Below are positions 1 through 64,000 of a stretch of DNA of 64,000 bases, in pieces (within the stretch, counting starts at the first letter, position 1; each line of letters starts with the position of its first letter). Position numbers and translations under genes: made by a program. A model generated the notes under the pieces. It did no database searches. It was not told the origin of the DNA and worked only from the letters and a program-made list of their open reading frames with translations. Source of the stretch: Desulfofarcimen acetoxidans DSM 771 (lineage in GTDB: Bacteria > Bacillota > Desulfotomaculia > Desulfotomaculales > Desulfofarciminaceae). The stretch lies in the NCBI RefSeq assembly GCF_000024205.1, contig NC_013216.1:124001-188000 (forward strand), given 5' to 3'.

Positions 1-628
1 CTACTGCTCTTGGCAGATCAGATTTGCCTTCATTGTAGGGAACAAGGAAAAAATTGTGGCATCCTGCTGCGAAGGGAATCATTACGTTCTCGCTGCCTTT
101 ACGGTCATAGTTGGCCAGTACAACCATGGCGGAGAGCTGGTCGGCTGTGACCAGAAATGTTACTACTTCAGGTGTCTCATCCTCTTTTACTTCCGAAAGC
201 GGCTTAAAGATAACATATTCTGCCGGCACTTCCGTTATTGGCAGCCAGTCAACAAATGATTTTACCAGTTCAGGTGTCTTTTTATAGGCTTCCCCGTCTT
301 TTAAGGATTGCATGATTCTAACTATATTTTTGCCCAGTTCGGTATTGCAGAACTCAGGGTTGCCAATAGAGAGGAAATAGTCAAAACCACCAGGAAAATC
401 AAGGTAGAGGTTACCAAAGCCTAAACCTACCCCACCGCCGGGGCAACCATAGGTTTTTCTGTCAAATACCGCTGATTTGCCTTTCATGGCAGCGGCTGTA
501 AACATTGCTGCCACACAGCCCCAGCGACCCTCCTTGAATTGCATGGCATCTTCTGGTTTTGCGTTACTGAGTAATATGGCTACGGGTTTGGTTTTTAAAC
601 CAATAGCTTCAGCAATTTTAGACTTCAC
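1..628 (-). CDS. DUF169 family protein, 3' end cut by window edge
   Basis: The frame is open from a GTG at 628 to the window edge (about 209 codons, no stop reached). An AGGAGG-type ribosome binding site at 637-642 sets the start. The protein opens KSKIAEAIGLKTKPVAILL and contains GRWGCVAAM and a glycine-rich CPGGGVGLGF segment, features I associate with DUF169 (COG2043), whose biochemical role is not established. Several cysteines (GCV, CPGG, FCNTE) are spaced as if for a metal or cofactor, which is inference. It lies on the same strand as the reductase/activase operon but is separated from it by a terminator and an IS remnant, so it is probably its own unit. The family call is fairly confident; the function is unknown. 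Confidence 0.75.
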   Translation of the reverse strand, partial: MKSKIAEAIGLKTKPVAILLSNAKPEDAMQFKEGRWGCVAAMFTAAAMKGKSAVFDRKTYGCPGGGVGLGFGNLYLDFPGGFDYFLSIGNPEFCNTELGKNIVRIMQSLKDGEAYKKTPELVKSFVDWLPITEVPAEYVIFKPLSEVKEDETPEVVTFLVTADQLSAMVVLANYDRKGSENVMIPFAAGCHNFFLVPYNEGKSDLPRAV

Positions 629-644
629 CTTACCCACCTCCTAT

Positions 645-900
645 GTTATTTAGACCAGTGGACCACCCGCCACCTAAGAGGTGGGAGCTTCCTGTTTCAT
701 CGACAACAGCCTGTTGCCAAAAAGGTAACAGATCCCACACAATCTCAGTCAGGCGTAACTTCGGGTGGTCCCCACCCCAGTTATTAGTGGCTCTCCTGAC
801 CATGTATAAGGCCAATTTATGCGGTAGAGCCTTTGGGATTGCTTCTTGCCGGACGGCGAACATTTTATGCAGCGGCCTTCCCGCTGCAAGCCCATATGTT
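645..900 (-). mobile_element. IS200/IS605-type right-end remnant
   Basis: On the minus strand a sequence reading GAAGCTCCCACCTCTTAGG then a G-rich arm folds into the hairpin typical of IS200/IS605 right ends next to tnpB genes. It is preceded by AACAGGCTGTTGTCGATG, which resembles the end of a TnpB gene/omega-RNA scaffold. A short frame (863 to 630) crosses it, but no TnpB catalytic domain remains. A second hairpin, GCAGCGG-CCTTC-CCGCTGC, sits at 869-887. I read this as a decayed element end lying directly against the DUF169 ribosome binding site. The family is inferred from hairpin style only. Confidence 0.4.
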
Positions 901-1018
901 CAGTTCTCAAGGAGCAAATCTAATAAAATTATACCAGAGAATCAGCCTGAAGTGGGGAGAAAAAAATATCCTTCTTTGCTCGGATTTCGGTGGATCCGGT
1001 TAAATTATGTCGGAAAGA

Positions 1019-1046
1019 AAAAGCTGCCGAATTACCGGCAGCTTTT
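1019..1046 (-). terminator. terminator of the reductase/activase operon
   Basis: AAAAGCTGCC and GGCAGCTTTT pair around a short loop. On the minus strand the stem is followed by TTTTTCTTTCC. It lies about 55 bp past the activase stop. Confidence 0.8.
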
Positions 1047-1102
1047 AGTATCGAATTCTATTGATATTTTAATTATTAGGTTCACTCAAATGTAGCCGTA
1101 TA

Positions 1103-1906
1103 TCAGGCCAGAGCCGCTCCCAAAGCACCCACTAACTGAGGGTTTTCCGGTATAAGCAGAGTAGTTTGCAGCATTTCCCCCAACATTTTGACAATACAGG
1201 GATTTAAAGCTACGCCGCCGGTAAAGGCAACAGGCGGTTCTAAGCCTACCCGCTGCAGCATGCTTGCTGCCTTCTCCGCAGTTGATGAGTGCAGGGCACT
1301 GGCAATGTCACGCCTGGTATAACCTCCGTGCAGTAATGAGATGGCTTCCGATTCGGCGAAGACAGTGCACATATTGCTGATTTTGATGCCCGGTTTGCCT
1401 TGCAGGGCATCTTGACCGAAATCTTCGGGTGAATTGTAGCCCAGAGCCGCAGCCATGACCTCTAAAAATTTACCGGTTCCGGCCGAGCATTTGTCATTCA
1501 TTTGAAAGTCAGTTACATTGCCTTTGCTGTCTAATTGAATAACCTTGGTATCTTGACCGCCAATATCGAGAATCGTTTTGGCCTGCGGAAAAAGGTTGGT
1601 TACTCCAATCGCATGGGCCTTAATCTCAGTAATTACCCGCTGGGCGAATTCGGCTTTAGCAGCATGTCTGCCGTAACCTGTGGCGGTAATTTGAACAGAA
1701 TTCGGAGTTGTCTCATCTGGACTGGCAGGAAAACCGGTTTTTATCTCGAAATCCTGCAGAGCCCGGTGTACTGAAGCCAGCATTTCACCGGCTGTCTTTA
1801 GTGGCGTAAACCCGGTGTTCAGCAGGTTGGTCAGTACTACCTGATCTTGCTGCAAAACCACCATTCCAATAGTTCTCGATCCTATGTCTATACCTATATT
1901 AATCAT
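1103..1906 (-). CDS. acyl-CoA dehydratase activase (BadF/BadG/BcrA/BcrD ATPase)
   Basis: The product is a homodimeric [4Fe-4S] ATPase of 267 aa that delivers a low-potential electron to its partner by ATP-driven conformational change. Visible ASKHA features are the N-terminal phosphate-1 loop INIGIDIGSRTIGMVVL, DIGGQDTKVI (about residue 115), the cluster-binding cysteines in NDKCSAGTGKF and ISNMCTVFAESE, and the adenosine motif FTGGVALN near residue 228. Length is normal. It is the downstream gene of a pair with the double-cubane reductase, 3 bp apart, so the two are co-translated. Homologues activate 2-hydroxyacyl-CoA dehydratases, benzoyl-CoA reductases or double-cubane proteins; the neighbour points to the last. 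Confidence 0.9.
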   Translation of the reverse strand: MINIGIDIGSRTIGMVVLQQDQVVLTNLLNTGFTPLKTAGEMLASVHRALQDFEIKTGFPASPDETTPNSVQITATGYGRHAAKAEFAQRVITEIKAHAIGVTNLFPQAKTILDIGGQDTKVIQLDSKGNVTDFQMNDKCSAGTGKFLEVMAAALGYNSPEDFGQDALQGKPGIKISNMCTVFAESEAISLLHGGYTRRDIASALHSSTAEKAASMLQRVGLEPPVAFTGGVALNPCIVKMLGEMLQTTLLIPENPQLVGALGAALA

Positions 1907-1909
1907 TTT

Positions 1910-3184
1910 TTAACCAATCAACTCCAAAAATGCTTCTATACGTGTTTTCAGCTGGCCGACATCTTCTTGGCCATAATCGGTTTCAATTCTTAAAAGTGGG
2001 ATGCCTTTTTCTTTTAACACTTTTTCCACCCGATTGGCCTCTACGGCATATGGATCACAGAAGGTAAGGGCACAGTGAATAATTCCGTCAGCCTTGTACT
2101 CCTCTGCCAGCTGCAGCAATTTTTCCATTCTGCCTTCGTTAGGTGTGAAGCAGGCACAGTTGATGTTGAGGTATCTGGCAGCTATTTGTTCGACTGTCTG
2201 GTCCATGTTTTCTCCTGTCTCAGCAACCAGGTTCTCGAAATATCGTAAACCGGTGCAGAGTTCCTCCGCTACTATGACTGCTCCACTCTCTTCAATTATA
2301 TGAGGAATTTTCCAGTTAGGTATGGCCATAGGGGTGCCGGTCACGATAAGGCGTTTAGCGGTTGTTTCCTTAACTCCCTGACTGTTTTTTACCCTTTCTT
2401 CCAATTCATCACAAAGCTCATTGACTTTTTGGGTAAACCTGCTTACATCGTCATACATGGCAATTTGTTCAATAAGCAGGCAATCCTTTCCGCTGATCGG
2501 AGCGGGGTTGTTCTTTCTCAGTTCAGATAAGCGCAGTAAGGCTTTTCTTTTGCCGTTAACGTCTTTAATAGCCTGCAGCAGTGCTTCTTCCGTAATTTTT
2601 TGGCCGGTCAATTCTTCTGTACGGTTCAGCAAATCCTGTACTTCGCTATGCCACAGGCTTTTGTCTTTTTCCCTTTTCATTTGAGGCGTTTCCATAACGT
2701 GCACCGGGATGTAGTCGTTTAAAATCTCAAAGGCCTTCTTTTTGCCGTCACAGGTGGTTTCCCCCACCACCATGTCACAGGACTCAAAATAGGGACAGAC
2801 TTTAGCCAGTTTAAAACCCATAAAGGATTTAATCAACGGGCAAATATTTCTGGGCAGGACTTTTTCTGCCTGGGCAGTGCCTATTTCTATGCCGGAACAA
2901 AGGCCGATGCAGATGCCGCCTGCCGCGCGAATTATTTCTTCAGGTACAAAAACACAGAAAGTGCCGATTACTTTGCCTCCCGCCGCTTTATGCTGCTGTA
3001 GCTCATGGATGCGCAAGCCGTGTATTTCACTGACGACAAAATCAAAGTATTCCATGCCTGCCGGGCGGTTGAACTGGTTCATATAAACTTCTCCGTAGGC
3101 AGGGGGAAGGGCCTGCAGCAGTTGGTCGTGGGCCTCTAGGTCCAGTCCCACGGATTCCCACATGGGTCGGTAGTCAGTTGTCAT
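1910..3184 (-). CDS. double-cubane-cluster-type anaerobic reductase (HgdB/BcrC-like)
   Basis: This single-gene protein of 424 aa belongs to the 2-hydroxyacyl-CoA dehydratase D-component superfamily. Cysteines occur in the expected places: GTFCVFVPEE, GGICIGLCSG, RNICPLIKS, KVCPYFESCD, TTCDGKK and, later, NINCACFTPNEGR. Because there is one subunit gene plus an activase, rather than two dehydratase subunits, it best fits the double-cubane-cluster proteins, which reduce small inert molecules at very low potential in an ATP-dependent way (known from Carboxydothermus). The physiological substrate is unknown. Dehydratase or acyl-CoA reductase activity remains possible. The start ATG at 3184 lies just after an AGGTGCAC-like site. 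Confidence 0.82.
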   Translation of the reverse strand: MTTDYRPMWESVGLDLEAHDQLLQALPPAYGEVYMNQFNRPAGMEYFDFVVSEIHGLRIHELQQHKAAGGKVIGTFCVFVPEEIIRAAGGICIGLCSGIEIGTAQAEKVLPRNICPLIKSFMGFKLAKVCPYFESCDMVVGETTCDGKKKAFEILNDYIPVHVMETPQMKREKDKSLWHSEVQDLLNRTEELTGQKITEEALLQAIKDVNGKRKALLRLSELRKNNPAPISGKDCLLIEQIAMYDDVSRFTQKVNELCDELEERVKNSQGVKETTAKRLIVTGTPMAIPNWKIPHIIEESGAVIVAEELCTGLRYFENLVAETGENMDQTVEQIAARYLNINCACFTPNEGRMEKLLQLAEEYKADGIIHCALTFCDPYAVEANRVEKVLKEKGIPLLRIETDYGQEDVGQLKTRIEAFLELIG

Positions 3185-3353
3185 AAGTGCACCTCGCTTT
3201 AGATTAGATATTATATATGGATAGGTAAACAGTTTTCTTTATTTAAAACAGGTATAGTCTGCAGCTATAACACACCAATGACATTTTAACATGATAGTAA
3301 TTTATTATTCAAATGAAATAATTTTATATTAGGGACCTGTAATATATGTGTGT

Positions 3354-4649
3354 CTAACAATTAAAAATCAATTCTTGCAGCAGTCTCATATCCTTTAAGT
3401 AGGATTCCTGCTCCACCAGCATGTTTTCTTTTATAAATTCCTCCAGCATACTGATAGCCTGAGGATAATCTAAAAGCGTTAATTCGTCTTCTTTGGGAAC
3501 TAAAACATTAAAGTCCGCAAATCCAAGGCCGTACAATTTTTTTAGCATATATATAGCTGCCTGGTCGAAATCAGTCCAGACAAGCAGCTTATTTAAGCCG
3601 GCAGCCTGCCAAATTTTAAGGAAATTATAGACAGCGGAGCGAATCTGACCGTCGAAAGCAATCATTCCCACGTGGCGGCGTTTTTCATGTGGCATGTGAC
3701 CCGCCAGTTTTCTCAGCACAGCCCTGTTCTCGGTTAAAAATAGTGTGTGTACATCTTTGGCCTGCAGTGAGATTATTTCAGCTATTTCTTCGCCGGATAT
3801 GTTGGATATAACGGGGCATTCGTTGAAATCCCAGCGGCCAAATGTAAAATCTATACGGCAGCGGGCAGAGAAGCTTAAAGCATAGTTGCCTGATACCGTG
3901 GTTAGCCCTATAGCTTCAGGACTGTCCTGTAATATTTCCTCCAGCAGTGTCTGGTACAGTGTGCGCTTGCCGTCATAAGTCTTGCTGGCGGCGTTGCGCA
4001 TATTTTCTGTCTCGGAAAAGGTACCGATTTCCTTCCAATCGAAAAAAGGCATGGTTTGGGCGGCGCTTAGCAGTGATAATAAAAATTCCGCTCTTTTATC
4101 TACACGAAGATTTTGCCTGACTTCCCGACGGGCAAAATTCCTGATTTTTTCAAAACCCGGGTGGTCGTAAGGGTTGACCAGTGCTTCCAGGCGCAGCATA
4201 TATTTATCAGCTTCTTTGCGGTTGGCGTTATTTTCAGACAGCTCCTTTTTATTCCAGCTTTCTATCAAGGGCAGCCCCGGAATGAAATATACGCCTTTGC
4301 TGGAAGTGCCCCGGTTAGCCAGTTCGATAACCCGAATGAGTAAACCGTTTTCCACCCAGTTGCGTATATTGAGTTCAAAGGAAAGGGATGAATTCCGGTA
4401 ATTAAGCCAGTTTTTCAGCTGTTTCGCTGTCTTTTTGTTTTGCCAGCGGCTGCCCTGAAAGGCGGGCGGAATACTGGGCGAAGCTTCTCCGGATAATTCA
4501 AATATTTTGCTCGTATAGGATACTCTTGATTTTATTGTTTTGGCCGACAGACTATAGACTCGATCCCTTATGGTTGCGTCTTTAGAGCTAATTGTCTCAT
4601 CTCTGGCAAGATATTTTTGCAAATACAGCACAATGTTTTCCGGCAGCAT
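3354..4649 (-). CDS. jetD: JetD, Wadjet topoisomerase-VI-like nuclease subunit
   Basis: This 431-aa protein has an N-terminal winged-helix/DNA-contact region and a C-terminal Toprim-like domain. The acidic Toprim signature is visible as LFLTENRAVL (Glu) and, further on, VWTDFDQAAIYML (DxD), as in the nuclease subunit that cuts circular DNA after condensin loop extrusion. It is divergent from jetA with 94 bp between the start codons and has its own site (AGGGGTGATTGC before ATG 4649). In most Wadjet loci jetD is the last gene of one operon; here it is on the opposite strand. The call rests on the motif plus the neighbouring jetA/jetB. Confidence 0.85.
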   Translation of the reverse strand: MLPENIVLYLQKYLARDETISSKDATIRDRVYSLSAKTIKSRVSYTSKIFELSGEASPSIPPAFQGSRWQNKKTAKQLKNWLNYRNSSLSFELNIRNWVENGLLIRVIELANRGTSSKGVYFIPGLPLIESWNKKELSENNANRKEADKYMLRLEALVNPYDHPGFEKIRNFARREVRQNLRVDKRAEFLLSLLSAAQTMPFFDWKEIGTFSETENMRNAASKTYDGKRTLYQTLLEEILQDSPEAIGLTTVSGNYALSFSARCRIDFTFGRWDFNECPVISNISGEEIAEIISLQAKDVHTLFLTENRAVLRKLAGHMPHEKRRHVGMIAFDGQIRSAVYNFLKIWQAAGLNKLLVWTDFDQAAIYMLKKLYGLGFADFNVLVPKEDELTLLDYPQAISMLEEFIKENMLVEQESYLKDMRLLQELIFNC

Positions 4650-4743
4650 GCAATCACCCCTTTTTCTAATTCTAATACATGACCGGGTATGAAAAAAAGG
4701 TTATAATGATTATTATGGCTATATGAAAAGCGGGTGAAACAGT

Positions 4744-6240
4744 ATGCAAGGAACGATGTCCTTTCTTTCCTTTGACGAGAACAATCGTGATGCCCTTCAG
4801 CAAAGCTTTAACGACCTGGCCAACTTGAGCCGCATTACAGACTTTTTATATGGCGAGCACGGGCAATTTGAATGGCAGCTGGATTTCTTTCGGGTTATGT
4901 ATCTAATTTTTCAGTCTGCCTTTTCTCCTGATGACAGGATCCGGCACGAAAACAGCCTGGCCAACCGTTTTCAGCATCGATTCGGTCGCAAGCCTCCGGA
5001 AGGGCGGTTGTCGCTGTTAATTGGACGTATGCAGACAGTGGGCTGGCTTTTGAAAACACAGGACAGTTATATGGTTACTGAACTGGGAATTCGCATGATA
5101 TCCTTTCTATTTGACTTGACCCAGCAAAATTTTCTCTTTCACCAGAAAGACGAGCTGCAAAAGGCCATATTTTTATCCCAACTGACCGGTTTGAAACTGG
5201 AAATGCTGCAGCAGCTGGATATGGATACAGAGCCGGAGTTTTTAACCTTGCTGTACGCTATTCAAAATCTTACCGCTCAGGTAAGGAAGAATATTCCCCT
5301 CTACGTGCAGAAAAAAACTGCTGTAGAGGAAATCTTAAAGTTGAAGGATTTGATGGAGGAATCTGTAGCCCGTATTGAAAAATATGTCCGGACAGAAACA
5401 GTATTGGAGAGAATTGACGATTTTCGTTTAAAGTATCACTATGTCAATGCCGTCTTAAATGAAGCTACTTCTGTCTGCCAGGAGGGTCTTGGTGAGGTAA
5501 TTAGGGCGATTGAAATTGCCTCAGCTGAAATTGCCCATTCTCCTATTGCTCCGGAAAAATTCCAAGCCTCCTTATTGCAAAAAATCAAGGAGGAATTTAT
5601 CAAGGAGCAAGCCGGAGTGCAGTCTGTTTATGAGATTATTTTACAGATGGAAGTGGAGCAAAACGAAAGATCGCTGGCCTATCTGCCCGTGAAAATCTGG
5701 GGCGGTATGTCGGCTCATGATATATATAAAACCATTAAAATGGCCGAACAGTCTGAAATTGATTTCAGTGGCGCGGCACGTCGCGGCCCGCTGCTGGACG
5801 GAGAAACCTTGCTGGACGTGCCGGAACCGCAGTACCTGACACTGGAAGAGATCAATCACCTGGAAAGAGAGGAAGCTGTGCTGGACCGGGAGAATTTCTA
5901 TGACCGGGCTTTTCAGGACATTACCGGCTTTGTACTGAACCACCCGGAGGAGGAAGATACCGTGCAGGATTGGATTCTATCTCTGCCCGGTGAAGATAGA
6001 TTTAATGCCTCGGTATTTTTGGACTTTTTGACTTATATGCAAAAGCTCGGTTTGCTGGAAATTGACCTGGAAAAACGCCGGCAGCCGCGTCATCGTCCTC
6101 TGGACTGGTCTTTCCTGGTTCCTGCCGGGTACCCCTGGGTGCTGACCGGCCAAGAGTTGGTGAAGTTTCCTCAGAGAAAGCTTTTGGAAGGTTATGACAG
6201 GATGCAGTATAAAAAGTTTTTGAAGAAGGAAGAAGAATAA
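4744..6240 (+). CDS. jetA: JetA, Wadjet kleisin-like subunit
   Basis: This 498-aa protein has no obvious catalytic motif. It has an N-terminal winged-helix-like part (residues 1-130), a long helical region (about 150-320) rich in Glu/Lys/Leu heptads, and a C-terminal region around 370-470. That is the layout of the kleisin that bridges the SMC dimer in Wadjet complexes. It is followed after 55 bp by the KITE subunit and preceded divergently by jetD, which makes the identification mainly contextual. A GCGGGTGAAAC site precedes ATG 4744, and a TATAAT at 4702-4707 in the divergent intergenic region could be its -10 box. Wadjet subtype not assigned. Confidence 0.78.
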   Translation: MQGTMSFLSFDENNRDALQQSFNDLANLSRITDFLYGEHGQFEWQLDFFRVMYLIFQSAFSPDDRIRHENSLANRFQHRFGRKPPEGRLSLLIGRMQTVGWLLKTQDSYMVTELGIRMISFLFDLTQQNFLFHQKDELQKAIFLSQLTGLKLEMLQQLDMDTEPEFLTLLYAIQNLTAQVRKNIPLYVQKKTAVEEILKLKDLMEESVARIEKYVRTETVLERIDDFRLKYHYVNAVLNEATSVCQEGLGEVIRAIEIASAEIAHSPIAPEKFQASLLQKIKEEFIKEQAGVQSVYEIILQMEVEQNERSLAYLPVKIWGGMSAHDIYKTIKMAEQSEIDFSGAARRGPLLDGETLLDVPEPQYLTLEEINHLEREEAVLDRENFYDRAFQDITGFVLNHPEEEDTVQDWILSLPGEDRFNASVFLDFLTYMQKLGLLEIDLEKRRQPRHRPLDWSFLVPAGYPWVLTGQELVKFPQRKLLEGYDRMQYKKFLKKEEE

Positions 6241-6295
6241 ACAATTTCGGCAATATATATTTTTTGTAAAATAGTTTAGTAAAAGGAGTTATCTT

Positions 6296-6946
6296 ATGAG
6301 CGGTGATCTTTATCTTACTCCGAGGCAAAAAAGGGTGGTACAGTTTATAGCGGCTACCGGAAATGTCAGCTTGATGCGCCATCATACAGGTGTAACCAGA
6401 CAGGATATTAAAAAGATGCTGGAAATCACGGATAATCGCGATTTGGAAGCATTTATAAAAGTATGTAATCTTGTGTTAAAGGAAGAGACTGTCCCGGCAC
6501 AGGTATTATATGACGACATTTTGAACAGATATGTTTACGTGCAGACGGTTGATCCTGTGGTTTTGCTTGACCGAATTCCGGTGAAAACGCTTCTTTTGTT
6601 TTTGTTCATGTACTACCAGCAGAGGGCTTTGGGCCATCCTCAGACTAGACTTTTAGATTTGCTGGAGATTGTTGATTCGTCCCTGGTGGAGAATCCCCGT
6701 CAAAAGGTGCTGGCCGCACTGAAGCCGCTGCTGGACTATAACCTGGTAAAAGAAGATGACGAAATTTACCGTGTCACAAAAATCGGCGATGCTTTTATGA
6801 CTCCTCTTTTTCTGAAGAAAATGACGGATGTTACATTGAATAAAAATTATGATCTGGATGTGATTTTGGAGTTTTATCGAAAGGTAATTCCCAGACCGGA
6901 GGAACTGGGGGCAGAGGCAACTGATTACCAGCTTTCTTTATTTTAA
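6296..6946 (+). CDS. jetB: JetB, Wadjet KITE subunit
   Basis: This 216-aa protein is predicted to contain tandem winged helices: residues 1-75 with LTPRQKRVVQFIA, and 120-190 with LLDLLEIVDSSLVE then YRVTKIGDAFMTPLF. That is the size and order expected for KITE proteins (MukE/ScpB-like), which bind the kleisin and DNA in SMC complexes. A clear AAAGGAG site at 6282-6288 fixes the ATG at 6296. It sits 55 bp after jetA. The expected next gene, jetC, is not adjacent. The call depends on context as much as on sequence. Confidence 0.75.
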   Translation: MSGDLYLTPRQKRVVQFIAATGNVSLMRHHTGVTRQDIKKMLEITDNRDLEAFIKVCNLVLKEETVPAQVLYDDILNRYVYVQTVDPVVLLDRIPVKTLLLFLFMYYQQRALGHPQTRLLDLLEIVDSSLVENPRQKVLAALKPLLDYNLVKEDDEIYRVTKIGDAFMTPLFLKKMTDVTLNKNYDLDVILEFYRKVIPRPEELGAEATDYQLSLF

Positions 6947-7078
6947 TTATGGCAGCGATATTATTGAATTGCTGGTTTATTGCGCAAATATATTAAACTG
7001 CAGCGCTAAACTCTTCGCACATAATGATATTCTATCAAAATTATCTGCATTAAGTAACAGATAAAAGAGGTTTGAAGG

Positions 7079-7636
7079 GTGGGTTTGAATGTGCCAACTG
7101 TTTCAACCGGCAAAAAATATACTATTGAGGATTATTTAAAGTTAGATGACGGCCAGAGTTATGAGTTAATTGAGGGGGAATTGATTTTGGTTCCGCGGCC
7201 ACGGACTAAACACCAGAAAATTGCCAATAGGTTTTTTGCAAACTTAGACCGTTTTGTACTTATGAATAACCTCGGGGAAGTTAATGGAGATGTGGACGTT
7301 TATCTGGAAGAGGAAGTTGTTGCCCCGGATGTATTTTTTGTTGCCAAAGAGAGACTAACTATTGTTGGAGAAATGAATATTCAGGGCGCACCGGACCTGG
7401 TAGTTGAGGTATTGTCTCCGTCTACGGCCAGGTATGATAGGAAGAAAAAGAGCCGGTTATATTTTAGAAATGGAGTTAAAGAGTATTGGCTGGCAGATCC
7501 GGATCAGCAGTTAGTTGAAGTTCTTGTTGCAGGAGAAAAAGAATGGAAATGGATTGGAGTATTTGATCGGGAGGACATCTTAACTTCTAATTTATTGCCC
7601 GGTCTCGAGATAAATTTAGGTGAGATCTTTCGATAA
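7079..7636 (+). CDS. Uma2 family (DUF820) endonuclease-like protein
   Basis: A 185-aa protein with the PD-(D/E)XK-like Uma2 signature: YELIEGELILVPRP near the N-terminus, VVAPDVFFV (Asp), PDLVVEVLSPSTARYDRKKK (Asp, Glu and a downstream Lys) and KEYWLADP. Uma2 proteins are abundant in Firmicutes and Cyanobacteria; most have no proven function and many are thought to be mobile nucleases. The GTG at 7079 follows AAAAGAGG by 8 nt. It lies between jetB and the split-off jetC, so it may have come in with whatever separated the Wadjet genes. Confidence 0.85.
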   Translation: MGLNVPTVSTGKKYTIEDYLKLDDGQSYELIEGELILVPRPRTKHQKIANRFFANLDRFVLMNNLGEVNGDVDVYLEEEVVAPDVFFVAKERLTIVGEMNIQGAPDLVVEVLSPSTARYDRKKKSRLYFRNGVKEYWLADPDQQLVEVLVAGEKEWKWIGVFDREDILTSNLLPGLEINLGEIFR

Positions 7637-7785
7637 CTAATGTTATAATGGCGAATATATAAAACATGGAAGTAATTCTTTTTTCATGGTAAATTGAGTT
7701 TCAACCAACATTTTGGGGTTCTTAAAGCCTTGAAAATAAGAAATTTATTGAAAATAAAAATTTATGAGTCGTGGAGGGATGTAAA

Positions 7786-8661
7786 ATGCAGGTTTCTGAA
7801 CATGTTCATGCTTTGAAAATACCTTTTCAAGTGAAGCTGCCGAGCGGTGTCGCGCTTGACCGGTTTGTATATGCCTATCTCATATACGGCAAAGAGATAT
7901 GCCTTATTGACAGCGGGGTGACCGGTGCGGAGGAGCTTATTTTTGATTACATTAAAAAAACAGGGCGAAGACCGGAGGAGATTTCACTGCTGGTTCAGAC
8001 TCACGCTCATCCCGATCATATCGGCGCAACAAGGGCAATCAAAAACGCCACCGGTTGTAAGGTAGCAATTCACCGTGCGGAAGTTCCCTGGCTTGAGGAT
8101 GTGGAATTGCAGGTTAAAGAGCGACCGGTTCCCGGTTTTCATAACCTTGTGGGCGGTTCGGCCAAAGTGGATCTTATTCTTGAATACGGCAGCGTGCTGA
8201 AACTGGACGAAGTTTTGCACCTGGAAGTAATTTATTCTCCCGGTCATTCCAAAGGTTCTGTTTCACTTTTATTGCCCAAGGATAAGGTGCTTTTCTCCGG
8301 TGATGTCGTCCCTTTAGCGGGAGACATGCCAATCTATGATGATGTTATGGCCTTGGTAAGTTCCGTTAAGAGGCTGAAGAATGAGAAATTTGAATTGCTT
8401 TTGGCCGCCTGGGACGAGCCCAGGGACAGTAAACAGGCTCGCGGGCTAATGGACGAAGCACTGCATTATTTAAAGAGAATTGACGATGCCGTTGTCAAAG
8501 TGTCCGGCGGTGAACAGGCAAAGGTAGATGAAGAATTCTTAAAGCAGGTATTGGCCGAGTTGGGTTTGCCTGCGGCGGCAGCTAACCCGTTAATAGCCAG
8601 ATCCTTTGCATCACATCTAAAGATTTTAGAGAGATACTATTTGCCTATTCAGTGGTTTTAG
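7786..8661 (+). CDS. MBL-fold metallohydrolase
   Basis: The protein is 291 aa from ATG 7786, placed 6 nt after a GGAGGGA site; an upstream GTG at 7771 lies on the site itself and is less likely. The zinc ligands are visible: THAHPDHIG (HxHxDH), YSPGHSKGS (His) and LFSGDVVP (Asp). A C-terminal helical region (about 210-290) is typical of glyoxalase-II-like or AHL-lactonase-like family members. Substrate cannot be read from sequence. It is convergent with pstB, with a perfect palindromic terminator between them. Confidence 0.85.
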   Translation: MQVSEHVHALKIPFQVKLPSGVALDRFVYAYLIYGKEICLIDSGVTGAEELIFDYIKKTGRRPEEISLLVQTHAHPDHIGATRAIKNATGCKVAIHRAEVPWLEDVELQVKERPVPGFHNLVGGSAKVDLILEYGSVLKLDEVLHLEVIYSPGHSKGSVSLLLPKDKVLFSGDVVPLAGDMPIYDDVMALVSSVKRLKNEKFELLLAAWDEPRDSKQARGLMDEALHYLKRIDDAVVKVSGGEQAKVDEEFLKQVLAELGLPAAAANPLIARSFASHLKILERYYLPIQWF

Positions 8662-8705
8662 ACTTGAAGACCCTTATACAGAATGCTTTTGAATGGGCAG
8701 AGTTG

Positions 8706-8744
8706 ATAGTCAAAGCCCCGGTAACTTACCGGGGCTTTGACTAT
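8706..8744. terminator. bidirectional terminator between MBL gene and pstB
   Basis: Perfect 19-bp inverted repeat with a 1-nt centre: the arm ATAGTCAAAGCCCCGGTAA and its exact complement. It lies between two convergent genes, but without a strong T-run on either side. Confidence 0.75.
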
Positions 8745-8784
8745 TCTGCAGTTAGGACCATAAACTTATTTATTCTCTGCTTTT

Positions 8785-9531
8785 TCACCATATTAATCCA
8801 GAGAAATAATCCTTTGTTTCCTGCCGATCAGGGGTGGAGAACATTACTTCAGTCGGCCCGCTTTCAACAACACAGCCGACTGACATAAGAATTGTATTCT
8901 GCGCTATTCTTCGAGCCTGAAAAAGATTGTGTGTGACAAGAATAACAGTTAGCCGGTTGGACAGGCTTAATAATAATTCTTCTATTAATTTTGCAGAAAC
9001 CGGGTCTAAATTAGAACAGGGCTCATCCAGCAATAATACTTCAGGGTTAACCGCCAGTGTTCTGGCTATGGATAGTCTTTGTATCTGACCGCCTGAAAGT
9101 TCCCGGGCCGGTTTATGCAGTTTATCTTTAACTTCCTGCCATAGGCCGGCTTGTTTTAAACAATGCTCAGCTGTATAATTTAACTGCTTATTATTTGCCC
9201 CTCCCAGGTATCTTATCCCGAAAATCACGTTCTCTTTGATGCTTAAAGGCAAAGCAACCGGCGTTTGAAAGACTATGCCTATTTTGCGGCGTATTTCTGC
9301 CGCATCTCTTTCCTGATATATATTTTTACCGTACAGTAAAATTTCACCGCTGCAGCTAAAACCCCTGTCCAGCTCGGCTGTCCTGTTTATGCTCCTTAAT
9401 AGGGTAGTTTTACCGCAGCCTGATGGTCCGACAATAGCGTAGATAACCTGTTCTTTAAATTCCAGGTTGATTTTCTTTAAAACCGGAGTGCCATTAAAAA
9501 AGACACATAAATTCTTAAGATGAACAGACAT
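8785..9531 (-). CDS. pstB: phosphate ABC transporter ATP-binding protein PstB
   Basis: This 248-aa ABC ATPase energises phosphate import. Walker A is GPSGCGKTTLLRSIN (residue 34 on), the Q-loop is GIVFQTPVALPLSI, the signature is LSGGQIQRLSIARTLA, Walker B is LLLDEPCSNLDP, and the H-loop is VTHNLFQA. It is the last gene of a pstS-pstC-pstA-pstB operon. No phoU follows; instead there is a terminator. The Q-loop region PVALPLSI and the length fit PstB, although the signature cysteine PCSNLD replaces the usual PCSALD. Confidence is high from the operon. Confidence 0.9.
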   Translation of the reverse strand: MSVHLKNLCVFFNGTPVLKKINLEFKEQVIYAIVGPSGCGKTTLLRSINRTAELDRGFSCSGEILLYGKNIYQERDAAEIRRKIGIVFQTPVALPLSIKENVIFGIRYLGGANNKQLNYTAEHCLKQAGLWQEVKDKLHKPARELSGGQIQRLSIARTLAVNPEVLLLDEPCSNLDPVSAKLIEELLLSLSNRLTVILVTHNLFQARRIAQNTILMSVGCVVESGPTEVMFSTPDRQETKDYFSGLIW

Positions 9532-9546
9532 AAATAAGCTCCTTAG

Positions 9547-10386
9547 TTAAACTCCTTTTCTTTTGCAGCCGCGCAGACATAAGGCCGTAATATTTATTGC
9601 CAGCAGCAAAAGCACCAGCAGCAGGGCGGTACCGTAGGCTTTATCCAGCGATATTTGCTGGCTGAACAAAGTATATAGATGATAAGGCAAAGCCATAACC
9701 GGTTCCAATAAGGAGCCGGGTGAACCGGCGGAAATAACGGCAGCCGTAACCATTATAGGTGCCGTGGCACCGGCTGCATAACCCATGGCCAGCAGCAGCC
9801 CGCTTAAGATTGACGGCATTGCCTGAGGAAAAATTATTCTGGCTAAAATGTAGCGGCGAGATACGCCAAGAGATATTCCTATCAGCCGGTAATTTTCATT
9901 AACAGCTGAAAGAGCATCTCTGGCAGTAATCAGAATAAGCGGGAATATCATGATGCCAAGGGTCAGTCCACCTGCCAGTAAAGATATTCCAAAGCCCAGG
10001 TAAACCACTAAGAGGGAATAGCCGAATAAGCCGATAATAATCGAAGGGATTCCTGCCATGCACTGCACAATTAAGTTTATTGTCTGTTTAAATTTTTGAT
10101 TATCTTTGCCCTCAACCAGATAGATAGCGGCAGTAATTCCGGGAATACCCGCAGCGGCAACTGCTATCAATACCAGATAAACAGTGCCGGTAATGGCCGG
10201 CCATACTCCTCCTTCCGAACCCAGGGGCAAACCTTTGGGCGTTAGGGTTAAGAACTCAATGGATAGGGAAGGCCAGCCGCGATAAAACAGGTAGCCCAAT
10301 ATGCTGAACAGTATAACCAGTATAAGCAGGCCTGCTCCCCAAAAAACTGCCAGCCACAGTCGGTCCAGCCATTTCCTGACCGTCAA
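9547..10386 (-). CDS. pstA: phosphate ABC transporter permease PstA
   Basis: 279-aa inner-membrane permease with six predicted hydrophobic segments and the EAA-like coupling loop DALSAVNENYRLIGISLGVSRRYILARIIFPQA (in pieces). It pairs with PstC to form the channel. The start is a TTG at 10386 that overlaps the pstC stop codon, with a GAGGTGAG site inside the pstC end, so translation is coupled. Confidence 0.9.
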   Translation of the reverse strand: MTVRKWLDRLWLAVFWGAGLLILVILFSILGYLFYRGWPSLSIEFLTLTPKGLPLGSEGGVWPAITGTVYLVLIAVAAAGIPGITAAIYLVEGKDNQKFKQTINLIVQCMAGIPSIIIGLFGYSLLVVYLGFGISLLAGGLTLGIMIFPLILITARDALSAVNENYRLIGISLGVSRRYILARIIFPQAMPSILSGLLLAMGYAAGATAPIMVTAAVISAGSPGSLLEPVMALPYHLYTLFSQQISLDKAYGTALLLVLLLLAINITALCLRGCKRKGV

Positions 10387-11282
10387 CTTTTTCTCACCTC
10401 ATTTCCAACCGGACGCCTGAGAAAAGTCAGGAACAGGTTAATGCCAATAATAAAGCTTAAGAGTATTAGACCCGCGGCAAACAGTGCCTGGTATTGCGGG
10501 CTGCCAACCTCAGACGTGCCGATTTCCAGTGCAATTAAAGCGGAAAGTGGTTCTCCCCTGCTGAACCAGGATGTGGGCATCAGCAAGCTGTTGCCGGCCA
10601 GCATTAAAACCGCCATAGTTTCCCCGGCTGCCCGTCCAAATCCTAAGATTAATGCTCCCAGTAAACCTTTCTTAGCCAGTGGCAGCAATACTCTAAAGGT
10701 TAAGTATTGCTTTGAAACGCCTAAGGCCAGTGCCGCTTGCCTGTATTCTGAGGGAACCGAGCGCAGGGCTGATTCTGAGGCAACTACAATATAGGGTAAA
10801 ACCATCACTGTTAATACTAGCGAGGCGCAAAATAAAGATTCACCGCTGGCCATATGAAAAGAAAATTCGAAAAACTTTACCAATACAGTTGCTCCCAGAA
10901 AACCATATACTACAGAGGGTATTCCCGTTAAAATATTTAATACAGGTCTAATTATTCCAGCCAACCAGTCCGGAGCAAATTCCGATAAAAAAACCGCTCC
11001 GCCAAAACCAAGGGGTGAAGCCAGGAAAATTGCACCCAGAGATGTCCACAAGGTGCTGCAGATCATAGTTCCAATCCCCAATTGAGGTGGCTTGAGCACA
11101 GGGTTCCATTCTGTACCGGTGATAATTTTTACCGGTCCTGCCGTCAACCAAACCGGACCGCTTTCCCGGATCATAAAAGCAATAACGGCCAGCAGCAAAA
11201 GTGTGGCACATATAGATATTGCCAGACAAAATATATCCATAAGTCGATCTAATAACTTGCTTCGATTTTTAAAAATATTCAT
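10383..11282 (-). CDS. pstC: phosphate ABC transporter permease PstC
   Basis: 299-aa permease with an N-terminal hydrophobic segment after MNIFKNRSKLLDRLMD and several more membrane spans. The coupling loop reads ESALRSVPSEYRQAALALG, and GRAAGETMAVLMLAGN is the conserved PstC motif. It follows pstS by 174 bp and overlaps pstA by 4 nt. It forms the heterodimeric phosphate channel with PstA. Confidence 0.92.
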   Translation of the reverse strand: MNIFKNRSKLLDRLMDIFCLAISICATLLLLAVIAFMIRESGPVWLTAGPVKIITGTEWNPVLKPPQLGIGTMICSTLWTSLGAIFLASPLGFGGAVFLSEFAPDWLAGIIRPVLNILTGIPSVVYGFLGATVLVKFFEFSFHMASGESLFCASLVLTVMVLPYIVVASESALRSVPSEYRQAALALGVSKQYLTFRVLLPLAKKGLLGALILGFGRAAGETMAVLMLAGNSLLMPTSWFSRGEPLSALIALEIGTSEVGSPQYQALFAAGLILLSFIIGINLFLTFLRRPVGNEVRKS

Positions 11283-11456
11283 GCATTCATCTCTCGCCTT
11301 AATAATTTGTGGGTAGTTGATAACTCAACTACCCACTCGGGATATTAAATATTTCTCCAGAGACTGTATATTATTTTCAAAAGATGTAGATTGAAATAAT
11401 TTCATTTTCCTAATCTAATAAAAATATTTATAAAATTGCATTGATTTAAAATACTT

Positions 11457-12380
11457 TTATTGCCTGGAAGCCGGCGGTATAAATCCCATATCCTCAACTA
11501 TTTTAAGACCATCAGCGGATAAAAGATAATCAATAAAAAGCTGCTGCCGGGCATCCGGTTTGTCCTTTGTTAACAATAACAGAGGACGCGCAATTTTGTA
11601 CTTGCCCAGGGCTATATTTTCTACTGTAGGTTCAATTCCATCAACCTTGAGCACAGCAAGCTTATTTTGATTTTGCGTTACCAGACCGACGGAAACATAA
11701 CCGATGGCATTTGCATTTTCCATCACTTTGCCGGCTAAAGCACCCATGGAAGGCAGTTGAAGCGCTTCCTTAGCTACAGGTGTCCCCTTCATAACTAATT
11801 CATCGAATACTTGACTGGCCCCGCCGCCAAGGTCTCTCACTGCTATAACAATGGGTGTGTCAGAAAGGCCGGGGTCTAACTGCTTCCAGGTTTTTATTTC
11901 ACCGGAGAAGATGCGCTTAATTTCGTCGGCTGTTAAATTAGGTTTCACTTTTAGCACAGGGTTCTGGGGATTGACAGCAATAGTCAAAGCATCCGAGCCC
12001 ATCTTAAAAATGTTGCCCTTTGCCATTTTTTCTTTCTCGGAGTTCGTAATTTCCCGTGAGGCTAAGCCGATATCAACTGTACCGTTAATAGTGGATTTAA
12101 CTCCAAAGCCGGAACCGCCGCTGGAAACAAATATAGTAATTGCTTCTTCAGGCAATTTGGGATCTATTTTATTCCATGTTTTATATTTTTCTGTAAAATT
12201 ATCTGCGCATTTAGCTATAACCGGTGACAGGGTGCTGGAGCCGCCAATTTTAATGGAATATGCCTGACCCTCAGTGTCCTTAATCTGTTCTGTCTGTGCC
12301 TGCTGGTTCTGACTGCAGCCTGCCAGTAAAAATAAACCGAGCAGCAATGAAATAATACTTAGAAAACTTCTCTTTTTCAT
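11457..12380 (-). CDS. pstS: phosphate-binding lipoprotein PstS
   Basis: 307-aa extracytoplasmic receptor. It has a lipoprotein signal (MKKRSFLSII, then LLGLFLLAGC with the lipid-modified Cys22). Phosphate-binding loops are visible as GGSSTLSPVI, SSGGSGFGVKSTINGT with VDIGLASREI, and AVRDLGGGASQVFDE. It is the first gene of the pst operon. The 314-bp region upstream, shared divergently with jetC, should carry the promoter. I could not identify a convincing Pho box. Confidence 0.93.
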   Translation of the reverse strand: MKKRSFLSIISLLLGLFLLAGCSQNQQAQTEQIKDTEGQAYSIKIGGSSTLSPVIAKCADNFTEKYKTWNKIDPKLPEEAITIFVSSGGSGFGVKSTINGTVDIGLASREITNSEKEKMAKGNIFKMGSDALTIAVNPQNPVLKVKPNLTADEIKRIFSGEIKTWKQLDPGLSDTPIVIAVRDLGGGASQVFDELVMKGTPVAKEALQLPSMGALAGKVMENANAIGYVSVGLVTQNQNKLAVLKVDGIEPTVENIALGKYKIARPLLLLTKDKPDARQQLFIDYLLSADGLKIVEDMGFIPPASRQ

Positions 12381-12694
12381 CCATAAGCCTCCCTCAATGT
12401 ATATTTCCTCTTAACGAGTTAATCAATTATCATATTAACATAACCTTTATTAATAAGTAAATTGAAATATAGTTATAGTTCTCAAAACAAATATATTCTG
12501 CCGGTTAAACCTGATATAATAGCATGAAAGGACAAAATTTCGAGGATATTTAACGATATCGCTTAATCCTTAAAAGTTGGTTAAGAATAATTTCTTGTAG
12601 AAGCTAAATATAAATTCTGGCAAATATGATTTTGGGTGGTATTTTTGTGAGTTATAATAAACAAGATTCAATAAAACAATGAGGTGGGAGAACT
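12381..12694. promoter_or_regulatory. divergent pstS / jetC control region
   Basis: 314 bp without a gene, AT-rich. TATAAT sequences occur on the plus strand at 12515-12520 and 12653-12658 and could be -10 boxes for jetC; neither has a good -35 box at 17 bp. A GAGGTGGG ribosome binding site at 12681 serves jetC. Nothing else recognisable. Confidence 0.4.
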
Positions 12695-15600
12695 TTGCTT
12701 TACCCTGTTGAAATGTCCTTCGAAAATGCGAGGGACTTTACCAAAACAAAGATCTATTTCAGCCGGGCCGCCAGAGCCGAAGATGAGATAGAGCGTTTTT
12801 ACCGTGACAATGTTCTGGTAGGCGGTTTAAACGGTACGGGAAAGTCCACCCTGGCTACGGTTTTCATGTGCCTGTTGAACGCCCAGCGGGATGATGCCGC
12901 ACCGCAGGATTTGATTTCTACCAACCGGCTTTTTACCCCTGAAGAGCCCTGGGAGTTTGCCGGGAAAATATTATTTTACAATGACGGTTCGCTGGAGGAT
13001 TATTCGCGTTACATTGAGATAGAAGGCCGTTTCCAGGGCTATACCGATCGGAACCGGGAAGTAAACCGGGTAGCCAAAAAGCTTTTCGTAATTCGTGAAA
13101 GCGATGATCTGTCCGTGTGGAAATCCTACCGTTTCAGCAATGAGGGTTTGCACAAGCACATGCCTTTAGGACAGTTTGACGAAATGCTGGTTAAAATGGG
13201 CATTTCCCCTAAGCGCTATTTGCTTTATTGGAAGCAAGGTGAGACCTATAAGTTTACTAAGATTAAGGATACCGAGCGCTTTCAGTATTTTGCCGATATG
13301 ATGGACTTGACCAAGGATATACTGGCATTGGATAAGAATTTACTGGAGCAGGCCAACCGGGAGGCTGAGCTGGAGAAACTCACCTTGCGCCTGCAGAACC
13401 AGCAGGCTGATTTAAGAAAGCTGGAAATTGACAAGGAGCGTAAAGAAGAGAGGGACAACCTGCTTTATTTGGAAGTTTCGGCTTACCTGGGGCGTGTTAA
13501 TGCCCTGCAGTGTTTCAATGAGGAAGCTCGCATTAAGCTGGATGAAACCTGCCGAAAGCTGCAGGTTGAACTGCAGCAGTCTAAAGAGGCAGCACAGGAT
13601 TTGGAGCAGAGGTCCGGGGTTTTAGCAGGTCAGGATAAAACTTTTCAGGAAAAATACCGGCAGCTGACCGGGAGGCGCAGGCAGCTGGAAGAGGAATTGG
13701 AACAGGTGCGCCTTCGCCGGAAAACAGCGGATGATTTTTTGCGTGATAACGAAAAGCGCTATTTTGAAATCCGTGATCTTCTGGATAAACTGAAAAACGA
13801 GGACACTTCGGTAGAGGAAATACAGAGAAGTTTGGAGCGGTTAAACGGGGAAATTGCTCTGCTGAAAGTATCTCTCAGGCAAAGCCGGGAGCAGATTGAA
13901 AAACTGGGGCATGAAAGCGTTGCGCTGCAGGCGGATATCGAAATGAAAGATAAAGAACTGGAAGAATTAAAGCAACTGCTGGTGGCGGCGGAACTGGTTT
14001 TAAGGGAAAAGGCTTCTCCTGAACGATTGGAGGAAGAGATAGAAAGGTCTGCCGATGAGATTAAGTCGTCTGAAGCCGCTGCCGAAGCTGAAACAGTCAG
14101 AAAAGAAAGGCTGCTGAATAAACTGGCCGCTTATCTCTTTTTGCTGTCAAAGCACCGGGACATGTTGCAGGAAGACCTGCAGGAAATGGATGTCAAGCTG
14201 TCAGATATAAATCGGCTTTTGGAGGAGCAAAAAATCGAAGCAGAACGTCTCCAAGCGGAAAAGCAGGTAATTAAGTTAAGAATGGAGCAGGAGCCTTTAG
14301 CAGAAATTGAAAAGAAGTTTGCTGATCTGGAAGAGGAAAGACAAGAACTGAGCCGGAGCCAGCGTAAGGCCGAGCAGGAAGCAGAAAAGCACAGGGATTT
14401 GTTGGGTCGTGTTTACCGGCTGCTGGAGACTGCTTTACCGGCGGAGGAAGAGAGTTATGAGAGATTAAAGACGGAAGCAGGCAGGGTATCCGGGCAATTG
14501 GAAGCTTATCGCACTGCCCTCTCAGAAAAAAGTGAAGCACGGACGGAAGTTGAGAAAATCTTAAAAAAATATCCTTTGAGTTTGGCGCAGTATCATTCCC
14601 AGTTGTCGGTCATGTCTCAAAATTTAAAGGAGCTGGTGGCTGAGCGAACTGTTCTTGTTGAGGAAGGCCGCCGTTTAGACCTTCTGTCGGAGAATTACAG
14701 CAGGGGTGTCTATAACCAGGCACAGGAGAAAGCTGTGTCCCGACAGTCGGCTGGCTCCTTTCGTTTTGACGAAATATTTGAACTTGCCGGAGCGGAAAAT
14801 CAGCAGGAGAGGGAAAAACGTCTTTCGTTAATAAAATATGCGCTGTTTACGGAAGCAGTAAGCGATGAACTGCAGCCCTCAGGAGAATATTACCATGTGG
14901 GACTGTTTGATTATGCCCCGTCATCTTTAGAGGAACCGCTGCCCTTTGGCCTAAAAATCAAAGATGAGATTTTGCAGCCGGAAAACAGGGGAATTTTATT
15001 GAGCAAGGTGCCGGAAATATCCGGTGATGCTGCCGCCAGAGCTGTCAGCTGGTTAAAAGAGGCCGCACAATTACTGACACCCGAGGGTTATTTAAAGGAT
15101 CGGCTGGGTTGTCGTGGCTACGATCCTGAGGAGGCAATTTATTTTTTAAGCCTTACCGCCAGGGAAAATCACCGTTACCGCATGGCTGCTTTACGTGAAG
15201 CAAATGCCGCTGAGATAATCCGTATAGAGTCGGGCATCTCTGATTTGGAGAAGGAACAGGAGCAAACAAGGGAAAGGCTGCAAGCTCTGGCAGGTATGCT
15301 GTCGGAGCGAGAGCGGCTGGCACGGGAAAGCAGCGTTTTGTCGGAAAACTTATCGGTTTTACAGCAAAAGGAGGAATCACTGCAAGAAGCCTTAGAGCGG
15401 GCCTCCTACCGGCTCCAGGTGCTGAAAAGGGTGCAGGCCGTTTTACATAGCCTGAAAGCTTCTTTGATTGTCGAGGATTCTTTGGCAGTCGAGCAAATTT
15501 CCCAAACTGAAATTCCTTCCTATTTAGAACGCCTGGTAAGTGAACATGCCTCAATAGTCAGCAGAGCCGAACGCCTTACAATTTTACTGGAGGAGCTGAA

Positions 15601-17458
15601 AAGCCTTCGGTCTGAGTTGGGCCGTCTTGCAGAACGGTTGCAGGAGTGGATGGAGAAGCGCAACCGGTATTATGATCTGGAAGAACAGTTGAGAGTCAAA
15701 GAAGAGGACTATAAAGAAGTAGATAAGCTTTCGGCTGAGCAAAACAGGCTGCTGGGGGTGCTTAAAGCTGAACAGGAGCAGCACAGGAAAAATATTGGGC
15801 AGATAAAACACCGTTTGGAAGAATTTCGCAGGTACTTCAGGGAAATGGAGCCCATGGAAACCACCGCCCAAATATCGCTTTTTACCTTGTTGGAGGAAAC
15901 TGCCAGGCTGTATGAGGATTACCGGCAGGTGATTGATGCGATTGAGGTGTCGGTTAAGGACTGGCAGCGCCGCCGGACAGAAGCCTCAGATAGAATAGAC
16001 AGGCTGAAAGCGGAACTGGCGGCAGTCTGGCAGGCTCAAGCAGATTTGATTAAAAGTCAGGATAAAAAGACCCTGGAGAATACTCTGTCTGTACTTAAGG
16101 TCGATTTGGATAAACTTCGTGTTTCTCAGCAGTACTTGGAAAGACATGCTATTGAGGCCAAAGAAAATGAATTGAGGCAGGCAGAGGAGCAGGCGGGTAG
16201 CTTCAGAAAAATAGTGGACAGGCACAGCACAGTTGACTGGTCCTTTCATGCTCTTTATCAGGAGCAGGAAGAGGAGGCCAGAAACCTGACCAGGCATTAT
16301 GCTGATTTGATGGAAGCAGATCGCGAATTGGCTCTGCAATTGGAGCAAAATGACCTGGAGTGGCAGAAAGTAAGATCTGCTTTAAGGAAACTGGAAGAGG
16401 AACTTAAAGAAAAAATTAACGGACAGATACAAAATCAGGCAGGTCTGGCCGAAGCGGAAGAGAAGCTTTCCGGTTATCATAAAGACCTGGTTATACTCCC
16501 CGTTGAAGAAGAGGCTGAGGCCAGGTATAAGGAGCTATTGCTTTTGGATGCCGGTGCAACCGCGCTCAGCCTGGGTGAAATGCTGCCCTCATTAAGAGTG
16601 TTATACAGGGCTAAGTTTTTTGATTCAGTGGAAGAGGGCTGGATGCCTGTCTTCGAGGATTACCTGGCCGCTGTGCAAGTTGAAAAAATAGCCATAGAGA
16701 TGGAAAGTGAGTACAGAGCGGGCCTTCAGCTGGCCCGTGACACAATGAAGAGGATAATCAACACTCTGAAAAAGCAGGTGCAGGAAAATGCTTCTCAGCA
16801 GTATCATTTGGCCCAGAAACAATATGAAACCCTGATCAAAGAGAAACGACAGGCAGAGCAGGCCGCAGCATCGTTAAGGCAGGCAGTGGCGGAACAACAT
16901 AAAATGGCGGAGGGTCTCATAGACAGTTCGGTTCGCTCGGTTTTTCGCAACTTCCAACAAGTGCTTGACCGCCTGGGTTACCAGGCTCAGCTAAACTATG
17001 TGAACAAGGAACAGGGTGAGGGCTGCCGTCGCCTGGTATTGAAATTCCGCAAGAAAAATGAAAAAGCTTTTCGCACGGTTAATGAGCATGGTGGCCTTTC
17101 CGGCGGAGAGCACGCGGCAGTTTCGCTGATGCTGATGTATGCGATTATGGTGGTAAAAGAGAACAATATGGGGATTAAAAGCGGCGGTTACCTGCTGCTT
17201 GATGAGTGGGACGCCAACCTGGATACGATCAACTCCCGGCAGGTTTTTGAGATTTTAAAAAAACTGGGTAAGAAGATTATCAGTATTACCCCACGCAGCC
17301 ACTCTCAGACCTATCTGGAGGAGTTTGGCCTGGTGGTGCGGGTGCTGCAGTCTAAAGGACACTCGATTGTATCTATTTTGGACAAGCAGGCCGACCGGGT
17401 GAATATTGAAGAGATGTTTGAGCAAATGGAACAGGAGGGAGCGTCTTTTTCGAATTGA
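12695..17458 (+). CDS. jetC: JetC, Wadjet SMC-like ATPase
   Basis: A very long SMC/Rad50-type protein of 1587 aa from a TTG start 8 nt after GAGGTGGG. The N-terminal head holds Walker A GGLNGTGKSTL (residues 43-53). Two long coiled-coil arms (about 200-680 and 835-1440) flank a globular hinge-like segment (about 687-835). The C-terminal head holds the signature GGLSGGEHAAVSLML (about 1468) and Walker B LLLDEWDANLD (about 1500). It is the motor that extrudes DNA loops so that JetD can cut small circles. Normally it directly follows jetB; here pst and two other genes intervene. It overlaps the next gene by 4 nt. Other SMC-like nuclease systems are alternatives, but jetABD nearby make Wadjet most likely. 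Confidence 0.87.
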   Translation: MLYPVEMSFENARDFTKTKIYFSRAARAEDEIERFYRDNVLVGGLNGTGKSTLATVFMCLLNAQRDDAAPQDLISTNRLFTPEEPWEFAGKILFYNDGSLEDYSRYIEIEGRFQGYTDRNREVNRVAKKLFVIRESDDLSVWKSYRFSNEGLHKHMPLGQFDEMLVKMGISPKRYLLYWKQGETYKFTKIKDTERFQYFADMMDLTKDILALDKNLLEQANREAELEKLTLRLQNQQADLRKLEIDKERKEERDNLLYLEVSAYLGRVNALQCFNEEARIKLDETCRKLQVELQQSKEAAQDLEQRSGVLAGQDKTFQEKYRQLTGRRRQLEEELEQVRLRRKTADDFLRDNEKRYFEIRDLLDKLKNEDTSVEEIQRSLERLNGEIALLKVSLRQSREQIEKLGHESVALQADIEMKDKELEELKQLLVAAELVLREKASPERLEEEIERSADEIKSSEAAAEAETVRKERLLNKLAAYLFLLSKHRDMLQEDLQEMDVKLSDINRLLEEQKIEAERLQAEKQVIKLRMEQEPLAEIEKKFADLEEERQELSRSQRKAEQEAEKHRDLLGRVYRLLETALPAEEESYERLKTEAGRVSGQLEAYRTALSEKSEARTEVEKILKKYPLSLAQYHSQLSVMSQNLKELVAERTVLVEEGRRLDLLSENYSRGVYNQAQEKAVSRQSAGSFRFDEIFELAGAENQQEREKRLSLIKYALFTEAVSDELQPSGEYYHVGLFDYAPSSLEEPLPFGLKIKDEILQPENRGILLSKVPEISGDAAARAVSWLKEAAQLLTPEGYLKDRLGCRGYDPEEAIYFLSLTARENHRYRMAALREANAAEIIRIESGISDLEKEQEQTRERLQALAGMLSERERLARESSVLSENLSVLQQKEESLQEALERASYRLQVLKRVQAVLHSLKASLIVEDSLAVEQISQTEIPSYLERLVSEHASIVSRAERLTILLEELKSLRSELGRLAERLQEWMEKRNRYYDLEEQLRVKEEDYKEVDKLSAEQNRLLGVLKAEQEQHRKNIGQIKHRLEEFRRYFREMEPMETTAQISLFTLLEETARLYEDYRQVIDAIEVSVKDWQRRRTEASDRIDRLKAELAAVWQAQADLIKSQDKKTLENTLSVLKVDLDKLRVSQQYLERHAIEAKENELRQAEEQAGSFRKIVDRHSTVDWSFHALYQEQEEEARNLTRHYADLMEADRELALQLEQNDLEWQKVRSALRKLEEELKEKINGQIQNQAGLAEAEEKLSGYHKDLVILPVEEEAEARYKELLLLDAGATALSLGEMLPSLRVLYRAKFFDSVEEGWMPVFEDYLAAVQVEKIAIEMESEYRAGLQLARDTMKRIINTLKKQVQENASQQYHLAQKQYETLIKEKRQAEQAAASLRQAVAEQHKMAEGLIDSSVRSVFRNFQQVLDRLGYQAQLNYVNKEQGEGCRRLVLKFRKKNEKAFRTVNEHGGLSGGEHAAVSLMLMYAIMVVKENNMGIKSGGYLLLDEWDANLDTINSRQVFEILKKLGKKIISITPRSHSQTYLEEFGLVVRVLQSKGHSIVSILDKQADRVNIEEMFEQMEQEGASFSN

Positions 17459-18699
17459 CAATTGATACTACTTTTAATAAATTCATTGGCACTTTAATTT
17501 TGTTTTTATCATTTGCGGTTATTTCTTTTAATACGGCTTACGCCTCCGGTAAATTCACTGTCGGTTCAAATTCTTATACTATAGACCAACAAGTAAACTA
17601 TATGGATGTAAGCCCTTATATTAAGGATAATAGAACATATCTGCCTGTAAGGTTCGCTGCAATTGCGGCAGGCGTATCCAATGATAACATTATGTGGAAT
17701 GATGAGGCGCAGACAGTCGTTATTGTCAAGGGAAACCAGGTTGTTCAATTCTCTGTTGGCAACAAGGTCATGTTGATAAACGGGGTAAAAAAACATATGG
17801 ATGTTTCTCCTGAAGTGATGGAAGGACGTGTAATGATTCCATTACGGTTTCTGGCCGAGGCGCTGGGCGCTGATGTAAATTGGGATGCGTCCACACAAAC
17901 CATTACTATAAGCGGAATGATGCAACACCTTCAACAGAGTACAAACTCAACCTACCTACCTGTCTCTATAGAAGTCCCTGCCATACAAAATGAACTACCA
18001 GCTAATACTGTAAGTAAAGATTTTGAATGGAAATACAATGATATAACGTATACATGGCACGTGGTTGTGCCAACTGAGCTGCTTGATTGGGATAGAAAAA
18101 TAAATAATATTGTAGATGGTTTTTATAGCAGCAATGCATACGAGCAGGCTGCGACGCTTAAATCTATGGAAAAAAATATTAAAGATTTAATTCTATCAAC
18201 TTCTTTAGAGTCAAACAATAATTTAACCCCCTGGGTAAATGAACCAAAAAATTATAAGTGGGCTGGATATCATGCAAATAGTTTATCCGCGATCGCTCAA
18301 TCGAATAGTTATGATTACTTTCATACCGCTGAATTTGTTCAAAGTTTTGTGGGTGCTATTCCTTATAATATAACCGATAAGCCCCAATTACCTGCTCAAA
18401 CAATTGTAGATAATGGCGATTGCAAAGATAAATCAATTCTACTTGCATCTATGTTAAAAAATATGGGTTATCAAGTTGCGTTATTAATTTTTTATCCAAC
18501 GTCTGAAGAAGCCGGAGGGCATATGGCTGTTGGAATAGTGTTTAATGATGATCAAATTCCCACAGATAGAGAACTTACCTATTATTTATATGATGGCATA
18601 AAATATTACTTTGCTGAAACTACGACACCTAATTGGCTTATTGGCCAAATAAGTGATGAGGCAAAGGAAAAACAAGCATATGTCTATCCCGTGAATTAA
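17455..18699 (+). CDS. exported protein: copper-amine-oxidase-N repeats + transglutaminase-like domain
   Basis: The 414-aa product starts with TTG 17455, overlapping the jetC stop. A signal peptide (hydrophobic IGTLILFLSFAVISF, cleavage after TAYAS) leads to a copper amine oxidase N-terminal-like domain (about 35-150), with two copies of a motif of the type MDVSPYIKDNRTYLPVRF and MEGRVMIPLRFLAEALGA. The C-terminal half has a transglutaminase/protease-like core with VDNGDCKDKSILLASML (Cys), EEAGGHMAVGI (His) and a later Asp. Such proteins are envelope proteins in Gram-positives. Its translational overlap with jetC is odd, as no role in DNA defence is obvious. Confidence 0.8.
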   Translation: MTIDTTFNKFIGTLILFLSFAVISFNTAYASGKFTVGSNSYTIDQQVNYMDVSPYIKDNRTYLPVRFAAIAAGVSNDNIMWNDEAQTVVIVKGNQVVQFSVGNKVMLINGVKKHMDVSPEVMEGRVMIPLRFLAEALGADVNWDASTQTITISGMMQHLQQSTNSTYLPVSIEVPAIQNELPANTVSKDFEWKYNDITYTWHVVVPTELLDWDRKINNIVDGFYSSNAYEQAATLKSMEKNIKDLILSTSLESNNNLTPWVNEPKNYKWAGYHANSLSAIAQSNSYDYFHTAEFVQSFVGAIPYNITDKPQLPAQTIVDNGDCKDKSILLASMLKNMGYQVALLIFYPTSEEAGGHMAVGIVFNDDQIPTDRELTYYLYDGIKYYFAETTTPNWLIGQISDEAKEKQAYVYPVN

Positions 18700-18816
18700 C
18701 TCTTTTGTAATTATTTAAGGATTTTTTAAAGCGATTTTGGCCGAATCATTATTTGGGACATGCCTTTTCCTGCAGATTTCTCCCTGCTGAGTTCATTTAA
18801 GTTACGAATTAATGAG

Positions 18817-18877
18817 ATTCCGGAGCAGTGTCAGGCTATAAGCGACGCTTAGAAGCCTTTAAAACCTGCTCCGGAAT
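18817..18877 (+). terminator. long hairpin downstream of the exported protein gene
   Basis: ATTCCGGAGCAG (18817-18828) pairs perfectly with CTGCTCCGGAAT (18866-18877), a 12-bp stem with a 37-nt loop, followed by TAATTTTTAT. It is probably a terminator; a small structured RNA is possible. Confidence 0.55.
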
Positions 18878-19163
18878 TAATTTTTATCATACTCAATTGT
18901 GCCTAATTTATTAACCGCGATTCTCTCTATTTAACACTGTGTTTTTGATAAAAACCAGAAATAATCCCAATGAATGATGATAGTCCTCCAGCGTGTTAAT
19001 CCAAATTAGAAGACATTCCAGTCCATCGTCCGTTATTCCATGCAGTTTTTTGGCAGGCCCCGCATTTGATGCATCCCAATTAGCGGTGACTGGATATTTG
19101 TTTTAAGCACCGGTAAACTCCTGAACATAAGGTGTTATTGGTCCAATATAATAGATTAGTATT

Positions 19164-19192
19164 TTGACATGAATCATCAAAATATCTATATA
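19164..19192 (+). promoter_or_regulatory. sigma-A promoter for Rhs1
   Basis: TTGACA (19164-19169), a 17-bp spacer, then TATATA (19187-19192), in an AT-rich setting. The same arrangement is conserved in the copy at 51623-51651. It predicts a leader of roughly 300 nt or more. Confidence 0.7.
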
Positions 19193-19383
19193 TTAAATAT
19201 TTTAAGAATTTTGTTAATATATCTTATGTCGAATAATATCAACTATTATCGTTAAATTATGTAAGTTATATTGCAGGATTTTGCCGATTCTGATTGAAGA
19301 ATTTTATTAAATAGCAATAGATGATTAATCAACGGATAAAAACAATTAAGTAAGTTCATGATACATTCAGAGAAATTAATTTT

Positions 19384-19421
19384 ACTTTTAGGAATGAAAT
19401 AATAAAATTTCTCCTAAAAGT
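19384..19421 (+). promoter_or_regulatory. leader hairpin upstream of Rhs1
   Basis: ACTTTTAGGA (19384-19393) pairs with TCCTAAAAGT (19412-19421) around an AT-rich 18-nt loop. It is conserved in the Rhs2 leader. It is followed by GAGGGG-type ribosome binding sequence and a tiny frame TTG AAT AAA TAG. It may control translation, which is inference. Confidence 0.45.
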
Positions 19422-19548
19422 TAGATATAAAAAATGTACAAATTAATTGATAAGAGGGGTGATATTGAATAAATAGTTGAAAATTTACGTAGCAGATAAA
19501 AAAGAAGTTTTAAAAAAGTTAACACAAATATTTCATTGTAGGAAAAAC

Positions 19549-22500
19549 ATGTTAGGGGGTCTAAAATTGGGGGGAAAATATTATATACCAAAACCTTCTT
19601 CAAGGATTAAGAAATGCATCTGTTGTGTCTTAACAATAATAATGCTGCTAATTTCAAATACCGGTTTTATCCCGAATTACTATATCACAAATAATGCAAA
19701 AGCTATGAGCCTACCGAATAACTCACAGACATCAATTGCCTCAGGGAACTCAAACAACGAATCTCCAAGTGACAATATGACCAATCAGTCAGAAATGGAA
19801 ACTTCCGCACAAAATAATAGTGTCACCGGAGATGTTTATGTTGAGCAAAAAATATTCACAAGCGACTCATTGATGTTTACACCCTTTAATTCTCAAAAAG
19901 CTCTGACTGAAAGAGTATACTCGGATAATCCTGATTACATCAATAAGGTGATAAACTATTCCGAAATCCCGAACACATTTCAATCAACCGGCGAGTATGT
20001 TTACCAGTCAGGCGACATCCATATGCAGCAGGTCATTCATATGCCAAAGATGATTAGAAATCCAGATGTCTTAAATCTATCAACATTAAACCAAAACAGC
20101 AATAACTATAGCGTTGACAATTCTGTTTATGGAAACAATAATTGTTCTGACATTGCCGATTCAAGTACTAATGCTCCATCTGCTGCATCAGCAAGTCTTA
20201 CCAATACTTTAGCAATCACCGAATTTAAAGATGGTATAAACGAAGACGACCTAAACCTCATTGATTCCGATTCGGCGGTAAGCTCAAACAGGAGCAGTTC
20301 CAGCGTTGCCAGTTCTGTATATAACAACCAAGAAGATTTAACATCCCAAGATTTGAGTAGTGCAAGCGTTGCCTCAAGTGTATATTCAACAGATATTAGC
20401 CTGGATGCATCTTTGCCCATCCAAAATAAATCCGGCCATTTTACTGTTGGCTTTTCACACAAGACGGGCAATAACCTTTTGCGGTTTTCATACAAGAATG
20501 CAGATTTGATGCTAAACCCACGTAATTCAGCCGCCACTTCCGGCAGCATCCATAAAAACAGCATCTCTTATCAGGAGATTTACCCTGCCACAGATCTGAA
20601 ATACACAGTAGAGCCGAATAATCTCAAGGAAGAACTCATTATTAAAAAATATACCGGACAGACCGACTTTTATTTTCAATTAAGCGTAAACAATGCTGTT
20701 TACAAAATAACACCGGACTCAACCATTCTTTTCTGTGATCCCACATCAGGTCAGACACTCTTCTATATGCCCAGGCCGTTTGCCATCGACAATGCTGCTA
20801 ACAATGACATCTATCATCTGCCGGAGTTTAATAACTCTGATGGTAAAAATAGTACATCCAAGAATCTGCCTGCTTTTTACCAACTATCTGGCCACAAGAG
20901 CTGCGATCTTAGTTATGAGATTAGCAAAGATGGGATACTCAAGGTATCAATAGATCCAGACTGGCTTAAAAACGCCATCTACCCTGTAATTATAGACCCC
21001 AGTATTTACATTTTTGATGCTGGCTTTTACCGTGCATCAATAGCTTACAACATGGAAGGCATTCAAGTGGGGAACGGTGTTCCCCGGTATGAGCAAGCCA
21101 GGTTCAACCAGGGAATCTTAGTAGAAGAAGGAACAACTAATCTTTTAACCGTTAACCAAAGCAATATTGAAACCTCGCTGGATCCAGGCTGTGTTGCTGA
21201 TGGAACAGGTGTAACAGTATCAAAGATTACTTCACAGGCATGGGAGGGAGCCGCTTCCATTCAAGCTAGCTGTGCATCGGGCGGAAATTCTTATAATGGC
21301 GTAAATATATGGAAAGGAGCGCAGGGCACGGGCTGGGCAGTAACAGCAGGACAGGCCTATACCGCTTCGTTATACGCAAAAGGTGCAAACGGTGGAGAAC
21401 CTTTCTTATTCGCATTGTATGCAAGTGATTTGACACAATTGGCAACTGTCACCGGAACATTAACAACTTCATGGCAACGATTTAGTGTAACAGTAAGCAT
21501 TCCAACCGGCAAAACCGCTGTTTTTATGATTGCCCGTAGAAATAACACAACGAATGCTGTTACTTATTATCTAGACGGACTCCAGCTCGAACAGAAAAGC
21601 TGTGTCACCTCATGGATCACCGGCGGTACCACCCGTTCGGGAGAAATCTTATCCATACCGACTGCGAACGTGTTCACCAAGGGTAACTGGTCTGTAGAAC
21701 TAACTTATAAACCAACTAAAATAACAGGTAGTTCTCAGATATTATGGTATGGATACAATCCTTCCAGTCAGGAAATATACATGTTATGTGTCGATCCCAA
21801 TTACGGTGGAACCCTCGATCTCGTGGTATGCTCTAAGGCAAGTGGAACAATGTACACTTATGGCATAGTGTCAACATTCACACTATCCTCGGGTACTTAT
21901 TACAATATTATGGCAACTGGTAATGGCTCAACTTTGAATTTATACTGTAATGGCCAGTTGGCTGGCTCTGCCCCATATATGGAAACTGTAGGGGTCCTGC
22001 CGCCCGTAATGGGCATCGGCTGCAGGAGCTATATCAATAACAGCACGCTCTATTATGGATCCCAGGCAAACGGCATCATTGACGACCTGCGCATCTCCAA
22101 CCGCGCCCGCACCGCTACCGAAGCCCTAGCCGCCTACCAGAGCAACCAGTCCCTGCCCGTGGATGCATACACCACCTGCAAACTGAGTTTTGACGGAGCC
22201 GTAAGCTATTATGCTACCGATCAGACGGGTGCCGGCATTGAGTCCTACTGGCACTACGCCGGAATGAACCTAGGTGGGGGCTGGAACGCCTCAGTAAACA
22301 CCTGGAACCGGAATCTTGTGCTTAGCAAGCAGTTATTTTCCATACCGGGTAGAGGCATCAGCACCGGTGAAAACATCATCTATAATTCACTTACCAACAA
22401 AACCTGGATGTTAGGCAATTTTACAGGAATATTCGAGAACCAGGACGGAAGTGTTACCTATACTAAAGGCGACGGTAGTTCTTACACCTTCACCCTGAAC

Positions 22501-25500
22501 GGGAGCGGGGGGTACACCGCCCCGCTTGGAATCTACCTTTCTTTGATCAAGAACGGCTCAGGTAACTTTACCATCCAGGACAAATACAAAAATATATTTA
22601 AATACATCAATAACAAACCATATCAGTTCATCGACAGAAATAACAACATTACTACCTTTAGCTACGACTCCAGCGGTCGGCTGTACCAGGTGATCGATGC
22701 TTCAGGGCGGCCAATTACCTACACCTACGATCCTGTAGGTCGTATCGTTAATGTGATTGACCCTGGAGGCCATGCCTACCAGTTCGGCTACCAGAACAAC
22801 TTGACCTCAGTGACCGACCCGGCCAACAATACCTATGTGCTAAGCTATGATGCTAACGGGCACCTGGCTTCCTTTACCGATCCCTTGAACAGAGTAACGA
22901 CTTTCAATATAAACTCCGGCGGCCAGTTGCTGAGTTATAACGACGCCCGAACCAACGGCCAGGATGTCTATACAACAACCTTTAGCCACTCCCTTCAGGG
23001 CAACACAATGGTCACCACTATCACCGACCCAGGCAGCAGGACAAACACCTACTATCATAATACCAGTACCGGAAACCTTATCAAAAAACAGGATGGAATT
23101 GGCAATACCTGGAGCTATACCTGGACGAACAACAACCTCACCCAAGCTCAAGACACCAAAGGCACAACAAGCTATCAGTATGACAACATGGGCAATATGA
23201 TCCAGAAGACGATTACCGTGGACAGCAACCCTGCGAACAATATCGTCGAGACTATGACCTACAATAGCAACAGTGAGCTTCTGACGAGAAAGGACAACAG
23301 CAACTATAACAACAATAACGGCCGAGAAATCAATTACAAATACAGCAGCGAAGGAAACCTGCTCTCCACATCCGATCCTAACGAAAAGGTATCAAGCAGC
23401 TATAGTTACGACCAGCGTGGTAATATCATCCAATATAACCCTGATGTATTGGGATACCACAATCTAATCTTAAACGGCAGCATGGAGATGGTTGGCACTA
23501 ATGGCAACCTACCCGCCAACTGGGACATGAACGGGAGCGCCACTGTGAGCCTTGATAATTCTTTCCATCCACATGGCAACTACTCGCTCAAAATCAGCAA
23601 TACCACTACACCACACTGTTATTTTAGACAGGATATAAATAACACTAGCTTTAACTCAGATGCACTAACATTGAGAGCAGAGGTTAAACTTAACAACGTC
23701 ACAGGCGGCATTAGTTCTGATGGTGAAGAACCATTTGGAGAAGATAGCAGCAGCGGCTTAAAAATTGGCTTTCTGTTCCATGACGATTACGGCAACTATG
23801 CATATGTGTACACAGTATGTACCGGTTCCGGTAGAACCACGATTACCCTGCCGACCACAGTACCGTTTCTCCCTAATCCGCCCTACCACGGCCTGCTATA
23901 TCATGTGCAGGTCTTTATGGGATTGAACAATTCAAGCGGTACCGCCTGGCTTGACGGAGTGCAACTCCTGTGCAAGTGCAACGGTAGTCAAGAGCATATC
24001 ATAACTCAATTCAACTCCGTGGAAAACAACAGTTTTGAAGGCAGCTTGAACAATTGGATCCCCGGAGGTGCCGCTACTGTTAACAGCAGCTTTTCCTGGG
24101 GGGGTTCCTACTCATTGAAAATGACTGCGGCGGGAACCACCTACCAGGATGTTCCCACCTACGCTGGAGAGCCGCTAACCTTATCCGGCATGATCAACAC
24201 CAGCGGTATCAGCGGCAGTGGTGCCTGCTATCGGATCGACTACTATGATGCCTCGAACAACCTTATCTCCGGGGCTTCCGTACAAACTGGCTATATCAGC
24301 GGAACTCAGGGCTGGACAAGAATGGCAAGTATGGCCAATGCCCCCGCAAATGCCAACCACGCCCGAATCCAGTGCATCCTAAACGGCAACGGTACGGTCT
24401 ATTTTGATGATGTAAAGTTGATACCCATAAACAGCATGCAATATAATTATGATAAGCCCAGTGACTATAGTAATCCCGGCAGCTATACCGGGGGAAACTA
24501 CATGACTCTTTCTGAAGATGCCCTGGGTATTCAGAATGCATACGCTTACAATCCGAATGTTGGTAACACGGTAGGACACGCCGATCCTCTAAACCATATT
24601 ACCTGGTATTACTATGATGCTCTGAACCGTCTCATCCAAGTAACAGATCCCTTAAGTCGTAAGGCTTATTACCAGTACGATCCCGTAAGCAACCTGATTT
24701 ATACACGCGACCCCAGGAGCGCGTCGTCATCGGACAACACATACAGCACATTCTACGGGCCAAACAACCTGAACCGGCTTTCTGCCCTGACCGATTCACA
24801 GAACCAGAGCGCTACCTATACCTATGACAGATCCGGCAACCTGACGGGAATTGCCTTGCCCAACGGCCAAAGTGAGAGCCTGGAATATGACAACGCCAAC
24901 CGTCTGACCAGAATTATACTAAGTGATGGCAAATACTATAACTATTACTATGACGGAGCCGGTGAACTGATCAGCGTTACAGATCAAAACGGAGCCGGCT
25001 GTTCATGGAACTACGACGGAGCACATAGGGTGACGAGTACAACAGATCCCTTCGGCTATCAGCTTAACTACTCCTTAGATAAAAGCAACAACCTTGAGTT
25101 GGAATCTGGTATTGATTACAGTTGCCACTACTATTACGACGGTGGCAATAATATGTACAAACTATATCTACCCGGTGCAATAATCTACTATGGCCGAGAT
25201 GACCAAGGGCGTGTTTTTAACGTTGAGTATAACCCGTCCTACACCGTTAATCACCAACTGCATTACGCCACCAGCCAAAGAATAATCAACTATCTGGTCA
25301 ACGGCTGGTGCAGCAGTATCCAGGATCAATACTTCCCCTATCGAACCGGTTACTCCTACGGTTACTATGCTGACGGTACTATTTCCGGTTACAGCTCGTG
25401 GAACGGCACACACAGTTTCAGCTATGATGCTGACGGAAGGCTTGCCTCCTGGACACACAGCGGAGTCCAACAAAATTACACATATGATGCCGCCGGCAAC

Positions 25501-26598
25501 CTCCTGACCAAAGGAAACAGGACATTTGCCTACAACAACATCAACGAGATCACGAGTCCGGGCTTCACCTACGATCAAAACGGCAACATGACCGGCGACG
25601 GCAGCTTCAATTATACCTACAACCCCTTGAATCAGCTCGTCCGGGTTAATAAGGTATCCGACGGAAGCCTTGTGGCCACCTATACCTACAACCACGACGG
25701 CACCAGGAGAAATAAAGTTACCGCTCAAGGAACAACCAACTACAACTGGGATGCCTCCGGGAACTTAATCAGGGAAATCGGCCCTAATGGTACCTATTGT
25801 TACTACTATGCCTTGGGCAAACTAATCGCCTTCGAGAATAACCATCAGTTGTATATAGTGCACGATAACCTGCGGGGCGATGTCATCAGCTTATCAATGA
25901 CGGATGACTACGGAAACACAGATCAGGAAAACAGGTATGACTACGACCCATGGGGCACTCCTATCTGCGAGGATGAATCGGTAAAGTTACCCTTCCGCTA
26001 TGCCGGTTATTACTATGACGAGGAGACGGGGTTGTATTATCTAAAGAGCAGGTACTATAGCCCGGCGTTGGGGAGATTTTTGACGAGGGATGATCATAGT
26101 TTCATAAATCATGCTGATCCACAGACGCTTAATTTATATGCTTATTGTGGGAATAATCCGGTGAATTATGTGGACCCAGATGGTAATACGATAGATGATA
26201 TTAAATCTGGTTTAAGGAATGCAGGTAATGCTGTTTATAATGAAGCACGAACTTGGGCAGATGCTTGGCTAGATTGTCCTTTTACTGGAGGGGCAGTATT
26301 TACAGGTGGAATTGGAATAATTAAAAGAATTAAGGGCGTGGGGAATTTTAAAAAATATTCGCCTGCACAAATAGAAAAAAATTATGGGTTAAAGAAAGGA
26401 CAGTTTCATAGAGAGATCAAAGGCGATATCCTGTCAGATTTAACAGGCAAAAACTCGCCCTATAAAGATCAGATGAAAAAGATGGGTAACAATCCTGATG
26501 TTTATTTAACACCTGATGGACAAATACAGATTGTTTCAACACAATTTAAAGGTAACTCATTTAAGACAGATTTAAATATCAAGGGTTTTTTACCCTAG
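19549..26598 (+). CDS. Rhs1, giant secreted Rhs/YD-repeat polymorphic toxin
   Basis: About 2,349 aa from ATG 19549; an in-frame TTG at 19567 follows AGGGGG by 8 nt, and a TTG at 19477 extends further. A lysine-rich start and hydrophobic CICCVLTIIMLLISNTGF form a signal peptide ending near NAKA. Then come a Ser/Asn-rich linker, a domain with DLKYTVEPNNLKEELIIK, carbohydrate-binding/LamG-like domains (nt 21000-22150; DDLRISNRART), YD repeats forming the Rhs shell with inserted jelly-roll-like domains (nt 23460-24420), and the core end YDPWGTP to RYYSPALGRFLTRD (about 26050). After that comes a linker and, from 26343, an 85-aa tip I do not recognise. The core is visibly more GC-rich than either end. 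The immunity candidate follows 19 bp later. The class is certain, the toxin activity unknown. Confidence 0.9.
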   Translation: MLGGLKLGGKYYIPKPSSRIKKCICCVLTIIMLLISNTGFIPNYYITNNAKAMSLPNNSQTSIASGNSNNESPSDNMTNQSEMETSAQNNSVTGDVYVEQKIFTSDSLMFTPFNSQKALTERVYSDNPDYINKVINYSEIPNTFQSTGEYVYQSGDIHMQQVIHMPKMIRNPDVLNLSTLNQNSNNYSVDNSVYGNNNCSDIADSSTNAPSAASASLTNTLAITEFKDGINEDDLNLIDSDSAVSSNRSSSSVASSVYNNQEDLTSQDLSSASVASSVYSTDISLDASLPIQNKSGHFTVGFSHKTGNNLLRFSYKNADLMLNPRNSAATSGSIHKNSISYQEIYPATDLKYTVEPNNLKEELIIKKYTGQTDFYFQLSVNNAVYKITPDSTILFCDPTSGQTLFYMPRPFAIDNAANNDIYHLPEFNNSDGKNSTSKNLPAFYQLSGHKSCDLSYEISKDGILKVSIDPDWLKNAIYPVIIDPSIYIFDAGFYRASIAYNMEGIQVGNGVPRYEQARFNQGILVEEGTTNLLTVNQSNIETSLDPGCVADGTGVTVSKITSQAWEGAASIQASCASGGNSYNGVNIWKGAQGTGWAVTAGQAYTASLYAKGANGGEPFLFALYASDLTQLATVTGTLTTSWQRFSVTVSIPTGKTAVFMIARRNNTTNAVTYYLDGLQLEQKSCVTSWITGGTTRSGEILSIPTANVFTKGNWSVELTYKPTKITGSSQILWYGYNPSSQEIYMLCVDPNYGGTLDLVVCSKASGTMYTYGIVSTFTLSSGTYYNIMATGNGSTLNLYCNGQLAGSAPYMETVGVLPPVMGIGCRSYINNSTLYYGSQANGIIDDLRISNRARTATEALAAYQSNQSLPVDAYTTCKLSFDGAVSYYATDQTGAGIESYWHYAGMNLGGGWNASVNTWNRNLVLSKQLFSIPGRGISTGENIIYNSLTNKTWMLGNFTGIFENQDGSVTYTKGDGSSYTFTLNGSGGYTAPLGIYLSLIKNGSGNFTIQDKYKNIFKYINNKPYQFIDRNNNITTFSYDSSGRLYQVIDASGRPITYTYDPVGRIVNVIDPGGHAYQFGYQNNLTSVTDPANNTYVLSYDANGHLASFTDPLNRVTTFNINSGGQLLSYNDARTNGQDVYTTTFSHSLQGNTMVTTITDPGSRTNTYYHNTSTGNLIKKQDGIGNTWSYTWTNNNLTQAQDTKGTTSYQYDNMGNMIQKTITVDSNPANNIVETMTYNSNSELLTRKDNSNYNNNNGREINYKYSSEGNLLSTSDPNEKVSSSYSYDQRGNIIQYNPDVLGYHNLILNGSMEMVGTNGNLPANWDMNGSATVSLDNSFHPHGNYSLKISNTTTPHCYFRQDINNTSFNSDALTLRAEVKLNNVTGGISSDGEEPFGEDSSSGLKIGFLFHDDYGNYAYVYTVCTGSGRTTITLPTTVPFLPNPPYHGLLYHVQVFMGLNNSSGTAWLDGVQLLCKCNGSQEHIITQFNSVENNSFEGSLNNWIPGGAATVNSSFSWGGSYSLKMTAAGTTYQDVPTYAGEPLTLSGMINTSGISGSGACYRIDYYDASNNLISGASVQTGYISGTQGWTRMASMANAPANANHARIQCILNGNGTVYFDDVKLIPINSMQYNYDKPSDYSNPGSYTGGNYMTLSEDALGIQNAYAYNPNVGNTVGHADPLNHITWYYYDALNRLIQVTDPLSRKAYYQYDPVSNLIYTRDPRSASSSDNTYSTFYGPNNLNRLSALTDSQNQSATYTYDRSGNLTGIALPNGQSESLEYDNANRLTRIILSDGKYYNYYYDGAGELISVTDQNGAGCSWNYDGAHRVTSTTDPFGYQLNYSLDKSNNLELESGIDYSCHYYYDGGNNMYKLYLPGAIIYYGRDDQGRVFNVEYNPSYTVNHQLHYATSQRIINYLVNGWCSSIQDQYFPYRTGYSYGYYADGTISGYSSWNGTHSFSYDADGRLASWTHSGVQQNYTYDAAGNLLTKGNRTFAYNNINEITSPGFTYDQNGNMTGDGSFNYTYNPLNQLVRVNKVSDGSLVATYTYNHDGTRRNKVTAQGTTNYNWDASGNLIREIGPNGTYCYYYALGKLIAFENNHQLYIVHDNLRGDVISLSMTDDYGNTDQENRYDYDPWGTPICEDESVKLPFRYAGYYYDEETGLYYLKSRYYSPALGRFLTRDDHSFINHADPQTLNLYAYCGNNPVNYVDPDGNTIDDIKSGLRNAGNAVYNEARTWADAWLDCPFTGGAVFTGGIGIIKRIKGVGNFKKYSPAQIEKNYGLKKGQFHREIKGDILSDLTGKNSPYKDQMKKMGNNPDVYLTPDGQIQIVSTQFKGNSFKTDLNIKGFLP

Positions 26599-26617
26599 TG
26601 GTAGAAAGGAGTAAAAT

Positions 26618-27118
26618 ATGTCATATGATTTAAATATTTTAGTTCAGAATCAAGAAGAACCAAGTGTGCTGCCATTCCCATCATTGATACAGATGATGAA
26701 TGAAAGAGATGATGAAATAGCGAGATATCACAGTATATGGAGATATATGACGCAATCTAAAGGCATCTGGTACTCATTGGTTAAAGAAAGAAATGGAATG
26801 GTTAATGCATTTCCGATTTGTGATTCTGATTTTGAAGCTGACGAAGGTAGCATAGAAATTCCATACTGGGTAGCTGATGACAGCATTAAATATAATTTAA
26901 CTCCGCTAATTATATATGAAGAATACAGGACTGACTTTGAAAAGATAATTAAATTCTTAATTAAACAATCTCCAAATAGAACTGTTATGTTTCTTGCCCG
27001 GTATCAAGGTGGAGAACATGAAATAGTCTGCGGGATATTGAAATACAAAGAATTTATGAAGTTACTAAGTCAATCTAAAATACTTTTTAATATTTGTTAT
27101 ATTATTAGCAACTATTAA
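26618..27118 (+). CDS. immunity protein candidate for Rhs1
   Basis: 166 aa, acidic, no signal peptide, beginning MSYDLNILVQNQEEPSVLPF. It is AT-rich like the Rhs1 tip and unlike the Rhs core. It starts 19 bp after the Rhs1 stop behind AGAAAGGAG. I do not recognise a named immunity family; the role is inferred from position, since polymorphic toxin genes are followed by a cognate cytoplasmic immunity gene. A structured repeat begins directly after it. Confidence 0.6.
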   Translation: MSYDLNILVQNQEEPSVLPFPSLIQMMNERDDEIARYHSIWRYMTQSKGIWYSLVKERNGMVNAFPICDSDFEADEGSIEIPYWVADDSIKYNLTPLIIYEEYRTDFEKIIKFLIKQSPNRTVMFLARYQGGEHEIVCGILKYKEFMKLLSQSKILFNICYIISNY

Positions 27119-27123
27119 CAACC

Positions 27124-27500
27124 TAATGTCCCCATTGTCAAAACCATAGGGGTCAGCAATGACCCCTATGAAATCTTTGAAAAATGAGGCAATTCACAAA
27201 GTATGACCCCGTTTGCAACCCCATTGCTGAAAATCCGACCACGATATTTATGTGCTTTCAGCCCGCATTGCGGGCTGATGTGAGCCGTGCCGGGGAAGCT
27301 ATGCGACCCCGGCGCTTTAACCTGCACAGTTTTCGACCCCATGGTTCACTCGTAAATTACGGCGACATAGAACATTTTGCTCTACGTTTCGAAATACCCT
27401 TTCGCAGAAAGCCGCCAAATCCGGTTTCATTTTTGCCGAAGGGGCAAAAACACACCTTATGGCGGTAACTAAAACGCGACACAGGGGCACACGGTGTTAA
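27124..27500 (+). repeat. Rhs cassette-end structured repeat, copy 1
   Basis: One of four related intergenic elements, each directly after an Rhs immunity gene. Stems seen here: CATAGGGGTCA/TGACCCCTATG with a GCAA loop (27145-27170); TCAGCCCGC/GCGGGCTGA with an ATT loop (27258-27278); GTGCCGGGG/CCCCGGCGC around AAGCTATGCGA (27287-27315); and CCGCCA/TGGCGG (27412-27465) enclosing a smaller hairpin. The block TTTAACCTG, then GTTTTCGACCCCATGG, is shared by all four copies. A chance frame of 94 codons crosses it and is not a gene. Confidence 0.8.
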
Positions 27501-27801
27501 GTATTTGAACTCTGGATAACGAGGGCATATATGAAACGCATTAATGAAACAACAAAGTGTTCAAAACCTTAATTCGAAAATCCGTGGGATTTGGGTACGG
27601 TACAACTTTTGGGTAATGGTATTTTGATATAAGTAACCCCCCCCCCGGGTTAAGTAAAAGGTTTCATAGTATCTCATTATTTTAGGGTCATAATTGTCAA
27701 CACAATACCCGAGACACAACAAGTGCCCCCTTTTTGCTAGAAAAAAATGTAATTTTAATCATTGTTGGGTGCACTATGGACATCCCAATGTGGGGTATAA
27801 T
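27501..27801. other. intergenic debris, no gene
   Basis: No coding sequence is visible. It holds a run of ten C at 27637-27646 followed by GGG. It also holds a 28-bp sequence (27541-27568) that recurs with one mismatch at 44255-44282, just before the duplicated immunity cassette, so IS110 probably landed in an older cassette boundary. The end near 27801 is probably the right end of the IS110 element. Confidence 0.5.
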
Positions 27802-29127
27802 CTAAGCGCACTCACCTTCTGGCGGTTGAATTATATAACCCTTTTGGGTGAGATATTTAACTGCTTTGGACTCCTGATTATTTATATGTTTGCCAAGGTA
27901 ATCTCTACCGAGTTCATTGTAGGGTACTCCTCTGCTTAACATATGGTAAACAATAACAAGAATCTCATGTGCAGTAGCTATAACAGCTTTTTTCTTACCC
28001 TGATTTTTAGTAATACGCCAGAACAAAGCATTTAAGCGACTGTCCCGTTGTCTTGAGGCGGCCCATGCACATTGACATAATATGCTTTTCAATGCTGTAT
28101 TTCCCTGGGTTGTTCGACTGCTTTTTCTTTTACCGGCACTTTCATTATTTCCGGGACTTAAACCAGCCCATGAAGAAATATGTTTGTCAGAATGAAACAC
28201 TGTCATATCAACGCCTATTTCTACTATGATAACAGCAGCAGTAGTGTCCTTGATGAGCGATAATGACTTAATAAGTTCGATTGCTTCCTGATAAATAACC
28301 AATTCTTGTTGAATCTTTACTTCAATGTTTGCAATAACCTTTTCTATGTACAGGATATGATCCCATGAATAAAGTAACATTTCACGATGATGCAAGCGTA
28401 AACGTCCGTTAAGTGCGTCTACGATTTCCGGTATCTTTTTGCGAAGTTTTCCTTTAATTAAAACATCCAAATCTGCCGGTTTGATAACCTGACCACATAT
28501 TATTGCTTCTAACAGGTTCCGCCTAGAAACACCAAAAATATCTGATATATATGTTGTCAATTTAATGTTAGCATCTTGCAAAGTCTTGTGTATCCGGTTT
28601 TTTTCAGCAACAAGATCATTAAGTAGTTTTCTTTTGTAACGGGTTAAATCGCGTAAATCGCGAATTGGCAAGGGGGGGACAAAACTGCCTTCGATTAAAC
28701 CATTGCGTAATAATTTAGCAATCCAACTGGCATCCTTAACATCGGTTTTACGTCCCGGAACATTTTTGATTGTCCGGGCATTTGCTAAAATAAGTGAAAA
28801 AGTGTTCTCTAAAACATTCCAAACAGGTTTCCAATAAACGGAGGTACTTTCCATGGCTACATGAGTTACATTATACGATAGTAGAAAATCAGCTAAATCT
28901 AATAATCCACTTGTCGTAGTTTTAAATGTTTCAACTACTTTTTTGGGGCGCTTATCAATAGAACCAAAAAGCACGCAGATAACGACTGTTTCCTGATGAA
29001 CGTCTAAACCAGCACAGTTTTCATATAATGCATCATTATCAATTTCTATTGGCTCAACTAATTTCTTTGCCTTTTGTTTTTTAGGTTTCTGAGTTTTGCT
29101 TTCTGGCATGATATATCCCCATTTCAC
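27802..29127 (-). CDS. IS110 family transposase
   Basis: 441 aa, apparently intact. An N-terminal RuvC-like DEDD domain starts at NCAGLDVHQETVVICVL (first Asp), followed by VAMESTSVYWKPVWNVLE (Glu), and a distal KTDVKDASWIAKLLRNG segment (Asp pair). The C-terminal Tnp_20 domain has HISSWAGLSPGNNESAGK with the candidate catalytic serine. IS110 enzymes are guided by a bridge RNA encoded in the non-coding left end next to the gene. Here only about 120 bp separate the start codon from an IS630 insertion, so that region may be interrupted. Confidence 0.92.
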   Translation of the reverse strand: MKWGYIMPESKTQKPKKQKAKKLVEPIEIDNDALYENCAGLDVHQETVVICVLFGSIDKRPKKVVETFKTTTSGLLDLADFLLSYNVTHVAMESTSVYWKPVWNVLENTFSLILANARTIKNVPGRKTDVKDASWIAKLLRNGLIEGSFVPPLPIRDLRDLTRYKRKLLNDLVAEKNRIHKTLQDANIKLTTYISDIFGVSRRNLLEAIICGQVIKPADLDVLIKGKLRKKIPEIVDALNGRLRLHHREMLLYSWDHILYIEKVIANIEVKIQQELVIYQEAIELIKSLSLIKDTTAAVIIVEIGVDMTVFHSDKHISSWAGLSPGNNESAGKRKSSRTTQGNTALKSILCQCAWAASRQRDSRLNALFWRITKNQGKKKAVIATAHEILVIVYHMLSRGVPYNELGRDYLGKHINNQESKAVKYLTQKGYIIQPPEGECA

Positions 29128-29246
29128 TTAAGATAAAGCAGTGGTACAGCAACCGATCAAAAGATAATTTAATTCACGTGCTCAAGGCACTATCAGTTGT
29201 GCTTCAAGTTGCTGCAACCAGTTTTTCTTTCAGGGTTAAACCACTA
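29128..29246 (-). ncRNA. possible IS110 left-end / bridge-RNA region, truncated
   Basis: Non-coding stretch upstream of the IS110 start codon, ending at the IS630 insertion (TA at 29245-29246). In the IS110 family the bridge RNA is transcribed from this side. Short complementary segments such as TTGAAGCACAAC are visible, but I cannot define loops. It is position-based only. Confidence 0.25.
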
Positions 29247-30536
29247 GTAGTGCGATTCCTAATTAATATTGCAATTAGGACCTATATAGTATAAGATTCT
29301 CCTAACAGATAAAACGTTAGGGGGAAATACTATGCCGTTTGAAAGTCGTCGACCTCAATTGCAATTAACTTCCGAAGAGGTAAATAATTTAGAAAAAATC
29401 ATTCATTCCCGCACGGAAGGGATAAGCCGGGTAGAACGTGCCAAAATATTTCTTTTATACCATCAAGGAGAGACGGTTTCCTCAATTGCTCGAAAGTTGA
29501 AAACCAATCGCTCTAAGGTTGAGCGTCATATCAACAAAGCCTTGGAATTTGGTATTGAGATTGCCCTAAACGATCTTCCACGCCCCGGAAAACCAGAGAC
29601 TATAACGGTAGAAGCTAAGACCTGGCTCATATCTCTTGCATGTCAGAAGCCCAAAGACTTAGGGTATAGCTACGAATTATGGACTACTGCATTATTATCA
29701 AAGCATGTAAGAGAACATTGTGAGGAACAAGGGCACCCATCTCTGAAAAATCTATCACGCGGTACCGTTTCAAAGATTCTTTCGGCAAATCAAGTTAAAC
29801 CTCATAAAATCAAATATTACTTAGAACGAAGAGATCCGGAGTTCGAACAAAAAATGGCCAATGTGCTGTATGTTTACAAGGAAGTTGAAATTGTTTCTGA
29901 AAAAGCCAGCGGATCAATATATGCTTTTCTATCCTATGATGAAAAACCAGGAATACAGGCTATAGAAAATAAAGCACCAGACATACCACCTTCTCCTGGG
30001 AAATACCCCTGCATTGGTCGTGATTACGAATATGTTCGTCATGGTACTGTCAGCCTAATGGCTGGAATTGACTTGATAACTGGGCATATTATTGCTACTG
30101 TAGAGGATCGTCATCGTAGTAGTGAATTTGTTGAATTTTTGAAGCTTACCGACGAACATTATAAGGACAAGGAAAAAATCAAAATCATTCTGGATAACCA
30201 TTCAGCCCATATTTCTAAAGAAACCAGGGTATATCTGAACACTGTTCCAAATCGATTTGAATTTGTATTTACCCCAAAACATGGCTCATGGCTAAATTTA
30301 ATCGAGTCATTCTTTGGTAAAATGGCTCAATCAATGCTTCGAGCAATCCGAGTAAAATCCAAAGAAGAACTTAAAGAAAGAATATACACCTATATTAAGG
30401 AAATAAATGATTGTCCTACAGTTTACCGTTGGAAGTATAAAATGGATGAATTAACTATTATCTAAAACTAAAAGCTATTTACGTGATTATAATTAACTGA
30501 TTAATATATTGATATGTTAATAAGGAATCATTGTAC
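29247..30536 (+). mobile_element. IS630 family element, copy 1
   Basis: 1,290 bp bounded by TA dinucleotides (29245-29246 and 30537-30538). Imperfect terminal inverted repeats: left GTAGTGCGATTCCTAATTAA; right (reverse complement) begins GTACAATGATTCCTTATTAA. TA duplication is the hallmark of IS630/Tc1-mariner insertion. It closely matches the element at 39276-40558. Confidence 0.88.
29332..30465 (+). CDS. IS630 family DDE transposase, copy 1
   Basis: 377 aa, uninterrupted. The N-terminal helix-turn-helix contains KIFLLYHQGETVSSIARKL. The DDE catalytic core is visible as FLSYDEKPGIQA (first Asp), KIILDNHSAHIS (second Asp) and WLNLIESFFGKMA (Glu). The AGGGGG site precedes ATG 29332. It shares most residues with the 39362-40495 transposase but has clearly diverged, so the two are not a recent duplication. 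Confidence 0.93.
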   Translation: MPFESRRPQLQLTSEEVNNLEKIIHSRTEGISRVERAKIFLLYHQGETVSSIARKLKTNRSKVERHINKALEFGIEIALNDLPRPGKPETITVEAKTWLISLACQKPKDLGYSYELWTTALLSKHVREHCEEQGHPSLKNLSRGTVSKILSANQVKPHKIKYYLERRDPEFEQKMANVLYVYKEVEIVSEKASGSIYAFLSYDEKPGIQAIENKAPDIPPSPGKYPCIGRDYEYVRHGTVSLMAGIDLITGHIIATVEDRHRSSEFVEFLKLTDEHYKDKEKIKIILDNHSAHISKETRVYLNTVPNRFEFVFTPKHGSWLNLIESFFGKMAQSMLRAIRVKSKEELKERIYTYIKEINDCPTVYRWKYKMDELTII

Positions 30537-30655
30537 TAGTAAGTCTCCGAATTACTCCACTGCTTAACTTAAGTATCGTTTAGATGCTAATATTATGCAA
30601 CATATATATCAGATTTTCATACTCTGTTGTGGGCCGAAGGCCCATGGGGGTTTTT

Positions 30656-30811
30656 CTTGAGAATCTTCGAGATACTCGCGGGAATTTATATAGAATGATT
30701 AATGGAAAGCTTATTCCGATCAATATCGAAGAAGCTTTGAAAGCACCACCTGCGATTTTTGTATTCCCACCTGGTTGGGAGAACTGGTTTCAAGAAGATT
30801 ATGGAACTTAA
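30656..30811 (+). pseudogene. Rhs tip remnant (C-terminal about 50 aa), copy B
   Basis: The last about 50 codons of a toxin tip: GNLYRMINGKLIPINI then FVFPPGWENWFQEDYGT. Its near-twin lies at 44284-44442, likewise just before a DUF3396-type immunity gene. No Rhs core is attached; the upstream side is scrambled by the IS630 insertion. I do not recognise the tip family. Confidence 0.6.
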
Positions 30812-30872
30812 CTCGAAATATGTTTCAAGGGGTTTGATTTTTATATGAAAAATACAGATAGGGGGGATCATT

Positions 30873-31742
30873 ATGAAAGGTAAAAAATCTGACGACGTTT
30901 ATTTAACGATTTATGGTTATAAAACTTTTGGAGAAGAACATTTCGCAGAAGAGTTTTTTCAGATGCTCAATGATGCTAATCCAGCCTATCTTTCTCATAA
31001 AATTGGAATATATGAACCGATTAAAACCCCATTTTCCATGGAGGAAGCCAAAAAAATGTGGGTGGAATCGGAAAGGGTGGGGGAACTTTACGGCGGTATT
31101 ATGTTGAAAGGTCAGAAAACACGTGGAGACATAAGCTGGAAAAATGATAATTCTAATATCGTTGGACTTGTAATGTCCAGGGAGTTCGTTATAAAAAATA
31201 ACGGAACTAAAAAATTCATAGAGTTAGCAAAAAAACTGTTTCTTTGGTCAAATGGGGTTTATGGTTACGCCTGCCATATTTCAAACTTTATCTATAAGCC
31301 AGGACTTAGCCATGAAACATGCCTGGGCCATATAACTTGGATGACGCTATATGGGCCGCCCTATGTTGAGATGTTTGGGAAAGAGGTAATCCAAATCGCT
31401 CCCTGTAAGGTTGAGGAATTCGCTAGAGATCGATTCATACTTTTAACTTCAGATGAGCCCATGGAAATAAATCCGGAAATGTTGGAAATACAAGAAAGGA
31501 TCAAAAAGCATCCGGGGGAAGATGCCTTTTGCCGCAAAGAACCTTTCCGTACAGAGCCATTGACAATGGAAGATCTTATTGCCGGAAGGGACAGTCCTAG
31601 CACCGAAGGATACCGCTCCCCTGATTTATCGTCATATATCACAGATTCGGGGAAGAAAGACGAAGACGATGGGCTGGTCGTGAAAATCAACGATGATGGA
31701 ACAATGATGACATATAAGGTAAAACCGGAGCAGAAAAAATAA
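30873..31742 (+). CDS. DUF3396 / type VI immunity family protein, copy B
   Basis: 289 aa, intact, from ATG 30873 after AGGGGGGATC. Family-like segments are YLTIYGYKTFGEEHFAEEFF, the repeated FFQMLNDANPAYLSHK pattern, IGIYEPIKTPFSMEEA, LFLWSNGVYGYACH and HITWMTLYGPPYVEMFG. DUF3396 proteins are encoded behind Rhs/T6SS toxins and act as cytoplasmic immunity proteins. The distal part (SPSTEGYRSPDLSSYITDSG) is low-complexity. It is duplicated at 44492-45361 with few differences. Its cognate tip is reduced to the remnant just upstream, so it is an orphan. Confidence 0.7.
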   Translation: MKGKKSDDVYLTIYGYKTFGEEHFAEEFFQMLNDANPAYLSHKIGIYEPIKTPFSMEEAKKMWVESERVGELYGGIMLKGQKTRGDISWKNDNSNIVGLVMSREFVIKNNGTKKFIELAKKLFLWSNGVYGYACHISNFIYKPGLSHETCLGHITWMTLYGPPYVEMFGKEVIQIAPCKVEEFARDRFILLTSDEPMEINPEMLEIQERIKKHPGEDAFCRKEPFRTEPLTMEDLIAGRDSPSTEGYRSPDLSSYITDSGKKDEDDGLVVKINDDGTMMTYKVKPEQKK

Positions 31743-31784
31743 AAAATTGGAATTGTTACAAGTAACAAAAAGACTAATTTGGAA

Positions 31785-32085
31785 AGTTACGGGCCGCCTA
31801 CCGGCGTATCAGTGGCAATGGGGCTTACTACCGTGTCGACTATTACAATGCTTCTAACAACCGTTGCTGGTTGGGTATAACTTCGCGGTGTTACTTTGCA
31901 AGCTGGTGTGGGAGGTTATGGTTATTTAAATGGCGTAAATAAGGGTAATGTGGCAGCAAGTTACCTGCCCCTCAATTACGGAGCCCGTAGCCTATATTGG
32001 TTCCTGGATATCGTATTGTCAACTTAATCAATTAATTGATAATCTGCGTATTTCTAATCGTTTACGCACCGCAATGCGGAGATCC
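31785..32085 (+). pseudogene. decayed Rhs fragment after immunity copy B
   Basis: Short out-of-frame pieces resemble Rhs: ISGNGAYYRVDYYNASNN matches the jelly-roll segment ACYRIDYYDASNNLISG of the intact genes, and DNLRISNRLRTA matches DDLRISSRART of the LamG domain. Stops and frameshifts throughout. The same decayed sequence is at 45400-45690. Confidence 0.6.
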
Positions 32086-32741
32086 AGGAGCATTTTTCGA
32101 GCCAGTTCCAGCTTGGTTTGCTTGATATCCTGATTTTCGGTTTTAGGCCAAAATCGCCAAAAGAGTGGGTACTCCAGGCCATTTTTCAAAACGGTATAGG
32201 TGGAAATTAAATTCATACACCAGACATGATTTCGGGTAGAACTATCAAACAGCTAGCACAAAAAGGGTAGTTTTTTCCCAAACGGGTGAGCCACTTTGGT
32301 ATCATCCAAAGCAATTACATCCCCAGCCGATAACTGGGATTCCGAGTGTTCCTGAAGCCTTTATACACGACCAACTGCAAACTGGAGCCATTCAAAGGAT
32401 TTCGAGAAAAAACTACTGAAAGCGGATTGACTGATGGATTCCCCTTTCAACAAAACCTTCAAAATGGGAGAATCCGAAGCAAAATCTGCATTCTGATTTA
32501 CTGAGGTCTTTTGAGCAATCATGCCACAAATATAGGCGAGAGCCATCAACCAGCCAGAAACACCGGAATGCTTGGCAATTCCTGTCTGCAAAAAGAGCAA
32601 TGAGAGGTCAAATTTCTTCCAAAGACTTTTTAATAATGGAATACCTCCACCAGGACCATGTTGTTTGTTTTCGAAGATCGGTTTTTGTAGGTTCATTTTT
32701 AATATCACCCGTATTGATAATGTAATGGTTAAAAATACCAT
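32028..32741 (-). pseudogene. IS4-superfamily transposase remnant
   Basis: In one minus-strand frame with a few stops: GGIPLLKSLWKKFDLSLLF, SGWLMALAYICGMIAQKTS, then DVIALDDTKVAHPFGKKL (catalytic Asp) followed by a stop, then STRNHVWCMNLIST and VLKNGLEYPLFWRFW. This is the first half of a DDE transposase of the IS4 type; the second half is missing. Confidence 0.6.
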
Positions 32742-32835
32742 TCACTTCGATTATTGGGTGATTTTGAAAATGTCAAGAGTTTTTGAGTGTTTTCTAGAAA
32801 TATTTTTACACTAATTTACTGCAAGTGCATAACTC

Positions 32836-33619
32836 ATGATTGTTAATGGAACTACTTATACAGAAAGCTTTTACTTTCACCATGATGGAACAATAACAGG
32901 GCTATACATTACTTTTTTCACTAACAATGGACATCACTTAGTACCTGCGACAATAGAAGATTTAGGCGGTGGTCTAAAGCGTGCTAGCGCTACCTACACG
33001 ACAGTGATGAATGATAATTGTATTCGCGCTGTCGATATCTTTCAGCCTTCCGGCACATGGACATATATTGAAATTGCTCGGGCACAATTAGAGGCAAAAG
33101 CTTATGCTACTTCATATCAAATTAATGGGGCTTCTCACGCCGCTGAAGATTTTAATATTCCCACAGTGGGAATATTAAACAAAGATAAAGGCGCAATTGA
33201 GATACGTTTTAATCCTTTAACAATTAATAATTGGAACAGCTATTTTTATATGGATATAAGTACCGGACGGTTTCTATTGTTTTTTGACAATACAGGAAGA
33301 GTTTTATGGGATTATGGTGCCGTCAATGACAGTATCTCCTCAGTCGCCGGTATAGCGGTTGCTCATCAGCCAATTTATATTTGTATGTCATGCTTTGGAT
33401 TGGTTTTGGGCTAAAAAAAGTTCAAATGATATGTATGATAAGCAAAGAAAAGGAACTCCTGGTAACAATCAAGCTCAGAATAAACAGGCAAGAGATGCTG
33501 CTAAAAAATACAAATTAAATAAAGATCAACAAAGAACCCTGTATGACAGAATATCCGGTGAGAACTATACCTATAAAGAAATTGAAAATATTGCTCGAGA
33601 TATTTCAGAAGGGAATTGA
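32836..33619 (+). pseudogene. Rhs LamG fragment fused to a toxin-tip remnant (cassette C)
   Basis: 32836-33400 is a close copy of the LamG-type unit of Rhs2 (compare 53680-54228), without start or signal peptide. At about 33398 it joins a tip remnant in a different frame, with KKSSNDMYDKQRKG and LYDRISGENYTYKEIENIAR. The latter resembles the common toxin tail of the type LHDEISGQGYGYHEIVEI. Everything between LamG and tip (the whole YD core) has been deleted. It cannot be expressed as a functional toxin. Confidence 0.7.
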
Positions 33620-33624
33620 GATTT

Positions 33625-34117
33625 TGGATAACAATATAAAAGCAAGAATAGAAAAAGAATTAAGTGTGCTTCTGGGACAACCATTAATTGAGCGGGAAAC
33701 CTTTTATGGCTAAGTTTTGGCAAAAAAGTAGTTTCACTAGACAGAAATGGTTATAAAAGGCTCAAAGGCAAATATGCATTGAACATTCAATGTACTTGGA
33801 GATTAGCTACAGAAAGCAGTATAATGGTAGCTTCAGGAGATTTTTACTTAACGAGAACTGGCATAAGTGACGATGATGATTTTGTATGGGATAAATTAGG
33901 GGAAAATAGGTTTGATGAGAAAGTAAATGAGTTCAAAAAAAGACTTAAGACAAACATCATAGTGACCGAAATATCGGCTGATATATTTGGTGGGTTGAAA
34001 ATGTGTCTTGATTCGGGAATTAGTCTTGAATTATTCCCGGATGATTCCATGGAAGATGAATTCTGGAGGTTTATTGTTTTTGAAGGTAAGAACAAACACT
34101 TTGTGGTTTTTGAATAA
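33625..34117 (+). pseudogene. frameshifted immunity gene of cassette C
   Basis: Frame 1 reads DNNIKARIEKELSVLLGQPL and ERETFYG, then stops. After a one-base shift near 33708 it continues LSFGKKVVSLDRNGYKRLKG, YALNIQCTWRLATES, and ends with LELFPDDSMEDEFWRFIVF. This order matches a widespread family of small proteins (about 150-165 aa) with a YALHVQCPWR-like centre, often found behind polymorphic toxin tips. Only the C-terminal 112 codons form an open frame. The gene is followed by a strong terminator. Confidence 0.65.
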
Positions 34118-34127
34118 TATCCATTTT

Positions 34128-34163
34128 AAAAAGGCGGTTCGGAAATTTCCGAACCGCCTTTTT
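34128..34163. terminator. perfect palindromic terminator
   Basis: Arm AAAAAGGCGGTTCGGAAA followed immediately by its exact complement ending in TTTTT; an 18-bp perfect stem that can work in both directions. Confidence 0.9.
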
Positions 34164-34227
34164 GTCTATTTCTAGAAACACCTTCTCCAAAAGGGACTCT
34201 GGAGATCAATACCGAATATTACTTCAT

Positions 34228-34785
34228 TAGGGATATTACAGCCCAGCGTTGGGGAGGTTTTTGACGAGGGACTTGCATAGTTTTATAAATCATGCTGATC
34301 CCCAGACACTTAATTTATATGCTTATTGTGGGAATAATCCTGTGAGCACTGTTGACCCAACGGGTCATTGGGATGAAGAACCCTGTTATGAATATGTTGT
34401 TGGCCCAGATTATTTAGAAAATACCACAACAGCTAGGATTATTAATAGTAACGTATTCCAGAATATATTAATGGGAATTAGTGTAGGTGATGGATTAAGA
34501 GCTCTTAAGTTTTTTAAGGGTGCGGGTAGGACTGGAATTATTGAACAACACCATTTGTTACCACAGCAGTTTAAGAAACAATTTGAAAAAGCCGGACTGG
34601 ATATAGAAAAATACAAGATACCTTTGGATAAAGCTGATCATAGACTTAAGCCCGATGGTTTGCATACAGGTACAAATAATTGGAATAAGCAATGGGATGA
34701 TTTCTTTAAACAATATCCAGAAGCAAGACAAGACCAAATTCTTAATCAATTAGATAAAATGATGAAAGCTTCTGGCTTAAAATAG
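34228..34785 (+). pseudogene. orphan Rhs tip D with DUF2380/HNH-like nuclease domain
   Basis: The open frame enters inside the Rhs core end (YYSPALGRFLTRD equivalent, here RFLTRDLHSFINH) with no start, promoter or core. Linker: HWDEEPCYEY to ALKFFKGAG, shared with Rhs2. From about 34525 the unique tip has EQHHLLPQQFKKQFEKAG, then KADHRLKPDGLH and NNWNKQWDDFF, the His-rich arrangement of DUF2380 (SitA6-type) HHH/HNH-superfamily toxins. Its double-CXXC partner gene follows after 10 bp. It is probably silent unless recombined behind a full Rhs core. Confidence 0.75.
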
Positions 34786-34795
34786 GAGGGATAAT

Positions 34796-35383
34796 ATGTT
34801 CTACGAATTAGAAAAGGACGATAAATATCCTAGCGTTTGGTATAGTGACAGCGATGATTTCGATCCCTTTATTTCAATCAAATGCCCAAAATATCCTGGA
34901 CATCAAAGAGGAGTACGAGATATAAATGTTAATCTTTGGATTGACATAAAGAAGCCTAAAATGGGGGATTTTGTTTCAACGGTATATAGTGATTGGCTAA
35001 TAACTGACCATGTTGCTGAAATTTTCAAGGCAAATAATTTAACCGGGTATAGGTTGCAGCCTGTTAAGGTATGCAATAAAAAACTTGACTTTAACCTATG
35101 GGAGCTTATTATAACAGGCAGCGCTGGAAAAGCACATCCTGATTCCGGTATATATGTTAAAGAACATTGTGAATACTGCGGTAGTATGATATATTCGCCA
35201 ATAAAAAAAGGTATAGGTATTATTGTCGACGAAGCGCGTTGGGACGGAAGTGATTTCTTCACAATTACTGAGTATTATAAGTATGTTTTTATTACAGAAA
35301 AAGTAAAAAAAATAATTGAAGAAAATAATCTAAGGGGGGTTAGGTTGGTATGGCCCTCTGAGCTTGGATTTGATGAGTCATAG
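34796..35383 (+). CDS. double-CXXC-type immunity protein for tip D (SitI6-like)
   Basis: 195 aa from ATG 34796 behind AGGAGGG. Features: MGDFVSTVYSDWLITDHVAE, a second-half zinc-ribbon-like CEYCG at about residue 122, and VFITEKVKKIIEENNLRG near the end. The first CXXC of the family is degenerate (IKCPKYPGHQ). Proteins of this type are paired with DUF2380 toxins, which fits the HHLLPQQF tip immediately upstream. It is cytoplasmic, without a signal peptide. A structured repeat follows at once. Confidence 0.7.
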   Translation: MFYELEKDDKYPSVWYSDSDDFDPFISIKCPKYPGHQRGVRDINVNLWIDIKKPKMGDFVSTVYSDWLITDHVAEIFKANNLTGYRLQPVKVCNKKLDFNLWELIITGSAGKAHPDSGIYVKEHCEYCGSMIYSPIKKGIGIIVDEARWDGSDFFTITEYYKYVFITEKVKKIIEENNLRGVRLVWPSELGFDES

Positions 35384-35385
35384 GG

Positions 35386-35730
35386 CCAGGAATGACCCCG
35401 CTATGCTCCTTGACAAATGCAGAGTGCACCTTTCAGACAGCTTATAAAGCGCGAGTTTTGGTTGAAATAGCGTAATCACAGCACCTAACAGGTGTACCTT
35501 GCCCAGTTTACAGCCACCTAAGAAAATCTATAATCGGTTGCTCAAAGTCGCTAAGCGGTTGGCATTGCCGGCCTCTGTGAACCGGCGGGTGCGCCACAAG
35601 GTGCACCCGCCTTTAACCTGAACGGTTTTCGACCCCATGGTTACCCTGCTATTGAGGGAATAAAGTCATATTTAGAGTCTGTGCTCCTAACTTTATCATT
35701 TAGCCTGGCGTGAACCCGCATGAAACCTAG
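35386..35730 (+). repeat. Rhs cassette-end structured repeat, copy 2
   Basis: Starts CATAGGGCCAGGAATGACCC and shares GCTATGCTCCTTGACAAATG with copy 3. The core hairpin is GGCGGGTGC/GCACCCGCC (35584-35611), followed by TTTAACCTG and GTTTTCGACCCCATGG as in the other copies. The CCGCCA/TGGCGG stem of copies 1, 3 and 4 is missing: the copy breaks off before it. Confidence 0.78.
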
Positions 35731-35782
35731 ACACATAAAAATAAAAGTGGTCATTTTGCCACTACAGAAGATTTTTCTAATT

Positions 35783-36170
35783 TTACAACAGTACCGACTC
35801 ATCTGCAGGTATTACATTTTTAGGAGAAATAATTCGTAATGCCCGTAAAATTTTGTTGCTCAAGTCCGTTCCCTTAGTTTTCACGAAAAACATCTTCTGT
35901 TCAATCTCAATCTCTGCAAAGGCCAGTGAATTAAGGGCTTCTTGGATTTGATCGGGAGAAACCGCCTCTTTAGCATTTTTAAGCTTTAACTCAAGCGTTC
36001 TTTCCAGAAGGAAAGCGAGAAAGCAAATAACAAAGTGCCCTTTGATTCTAGGCTCAGTCCAGTGAAAAACCGGTCTGACCTCCAGGGTGCTTTTCATAAT
36101 ACGAAATGATTCTTCTATTTTCCATAAAATATGATACGCATCTAACACATCTTGCACATCCAACTCTTTT
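35783..36170 (-). pseudogene. IS1634-type (IS4 superfamily) transposase C-terminal remnant
   Basis: Minus-strand frame with ILWKIEESFRIMKSTLEVRP and HWTEPRIKGHFVICFLAFLL, the conserved tail around the catalytic Glu of IS1634-type transposases. The N-terminal two thirds are absent. The break with Rhs sequence lies at about 36170. Confidence 0.7.
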
Positions 36171-37353
36171 TCACAGCGGAGTCCAACAAAATTACACATA
36201 TGATGCTGCCGGCAACCTTACGACCAAAGGAAACAGGACATTTGCCTACAACAACATCAACGAGATCACGAGTCCGGGCTTCACCTACGATCAAAACGGC
36301 AACATGACCGGCGACGGCAGCTTCAATTATACCTACAACGCCTTGAATCAGCTCGTCCGGGTCAATAAGGTATCCGACGGAAGCCTTGTGGCCACCTATA
36401 CCTACAACCACGACGGTACCAGGAGAAATAAAGTCACCGCTCAAGGAACAACCAACTACAACTGGGATGCCTCCGGGAACTTAATCAGGGAAATCGGCCC
36501 CAATGGTACCTATTGTTACTACTATGTGTCGGGCAAACTAATCGCCTTCGAGAATAACCATCAGTTGTATATAGTGCATGATAACCTGCGGGGCGATGTC
36601 ATCAGCTTATCAACGACGGATGACTACGGAAACACAGATCAGGAAAACAGGTATGACTACGACCCATGGGGCAGTCCTATCTGTGAGGATGAATCGGTAA
36701 AGTTACCCTTCCGCTATGCCGGTTATTACTATGATACTGAGACGGGATTGTATTATCTGAAGAGCAGGTACTATAGCCCGGCGTTGGGGAGGTTTTTGAC
36801 GAGGGACCCGCATAGTTTTATAAATCATGCTGACCCACAGACGCTTAATTTATATGCTTATTGTGGGAATAATCCTGTGAATTATGTGGACCCAGATGGT
36901 AATACGATAGATGATATTAAATCTGGTTTAAGGAATGCAGGTAATGCTGTTTATAATGAAGCCCGAACTTGGGCAGATGCTTGGCTAGATTGTCCTTTTA
37001 CTGGAGGGGCAGTATTTACAGGTGGAATTGGAATAATTAAAGGAATTAAGGGCGCGGGGAAGGCAACAGGACAGATGCACCACATACTTTCTAATAAGAC
37101 AATGAAAGCATTAAATGAACATCCTACTCTAAAAGGTGTATTTAAAAGAGAAGATGCTGCATTTAAGTATCGTGCTCAAAATGCTGACGCTCATAAAGGA
37201 TATCAGCAATGGCACAGAGATGTTGACAATGAAACTGTGAAGTGGCTTCAAGACAATCCAGCGGCCACGTCAGGACAATTTAAACAATTTTTGAATGACC
37301 TTTATCAACAGCCAAATATAAGCTCTAAAATTCCGGGCGTTAACATTAAGTAG
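36170..37353 (+). pseudogene. partial Rhs core with intact tip E (HHI/AHKGYQxWHR nuclease-like)
   Basis: Last 230 residues of an Rhs core (from the segment GVQQNYTYDAAGN) joined at 36170 to an IS remnant; the frame runs by chance from an ATG at 36106 in antisense IS sequence. Core end YDPWGSP to RYYSPALGRFLTRD is intact. Linker NTIDDIKSGLRNAGNAVYNE to GIKGAG is the same as in Rhs1. From about 37060 the tip is unique: QMHHILSNKTMKALNEHP and DAHKGYQQWHRDVDNE, a His-rich nuclease-like pattern. The immunity gene follows after 12 bp. It lacks a signal peptide and the shell, so it is a tip donor at best. Confidence 0.78.
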
Positions 37354-37365
37354 GAGGTTCTATCT

Positions 37366-37986
37366 ATGAATTTTTATGTAGTTAACATGCATCTTTTTGA
37401 TGACAAAAAATACGCTTATGGAGAGCAAGTTGATCAAAAAACAGGTGATTACGAAAAATGTAAAATATGTGGTTCACCGATTAGCATGAGGAAATGGCTG
37501 CCTCCACTAAAAGCAAAGCTATCTAAACCGTCTTATGGGGATTTCGTATTTGGCACATTTACAACGTTTCTTGTAACGGAGCGTTTTAAGAAAGAATATG
37601 AAGCAACTGGACTTACGGGAATAGTATCTTTTGAACCTGTAGAAATAGTTAAAGTAAGTAGAAAACGTGATTCGTCTCCTGAAACTCCCAGTTATTATTA
37701 TGTCTCGATTGCTCGAAGTAAAGCAGTAATAGATGAAAAAAAATCAAAAATCAGAAGAGACGGAGAAATCAGTTGTAATCATTGTAGAACAGGAGGAATA
37801 ATTAAATCGCTAAAAGGCATTTTCTTTGAAGATAACACTTGGAGTGGTGAAGATATATTCTTTCCAGTAGGTCTGCCCGGCACAATTGTGGTATCTGAGA
37901 GATTTGCTGATTTTGCAAGAGACTATGGTTTTTCAAATATTAACTTTATTCCTGCGGAAGAATATATTCCACCTTGGGTTAAATAA
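37366..37986 (+). CDS. double-CXXC immunity protein for tip E (SitI6-like)
   Basis: 206 aa from ATG 37366 after GGAGG. Both zinc-knuckle pairs are present: KCKICGSP (about residue 29) and SCNHCRTGG (about 132). GDFVFGTFTTFLVTERFKKE and IVVSERFADFARDYGF repeat the organisation of the tip-D immunity protein, so the two are homologous but diverged. It is paired with the tip immediately upstream. A structured repeat begins at its stop codon. Confidence 0.72.
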   Translation: MNFYVVNMHLFDDKKYAYGEQVDQKTGDYEKCKICGSPISMRKWLPPLKAKLSKPSYGDFVFGTFTTFLVTERFKKEYEATGLTGIVSFEPVEIVKVSRKRDSSPETPSYYYVSIARSKAVIDEKKSKIRRDGEISCNHCRTGGIIKSLKGIFFEDNTWSGEDIFFPVGLPGTIVVSERFADFARDYGFSNINFIPAEEYIPPWVK

Positions 37987-38370
37987 CATAGGAGTTATCA
38001 ATGACCCCGCTATGTTCCTTGACAAATGTAGATTTCCAGAGTTTATGACCCCGATGGCGACCCCAAGGCCGTAAATTCGACCCCGATGGAAATTGCCCAC
38101 CGACCCGCATTGCGGGGCGGTGTGATCCGGAGCGGGGAAGCTCAGTGACTCCGCTCCTTTAACCTGCACAGTTTTCGACCCCATGGTTCACCTTGTGATT
38201 GAGGTGACGAAACACATTTTGGGGCTGTATTTTGAAGGGAAAGGTTCTTTCGCAGAAAGCCGCCAAATCCGGATTCATTTTTTCTGAAGTGGAAACAACC
38301 TTATGGCGGTAACTAAAACGCGACACAGCGGCACACGGTGGCTCACAGCATTAAGTATTTGAACGCTGGC
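37987..38370 (+). repeat. Rhs cassette-end structured repeat, copy 3
   Basis: Begins CATAGGAGTTATCAATGACC. CCCGCATTGCGGG lies at 38104-38116. The core hairpin is GGAGCGGG/TCCGCTCC (38129-38157) around GAAGCTCAGTGAC, then TTTAACCTG and GTTTTCGACCCCATGG. A later CCGCCA/TGGCGG stem is followed by TAACTAAAACGCGACACAG, identical to copy 1. Confidence 0.8.
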
Positions 38371-38435
38371 GAGTATATTTATGAAAATGTAACGAGCAGC
38401 TTCTGTGAATTGCCAATAATGAACATGTAAACTGG

Positions 38436-38476
38436 CTTGTAAATCCATGGTTCATGATGAACCATGGATTTACAAG
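38436..38476. repeat. perfect 41-bp palindrome
   Basis: CTTGTAAATCCATGGTTCAT, one G, and the exact complement of the first arm. It lies between repeat copy 3 and the IS110 remnant; no T-run follows. It could be a terminator, a protein-binding site or a mobile-element end. Confidence 0.8.
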
Positions 38477-38499
38477 AAATCTGTCCTATGGTAAAATTT

Positions 38500-39019
38500 G
38501 CGCCAGAGGGGGGTATAAGGGGGGACGAAAATCCTCCGCTTTTTCTTTTCTGCATTTGATGATTTTCACTTTACCGCAGAAATGACTTGCAATAGTTTTC
38601 AAACAGAGTTAACATCACACACCAAAGCAAATAACCTGTTTGAAACTGTGAGTCTTGCGGTAGATAGGCTGTCGCGCCCTTGCCCGTTCTAAGAACGAAG
38701 GCTATCATCTGAGGTTGCCGGTACTCGGGCTTTATGTGGATGGCAGGACAAAAGAAGGGATGATATGCAGAGAAGAGAAAATTACCTCTATGTTGGTAGG
38801 GACTTACATAAGGACACCCATACCGCAGTTCTGGTGAATTGCTGGAATGAAAAACTAGATGCAATTGTCATCGAAAACAAGCCCAGCGAGTTTAGCAAGC
38901 TGGCAAAGAAGGTTGATAAAGCAGCATTAAGACTGAATTTATCGCCGATTTATGGCCTGGAAAATGCCTACGGCTACGGAAGAAGCCTTGCGGTATTACG
39001 GGAGTATTTGAAGAAGTAG
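38500..39019 (+). mobile_element. IS110-type remnant: left end plus first 84 codons
   Basis: The frame 38765-39019 reads YLYVGRDLHKDTHTAVLVNC (DEDD first Asp) and LSPIYGLENAYGYGRSLAV (Glu), then stops at 39019, where Rhs sequence begins. The 260 bp upstream are structured and non-coding, with pieces such as TTTGAAACTGTGAGTCTTGC, the place where IS110 elements encode their bridge RNA. The transposase is not closely related to the intact IS110 at 27802-29127. Confidence 0.65.
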
Positions 39020-39275
39020 TCAATGTAGGAGGAACTAATATAACGTAACTTTAACTTAGACACACTGACATTAAGAGCAGAAGTTCAGCTTAACAACGTC
39101 ACAGGCGGCATCATCTCTGATGGCGAAACACCGTTCGGAGAAAATAGCAGTAGCGGCTTAAAAACTGGTCTTCTTTTCCATGACGATTACGGCAACTACG
39201 CATATGTATACGCTATATGTACCGGTTCCGGGAGAACCACGATTACCCTGCCGACCACAGTACCGTTTCTCCCTA

Positions 39276-40558
39276 GTAGAGCAATTCTTAATTATCATTG
39301 AACCACAAATCGGCATGGTATATAATTTCCTATAATACATAACAGGTGGGGAGACCAAACTATGCCATTCATAAGTCAAAGAGCAAAATTAGATTTGACA
39401 ACAGAAGAAATAAATAGATTAGAAAAAATTATACATTCAAGAACAGAAAGTGTGAGTCATATTGAACGGGCTAAAATGTTTCTCTTGTATCATCAAGGAG
39501 AAACAATAGCTTCAATTGGTAGAATATTAGAGACTAACCGTGCAAAAGTAGAACGACATATAGATAAAATTTTACAATTTGGCTTAGATATAGCACTCAA
39601 TGATCTTCCTCGTTCAGGCAGGCCGGATACAATAACCAAAGAAGATAAAGCGTGGCTTGTTTCTCTTGCTTGCCAAAAACCTAAGGAATTTGGATATAGC
39701 TATGAATTATGGACAACAGATTTATTAGCCAAACATGCACGAAATCATTGTGTAGAAAATGGCCATCCAACCCTGCAAAATCTAGCAAAAGGTACAGTAT
39801 CAAAAATACTTTCAGCAAACAATGTTAAGCCACATAAAATTAAATATTACTTGGAAAAAAGGGATCCAGAATTTGAACAAAAAATGGCTAACGTGTTATA
39901 TGTCTATAAAGAAGTTGAAATGGTATCAAAAAATGATGAACAATCAATGTATGCTTATATATCATATGATGAAAAACCCGGTATTCAAGCTATAGAAAAT
40001 ATTGCTCCGGATCTTCCTCCTTCTCCTGGAACGTATTCATGTCTTGCTCGTGATTATGAATATGTTCGCCATGGTACACTTAGTCTCATGGCCGGTATTG
40101 ATTTGGTAACAGGTCATATCTTAGCTCAAGTAGAAGACCGCCATCGTAGTATTGAGTTTGTAGAGTTTCTAAAAATGATAAGTGAGTACTACAAAGATAT
40201 AGAGAAAATAGTAATTATATTGGACAACCACTCCGCTCATATTTCAAAAGAAACAAGGGCTTATCTTAGTACTGTCCCAAATCGTTTTGAATTTGTTTTT
40301 ACACCAAAACATGGATCCTGGTTAAACTTAATTGAATCATTTTTTGGCAAAATGGCTAAATCAATGCTGAGGGCTATTAGGGTAAAAACTAAAGAAGAAT
40401 TAAAAGATAGAATTTACAAATATATAAAAGAAATTAATGATTGTCCTACTGTTTACCGCTGGAAGTACAAAATGGATGATATTGAAATAATTTAAATTAT
40501 TGGTAGAAATTATATTATTAAACTGGCTTATTGATATGTTAATTAGGAATCGTTCTAC
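39276..40558 (+). mobile_element. IS630 family element, copy 2, inserted in Rhs
   Basis: 1,283 bp. Left end GTAGAGCAATTCTTAATTAT; right end (reverse complement) GTAGAACGATTCCTAATTAA. Flanked by TA on both sides (39274-39275, 40559-40560). The uninterrupted site is present at about 57236 in Rhs2 as TTTCTCCCTAGCCCACC, which proves insertion with TA duplication. Confidence 0.95.
39362..40495 (+). CDS. IS630 family DDE transposase, copy 2
   Basis: 377 aa, intact and the same length as copy 1. Helix-turn-helix around HQGETIASIGRILETNRAKV. Catalytic residues are in YISYDEKPGIQA, IVIILDNHSAHIS and WLNLIESFFGKMA. It reads in the same direction as the Rhs gene it splits. The codons are more AT-rich than the surrounding Rhs core, as expected of a recent arrival. 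Confidence 0.93.
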   Translation: MPFISQRAKLDLTTEEINRLEKIIHSRTESVSHIERAKMFLLYHQGETIASIGRILETNRAKVERHIDKILQFGLDIALNDLPRSGRPDTITKEDKAWLVSLACQKPKEFGYSYELWTTDLLAKHARNHCVENGHPTLQNLAKGTVSKILSANNVKPHKIKYYLEKRDPEFEQKMANVLYVYKEVEMVSKNDEQSMYAYISYDEKPGIQAIENIAPDLPPSPGTYSCLARDYEYVRHGTLSLMAGIDLVTGHILAQVEDRHRSIEFVEFLKMISEYYKDIEKIVIILDNHSAHISKETRAYLSTVPNRFEFVFTPKHGSWLNLIESFFGKMAKSMLRAIRVKTKEELKDRIYKYIKEINDCPTVYRWKYKMDDIEII

Positions 40559-43144
40559 TAGCCCACCTTACCACGGCGTTTTATATCATGTGCAGGTCTT
40601 CATGGGATTGAACAATTCAAGCGGTACCGCCTGGTTTGACGGAGTGCAGCTCCTGTGCAAGGGCAGTTGCAGTCAAGATCATATCATAACTCAATTCAAC
40701 TCCGTGGAAAACAGCAGTTTTGAAGACACCTTGGACTACTGGACTCCCGGAGGTGCCGCTACTGTTAACAGCAGCCTTTCCTGAGGAGGTTCCTACTCAT
40801 TGAAAATGACTGCGGCGGGAACCACCTATCAGGACGTTCCCACCTACGCAGGGGAGCCGCTAACCTTATCCGGCATGATTAATACCAGCGGTGTCAGCGG
40901 CAGTGGTGCCTGCTATCGGATCGACTACTATGACGCCTCGAACAACCTGATCTCCGGGACTTCCGTACAAACCGCCTGTATCAGCGGAACTCAGGGCTGG
41001 ACAAGAATGGCAAGTATGGCCAACGCTCCTGCAAATGCCAATTACGCCCGGCTCCAATGCATACTAAACGGCAGCGGTACAGCCTATTTCGACGACGTGA
41101 AATTGACACCTATAAACAGCATGCAATATACTTACGATAAGACCAGCGACTATACCAATCCCGGCAGCTATACCGGAGGAAACTACATGACCCTCTCGGA
41201 AGATGCCCTGGGTATTCAAAATGCTTACGCATACGATGCAAACGTCGGCAACATGATAGGACATGCCGATCCTCTAAATCATATTACCTGGTTTAACTAT
41301 GACACCCTGAACCGTCTCATCAGAGTAACAGATCCTTTAAATCGCAAAGCCTATTACCAGTACGATCCCGTAAGCAACCTGATTTATACACGAGATCCCA
41401 GAAGCGCGTCATCATCGGACAACACCTACAGCACATTCTACGGGCCAAACAACCTGAACCGGCTTTCTGCCCTGACCGATTCACAGAACCGGAGCGCCAC
41501 CTATACCTATGACAGATCCGGCAACCTGACGGGAATTGCCCTGCCCAACGGCCAAAGCGAAAGCCTGGAATATGATAACGCCAACCGCCTGAGCAAAATT
41601 ACACTAAGTGATGGCAAATACTATAACTATTACTATGACGGAGCCGGAGAACTGATCAGCGTTACAGATCAAAACGGAGCCGGTTGCTCCTGGAACTACG
41701 ACGGAGCACACAGAGTAACCGGTACAACAGATCCCTTAGGCTATCAGCTTAACTACTCCCTGGATAAAAGCGGCAATCTTACACTCCAATCCGGCATCAA
41801 CTACAGTTGCCGCTACAACTATGACAATGGCAATAAAATGTACAAAGTATCCCTGCCCGGTGCAATAATCTACTATGGCCGAGATGACCAAGGGCGTGTT
41901 TTTAACGTTGAGTACAACCCGTCCTACATTGTTAATCACCAACCGCATTACGCCACCAGCCAAAGAATAATCAACTATCTGGTCAACGGTTGGTGCAGCA
42001 GTATTCAGGATCAGTACTTTCCCTATCGATCCGGTTACTCCTACGGTTACTATGCTGACGGTACTATCTCCGGCTACAGCTCGTGGAACGGCACACACAG
42101 TTTCAGCTATGATGTTGACGGTAGGCTTGCCTCCTGGACACACGGAGGAATTCAACAGAATTACACATATGATGCCGCCGGCAACCTCACGACCAAAGGA
42201 AACAGGACATTTGCCTACAACAACATCAACGAGATCACGAGTCCGGGCTTCACCTACGATCAAAACGGCAACATGACCGGCGACGGCAGCTTCAATTATA
42301 CCTACAACGCCTTGAATCAGCTCGTCCGGGTCAATAAGGTATCCGACGGAAGCCTTGTGGCCACCTATACCTACAACCACGACGGTACCAGGAGAAATAA
42401 AGTCACCGCTCAAGGAACAACCAACTACAACTGGGATGCCTCCGGGAACTTAATCAGGGAAATCGGCCCCAATGGTACCTATTGTTACTACTATCCCTTG
42501 GGTAAACTAATCGCCTTCAAGAATAACCAGCAGTTGTATATAGTGCACGATAACCTGCGGGGTGATGTCATCAGCTTATCAATGACGGATGACTACGGAA
42601 ACACAGATCAGGAAAACATGTATGACTACGACCCATGGGGCACTCCTATCTGCGAGGATGAATCGGTAAAGTCACCCTTCCGCTACGCCGGTTATTACTA
42701 TGATACTGAGACGGGATTGTATTATTTAAAGAGCAGGTATTACAGCCCGGCGTTGGGGAGGTTTTTGACGAGGGACGATCATAGTTATATAAAGGATAAA
42801 GACCCACAAACGATGAACCTTTATAGTTATGCTGGTAACAATCCTGTAAGTAACGTAGATCCGACAGGGGAGATTCCTGTTTACGCAACCTGGAAAGCAT
42901 TTGAAGACAAACTTGGGGAATTACTTAATACTAGCAAAAATTGGTCAAAAGGATATGGAAACAGAATTGTTGATTACATCACAAAGACAGGAGAAGCTTG
43001 GGAAGCCAAATCGGGTGAGTATATATCGAATAGCCCACAGTTAAGAGATTTTATGAGACAATTTGGAGATAAGTTTAGATTATATAGAAACGATTAATAA
43101 AGTAATGGTAATTTTTACTCCTATCCTGTAAAATAGAATCAAGT

Positions 43145-44216
43145 GTGGGGAGGGGTATTATTACCATGAGGAAATTGCATTTAAACAATCCACAAAATTT
43201 AACCATTGAGGATTTGAATAAGATAAAAAGAGAAACACCATATAAACTAAGATGCAGAGTTCAAGCTGTTATTCTTGTCATGAAAGGGAGACAAGCAAAG
43301 CAGATTGCCGAATATCTTGATATAAGTGAACAAACCATAAGAAAATACGTTGCTTACTTTAATGAAGGTGGAGTTGAAAAACTGCTTCATGTATCAAAAA
43401 AACCGGGAAGACCGCCAAGGCTAACCAATGAACAAAAAGAAGAGGTCAAAGAGGTACTGAAACAATCACCATCAGAGGTTGGTTTTAGTACCCATACTAC
43501 TTGGAATTGTAAAACCCTCGCTGCTTACATTCATGATACATACGGCGTTAAATATACATCAGATGGTGTTTGGCGCATGCTTCTTAAGATGGATTTTCGT
43601 TATAATCGTCCCACTTATGTATTAGCCAAAGCTGATCCGGAAAAACAAAAAGCTTTTCAAGATGAGCTGGAAGAGTTAAAAAAATCTCACTGAATGTGAA
43701 ATACTCCTATATGTGGATGCATCTCACATTAGGGATTATCAAGGTTTACAACGAGCATGGTTCCCAAAAGGTGAGCAAAAAAAGATTAAGACCTATGGAC
43801 ACCATGCAAAAGTTACATTATACGGTGCTTTAAACTACTATACGGGTAAAGTTTTTTGTGTAAATTATGACAAAATCGATGCAGAAAAATTCAAAGATTT
43901 TCTTAAAAAATTGGTATCACATTTTTTAAAAGATGACATTTCTAAAATTTACATTGTTCTTGATAATGCAAGAGTTCATCATGCAAAATTACTTAAAGAC
44001 TTTTTAGACGAGCATAAGGATCATCTGTTTTTGAAGTTTCTTCCACCCTACTCACCCAATCTGAATTGCATAGAAGAGTTATGGAAATGGTTAAAAAATA
44101 CAGCTATTTATAATCGCTTTCATAAAAATGCTTCAGAAATTCAAAAATCTGTTGACTCGTTTTTAGAGGAAATCAAATGCTGTTCGGAAGATGTGAAAAA
44201 GAGACTTTGCGTTTAA
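43145..44216 (+). CDS. IS630-type transposase in two overlapping phases (likely -1 frameshift)
   Basis: First part 43145-43693 (182 codons): an N-terminal helix-turn-helix (GRQAKQIAEYLDISEQTIRK) and Arg/Pro linker (KKPGRPPRLTNEQ). Second part in the -1 frame, ending 44216: catalytic core ILLYVDASHIRDYQG (Asp), IYIVLDNARVHHA (Asp) and LNCIEELWKWLKN (Glu). The phases meet at A AAA AAA (43678-43684), a classic slippery heptamer, so a full protein of about 355 aa is made by frameshifting. It is a different IS630 branch from the two 377-aa copies. The element's terminal repeats were not resolved. Confidence 0.85.
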
Positions 44217-44283
44217 TTTATAACGATATTTATTATTTCGGTTCTATATAGTTATTAATGAAACAACAGAGTGTTCAAAACCC

Positions 44284-44442
44284 CTTCTTAAAAATCTTAA
44301 AAATACCGGTGGGAAATTGTATAGAATGGTTAATGGCAAGCTTATTCCGATTAATATTGATGAAGCTTTGAAAGCACCACCTTCGATTTTTGTATTCCCA
44401 CCCGGTTGGAATAACTGGTTTCAAGAAGACTATGGAACCTAA
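44284..44442 (+). pseudogene. Rhs tip remnant, copy G
   Basis: Encodes LKNTGGKLYRMVNGKLIPIN and FVFPPGWNNWFQEDYGT, then TAA. Close copy of the remnant at 30656-30811. No start or Rhs core is attached. Confidence 0.6.
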
Positions 44443-44491
44443 CTCGAAATATGTTTTAATGGGTTCGATTAAAACAGATAGGGGGACCATT

Positions 44492-45361
44492 ATGAAAGGT
44501 AAAAAATCTGACGACGTTTATTTAACAATTTACGGGTATAAAACTTTTGGAGAAGAACATTTTGCAGAGGAGTTTTTTCAGATGCTCCAGGATGCTAATC
44601 CAGCTTATCTTCCTCATAAAATTGGAATGTATGAACCTATTAAAACCCCATTTTCCATGGAAGTAGCCAAAAAAATGTGGGTAGATTCAGAAAAGGCGGG
44701 AAAATTTTACGGAGGCATTATGTTGAAAGGTCGAAAAACCTATGGAGATATAAGTTGGAAAAATGATAATTCTAATATCATTGGACTTGACATGTCCAGG
44801 GAACTCGTTATAAAAAATAACGGAACTAAAAAATTCATAGAGTTAGCCAAAAAGCTCTTTCTCTGGTCAAATGGAGTTTATGGTTACGCCTGCCATATTT
44901 CAAACTTAATCTATACACCAGGACTTAGCCATAAAACATGTTTGGGTCATATAACCTGGATGACGCTATATGGGCCTCCCTATGTTGAGATGTTTGGGAA
45001 AGAGGTGATCCAAACCGCTCCCTGTAAGGTGGAGGAATTCGCTAGAGATCGATTCATACTTTTAACTTCAGATGAGCCCATGGAAATAAATTCGGAAATG
45101 TTGGAAATACAAGAAAGGGTCAAAAAGCATCTGGGGGAAGATGCCTTTTGCCGCAAAGAACCTTTCCGCACAGAACCATTGACGATGGAAGATCTTATTG
45201 CCGGAAGGGACAGTCCTAGCACCGAAGGATACCGCTCCCCTGATTTATCGTCGTATATCACAGATTCGGGGAAGAAAGGCGAAGACGAGGGGTTGGTCGT
45301 GAAAATTAACGATGATGGAACAATGATGACATATAAGGTAAAACCGGAGCAGAAAAAATAA
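44492..45361 (+). CDS. DUF3396 / type VI immunity family protein, copy G
   Basis: 289 aa from ATG 44492, 6 nt after AGGGGGACC; a longer frame from 44390 runs through the preceding tip remnant and is not the real start. The protein matches copy B at 30873-31742 almost residue for residue (for example YLPHKIGMYEPIKTPFSM here). Both copies are open, suggesting selection to keep immunity after the toxin was lost, or recent duplication. Flanks on both sides are duplicated as well. Confidence 0.7.
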   Translation: MKGKKSDDVYLTIYGYKTFGEEHFAEEFFQMLQDANPAYLPHKIGMYEPIKTPFSMEVAKKMWVDSEKAGKFYGGIMLKGRKTYGDISWKNDNSNIIGLDMSRELVIKNNGTKKFIELAKKLFLWSNGVYGYACHISNLIYTPGLSHKTCLGHITWMTLYGPPYVEMFGKEVIQTAPCKVEEFARDRFILLTSDEPMEINSEMLEIQERVKKHLGEDAFCRKEPFRTEPLTMEDLIAGRDSPSTEGYRSPDLSSYITDSGKKGEDEGLVVKINDDGTMMTYKVKPEQKK

Positions 45362-45399
45362 AAAATTGGAATTGTTACAAGTAACAAAAAGACTACTTT

Positions 45400-45690
45400 G
45401 GAAAGTTCCGAGCCGCCTACCAGTGGTATCAGTGGAAATGGGGCTTACTACCATGTCGACTATTACGATGCTTCTAACAACCGTTGCTGGTTGGGTATAA
45501 CTTCGCGGTGTTACTTTGCAAGCCGGTGTGGGAGGTTATGGCTATTTTAATGGCGTAAATAAGGGCAATGTGGCAGCAAGTTACCTGCTAACCTCAATTA
45601 GGAAGCCCGTAGCCTATATTGGTTCCTGGATATAGTATTGTCAACTTAATCAATTAATTTATAATCTGCGTATTTCTAATCGTTTACGCA
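45400..45690 (+). pseudogene. decayed Rhs fragment after immunity copy G
   Basis: Same scrambled Rhs sequence as 31785-32085, including a piece coding HVDYYDASNNRCWLGITS. It is joined at about 45691 to a better-preserved Rhs core fragment. Confidence 0.6.
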
Positions 45691-46726
45691 CCACAACACC
45701 TACAGCACCTACTACGGGCCGAACAACCTGAACCAGCTTTTTGTCCTGACCGACCCGTTGAGTCAGAGCGCGGCCTATACCTATGACAGGTCCGGCAACC
45801 TGATGGGAGTTGCCCTGCCCAACGGCCAGAGTGAGAGCCTGACCTACAACAATGCCAACCGTCTAACCAGGGTGACCTTGAGTAACGGCACATGCTATAA
45901 TTATTCATACGATGGTGCGGGCGATCTAACCGGCGTCACCGAGCAGAACGGCGACGGCTACTCCTGGAACTACGACAGCGCACACAGAGTGACAGGCACG
46001 ACTGATCCTTTCGGCTACCAACTTACGTACATCTGGGACAAGAGCGGCAACTTTAGAAGTAAGAACGGTTGCACTTACTATTACGATGGCAGCAACAATA
46101 TGTACGAAGCAAAACTGCCCAATGCCTTTATCTACTATGGCCGAGACGACGAAGGGCGTGTCTTCAACATCGAGTACAACCCGGTCTACACTCTGAATGG
46201 CCAGGTGCATTACGCCACCAGCCAAAGAATAATGAACTATCTGCCCAACGGCTGGTGCAACAGCATCCTGGATCAGTACTTCCCCTATGCATCCGGCTAT
46301 TCATATGGCTACAATGCAGACGGCACCATCTCCGGTTACAACTCATGGAATGGCACGCACAGTTTCAGCTATGACGCCGACGGCAGGCTTACCTCATGGA
46401 CATACAACGGTGTTCAACAGAATTACACATATGATGCCGCCGGCAACCTCCTGACCAAAGGGGACATGGAATTCACCTATAACAGAAGCAACGAAATTAC
46501 GAATCCCGGTTTCACCTACGATCGGAACGGCAACATGACCGGCGACGGAAGCTTCAATTACACCTATAACGCCCTGAACCAGCTCGTCCAGGTCAACAAG
46601 GTATCCAACGGCAGCCTGGTGGCCACCTATACCTACAACCACGACGGTAGCAGGAGGAGCAAGACCACCTCTCAGGGAACAACCAACTACAACTGGGATG
46701 TCTTCGGTAACTGTGACTTTGTCTGA
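45691..46726 (+). pseudogene. Rhs core fragment H, tip deleted
   Basis: Open from about 45758 for 322 codons of YD-repeat shell (SAAYTYDRSGNLMGVALPNG onward). It is more diverged from Rhs1/Rhs2 than the other fragments and more GC-rich. It breaks off at NYNWDVFGNCDFV, where intact genes continue NYNWDASGNLIREIG; the core end, linker and toxin are missing. An immunity-like gene follows 12 bp later. Confidence 0.75.
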
Positions 46727-46738
46727 GGGGGATTTGCT

Positions 46739-47242
46739 GTGAAGGAATATTTTCCATTCATATTCATAATTCATAGTATAAAATATTATTGTATTTGGTA
46801 TTCCAATGAAAGAGACGGTTTCATAACGGAATCAAATAAGATAAGATATTTTGATAATATGGAGAATCTTTTTACTTATGCAACCAGCAATAATATAAAG
46901 ATTGAAGAAAGAAAAACCATTTTATCAATTGATAAAGCCTTAACATGGTTACAACAGAATAAAAAAGAGATAGATTGCACATATTTCCTTGATTATTGGA
47001 ATATTATTTCTGATTTAGCGAATTCGTTAGACACTAAATTCTATGGGAATCAAGACAATAACATAATTAATTTAATTTATGACAAGTTATTTTATGGAAA
47101 TAATTTAACAGCTTTAAAACATGATGGGGAAACGTTTACACCTGATTGGACAGCAGAAGAAGTTAATGAATTAATTGAAGTTATTAAGGATGGCATACGC
47201 GTAGTAGGTTTCCAATTCGAGGCAATGTCTGTTAATTTGTGA
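46739..47242 (+). CDS. orphan immunity protein candidate H
   Basis: 167 aa from GTG 46739 behind GAGGGGG. AT-rich, with no signal peptide apart from a hydrophobic patch near the start (FIFIIHSIKYYCIWY). Contains KALTWLQQNKKEIDCTYFLD and ends GIRVVGFQFEAMSVNL. No family recognised. Its place straight after an Rhs core fragment and its tip-like base composition suggest an immunity gene whose toxin was deleted. Confidence 0.5.
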   Translation: MKEYFPFIFIIHSIKYYCIWYSNERDGFITESNKIRYFDNMENLFTYATSNNIKIEERKTILSIDKALTWLQQNKKEIDCTYFLDYWNIISDLANSLDTKFYGNQDNNIINLIYDKLFYGNNLTALKHDGETFTPDWTAEEVNELIEVIKDGIRVVGFQFEAMSVNL

Positions 47243-47439
47243 ATATCTCTTGAAAGGGTCAGTGATGCAACTTGCTACTGCTAGCTTTTCGTAAAATTAG
47301 ACGGTAGGGAAAAGCGGAAAACTAATCCAGCCTCAGGGCAGTCACCACAGCCGCTAAGCCCTACTATCTGGACGGAATCAAATGAGGCTATATTGTGGTA
47401 ATGGGCTTCTGTTTAAAATTTTTTGAAAAATTTTTGATT

Positions 47440-47483
47440 AAAAAGTAAAAACCAGAGTGAAATCACCCTGGCTTTTACTTTTT
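47440..47483. terminator. terminator after candidate immunity gene H
   Basis: AAAAAGTAAAA then CCAG and GTGA pair with TCAC, CTGG and TTTTACTTTTT around a 2-nt loop, with small bulges. Possible in both directions. Confidence 0.75.
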
Positions 47484-47517
47484 AGGCTCTGCAATAAAAC
47501 CTAGATTCCTGCATATA

Positions 47518-47671
47518 CATAACGAGGAATCGCTTAACCGGTTCATTTACAAGGCTTTTGGCAAATATTAAGTTCTTGAAGGACTCGTTATGTGTGCAAA
47601 TACCTAACGAGGTGACTATGCAGTTAAATTAAGAGTTTAAGGCTATATCGTTATGTGTTACCGGGAATCCA
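47518..47671. repeat. short direct/inverted repeats, possible IS21 left end
   Basis: CATAACGAG (47518-47526) and its complement CTCGTTATG (47584-47592) plus further copies of TAACGAGG and TCGTTATGTG up to about 47656. IS21 elements carry such multiple terminal repeats, and an IstA fragment follows. Confidence 0.4.
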
Positions 47672-47866
47672 GGTTTTAGGGCGTTGCAGGACCATCCGGT
47701 TTCTGAAGATTCCCTGAACTCCTTGAACAATCAGGAACTGCACCAACAGCTATTCCCAGAGGAATCACAGGTGCCTGTTCTTGTCACTCCTGCATACGAT
47801 TATGTCCACAAGGAACTTTTGAAAAGCGATGTGACACTAAAGCTCTTATGGGAAGAATACGGTTGA
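47672..47866 (+). pseudogene. IS21 family IstA fragment
   Basis: About 63 codons: DSLNSLNNQELHQQLFPEES and PAYDYVHKELLKSDVTLKLL then WEEYG and stop. This matches the stretch of IstA transposases between the helix-turn-helix and catalytic domains. The rest of istA and istB are absent. Confidence 0.6.
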
Positions 47867-48016
47867 TACCTGCCGCCGTTCGGAGAACAACAATACCCTT
47901 GATTATTGGTGTTAAACCAGGAAATACCCACAACAAAATATCATAATAATTTTATTCATTGAAACAATGTGTTAATTAGTGTAAAATAAAACCATAATAC
48001 CGAGAGTTGTGATAAT

Positions 48017-48919
48017 ATGTCTCAAGATTACGATCTTATATTAAAGGCACTGGCTGAAAGGTACCCATCTCATTTTGTAGAAATGGTACGAGGTATAACT
48101 GTAGAAGACGTTCAGCGAGTAGAAAAGGAAGCTATAGCGGTAAAGCGAGAGTCTGATATGCTTTTTCGAGTTAGTGAAGATGGCTACGAATATCTTATGG
48201 CTATTGAAATGCAGATTAGGCCGGACCGGGAAATGCCTCGACGACTTTTAGAATACACTGCTATGCAGCATCGGGAGTTTAAGAAACCAGTTTACCCTGT
48301 AATAGTAAACCTTACAGGGCATAAAAAGAAGGATGAAAGTTACTGCTTTGATTGTTTGGATTTTACGGTGGTTACCTTTAATTATAGACAGATTAACTTA
48401 TCAGACTTACCCGGACAGGATTTCTTGCGAAGCGGACCAGTAGGATTGATTCCCTTGGTAGTTTTAATGCGACATGATGAGGCACCGGAGGAAGTATTTG
48501 CAAAATGTGTTCAAAGAGTTGATGAGGTTCAGGATGAAGGTCTACGGGCAGATTTATATCTTGGACTGGCGGTATTGTCAACGATTAAGTTTACCAGGGA
48601 AATAATTCTAAAATATATTGAGGTGAATAAAATGGAAAACTCCCCGTTATTTGATGGTATTCGTGAAAAATGGATTGATCAGGGTGAGCAAATAGGGTTT
48701 CAAAAGGGAATACAAAAGGGAATACAACAGGCAATGCAGCAGTCTATACTTGAAGCTTTAGAAGAGAACATTGGAATGTGTTCTTCTAAAATAGGCAATA
48801 AATTGTCTTCTATTCGGGATATAAGCGTCCTGAAAACGCTTCACCGAAGGGCTGTAAAAGCTAAAACATTAGAGGAATTTTTAGAAACTTTAAATAGTGT
48901 TACAAAGGTTAATAATTAA
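48017..48919 (+). CDS. Rpn family nuclease / putative transposase (PD-(D/E)XK)
   Basis: 300 aa, intact. The nuclease core has ESDMLFRVSEDGYEYLMAIE then MQIRPDREMPRRLLEYTAMQ, giving the D...ExQ pattern of Rpn (recombination-promoting nuclease, YhgA-like) proteins. The C-terminal part carries the characteristic GIQKGIQKGIQQAMQQ repeat and a short helical tail. Such genes are spread horizontally; a role in recombination is shown for E. coli Rpn proteins. It stands alone and ends at a terminator. Confidence 0.82.
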   Translation: MSQDYDLILKALAERYPSHFVEMVRGITVEDVQRVEKEAIAVKRESDMLFRVSEDGYEYLMAIEMQIRPDREMPRRLLEYTAMQHREFKKPVYPVIVNLTGHKKKDESYCFDCLDFTVVTFNYRQINLSDLPGQDFLRSGPVGLIPLVVLMRHDEAPEEVFAKCVQRVDEVQDEGLRADLYLGLAVLSTIKFTREIILKYIEVNKMENSPLFDGIREKWIDQGEQIGFQKGIQKGIQQAMQQSILEALEENIGMCSSKIGNKLSSIRDISVLKTLHRRAVKAKTLEEFLETLNSVTKVNN

Positions 48920-48941
48920 CTGAAAAAATATTAACTAACCA

Positions 48942-48976
48942 CGACCTCCACCTTTACAAAAGGGTTGAGGTTTTTT
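48942..48976 (+). terminator. rho-independent terminator after Rpn gene
   Basis: ACCTC and CCTTT arms pair with AAAGG and GAGGT; TTTTTT follows. Confidence 0.7.
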
Positions 48977-49100
48977 GTTTGGTTATTCTGTCACGAAAGG
49001 GGAGGCATTTAAGTCGGAAATTAGGGATCAAGGGATAATTGCTTAAAAGTGTAATTGAACATTATTTTGTTAAGGATGAAATTGGGAACCATAAAAAACG

Positions 49101-49544
49101 ATGGAAAATCTTCGATACATGGAAAAATGCGGGTTGACACCTATACCGGTATTTCACATAAGCACTAATTTAGCAGAGTTGGATAAATTGGTCATGGAAT
49201 ATCCGGTGATTGGTATTGGCGGTACCGCTAATTAAAAAAACAGGGAGACCTTTCTAACGGAAGTATTTCTTCGGTATCCCAAAATTGCCTTTCATGGATT
49301 AGGTATTACCAAAGCAGAAATATTAATGAATTATCCATTCTATTCGGTTGACAGTTCAGCCTGGCTTAATTCCCGCAGAGAAGACAAAGCAAAGGTATTA
49401 ACCAGGAATGGTCAAGAAAAAAGAACTGACTTGTCTGTAATTGAGAGGGTTGTTCAAAGTATAAAATTCTTAAGTTCTTTGGAGTTACCTAAAACTTTCC
49501 GAGGGATAAATTTCATTGGGGAGCAGATAAGTTTTTCTTTTTAA
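49101..49544 (+). pseudogene. tRNA-guanine-transglycosylase/DpdA-like fragment with internal stop
   Basis: One frame from ATG 49101 reads CGLTPIPVFHISTNLAEL, EYPVIGIGGTAN then TAA, then LTEVFLRYPKIAFHGLGITK and ILMNYPFYSVDSSAWLNSR. The pattern G-hydrophobic-GG, FHGLGIT and FYSVDSSAW is the TIM-barrel end of phage or island TGT-like enzymes that put 7-deazaguanine into DNA or RNA. N-terminal half is missing. Family call by memory of motif; moderate. Confidence 0.5.
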
Positions 49545-49759
49545 AAGTTTACGTATGTTAACAAAAAGGGTATACGGATTATTATGTCAAATTCAATATC
49601 CACATATCTATATATATCAATAACCTAGGATAAACAAGAGGAATTATTGTTAAGGGGTGTGATATTGATGGATTTTAAGGTGTAAGACATGCAGATATCC
49701 GTATAAGTCGGTATAAGCTAATGATGAGGCATCTGGACAAGAGGCGTGGTAGGATCGTC

Positions 49760-49834
49760 TGGTTCTGGCGGCGGGAGTTGAACCCAGCATCAAGCGATTA
49801 TAAGTCACTCGTTTTACCGTTAAACTACGCCAGT
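49760..49834 (-). tRNA. tRNA-like gene, anticodon UAU (Ile, AUA codon)
   Basis: A 75-nt cloverleaf with encoded CCA. D arm GTTT-AACGGTA-AAAC; anticodon arm AGTGA-CTTATAA-TCGCT (anticodon TAT); T arm CTGGG-TTCAACT-CCCGC; acceptor ACTGGCG/CGCCAGA. Two mismatches weaken it: A1-A72 and C49-C65. It may be a functional minor tRNA or a decaying island-borne one. It lies close to an integrase remnant. Confidence 0.7.
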
Positions 49835-49892
49835 ATAATTTCTTGATTATTGGTTCCATATATGATACCATAGCGTTAAGGCGGTGAAATTA

Positions 49893-50144
49893 ATGACTAA
49901 ATTTAGCAAGCTATACACTAAAATAGTTCGTAATCCTAAAGATGTAGAATTCGATGAGCTTGATAAAATTCTTAAAAAATATAACTTTAAACGGCGGCAA
50001 CCAAGTAAAGGCTCCAGCCATTACACTTACTTTCACGATAAAATAGATGATATAGTCACAGTCCCAAAAGATAAACCAATTAAATCCATTTACGTTAAAA
50101 TCGCCATAGCCGCAATAGAAAAATTAAGAAAAGAGGATAAGTAA
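49893..50144 (+). CDS. hicA: HicA family toxin (mRNA interferase)
   Basis: 83 aa from ATG 49893 after AAGGCGG; a GTG at 49884 lies within the site. A dsRBD-like fold with the catalytic histidine is visible in KRRQPSKGSSHYTYFHDKID, and KPIKSIYVKIAIAAIEKL closes the domain. HicA cleaves mRNA independently of ribosomes and is neutralised by HicB, whose gene starts 1 bp after the stop. Typical length and gene order. Confidence 0.88.
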   Translation: MTKFSKLYTKIVRNPKDVEFDELDKILKKYNFKRRQPSKGSSHYTYFHDKIDDIVTVPKDKPIKSIYVKIAIAAIEKLRKEDK

Positions 50145-50145
50145 A

Positions 50146-50511
50146 TTGAAAAACATGGAATATTATCTCAAACTCAATTATGATATAAAATTAAGAAAAC
50201 TCACAAAAGATGAGGGTGAGGGATGGTTGGCTCAAATCCCACTACTTCCTGGGTGCATGTCTGATGGCAACACACCAGTAGAAGCCCTTACAAATATAGA
50301 AGATGCTAAAAAATCCTGGATTGAAACATGCCTCGAACTTGGCCGCCCTGTACCTGAACCAATAACCGATGAACATTCCGGCCAATTAAGAATTCGTATA
50401 CCCAAAACCCTTCATCGGATATTAGCTGAAAGAGCGAAAGAGGAAAATATCAGCCTTAACCAGTATATTAACTATCAGTTATCTCGCGGTGTTGGTTATA
50501 CTCCTAAGTAA
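50146..50511 (+). CDS. hicB: HicB family antitoxin
   Basis: 121 aa from TTG 50146 (AGAGGA site 8 nt upstream; ATG at 50155 is the alternative). N-terminal partial RNase-H-like fold: GEGWLAQIPLLPGCMSDG and ALTNIEDAKKSWIETCLELG. C-terminal ribbon-helix-helix LRIRIPKTLHRILAERAKEE and SLNQYINYQLS for operator binding. Cotranscribed with hicA and followed by a strong terminator; autoregulation by the complex is the family rule. Confidence 0.9.
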   Translation: MKNMEYYLKLNYDIKLRKLTKDEGEGWLAQIPLLPGCMSDGNTPVEALTNIEDAKKSWIETCLELGRPVPEPITDEHSGQLRIRIPKTLHRILAERAKEENISLNQYINYQLSRGVGYTPK

Positions 50512-50517
50512 AAAACG

Positions 50518-50547
50518 GACCGAGCAACAAAGGCTCGGTCTTTTTTT
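50518..50547 (+). terminator. terminator of hicAB
   Basis: GACCGAGC and GCTCGGTC pair around a 7-nt loop; seven T follow. Confidence 0.93.
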
Positions 50548-50589
50548 CTATAAAGAAACGAAGAAGCCTTGCGGCTCCTTCGTTTCTTA

Positions 50590-50990
50590 TTGCTAGCTTA
50601 ACCCATCTACAGCCCTCTGCAAATCGTCCTCACCCGGTTGTGTATATGTTTTAACGTCTGTTGAATATTTGGGGTGTCATCGCTTTTAACATGCCCTGCC
50701 AGCCGTGCCACCACATCTAAAGGTATTTTACGGCTAACCGGGTTCATGGCAAAAGTTGTGCCTTAACGAGTGAGTATTAAGATGTTCAATGCCGGTGATT
50801 TTTCGGTGTTTTTCGATAACAAGCTGTAAACTTCAAGTAGTTATATGGCCACCAGTCTTGTTCGGAAAAATGTAATCAAAGTCAGGGTTATCTTGAAGGT
50901 ATCGCCTCAATATTTGGCGAGTATCGATATTTAGCGGAACCTCCTGCCGTGCTTACCCTTTCTTTCGCCAATTTCAACTAATGTTCAACC
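50590..50990 (-). pseudogene. tyrosine recombinase (phage-type integrase) C-terminal remnant
   Basis: Minus-strand pieces in more than one frame read EHLNTHSLRHNFCHEPG (the HxLRH box), then IPLDVVARLAGHVKSDDTPN (the distal GH box). The active-site tyrosine region is degraded. It suggests that the tRNA-hicAB segment was once part of an integrated element. Confidence 0.6.
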
Positions 50991-51029
50991 TTATTTGCGC
51001 TAAAAGCCTCTTAATAACAGGGTTTTCGA

Positions 51030-51320
51030 TAAAAAGTTCTATACTATATTTTTGCTATGTATTCTAAGGCAGCAATAATAAAATAAGCTATAACACAAAT
51101 ATATACATGACCTTTTACTCTATTTTCTTTTCGGTGGTACATAGGACGTATATCTAAATCGTTTTTGATAATTTTAAATGCATTTTCAACTTTGCTCAGA
51201 TTTTTATAAATATCTATTAACTTTTCATCAGGATAGTCTTGCTGATTGGTCTGGATTACAAATGTACCATCAAGTCTTTCATCATCTTTTAATCTATCTG
51301 TATTTTTTAGTTAATTATTA
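51030..51320 (-). pseudogene. IS1634-type transposase C-terminal remnant
   Basis: Minus strand: KDDERLDGTFVIQTNQQDYP, IDIYKNLSKVENAFKIIKND and IRPMYHRKENRVKGHVYICV, the end of an IS1634-type DDE transposase. Related to, but not a copy of, the remnant at 35783-36170. Confidence 0.6.
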
Positions 51321-51409
51321 AACAAGATCTATACTGCAAGTAACAATAAATCCCAAAATATCGGGGCTTAAGTCACTTAATATTAGTTTAGGATTGAAAG
51401 TCAGTCTCT

Positions 51410-52007
51410 ATTTAACACTGTATTTTTGACAAAAACCAGAAATAATCCCAATGAATGATGATAGCCCTCCATCGTCCGTTATTCCATACAGCCTTTTGGC
51501 AGACCCCGCATTTGATGCATCCCAATTAGCGGTGACTGGATTCTGTTGTTCCATTTGTTTTAAGCACCGGTAAACTCCTGAACATAAGGTGTTATTGGTC
51601 CAATATAATAGACATTAGTATTTTGACATGAATCATCAAAATATCTATATATTAAATATTTTAAGAATTTTGTTAATATATCTTATGTCGAATAATATCA
51701 ACTATTATCGTTAAATTATGTAAATTATATTGCAGGATTTTGCCGATTTTGATTGAAGAATTTTATTAAATAGCAATAGATGATTAATTAACGGATAAAA
51801 ACAATGAAGTAAGTTCATGATACATTCAGAGAAATTAATTTTACTTTTAGGAATGAAATAACAAAATTTCTCCTAAAAGTTAGATATAAAAAATGTACAA
51901 ATTAATTGATAAGAGGGGTGATATTGAATAAATAGTTGAAAATTTACGTAGCAGATAAAAAAGAAGTTTTAAAAAAGTTAACACAAATATTTCATTGTAG
52001 GAAAAAC
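51410..52007 (+). repeat. Rhs promoter/leader block, copy 2
   Basis: Near-identical to 18930-19548, including the -35/-10 spacing, the leader hairpin (ACTTTTAGGA/TCCTAAAAGT) and the stretch before the ATG. It contains no other gene. Confidence 0.9.
51623..51651 (+). promoter_or_regulatory. sigma-A promoter for Rhs2
   Basis: TTGACA (51623-51628), 17-bp spacer, TATATA (51646-51651); same as in front of Rhs1. Confidence 0.7.
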
Positions 52008-55000
52008 ATGTTAGGGGGTCTAAGATTGGAGAAAAAATATTATATGCCAAAACCTTCTTCAAGGATTAAGAAATGCATCTGTTGTGTCTTAACAATAATA
52101 ATGCTGCTAATTTCAAATACCGGTTTTATTCCGAATTACTATATCACAAATAATGCAAAAGCTATGAGCCTACCGAATAACTCACAGACATCAATTGCCT
52201 CAGGGAACTCCGGCAACGAATCTCCAAGTGACAATATGACCAATCAGTCAGAAACGGAGACTTCCGCACAAAATAATAGTGTCACCGGAGATGTTTATGT
52301 TGAGCAAAAAATATTCACAAGCGACTCATTGATGTTTACACCCTTTAATTCTCAAAAAGCTCTGACTGAAAGAGTCTACTCGGATAATCCTGATTACATC
52401 AATAAGGTGATAAACTATTCCGAAATCCCGAACACATTTCAATCAACCGGCGAGTATGTTTACCAGTCAGGCGACATCCATATGCAGCAGGTCATTCACA
52501 TGCCAAAGATGATGGAAAGGCCTGATATCTCTAATCCCAGCGTAAGTAATACTGTTTATAATCAAACTTCAACATTAAACCAGAACAATGAAAATAGCAT
52601 TGCCAGCTATGTTTATGAAAATAACAATAGTTCTGATATTATTGCTTCAGATACTGAAAGCACCTACAATTCATCCGCCGCACCGGCAAGTGATTTCGAT
52701 ACTTCAGCAATCACCGATTCAAAAACTGGTATGGAAGAAAACGATCTATATTTGATAGATTCCGGGCAGATTATGAACCCAGACCAGAGTGATTCCGGCG
52801 TTGTTGACAGCCCGGCCCAGGAAAATTTCACCTCCCAACAAACGGATTTAAGTAACACAAGCGTTGCCTCTGATGTACACTCAACAGGCAGGAACATGAA
52901 CACAATCTTTCCCATCCAAAACAAATCCGGTCCTTTTACTGTTGGCTTTTCCCGCCATGCCGGCAGCGACCTGCTGCGGTTCTCTTACAAAAACGCCAAT
53001 TTGATGCTGAATCCATTGAACCCTGCCTCCGTATCCGGCAGTGTCTACAAAAACACCATTACATACGAAAACATATATCCTAATACAAACATCAGATACA
53101 CATTAGAGAAAAACCGGCTTAAAGAGGATATAATTGTCCAAAAGTATACCGGTGTTAATGAATTCAATTTTCAACTAAGCGTAAGTAATGCCGTTTATGA
53201 CAATAAGTCCAGTGGAGAAATTAGTTTTTTAGATCCCGGCTCATCTACACCCCTTTTTTACATGGCCAAGCCATTTGCTGTTGATAAGAACGGAAATCGG
53301 TGTGAATTAGTTAACATCGTGATAAGCGATACTGGCTCACTAAAACTTACGGTTGATCCCGACTGGTTAAAGAAAGCCGTTTACCCTATAATTATTGATC
53401 CTACTATTTATTTGCCTGACGCAATATTTACCCGTTCGTCAACTGCTTACAACCTGGAAGGTGTTCAGGTTCAGGCAAACCAGCCACGTTATGAGGCAAG
53501 CAAATTTGGACAGGCAATAATGATTGAGGAAGGAACAACGAACCTTTTTGATCAAAGTCAATTATCCACATTTTATAGTTTTCCATCAAACACACATGCA
53601 ATCCAGCAAAGCAATGGTTTTTGGCGATTATCAAAAGGAACTGATAATGAATTTCTCTGCAACTATAACATCAGTATTGTTAATGGAACTACTTATACAG
53701 AAAGCTTTTACTTTCACCATGATGGAACAATAACAGGGCTATATATTACTTTTTTCACTAACAATGGACATCACTTAGTGCCTGCGACAATAGAAGATTT
53801 AGGCGGTGGTCTAAAACGTGCTAGCGCTACCTACACGACAGTGATGAATGATAATTGTATTCGTGCTGTCGATATCTTTCAACCTTCCGGCACATGGACA
53901 TATATTGAAATTGCTCGGGCACAATTAGAGGCAAAAGCTTATGCTACTTCATATCAAATTAATGGGGCTTCTCGAGCCGCTGAAGATTTGAATATTCCCA
54001 CAGTGGGAATATTAAATAAAGATAAAGGCGCAATTGAGATACGTTTTAATCCTTTAACAATTAATAATTGGAACAACTATTTTTATATGGATATAAATAC
54101 CGGACGGTTTCTATTGTTTTTTGACAATACAGGAAGAATTTCATGGGATTATGGTGCCGTCAATGACAGTATCTCCTCAGTCGCCGGTATAGCGGTTGCT
54201 CATCAGCCAATTGATATTTGTATGTCATGGGATGCAACTGTTGGTACCAGAGAATTAATGGTTAATGGCCAATCAATCGGTACGAAAGCTTTTACAGCAC
54301 CAGCTGGTTTACCTGATTCCGTAGGTTTAGTTAATAATTTTGCCACTTTGCTTGATGATCTCCGCATCTCCTCTCGGGCCCGCACTTTAGCTGAGCATCA
54401 GGCTGCCTATAATAGTGGTCAGCCACTACCCATTGATGGCTTCACGAAATGTAAGATGAGCTTCGATGGTAATCTGTATACGGCATCTTATGGTGTGATA
54501 AATACAGGAATCACTGCGGCATTTTCTCGTTCATCAATTGCATATAAACAAAACGGCACACAAGTTCAGGTAAACCAGCCGCGTTATGAGGCAAGCAAAT
54601 TTGGACAGGCAATAATGATTGAGGAAGGAACAACGAACCTTTTTGATCAAAGTCAATTATCCACATTTTATAGTTTTCCATCAAACACACATGCAATCCA
54701 GCAAAGCAATGGTTTTTGGCGATTATCAAAAGGAACTGATAATGAATTTCTCTGCAACTATAACATCAGTATTGTTAATGGAACTACTTATACAGAAAGC
54801 TTTTACTTTCACCATGATGGAACAATAACAGGACTATATATTACTTTTTACACTAACAATGGACATCACTTAGTACCTGCGACAATAGAAGATTTAGGCG
54901 GTGGTCTAAAACGTGCTAACGCTACCTACACGACAGTGATGAATGATAATTGTATTCGCGCTGTCGATATCTTTCAACCTTCCGGCACATGGACATATAT

Positions 55001-58000
55001 TGAAATTGCTCGGGCACAATTAGAGGCAAAAGCTTATGCTACTTCATATCAAATTAATGGGGTTTCTCGCGCCGCTGAAGATTTGAATATTCCCACAGTG
55101 GGAATATTCAACAAAGATAAAGGCACAATTGAGATACGTTTTAATCCTTTAACAATTAATAATTGGAACAACTATTTTTATATGGATATAAGTACCGGAC
55201 GGTTTCTATTGTTTTTTGACAATACAGGAAGAGTTTTATGGGATTATGGTGCCGTCAATGACAGTATCTCCTCAGTCGCCGGTATAGCGGTTGCTCATCA
55301 GCCAATTGATATTTGTATGTCATGGGATGCAACTGTCGGTACCAGAGAATTAATGGTTAATGGCCAATCAATCGGTACAAAAGCTTTTACAGCACCAGTT
55401 GGTTTACCTGATTCCGTAGGTTTAGTTAATAATTTTGCCACTTTGCTTGATGATCTCCGCATCTCCTCTCGGGCCCGTACCTTAACCGAATATCAAGCAG
55501 CCTACAGCAGCAACCAGCCGTTACCCATTGATGACGCCACAACATGTAAGATGAGTTTCGACAATAACTTATATACCACCGATATGTGGGGAACCGGCAT
55601 TCTGCCCTATTGGAACTACAACACAGCAAGCCTGGGCGGAGGGTGGAACACCCCAGTAAACACCTTCAACCTGAACATGCTCTTAAACAAATCCCTTTTC
55701 TATCTCCCAGGTCATGGTTTACCCATCGGAGAAAGCATCACCTACAATTCCATTGACGGCAGAAACGGCCCCCTGGGCATTGGCTGGCATCTTGGTTCCG
55801 ACACCGGCCTAACCGAGTGTAAAGACGGAAGCGTCATTTATAACGGAGGCGACGGCTCATCCCATGCCTTTACACCAAACGGAAGCGGCGGATATACCGC
55901 GCCTTCCGGTATCTATCTTACTCTGCAAAAAACAGCTCCGGGAAACTTCATAATCAACGACAAAAAACATAACACATACACCTACCAAAACAATAAACCG
56001 ACTCAAAGCATTGACCGGAACAACAACATAACAACCTATACTTATGATAACAACGGGCGGCTTTCACAGCTTTACGACGCTTCCGGCCGTAAAATCACAT
56101 ACGCTTATAACTCCGCCGGCCAGGTGACATCTATAAGTGACCCGGCAAACCATGCATACAGATTTACCTACCAAAACAACAAATTAATCTCAGCAACCGA
56201 TCCATCAAATAATACATTTACCCTCAGCTACGATTCAAACGGGCATCTGAATTCCTTTACCGATCCGTTAAACCGTAAAACCACTTTCAACATAAACCCA
56301 AACGGCCAGTTGCTGAGCTATAACGACGCACGTTCCAACGACCAGGACTTCTATACAACAACCTTTAACCAATTCCTCCAAAGCAATACAATGGTCACCA
56401 CTATCACCGACCCAGGCAACAGGACAAACACCTACCATCATGACAATAATACCGGCAACCTTATCAAACAGCAGGACGGAGTCGGCAACACCTGGAACTA
56501 TACCTGGACTGACAACAACCTTACCCAGTCTCAAGACGCTAAAGGCACAACAAACTGCCAATATGACAACATGGGCAATATGACCCAAAAAACAATTACC
56601 GTGGACAGCAACCCCGGCAACAACATCATCGAAACCATGACCTACAACAACTACAACGAGCTTCTAACAAAAAAAGACAACAACGGCAGAGAAACTAATT
56701 ACACATACAACAGCCAGGGAAACCTGCTCTCCACATCCGATCCCAACGAAAAGGCATCAAGCAGCTATAGTTACGACCAATATGGCAACATCATCCAATA
56801 CAACCCTAACGTGCTGGGATACCACAATCTAGTCCTAAACGGCAGTATGGAGATGCTCGACACCAATGATAACCTGCCAGCCAATTGGGGCATGAACGGG
56901 AGCGCCACTGTGAGCCGGGATGATTCTTTCCACCCACATGGCAACTACTCGCTCAAAATCAGCAATACCACTGCACCATACTGTTATTTTAGACAGGATA
57001 TAAATAACACTAACTTTAGCTTAGACGCATTAACACTGAGAGCAGAGGTTAAACTTAACAAAGTCACAGGCGGTATTAGTTCTGATGGTGAAGAACCATT
57101 TGGAGAAGATAGCTGCAGCGGCTTAAAAATTGGTTTTCTCTTCCATGACGATTACGGCAACTACGCATATGTATACGCTATATGTACCGGTTCCGGGAGA
57201 ACCACGATTACCCTGCCGACCACAGTACCGTTTCTCCCTAGCCCACCTTACCATGGCGCTTTATATCATGTGCAGGTCTTCATGGGATTGAACAATTCAA
57301 GCGGTACCGCCTGGTTTGACGGAGTGCAGCTCCTGTGCAAGGGCAGCTGCAGTCAAGATCATATCATCAGTCAATTCAACTCCGTGGAAAACAGCAGTTT
57401 TGAAGACACCTTGGACTACTGGACTCCCGGAGGTGCCGCTACTGTTAACAGCAGCCTTTCCTGGGGAGGTTCCTACTCATTAAAAATGACCGCGGCGGGA
57501 ACCACCTACCAGGACGTTCCCACCTACGCAGGGGAGCCGCTGACCTTATCCGGCATGATTAATACCAGCGGTGTCAGCGGCAGTGGTGCCTGCTATCGGA
57601 TCGACTACTATGACGCCTCGAACAACCTGATCTCCGGGACTTCCGTACAAACCGCCTGTATCAGCGGAACTCAGGGCTGGACAAGAATGGCAAGTATGGC
57701 CAACGCTCCTGCAAATGCCAACCACGCCCGGCTCCAATGCATACTAAACGGTAGCGGTGCAGCCTATTTCGACGACGTGAAATTGACACCTATAAACAGC
57801 ATGCAATATACTTACGATAAGCCCAGCGACTATACCAATCCCGGCAGCTATACCGGAGGAAACTACATGACCCTCTCGGAAGATGCCCTGGGTATTCAAA
57901 ATGCTTACGCATACGATGCAAACGTCGGCAACATGATAGGACACGCCGATCCTCTAAATCATATTACCTGGTTTAACTATGACACACTGAACCGTCTCAT

Positions 58001-59984
58001 CAGAGTAACAGATCCTTTAAATCGCAAAGCCTATTACCAGTACGATCCCGTAAGCAACCTGATTTATACACGCGACCCCAGGAGCGCGTCGTCATCGGAC
58101 AACACATACAGCACATTCTACGGGCCAAACAACCTGAACCGGCTTTCTGCCCTGACCGATTCACAGAACCGGAGCGCCACCTATACCTATGACAGATCCG
58201 GTAACCTGACGGGAATTGCCCTGCCCAACGGCCAAAGCGAAAGCCTGGAATATGATAACGCCAACCGCCTGAGCAAAATTACACTAAGTGATGGCAAATA
58301 CTATAACTATTACTATGACGGAGCCGGAGAACTGATCAGCGTTACAGATCAAAACGGAGCCGGTTGCTCCTGGAACTACGACGGAGCACACAGAGTAACC
58401 GGTACAACAGATCCATTAGGCTATCAGCTTAACTACTCCTTAGATAAAAGCGGCAATCTTGAGTTGGAATCTGGTATTGATTACAGTTGCCACTACAAGT
58501 ATGACGGTGGCAATAATATATACAAACTATATCTACCCGGTGCAATAATCTACTATAATCGCGATGGTCAAGGGCGTGTTTTTAACGTTGAGTATAACCC
58601 GTCCTACATTGTTAATCACCAGTTGCATTATGCTACCAGCCAAAGAATAATCAACTATCTGGTCAATGGCTGGTGCATCAGTATCCAGGATCAATACTTC
58701 CCCTATCGATCCGGTTACTCATACGGTTACTATGCTGACGGTACTATCTCCGGCTACAGCTCGTGGAACGGCACACACAGTTTCAGCTATGATGCTGACG
58801 GAAGGCTTGCCTCCTGGACACACGGAGGAATTCAACAGAATTACACATATGATGCCGCCGGCAACCTCCTGACCAAAGGAAACAGGACATTTGCCTACAA
58901 CAACATCAACGAGATCACGAGTCCGGGCTTCACCTACGATCAAAACGGTAACATGACCGGCGACGGCAGCTTCAATTATACCTACAACGCCTTGAATCAG
59001 CTCGTCCGGGTCAATAAAGCATCCGACGGGAGTCTGGTGGCCACCTATACCTACAACCACGACGGCACCAGGAGAAATAAAGTCACCGCTCAAGGAACAA
59101 CCAACTATAACTGGGATGCCTCCGGGAACTTAATTAGGGAAATCGGCCCCAATGGTACCTATTGTTACTACTATGTGTCGGGCAAACTAATCGCCTTCGA
59201 GAATAACCAGCAGTTGTATATAGTGCACGATAACCTGCGGGGCGATGTCATCAGCTTATCAATGACGGATGACTACGGAAACACAGATCAGGAAAACAGG
59301 TATGACTACGACCCATGGGGCACTCCTATCTGTGAGGATGAATCGGTAAAGTCACCCTTCCGCTACGCCGGTTATTACTATGATACTGAGACGGGATTGT
59401 ATTATTTAAAGAGCAGGTATTACAGCCCGGCGTTGGGGAGGTTTTTGACGAGGGACCCGCATAGTTTTATAAATCATGCTGACCCACAGACGCTTAATTT
59501 ATATGCTTATTGTGGGAATAATCCTGTGAGCACTGTTGACCCAACGGGTCATTGGGATGAAGAACCCAGTGAAGGATATGTTGTTAGCCCAGATTATTTG
59601 GAAAATACCGCAACAGCTAGGATTATTAATAGTAACGTATTCCAGAATATATTAATGGGAATTAGTGTAGGTGAGGGATTAAGAGCTCTTAAGTTTTTTA
59701 AGGGCGCGGGTAATTTGAAACTTACTTCTGATGCTCTTAAAAAAATTGGGACAAAGGCTGAGAGTAGTGGAATTAGGGCTGTCAAAGGAACTGCTGATGA
59801 TGCTTGGGATTTCTTTAGGAATCAGGTAAATATATCATCAATAAAAGAAGTGAAACCAGGTGTTTTTGTTGGGAAAGACGGTAATGGGCTGACCTTCACA
59901 TATAGAGCAGCCTCAAAGTCAGGACCACCAACAATAGATGTTAACGGAATCCAAGGCTTAAGGAAAATAAAGTTCTTGCCATAG
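52008..59984 (+). CDS. Rhs2, giant secreted Rhs/YD-repeat polymorphic toxin
   Basis: About 2,658 aa from ATG 52008; TTG at 51936 or 52026 are alternatives. The signal peptide is identical to Rhs1 and the first about 195 residues nearly so; then the Ser/Asn-rich part and binding domains differ. The LamG-type unit occurs twice in tandem (365 residues each). YD shell from about 55970, jelly-roll-like insert 56820-57780, and core end YDPWGTP to RYYSPALGRFLTRD at about 59425. Linker HWDEEPSEGYVVSP to ALKFFKGAG, then from 59710 a 91-aa tip ending TFTYRAASKSGPPTIDVNG and LRKIKFLP. The tip's Arg/Ser/Thr arrangement recalls EndoU/barnase-like (BECR) RNases, low confidence. Immunity gene 11 bp downstream. 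Confidence 0.9.
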   Translation: MLGGLRLEKKYYMPKPSSRIKKCICCVLTIIMLLISNTGFIPNYYITNNAKAMSLPNNSQTSIASGNSGNESPSDNMTNQSETETSAQNNSVTGDVYVEQKIFTSDSLMFTPFNSQKALTERVYSDNPDYINKVINYSEIPNTFQSTGEYVYQSGDIHMQQVIHMPKMMERPDISNPSVSNTVYNQTSTLNQNNENSIASYVYENNNSSDIIASDTESTYNSSAAPASDFDTSAITDSKTGMEENDLYLIDSGQIMNPDQSDSGVVDSPAQENFTSQQTDLSNTSVASDVHSTGRNMNTIFPIQNKSGPFTVGFSRHAGSDLLRFSYKNANLMLNPLNPASVSGSVYKNTITYENIYPNTNIRYTLEKNRLKEDIIVQKYTGVNEFNFQLSVSNAVYDNKSSGEISFLDPGSSTPLFYMAKPFAVDKNGNRCELVNIVISDTGSLKLTVDPDWLKKAVYPIIIDPTIYLPDAIFTRSSTAYNLEGVQVQANQPRYEASKFGQAIMIEEGTTNLFDQSQLSTFYSFPSNTHAIQQSNGFWRLSKGTDNEFLCNYNISIVNGTTYTESFYFHHDGTITGLYITFFTNNGHHLVPATIEDLGGGLKRASATYTTVMNDNCIRAVDIFQPSGTWTYIEIARAQLEAKAYATSYQINGASRAAEDLNIPTVGILNKDKGAIEIRFNPLTINNWNNYFYMDINTGRFLLFFDNTGRISWDYGAVNDSISSVAGIAVAHQPIDICMSWDATVGTRELMVNGQSIGTKAFTAPAGLPDSVGLVNNFATLLDDLRISSRARTLAEHQAAYNSGQPLPIDGFTKCKMSFDGNLYTASYGVINTGITAAFSRSSIAYKQNGTQVQVNQPRYEASKFGQAIMIEEGTTNLFDQSQLSTFYSFPSNTHAIQQSNGFWRLSKGTDNEFLCNYNISIVNGTTYTESFYFHHDGTITGLYITFYTNNGHHLVPATIEDLGGGLKRANATYTTVMNDNCIRAVDIFQPSGTWTYIEIARAQLEAKAYATSYQINGVSRAAEDLNIPTVGIFNKDKGTIEIRFNPLTINNWNNYFYMDISTGRFLLFFDNTGRVLWDYGAVNDSISSVAGIAVAHQPIDICMSWDATVGTRELMVNGQSIGTKAFTAPVGLPDSVGLVNNFATLLDDLRISSRARTLTEYQAAYSSNQPLPIDDATTCKMSFDNNLYTTDMWGTGILPYWNYNTASLGGGWNTPVNTFNLNMLLNKSLFYLPGHGLPIGESITYNSIDGRNGPLGIGWHLGSDTGLTECKDGSVIYNGGDGSSHAFTPNGSGGYTAPSGIYLTLQKTAPGNFIINDKKHNTYTYQNNKPTQSIDRNNNITTYTYDNNGRLSQLYDASGRKITYAYNSAGQVTSISDPANHAYRFTYQNNKLISATDPSNNTFTLSYDSNGHLNSFTDPLNRKTTFNINPNGQLLSYNDARSNDQDFYTTTFNQFLQSNTMVTTITDPGNRTNTYHHDNNTGNLIKQQDGVGNTWNYTWTDNNLTQSQDAKGTTNCQYDNMGNMTQKTITVDSNPGNNIIETMTYNNYNELLTKKDNNGRETNYTYNSQGNLLSTSDPNEKASSSYSYDQYGNIIQYNPNVLGYHNLVLNGSMEMLDTNDNLPANWGMNGSATVSRDDSFHPHGNYSLKISNTTAPYCYFRQDINNTNFSLDALTLRAEVKLNKVTGGISSDGEEPFGEDSCSGLKIGFLFHDDYGNYAYVYAICTGSGRTTITLPTTVPFLPSPPYHGALYHVQVFMGLNNSSGTAWFDGVQLLCKGSCSQDHIISQFNSVENSSFEDTLDYWTPGGAATVNSSLSWGGSYSLKMTAAGTTYQDVPTYAGEPLTLSGMINTSGVSGSGACYRIDYYDASNNLISGTSVQTACISGTQGWTRMASMANAPANANHARLQCILNGSGAAYFDDVKLTPINSMQYTYDKPSDYTNPGSYTGGNYMTLSEDALGIQNAYAYDANVGNMIGHADPLNHITWFNYDTLNRLIRVTDPLNRKAYYQYDPVSNLIYTRDPRSASSSDNTYSTFYGPNNLNRLSALTDSQNRSATYTYDRSGNLTGIALPNGQSESLEYDNANRLSKITLSDGKYYNYYYDGAGELISVTDQNGAGCSWNYDGAHRVTGTTDPLGYQLNYSLDKSGNLELESGIDYSCHYKYDGGNNIYKLYLPGAIIYYNRDGQGRVFNVEYNPSYIVNHQLHYATSQRIINYLVNGWCISIQDQYFPYRSGYSYGYYADGTISGYSSWNGTHSFSYDADGRLASWTHGGIQQNYTYDAAGNLLTKGNRTFAYNNINEITSPGFTYDQNGNMTGDGSFNYTYNALNQLVRVNKASDGSLVATYTYNHDGTRRNKVTAQGTTNYNWDASGNLIREIGPNGTYCYYYVSGKLIAFENNQQLYIVHDNLRGDVISLSMTDDYGNTDQENRYDYDPWGTPICEDESVKSPFRYAGYYYDTETGLYYLKSRYYSPALGRFLTRDPHSFINHADPQTLNLYAYCGNNPVSTVDPTGHWDEEPSEGYVVSPDYLENTATARIINSNVFQNILMGISVGEGLRALKFFKGAGNLKLTSDALKKIGTKAESSGIRAVKGTADDAWDFFRNQVNISSIKEVKPGVFVGKDGNGLTFTYRAASKSGPPTIDVNGIQGLRKIKFLP
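53433..55590 (+). repeat. 1,095-bp tandem duplication inside Rhs2
   Basis: Two units (from 53433 and from 54528) are offset by exactly 1,095 bp, 365 codons, and are nearly identical at the DNA level across most of their length. They encode the binding/LamG-type domain with IMIEEGTTNLFDQSQLSTF and LDDLRISSRARTL. A third, partial copy lies at 32836-33400. Confidence 0.95.
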
Positions 59985-59995
59985 GAGGAGTAGTG

Positions 59996-60577
59996 ATGAT
60001 ACGGGAAATAACTAATGAAAGTCAGAAACTAAAATTGAAAACCGAATTTCTAAAAGTATTTAAAGGAATAGATCCGTTTCATGAAGTATTTAATGATGCC
60101 GTCGTTGAAAGGCTGATAATCTATCCAACAGATGGATATTACCTTACTCCAGAACAGTTTGAAGCACTATTAAATGCCGCAAACATTGTAGGAGATAGCG
60201 AAATATATATATCTGAGGTAGAATCAGAATCGGACTGTTTTACAGCAGGTGAATCAGATAGAAAATATCAATGTAAACATTGGGTAGTGGAAAATCAAAT
60301 TCAATTAAATCAATACTATGAGCTACCAATAGTATTAGAGAATGCTATATATTCGCCTCAAGGCAAGTGGGGTATAATAATTTCTCATGAGGAACATGCA
60401 CTATTAGGTGGAATGAATGAATTCATGAAATACTTCAAAGCAAGTTACAATAAATGGAATGAAGATACTGAATCATTTATTGTAACCTGGGAGAGCAACA
60501 AAAAGCTATATGATTCAAACTTAGATTGGCTTCCAAAAATATTGAGGCATATTAATCAGAATGAAGAAATAATTTGA
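59996..60577 (+). CDS. immunity protein candidate for Rhs2
   Basis: 193 aa from ATG 59996, 7 nt after AGGAGG (GTG 59993 is in frame). Acidic and AT-rich. Segments: LTPEQFEALLNAANIVGDSE, ISEVESESDCFTAGESDRKY, WGIIISHEEHALLGGMNEFM and a Trp-rich end. No family recognised. The role follows from position right after the toxin tip and before repeat copy 4. Confidence 0.6.
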   Translation: MIREITNESQKLKLKTEFLKVFKGIDPFHEVFNDAVVERLIIYPTDGYYLTPEQFEALLNAANIVGDSEIYISEVESESDCFTAGESDRKYQCKHWVVENQIQLNQYYELPIVLENAIYSPQGKWGIIISHEEHALLGGMNEFMKYFKASYNKWNEDTESFIVTWESNKKLYDSNLDWLPKILRHINQNEEII

Positions 60578-60589
60578 TGTAAATACAAC

Positions 60590-60985
60590 AAATACTTCCC
60601 TGAAAAACTATGCGAAGAATAGTATTCCTATCGGGCCAGCAATGAACCTTAACAAACACCTTAATAAGCTTGAAATTTATCGGCTTTTTAGCCAACCACA
60701 GCCACCTAAGGAAACTGGCTGCTGGCGGTTCAAATCTATAAGCGGTCGGCATTGCCGGTCGCTGTAAACCGGCGGGGGGCGCCTAAAGGTGCACCCGCCT
60801 TTAACCTGTATGGTTTTCGACCCCATGCTTCACCCCGCCATTGAGGGCAAAAAGCCATATTTAGGATCTGCGTTTTTGGGTGCAGGACATCTTGCATAAA
60901 GCCGCCAATTTTGCCCTCATTTCCACCGGGTGGGGGGGATAGCCTTATGGCGGCTGCCAAAACGCGATACAGCGGTACACAGTAG
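60590..60985 (+). repeat. Rhs cassette-end structured repeat, copy 4
   Basis: Contains CGGGCCAGCAATGAACC, GCCGG/CCGGC around 60755-60773, a core hairpin GGCGGG/CCCGCC (60771-60799) extended by GCGCC/GGTGC with a TAAA loop, then TTTAACCTG and GTTTTCGACCCCATG. The distal CCGCCA/TGGCGG stem (about 60902-60954) keeps its arms while the enclosed loop differs completely from copies 1 and 3. Confidence 0.8.
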
Positions 60986-61762
60986 GCTCTTTATTTAAAA
61001 GCATTTTATATACGTTATGAAATTTCTTAGAATAGTAGGAGTTACACCGACAACCGTGAGGGGTTTTTTAAAGTGCTGTCAAGAGAATGGTGCTGAAGGC
61101 TTAAGTAAATTATAAAAAAATATACGCTTGTACGAAAAACGTGTACAAGCATATATTAAGCAGTTATCGCCTAATGTGGTCAGCTTAACTTACTAAGTAA
61201 ATTTTCTTAGTCATAAATAAACTTAATTATGAATTAATGTTATTTCATGTAAAAAATTATCTAGAGTTGGGAAGGTCTAAACTAGTGTTACAGGGAATAT
61301 GCCCTTTGATATCAGTCATGATAAGAACTTCTCCATCCGGAAATCTTTTGAAAACAGTATATATACTGCCCTGCAAAGTCTTTTCTTTTTTTCTTCCGGA
61401 AAAGAAATAATCCATATCTTGTTTCCCGTATCTAATATTTGCTCTGCAGCCGTTGACATTCTATACCTAAAATACCATATGCAATAAGCATAACATTGAC
61501 TCTTATGACGTCCCTTCGGCAATGGGCTTTTACACATTTACGGCCGCCAGTGGATAGGCTATAATAAAATTAGAATATTATTACCTTTTTGAGACCAGAC
61601 TTGTATTTATATACACCTGCATGAGTACTTGCTTTTTTCTGAAAGGCAAGTATTCATGCGGTAGTTATTTTGTCGTCTTTTTCAGATCAGTCCACATTTA
61701 TGCCTATCATGGTTTTTTCGTCAATATTCATACATTAAATAATTCTTTACGCGATCAATTAT
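60986..61762. other. gene-free stretch before the XRE gene
   Basis: AT-rich, with no coding sequence I can support; short frames on both strands have no family features. A hairpin GCTTGTAC/GTACAAGC (61126-61150) is the only clear structure. Confidence 0.5.
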
Positions 61763-61811
61763 ATGACACAAATAACATCGCGTCAATACTTCCAGATGTT
61801 ATTTGTGTCAT
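61763..61811. promoter_or_regulatory. 17-bp inverted repeat, likely operator of the XRE regulator
   Basis: ATGACACAAATAACATC (61763-61779) and its exact complement (61795-61811), separated by 15 bp, ending about 48 bp before the regulator's start codon. Size and place suit a dimeric helix-turn-helix repressor. Confidence 0.65.
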
Positions 61812-61858
61812 GCAAAATAAGTTTGCACCTATTTTGTCATTCAAGGAGCCATAAATTT

Positions 61859-62284
61859 ATGTCGGAATTATCTTTTTCAACGCAAGAGCTCGGCAAACGA
61901 GTTGCAGAAATACGGGGCAAGAATACTCAAAAGGAACTTGCCAAAGCAATCGGTGTCAGCCGAAGCTATATTGGTAACATTGAGCAGGGTATCACCGTAC
62001 CAAGTCTGGAAGTTTTAATAAATATAGCCCAACAATATCATGTTTCTCTGGATTGGCTCGTTTACGGTAATACGAATTCATCCCCTGTAGCTGGTGCAAC
62101 TGGTTACCAGCATAAATCACCGGATTTTTTCCTGCGCCGGCAAGCTACCGCTGTGGAACAAAATTTTTCTTCTGCCGCATTTCCGCCGAAAATACTCAAA
62201 CAATTTAAAAACTTAACGCCAAATAACCAAAGGCTTGTCTTTGAATTCATAAAAATGCTGACCATGTACGAAAAAAACAATTAA
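61859..62284 (+). CDS. XRE family helix-turn-helix regulator
   Basis: 141 aa from ATG 61859 after AAGGAGCC; a longer frame from 61763 reads through the inverted repeat and is rejected. The Cro/CI-type domain occupies residues 8-66 (LGKRVAEIRGKNTQKELAKA, IGVSRSYIGNIEQGITVPSL, YHVSLDWLVYGN). The C-terminal half (SPDFFLRRQATAVEQNF to VFEFIKMLTMYEKN) is helical and may dimerise. It probably represses itself through the inverted repeat upstream. No partner gene is evident. Confidence 0.85.
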   Translation: MSELSFSTQELGKRVAEIRGKNTQKELAKAIGVSRSYIGNIEQGITVPSLEVLINIAQQYHVSLDWLVYGNTNSSPVAGATGYQHKSPDFFLRRQATAVEQNFSSAAFPPKILKQFKNLTPNNQRLVFEFIKMLTMYEKNN

Positions 62285-62581
62285 TGCTTTTTTAGGTCCT
62301 AACATTTATCACTGGTTTACGCAACAATACCCACGATGCATTTACATGGATGGGTATTTTACATTTTCTTTGAGTTTTCGTCTATCCTAATGCTCACCTT
62401 ATCTTGTCAAACTATGCGTATTTTTCGTTCTTTCATGCATCTGTACGGTTTCCTGAATAGCCTTCGCCTTTTCTATCATACTTTTTCCCCAGAACCGTCC
62501 ATATTCCGAACAATTTCTTTTTGCTTCTTTTTCATTTCTGCTTGCGGTTATTTGGGCCGTTTCTTAGTTTATGCCTTTTCG

Positions 62582-63214
62582 TCACAAGGACATTTCCATA
62601 TCCCTATTGCAAAGGATAAGTGCGACCCAGACAAACGGATTAAACCAATGAATTGCTAGGATAAGAAACCCGGCGATTTTCACAATATGGTCAAAACGTC
62701 GGATATGTGTCTGTTCGTGTAGTACGATATAGTTTTGTTTCCGTTTCGAGAGTGTGGATGGCAGAAAGATATTCGGATGTATTCCAATAAGTTTTTTGTG
62801 CAACAACATAAGCGTAGCAACACTGTAAAGAATGAGCGCAGCAATACCAATAAGCCAAATGATTTCACCAAAAAATATCCATATCTGCAAAGGGTTTATA
62901 CTCGCACCTAGTGTTGCCGGTGCTGGCAGAACAGCGTTTATCGTATTGTCAATAACGTCCAATCCTGTGGTAATCTTCGGATTTTGAGAATAAATTATAT
63001 CCGTCGAAATCGGGTTCGGATTGACTGGAAGCAAACTCCATACACCTTTAAATGAGATAGGACAAACAAGATGAAACAGAACTATGCTCCATAATACATA
63101 GGAAAATATCTTAGGAGCTTTTTTAAGCAGCAATCTCGCAATTAGCACAAATATGATAACGAGGCTTGCGTTAAAACTCATGTTAAGTATTTGCAAAAAG
63201 ACCCTATCAAACAT
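62582..63214 (-). CDS. BlaR1/MecR1-type M56 membrane peptidase, truncated
   Basis: 210 aa, with hydrophobic segments near residues 10-30, 35-55 and 110-135 and the zinc protease motif VLHEQTHIRRFDHIVK (HEQTH). Family members continue after NRDMEMS with CDEAV and a further zinc ligand, and often a sensor domain. Here it ends MEMSL and stop, so the catalytic site is probably incomplete. It lies 5 bp after the BlaI-type gene, the usual repressor-sensor order. Confidence 0.75.
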   Translation of the reverse strand: MFDRVFLQILNMSFNASLVIIFVLIARLLLKKAPKIFSYVLWSIVLFHLVCPISFKGVWSLLPVNPNPISTDIIYSQNPKITTGLDVIDNTINAVLPAPATLGASINPLQIWIFFGEIIWLIGIAALILYSVATLMLLHKKLIGIHPNIFLPSTLSKRKQNYIVLHEQTHIRRFDHIVKIAGFLILAIHWFNPFVWVALILCNRDMEMSL

Positions 63215-63219
63215 ACGCT

Positions 63220-63579
63220 TTACCCCCTGCTTTGATTGATGAGCTTTTGCAGCTCGTCGCTCTCTTTTTTTGACAGCTTCTTTCGCATAGTAAACGCGGC
63301 TAAAAATTGAGGAAGCGATCCGTCAAAGGTTTCTTCAATAAATTTTTCACTTTGCAAAGCCTTAAATTCTTGTTTAGACAGAATGGACGACACAACACCA
63401 TCTTTGTTTTGAAAAATATTCCGCTGGCACAGGCGACGCAACATTGTGTAGGTAGTGGATTTTTTCCATCCTAACTCTTTCTCGCAGAGTTTTACTAAAT
63501 CGCCGGAAGAAATCGGCTCACTATGCCACATAAGTTCTGCGAACTTCGTCTCCATAGCTCCTAATCTATAATCAAGCAC
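63220..63579 (-). CDS. BlaI/MecI/CopY family repressor
   Basis: 119 aa from GTG 63579, placed 9 nt after AGGAGG on the minus strand; an ATG at 63609 precedes that site and is unlikely. Winged helix: LGAMETKFAELMWHSEPISS, KLCEKELGWKKSTTYTMLRR. Dimerisation tail: EKFIEETFDGSLPQFLAAFT and LSKKESDELQKLIN. Such repressors are inactivated by cleavage by the M56 partner; a TAAC-AAC-GTTA-like dyad about 50 bp upstream could be an operator (weak). With a truncated sensor, regulation may be constitutive repression. Confidence 0.88.
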   Translation of the reverse strand: MLDYRLGAMETKFAELMWHSEPISSGDLVKLCEKELGWKKSTTYTMLRRLCQRNIFQNKDGVVSSILSKQEFKALQSEKFIEETFDGSLPQFLAAFTMRKKLSKKESDELQKLINQSRG

Positions 63580-63614
63580 AACATTTTTCCTCCTGAGGTT
63601 TAACTCCATTAAAC

Positions 63615-64000
63615 TTCAATATAAATCTAACAACGTTAAACAGGATTGTCAATAATGATTTTATATGTCTGTCACGTTATTGTTGGTGCCTGATAGTTGC
63701 ATCCTTATGCGCCTTGCGCATTTAATAAGATTGTATTTGCGGCAATGACTAAAAGGGTGACTTGGGAATATTCTGATCTGCCTTTCTTTTGTAAGGATGA
63801 GAATTTAATTACTTTTATTATATTTTTTAAAATTCATTAAATTTTTTGTCGAATTAATATTGATTTCAGGTTAAAAATATACTATTCTTGTAATAAGATA
63901 TATTTATTGATTACGATAATTAATGTTTATTGTAGGCGGTAATTATTAAAAAAATTTGTTTATAGCACAACTAAATATGAGTCTATATTTAAAAAGGAGG
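63615..64000. other. gene-free AT-rich end with start signals for the next gene
   Basis: No coding sequence. The last bases AAAAAGGAGG are a strong ribosome binding site, so a plus-strand gene should start a few bases beyond the window. Confidence 0.6.

Follow-up and report, generated by a model that had tools for sequence, protein, structure and literature searches.

A complete type III Wadjet gene set with a separately placed jetC in Desulfofarcimen acetoxidans

Introduction

In Wadjet systems, JetABC serves to extrude DNA and JetD to cut small circular plasmids, all four subunits being needed for the process (PMC10586767). As most of the mechanistic work has been carried out on type I, the details discussed here for type III are extrapolated. 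A type III system comprises an SMC ATPase of the JetC3 kind with its motifs, the kleisin JetA, the KITE protein JetB and the Toprim protein JetD; its subunits share one evolutionary history and, according to the synteny rule of PADLOC, its genes form a contiguous, operon-like cluster. Defence systems fragmented by multiple intervening genes have already been recognised, and PADLOC collects them in the class '[system]_other' (PMC9252829). A literature search for Wadjet genes at separate loci returned nothing specific.

For comparison, seven type III loci were considered (G032, G036, L031, G475, G442, G020 and G006). In all seven, jetA, jetB and jetC are contiguous, in agreement with the compactness of known Wadjet loci assumed in a preliminary description of the DNA studied here; jetD stands either in first position or, convergently, at the end, and in G032, G036 and L031 the order is jetD-A-B-C, on one strand and without interruption. 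Within this small sample, the locus of Desulfofarcimen acetoxidans DSM 771 is the only split one. It was analysed in a stretch of 64,000 nucleotides, referred to as the window, to which positions refer unless otherwise stated. The locus is a real, atypically arranged type III Wadjet and represents a variant of a known system. JetA3 itself is found in 3 of 398 genomes spread over the phylum, the one described here included.

Organization of the locus

The gene for the Toprim nuclease subunit, jetD (3354-4649, minus strand), is divergent from jetA, coding for the kleisin subunit (4744-6240, plus strand), which is followed by jetB for the KITE subunit (6296-6946, plus strand). The fourth gene, jetC (12695-17458, plus strand), begins with a TTG codon and encodes an SMC ATPase subunit of 1587 aa, predicted to be long-armed. 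Hence three genes are gathered within 3.4-6.9 kb and jetC is found at 12.7-17.5 kb, just as the preliminary description had placed them, and all four reading frames are open and uninterrupted. The 5,748 bp that separate jetB from jetC host six genes, namely a Uma2-family putative endonuclease gene (7079-7636, plus strand; Pfam Uma2, 9.9e-38; PADLOC candidate PDC-S03, 2.4e-39), an MBL-fold hydrolase gene (7771-8661, plus strand; Pfam Lactamase_B, 7.5e-27) and pstB-pstA-pstC-pstS (8785-12380, minus strand), a second phosphate-type ABC transporter operon assigned with NCBIfam models. These neighbours had been named correctly; the pst operon, described as convergent, is so with respect to the MBL gene but divergent with respect to jetC. 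A perfect 19-bp inverted repeat (8706-8744, strandless) lies where the MBL and pstB genes converge, and the divergent pstS and jetC genes are separated by a spacer of 314 bp (12381-12694), where a gaggtgggag ribosome-binding site precedes the jetC TTG; the region of the jetC start is indeed common with the pstS promoter, as had been proposed. On the jetD side, the locus is flanked by a badF-hgdD pair (1103-3184, minus strand; Pfam BcrAD_BadFG and HGD-D).

Downstream of jetC, a copper-amine-oxidase-N/transglutaminase-like reading frame (17455-18699) has a much lower GC content of 0.365; there is a 4-base overlap between its first TTG and the jetC stop, and the true start is probably located further in. 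Farther on, two giant YD-repeat (RHS-like) proteins are encoded at 19477-26598 and 51936-59984, with partial YD-repeat copies between them (at 34249, 36106, 40800 and 45758), among which IS630- and IS110-like transposases are interspersed. The whole region has the appearance of an array carrying spare C-terminal ends.

Identity and common ancestry of the subunits

Searched with the PADLOC type III profiles, all four proteins find their expected match (JetD3 6.6e-22, JetA3 1.4e-15, JetB3 2.5e-15 and JetC3 3e-56), with E-values that exclude chance. The motifs, which the preliminary description had reported as preserved, are all intact: JetC carries a Walker A motif (GLNGTGKS, at 44), a signature motif (LSGGE, at 1468) and a Walker B motif (YLLLDEW, at 1499), and JetD carries TENR at 306 and WTDFD at 358. 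The locus therefore holds an SMC ATPase of the JetC3 kind with its motifs, a kleisin, a KITE and a Toprim protein. Pfam DUF2399 in JetD passes its cut-off barely. A structure of JetD predicted from two sequences is too poor to be given weight, with a mean pLDDT of 48, and the top matches of the corresponding fold search are Toprim proteins, none with E <0.001; among solved structures, JetD found no match and JetC matched an Smc head only. MukBEF, an SMC-kleisin-KITE system without a gene for the JetD nuclease, was considered as an assignment and rejected, as jetD adjoins jetA.

For each of the four subunits, the nearest proteins are encoded at the same three loci, G032, G036 and L031, the last belonging to Ca. 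Dichloromethanomonas elyunquensis. Identity to these proteins amounts to 29-31% for JetC (over the full length and collinear), 37-38% for JetA, 48-49% for JetB and 38-39% for JetD. In each of the four subunit trees the D. acetoxidans protein is sister to these three, and the resulting four-member clade is supported by values of 100/99 or better; with seven rows per tree, this speaks for concordance and not for dating. In other words, the four subunits have a common evolutionary history. When this clade was compared profile to profile with the other type III loci, each subunit reached a probability of 97-99.9%. Scans of genome contigs for closer JetC relatives yielded only Ca. Dichloromethanomonas, and none came from viral contigs or plasmids; the genomes searched all belong to other genera.

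The clade is also distinguished by the size of JetC, which is of 1587 aa in D. acetoxidans, 1563-1565 aa in the sister clade and 1075-1116 aa in the four other type III loci, so that, among the eight loci compared, a long JetC is confined to the clade of the window protein with G032, G036 and L031. The excess of about 480 residues, observed in the clade formed by the window, L015, L016 and L031, would imply longer SMC arms.

Transcription and control

The inverted repeat at 8706-8744 has a minimum free energy of -38.5 kcal/mol (z -8.35) and is a probable bidirectional terminator, a role that we infer from its structure, as it bears no clean T-run. Since this strong hairpin closes the jetAB side, jetC very likely forms a transcription unit of its own; in any case, its transcription must either run through the opposing pst operon or start at a promoter of its own. 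At least three units would thus serve the system, that is, jetD, jetA-jetB (perhaps with the Uma2 and MBL genes) and jetC. A Shine-Dalgarno-like sequence is found before each jet gene, with a good one ahead of the jetC TTG. The preliminary description had suggested several transcripts with possibly separate control. The former part is well served by the hairpin, and separate control of jetC appears likely from the gene arrangement; the shared 314-bp spacer, on the other hand, contains no PhoP-type direct repeat, and the three matches found elsewhere are at chance level.

A possibility is that the split has been kept because it allows the SMC motor to be controlled separately, from a region that also holds the pst promoter, in such a way that the supply of JetC would switch plasmid restriction on. 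We regard this proposal as very doubtful.

Origin of the separation

The genes found between jetB and jetC have a distribution of their own. PstS has orthologues (58-71% identity) in 16 other genomes, from a search of 113 genomes of the same class, and another pst operon is located at 2.07 Mb of the same genome. PstS, PstC and PstA of the window pass the NCBIfam cut-offs and PstB (8785-9531), at 301 bits, falls short of its own (343); the substrate of this transporter may be other than ordinary phosphate. In four genomes (L087, L094, L095 and L096) hgdD immediately precedes pstS in the same orientation, a conserved link between a 2-hydroxyacyl-CoA dehydratase-type protein and a phosphate-type transporter (hgdD-pstSCAB). 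The window has hgdD and pst on a common strand too, although in permuted order and with jetD-A-B, Uma2 and MBL in between. Orthologues of the MBL protein (51-56%) are present in five genomes of the same class, and jet and pst orthologues are absent beside them in all four surroundings that were read.

Both pst and hgdD seem to be residents of this bacterial order. As pst appears resident and hgdD flanks the locus, a rearrangement, and not a simple insertion of pst, becomes plausible. The preliminary description, which spoke of a system split by a phosphate operon, is correct in that pst lies between the jet genes, but may misstate the history, since a rearrangement fits at least as well as a pst insertion. 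A single block swap would account at once for the permuted order and for the position of jetC; it might have proceeded, for example, by tandem duplication and differential loss once a Wadjet cassette had inserted next to hgdD. Being conceived post hoc, this scenario is put forward tentatively. Alternatively, the Uma2-MBL-pst stretch may have been inserted, or the parts may have relocated independently.

Alternative explanations

We consider it likely that the locus is a complete type III Wadjet and probably a functional one. In this lineage, its compact jetD-A-B-C cassette would have undergone a rearrangement that flipped jetD and put six unrelated genes between jetAB and jetC. The four proteins would assemble as usual, with the kleisin JetA, the KITE protein JetB and the SMC ATPase JetC extruding DNA and JetD, as the Toprim subunit, cutting small circular plasmids; nothing at the locus points to a departure from ordinary Wadjet action, which suggests that the mechanism is the common one. 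That an assembly artefact joined two distant regions is extremely improbable. No point in its favour was found; the genome, published for Desulfotomaculum acetoxidans 5575T, was finished by Sanger sequencing with 8-kb and fosmid libraries and bridging clones, at an error rate of <1 in 100,000 (PMC3035247), which makes misassembly unlikely, the window sits within a single contig of 4,545,624 bases, and neither long repeats nor transposase genes were detected at the junctions of the locus. It is also highly improbable that jetC is part of another SMC system and jetABD an orphan set, an idea that physical distance alone would recommend. JetC matches the JetC3 profile, is collinear over its full length with the JetC of compact loci, occupies the same tree position as JetA, JetB and JetD and has arms as long as is usual in that clade. 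Moreover, both observations that the preliminary description had named as contrary to it turned out in its favour: jetC groups with the same clade as the other three genes, and a second jetC beside another jetAB was not encountered in this genome. A genome-wide search revealed no second JetA, and the only other jetC match is a relic at 2.418 Mb, which leaves a single intact jetC. The relic covers about 128 residues (aa 1347-1474) with 94% identity to the JetC of G032 (L014:10023-10406; genome 2418019-2418399), and no jetA, jetB or jetD match was found in the 19 kb around it. An IS66-like transposase adjoins it, and close by stand three tyrosine recombinases in a row, reminiscent of a RIT element.

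The intervening genes could instead be functional accessories, with Uma2 acting, for example, as a Wadjet partner and pst coupling jetC to phosphate starvation. The match of Uma2 to a PADLOC phage-defence candidate and the divergent promoter region common to jetC and pstS would agree with this, but such genes are absent between the jet genes of all seven comparator loci, the pst and MBL orthologues are found elsewhere without jet genes and the spacer is devoid of a PhoP-type repeat, so that the idea is hardly probable. More weight is due to a decaying relic, in which the subunits would have fallen out of step after the split and the proteins would be intact only through its recency. The flipped jetD, the lack of operon coupling and the TTG start of jetC, and the genuine relic of another jetC in the same genome are in line with this view. 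Likewise, jetA and jetB, which overlap in relatives, are 55 bp apart, a loosened spacing that makes slow decay possible. Nevertheless, about 2,700 codons have remained open, all catalytic motifs and ribosome-binding sites are retained, and the proteins diverged from their relatives (29-49% identity) long ago, though the split itself is undatable; decay is accordingly judged unlikely.

Comparison with known systems

If the rearranged system is active, Wadjet subunits need neither co-transcription nor neighbouring genes, and defence finders based on synteny can under-call complete systems; otherwise, the locus represents a local rearrangement of a known system. In addition, it marks a clade with long-armed JetC in Peptococcaceae-type bacteria.

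With type III Wadjet, as defined by the PADLOC JetA3, JetB3, JetC3 and JetD3 profiles, the locus has in common the four subunits, the profile matches and the catalytic motifs. It departs from the standard arrangement in that jetC is six genes away and jetD is divergent from jetA. The synteny rule is a detection and not a mechanistic criterion, so the interposed genes weaken the notion of a canonical locus, not that of a Wadjet gene set. JetC exceeds by about 480 aa that of four of the seven comparators, a length for which PADLOC already has a profile (PDLC00581, 1,473 positions). The compact loci L031, G032 and G036 share this long JetC and form the sister clade for all four proteins, but, unlike the window, keep their four genes contiguous and co-directional. 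Finally, the arrangement resembles the '[system]_other' class of PADLOC in that a complete gene set is interrupted by multiple unrelated genes, and differs from it in that the genes in between seem to be resident ones, for metabolism and transport, and not an obvious mobile element.
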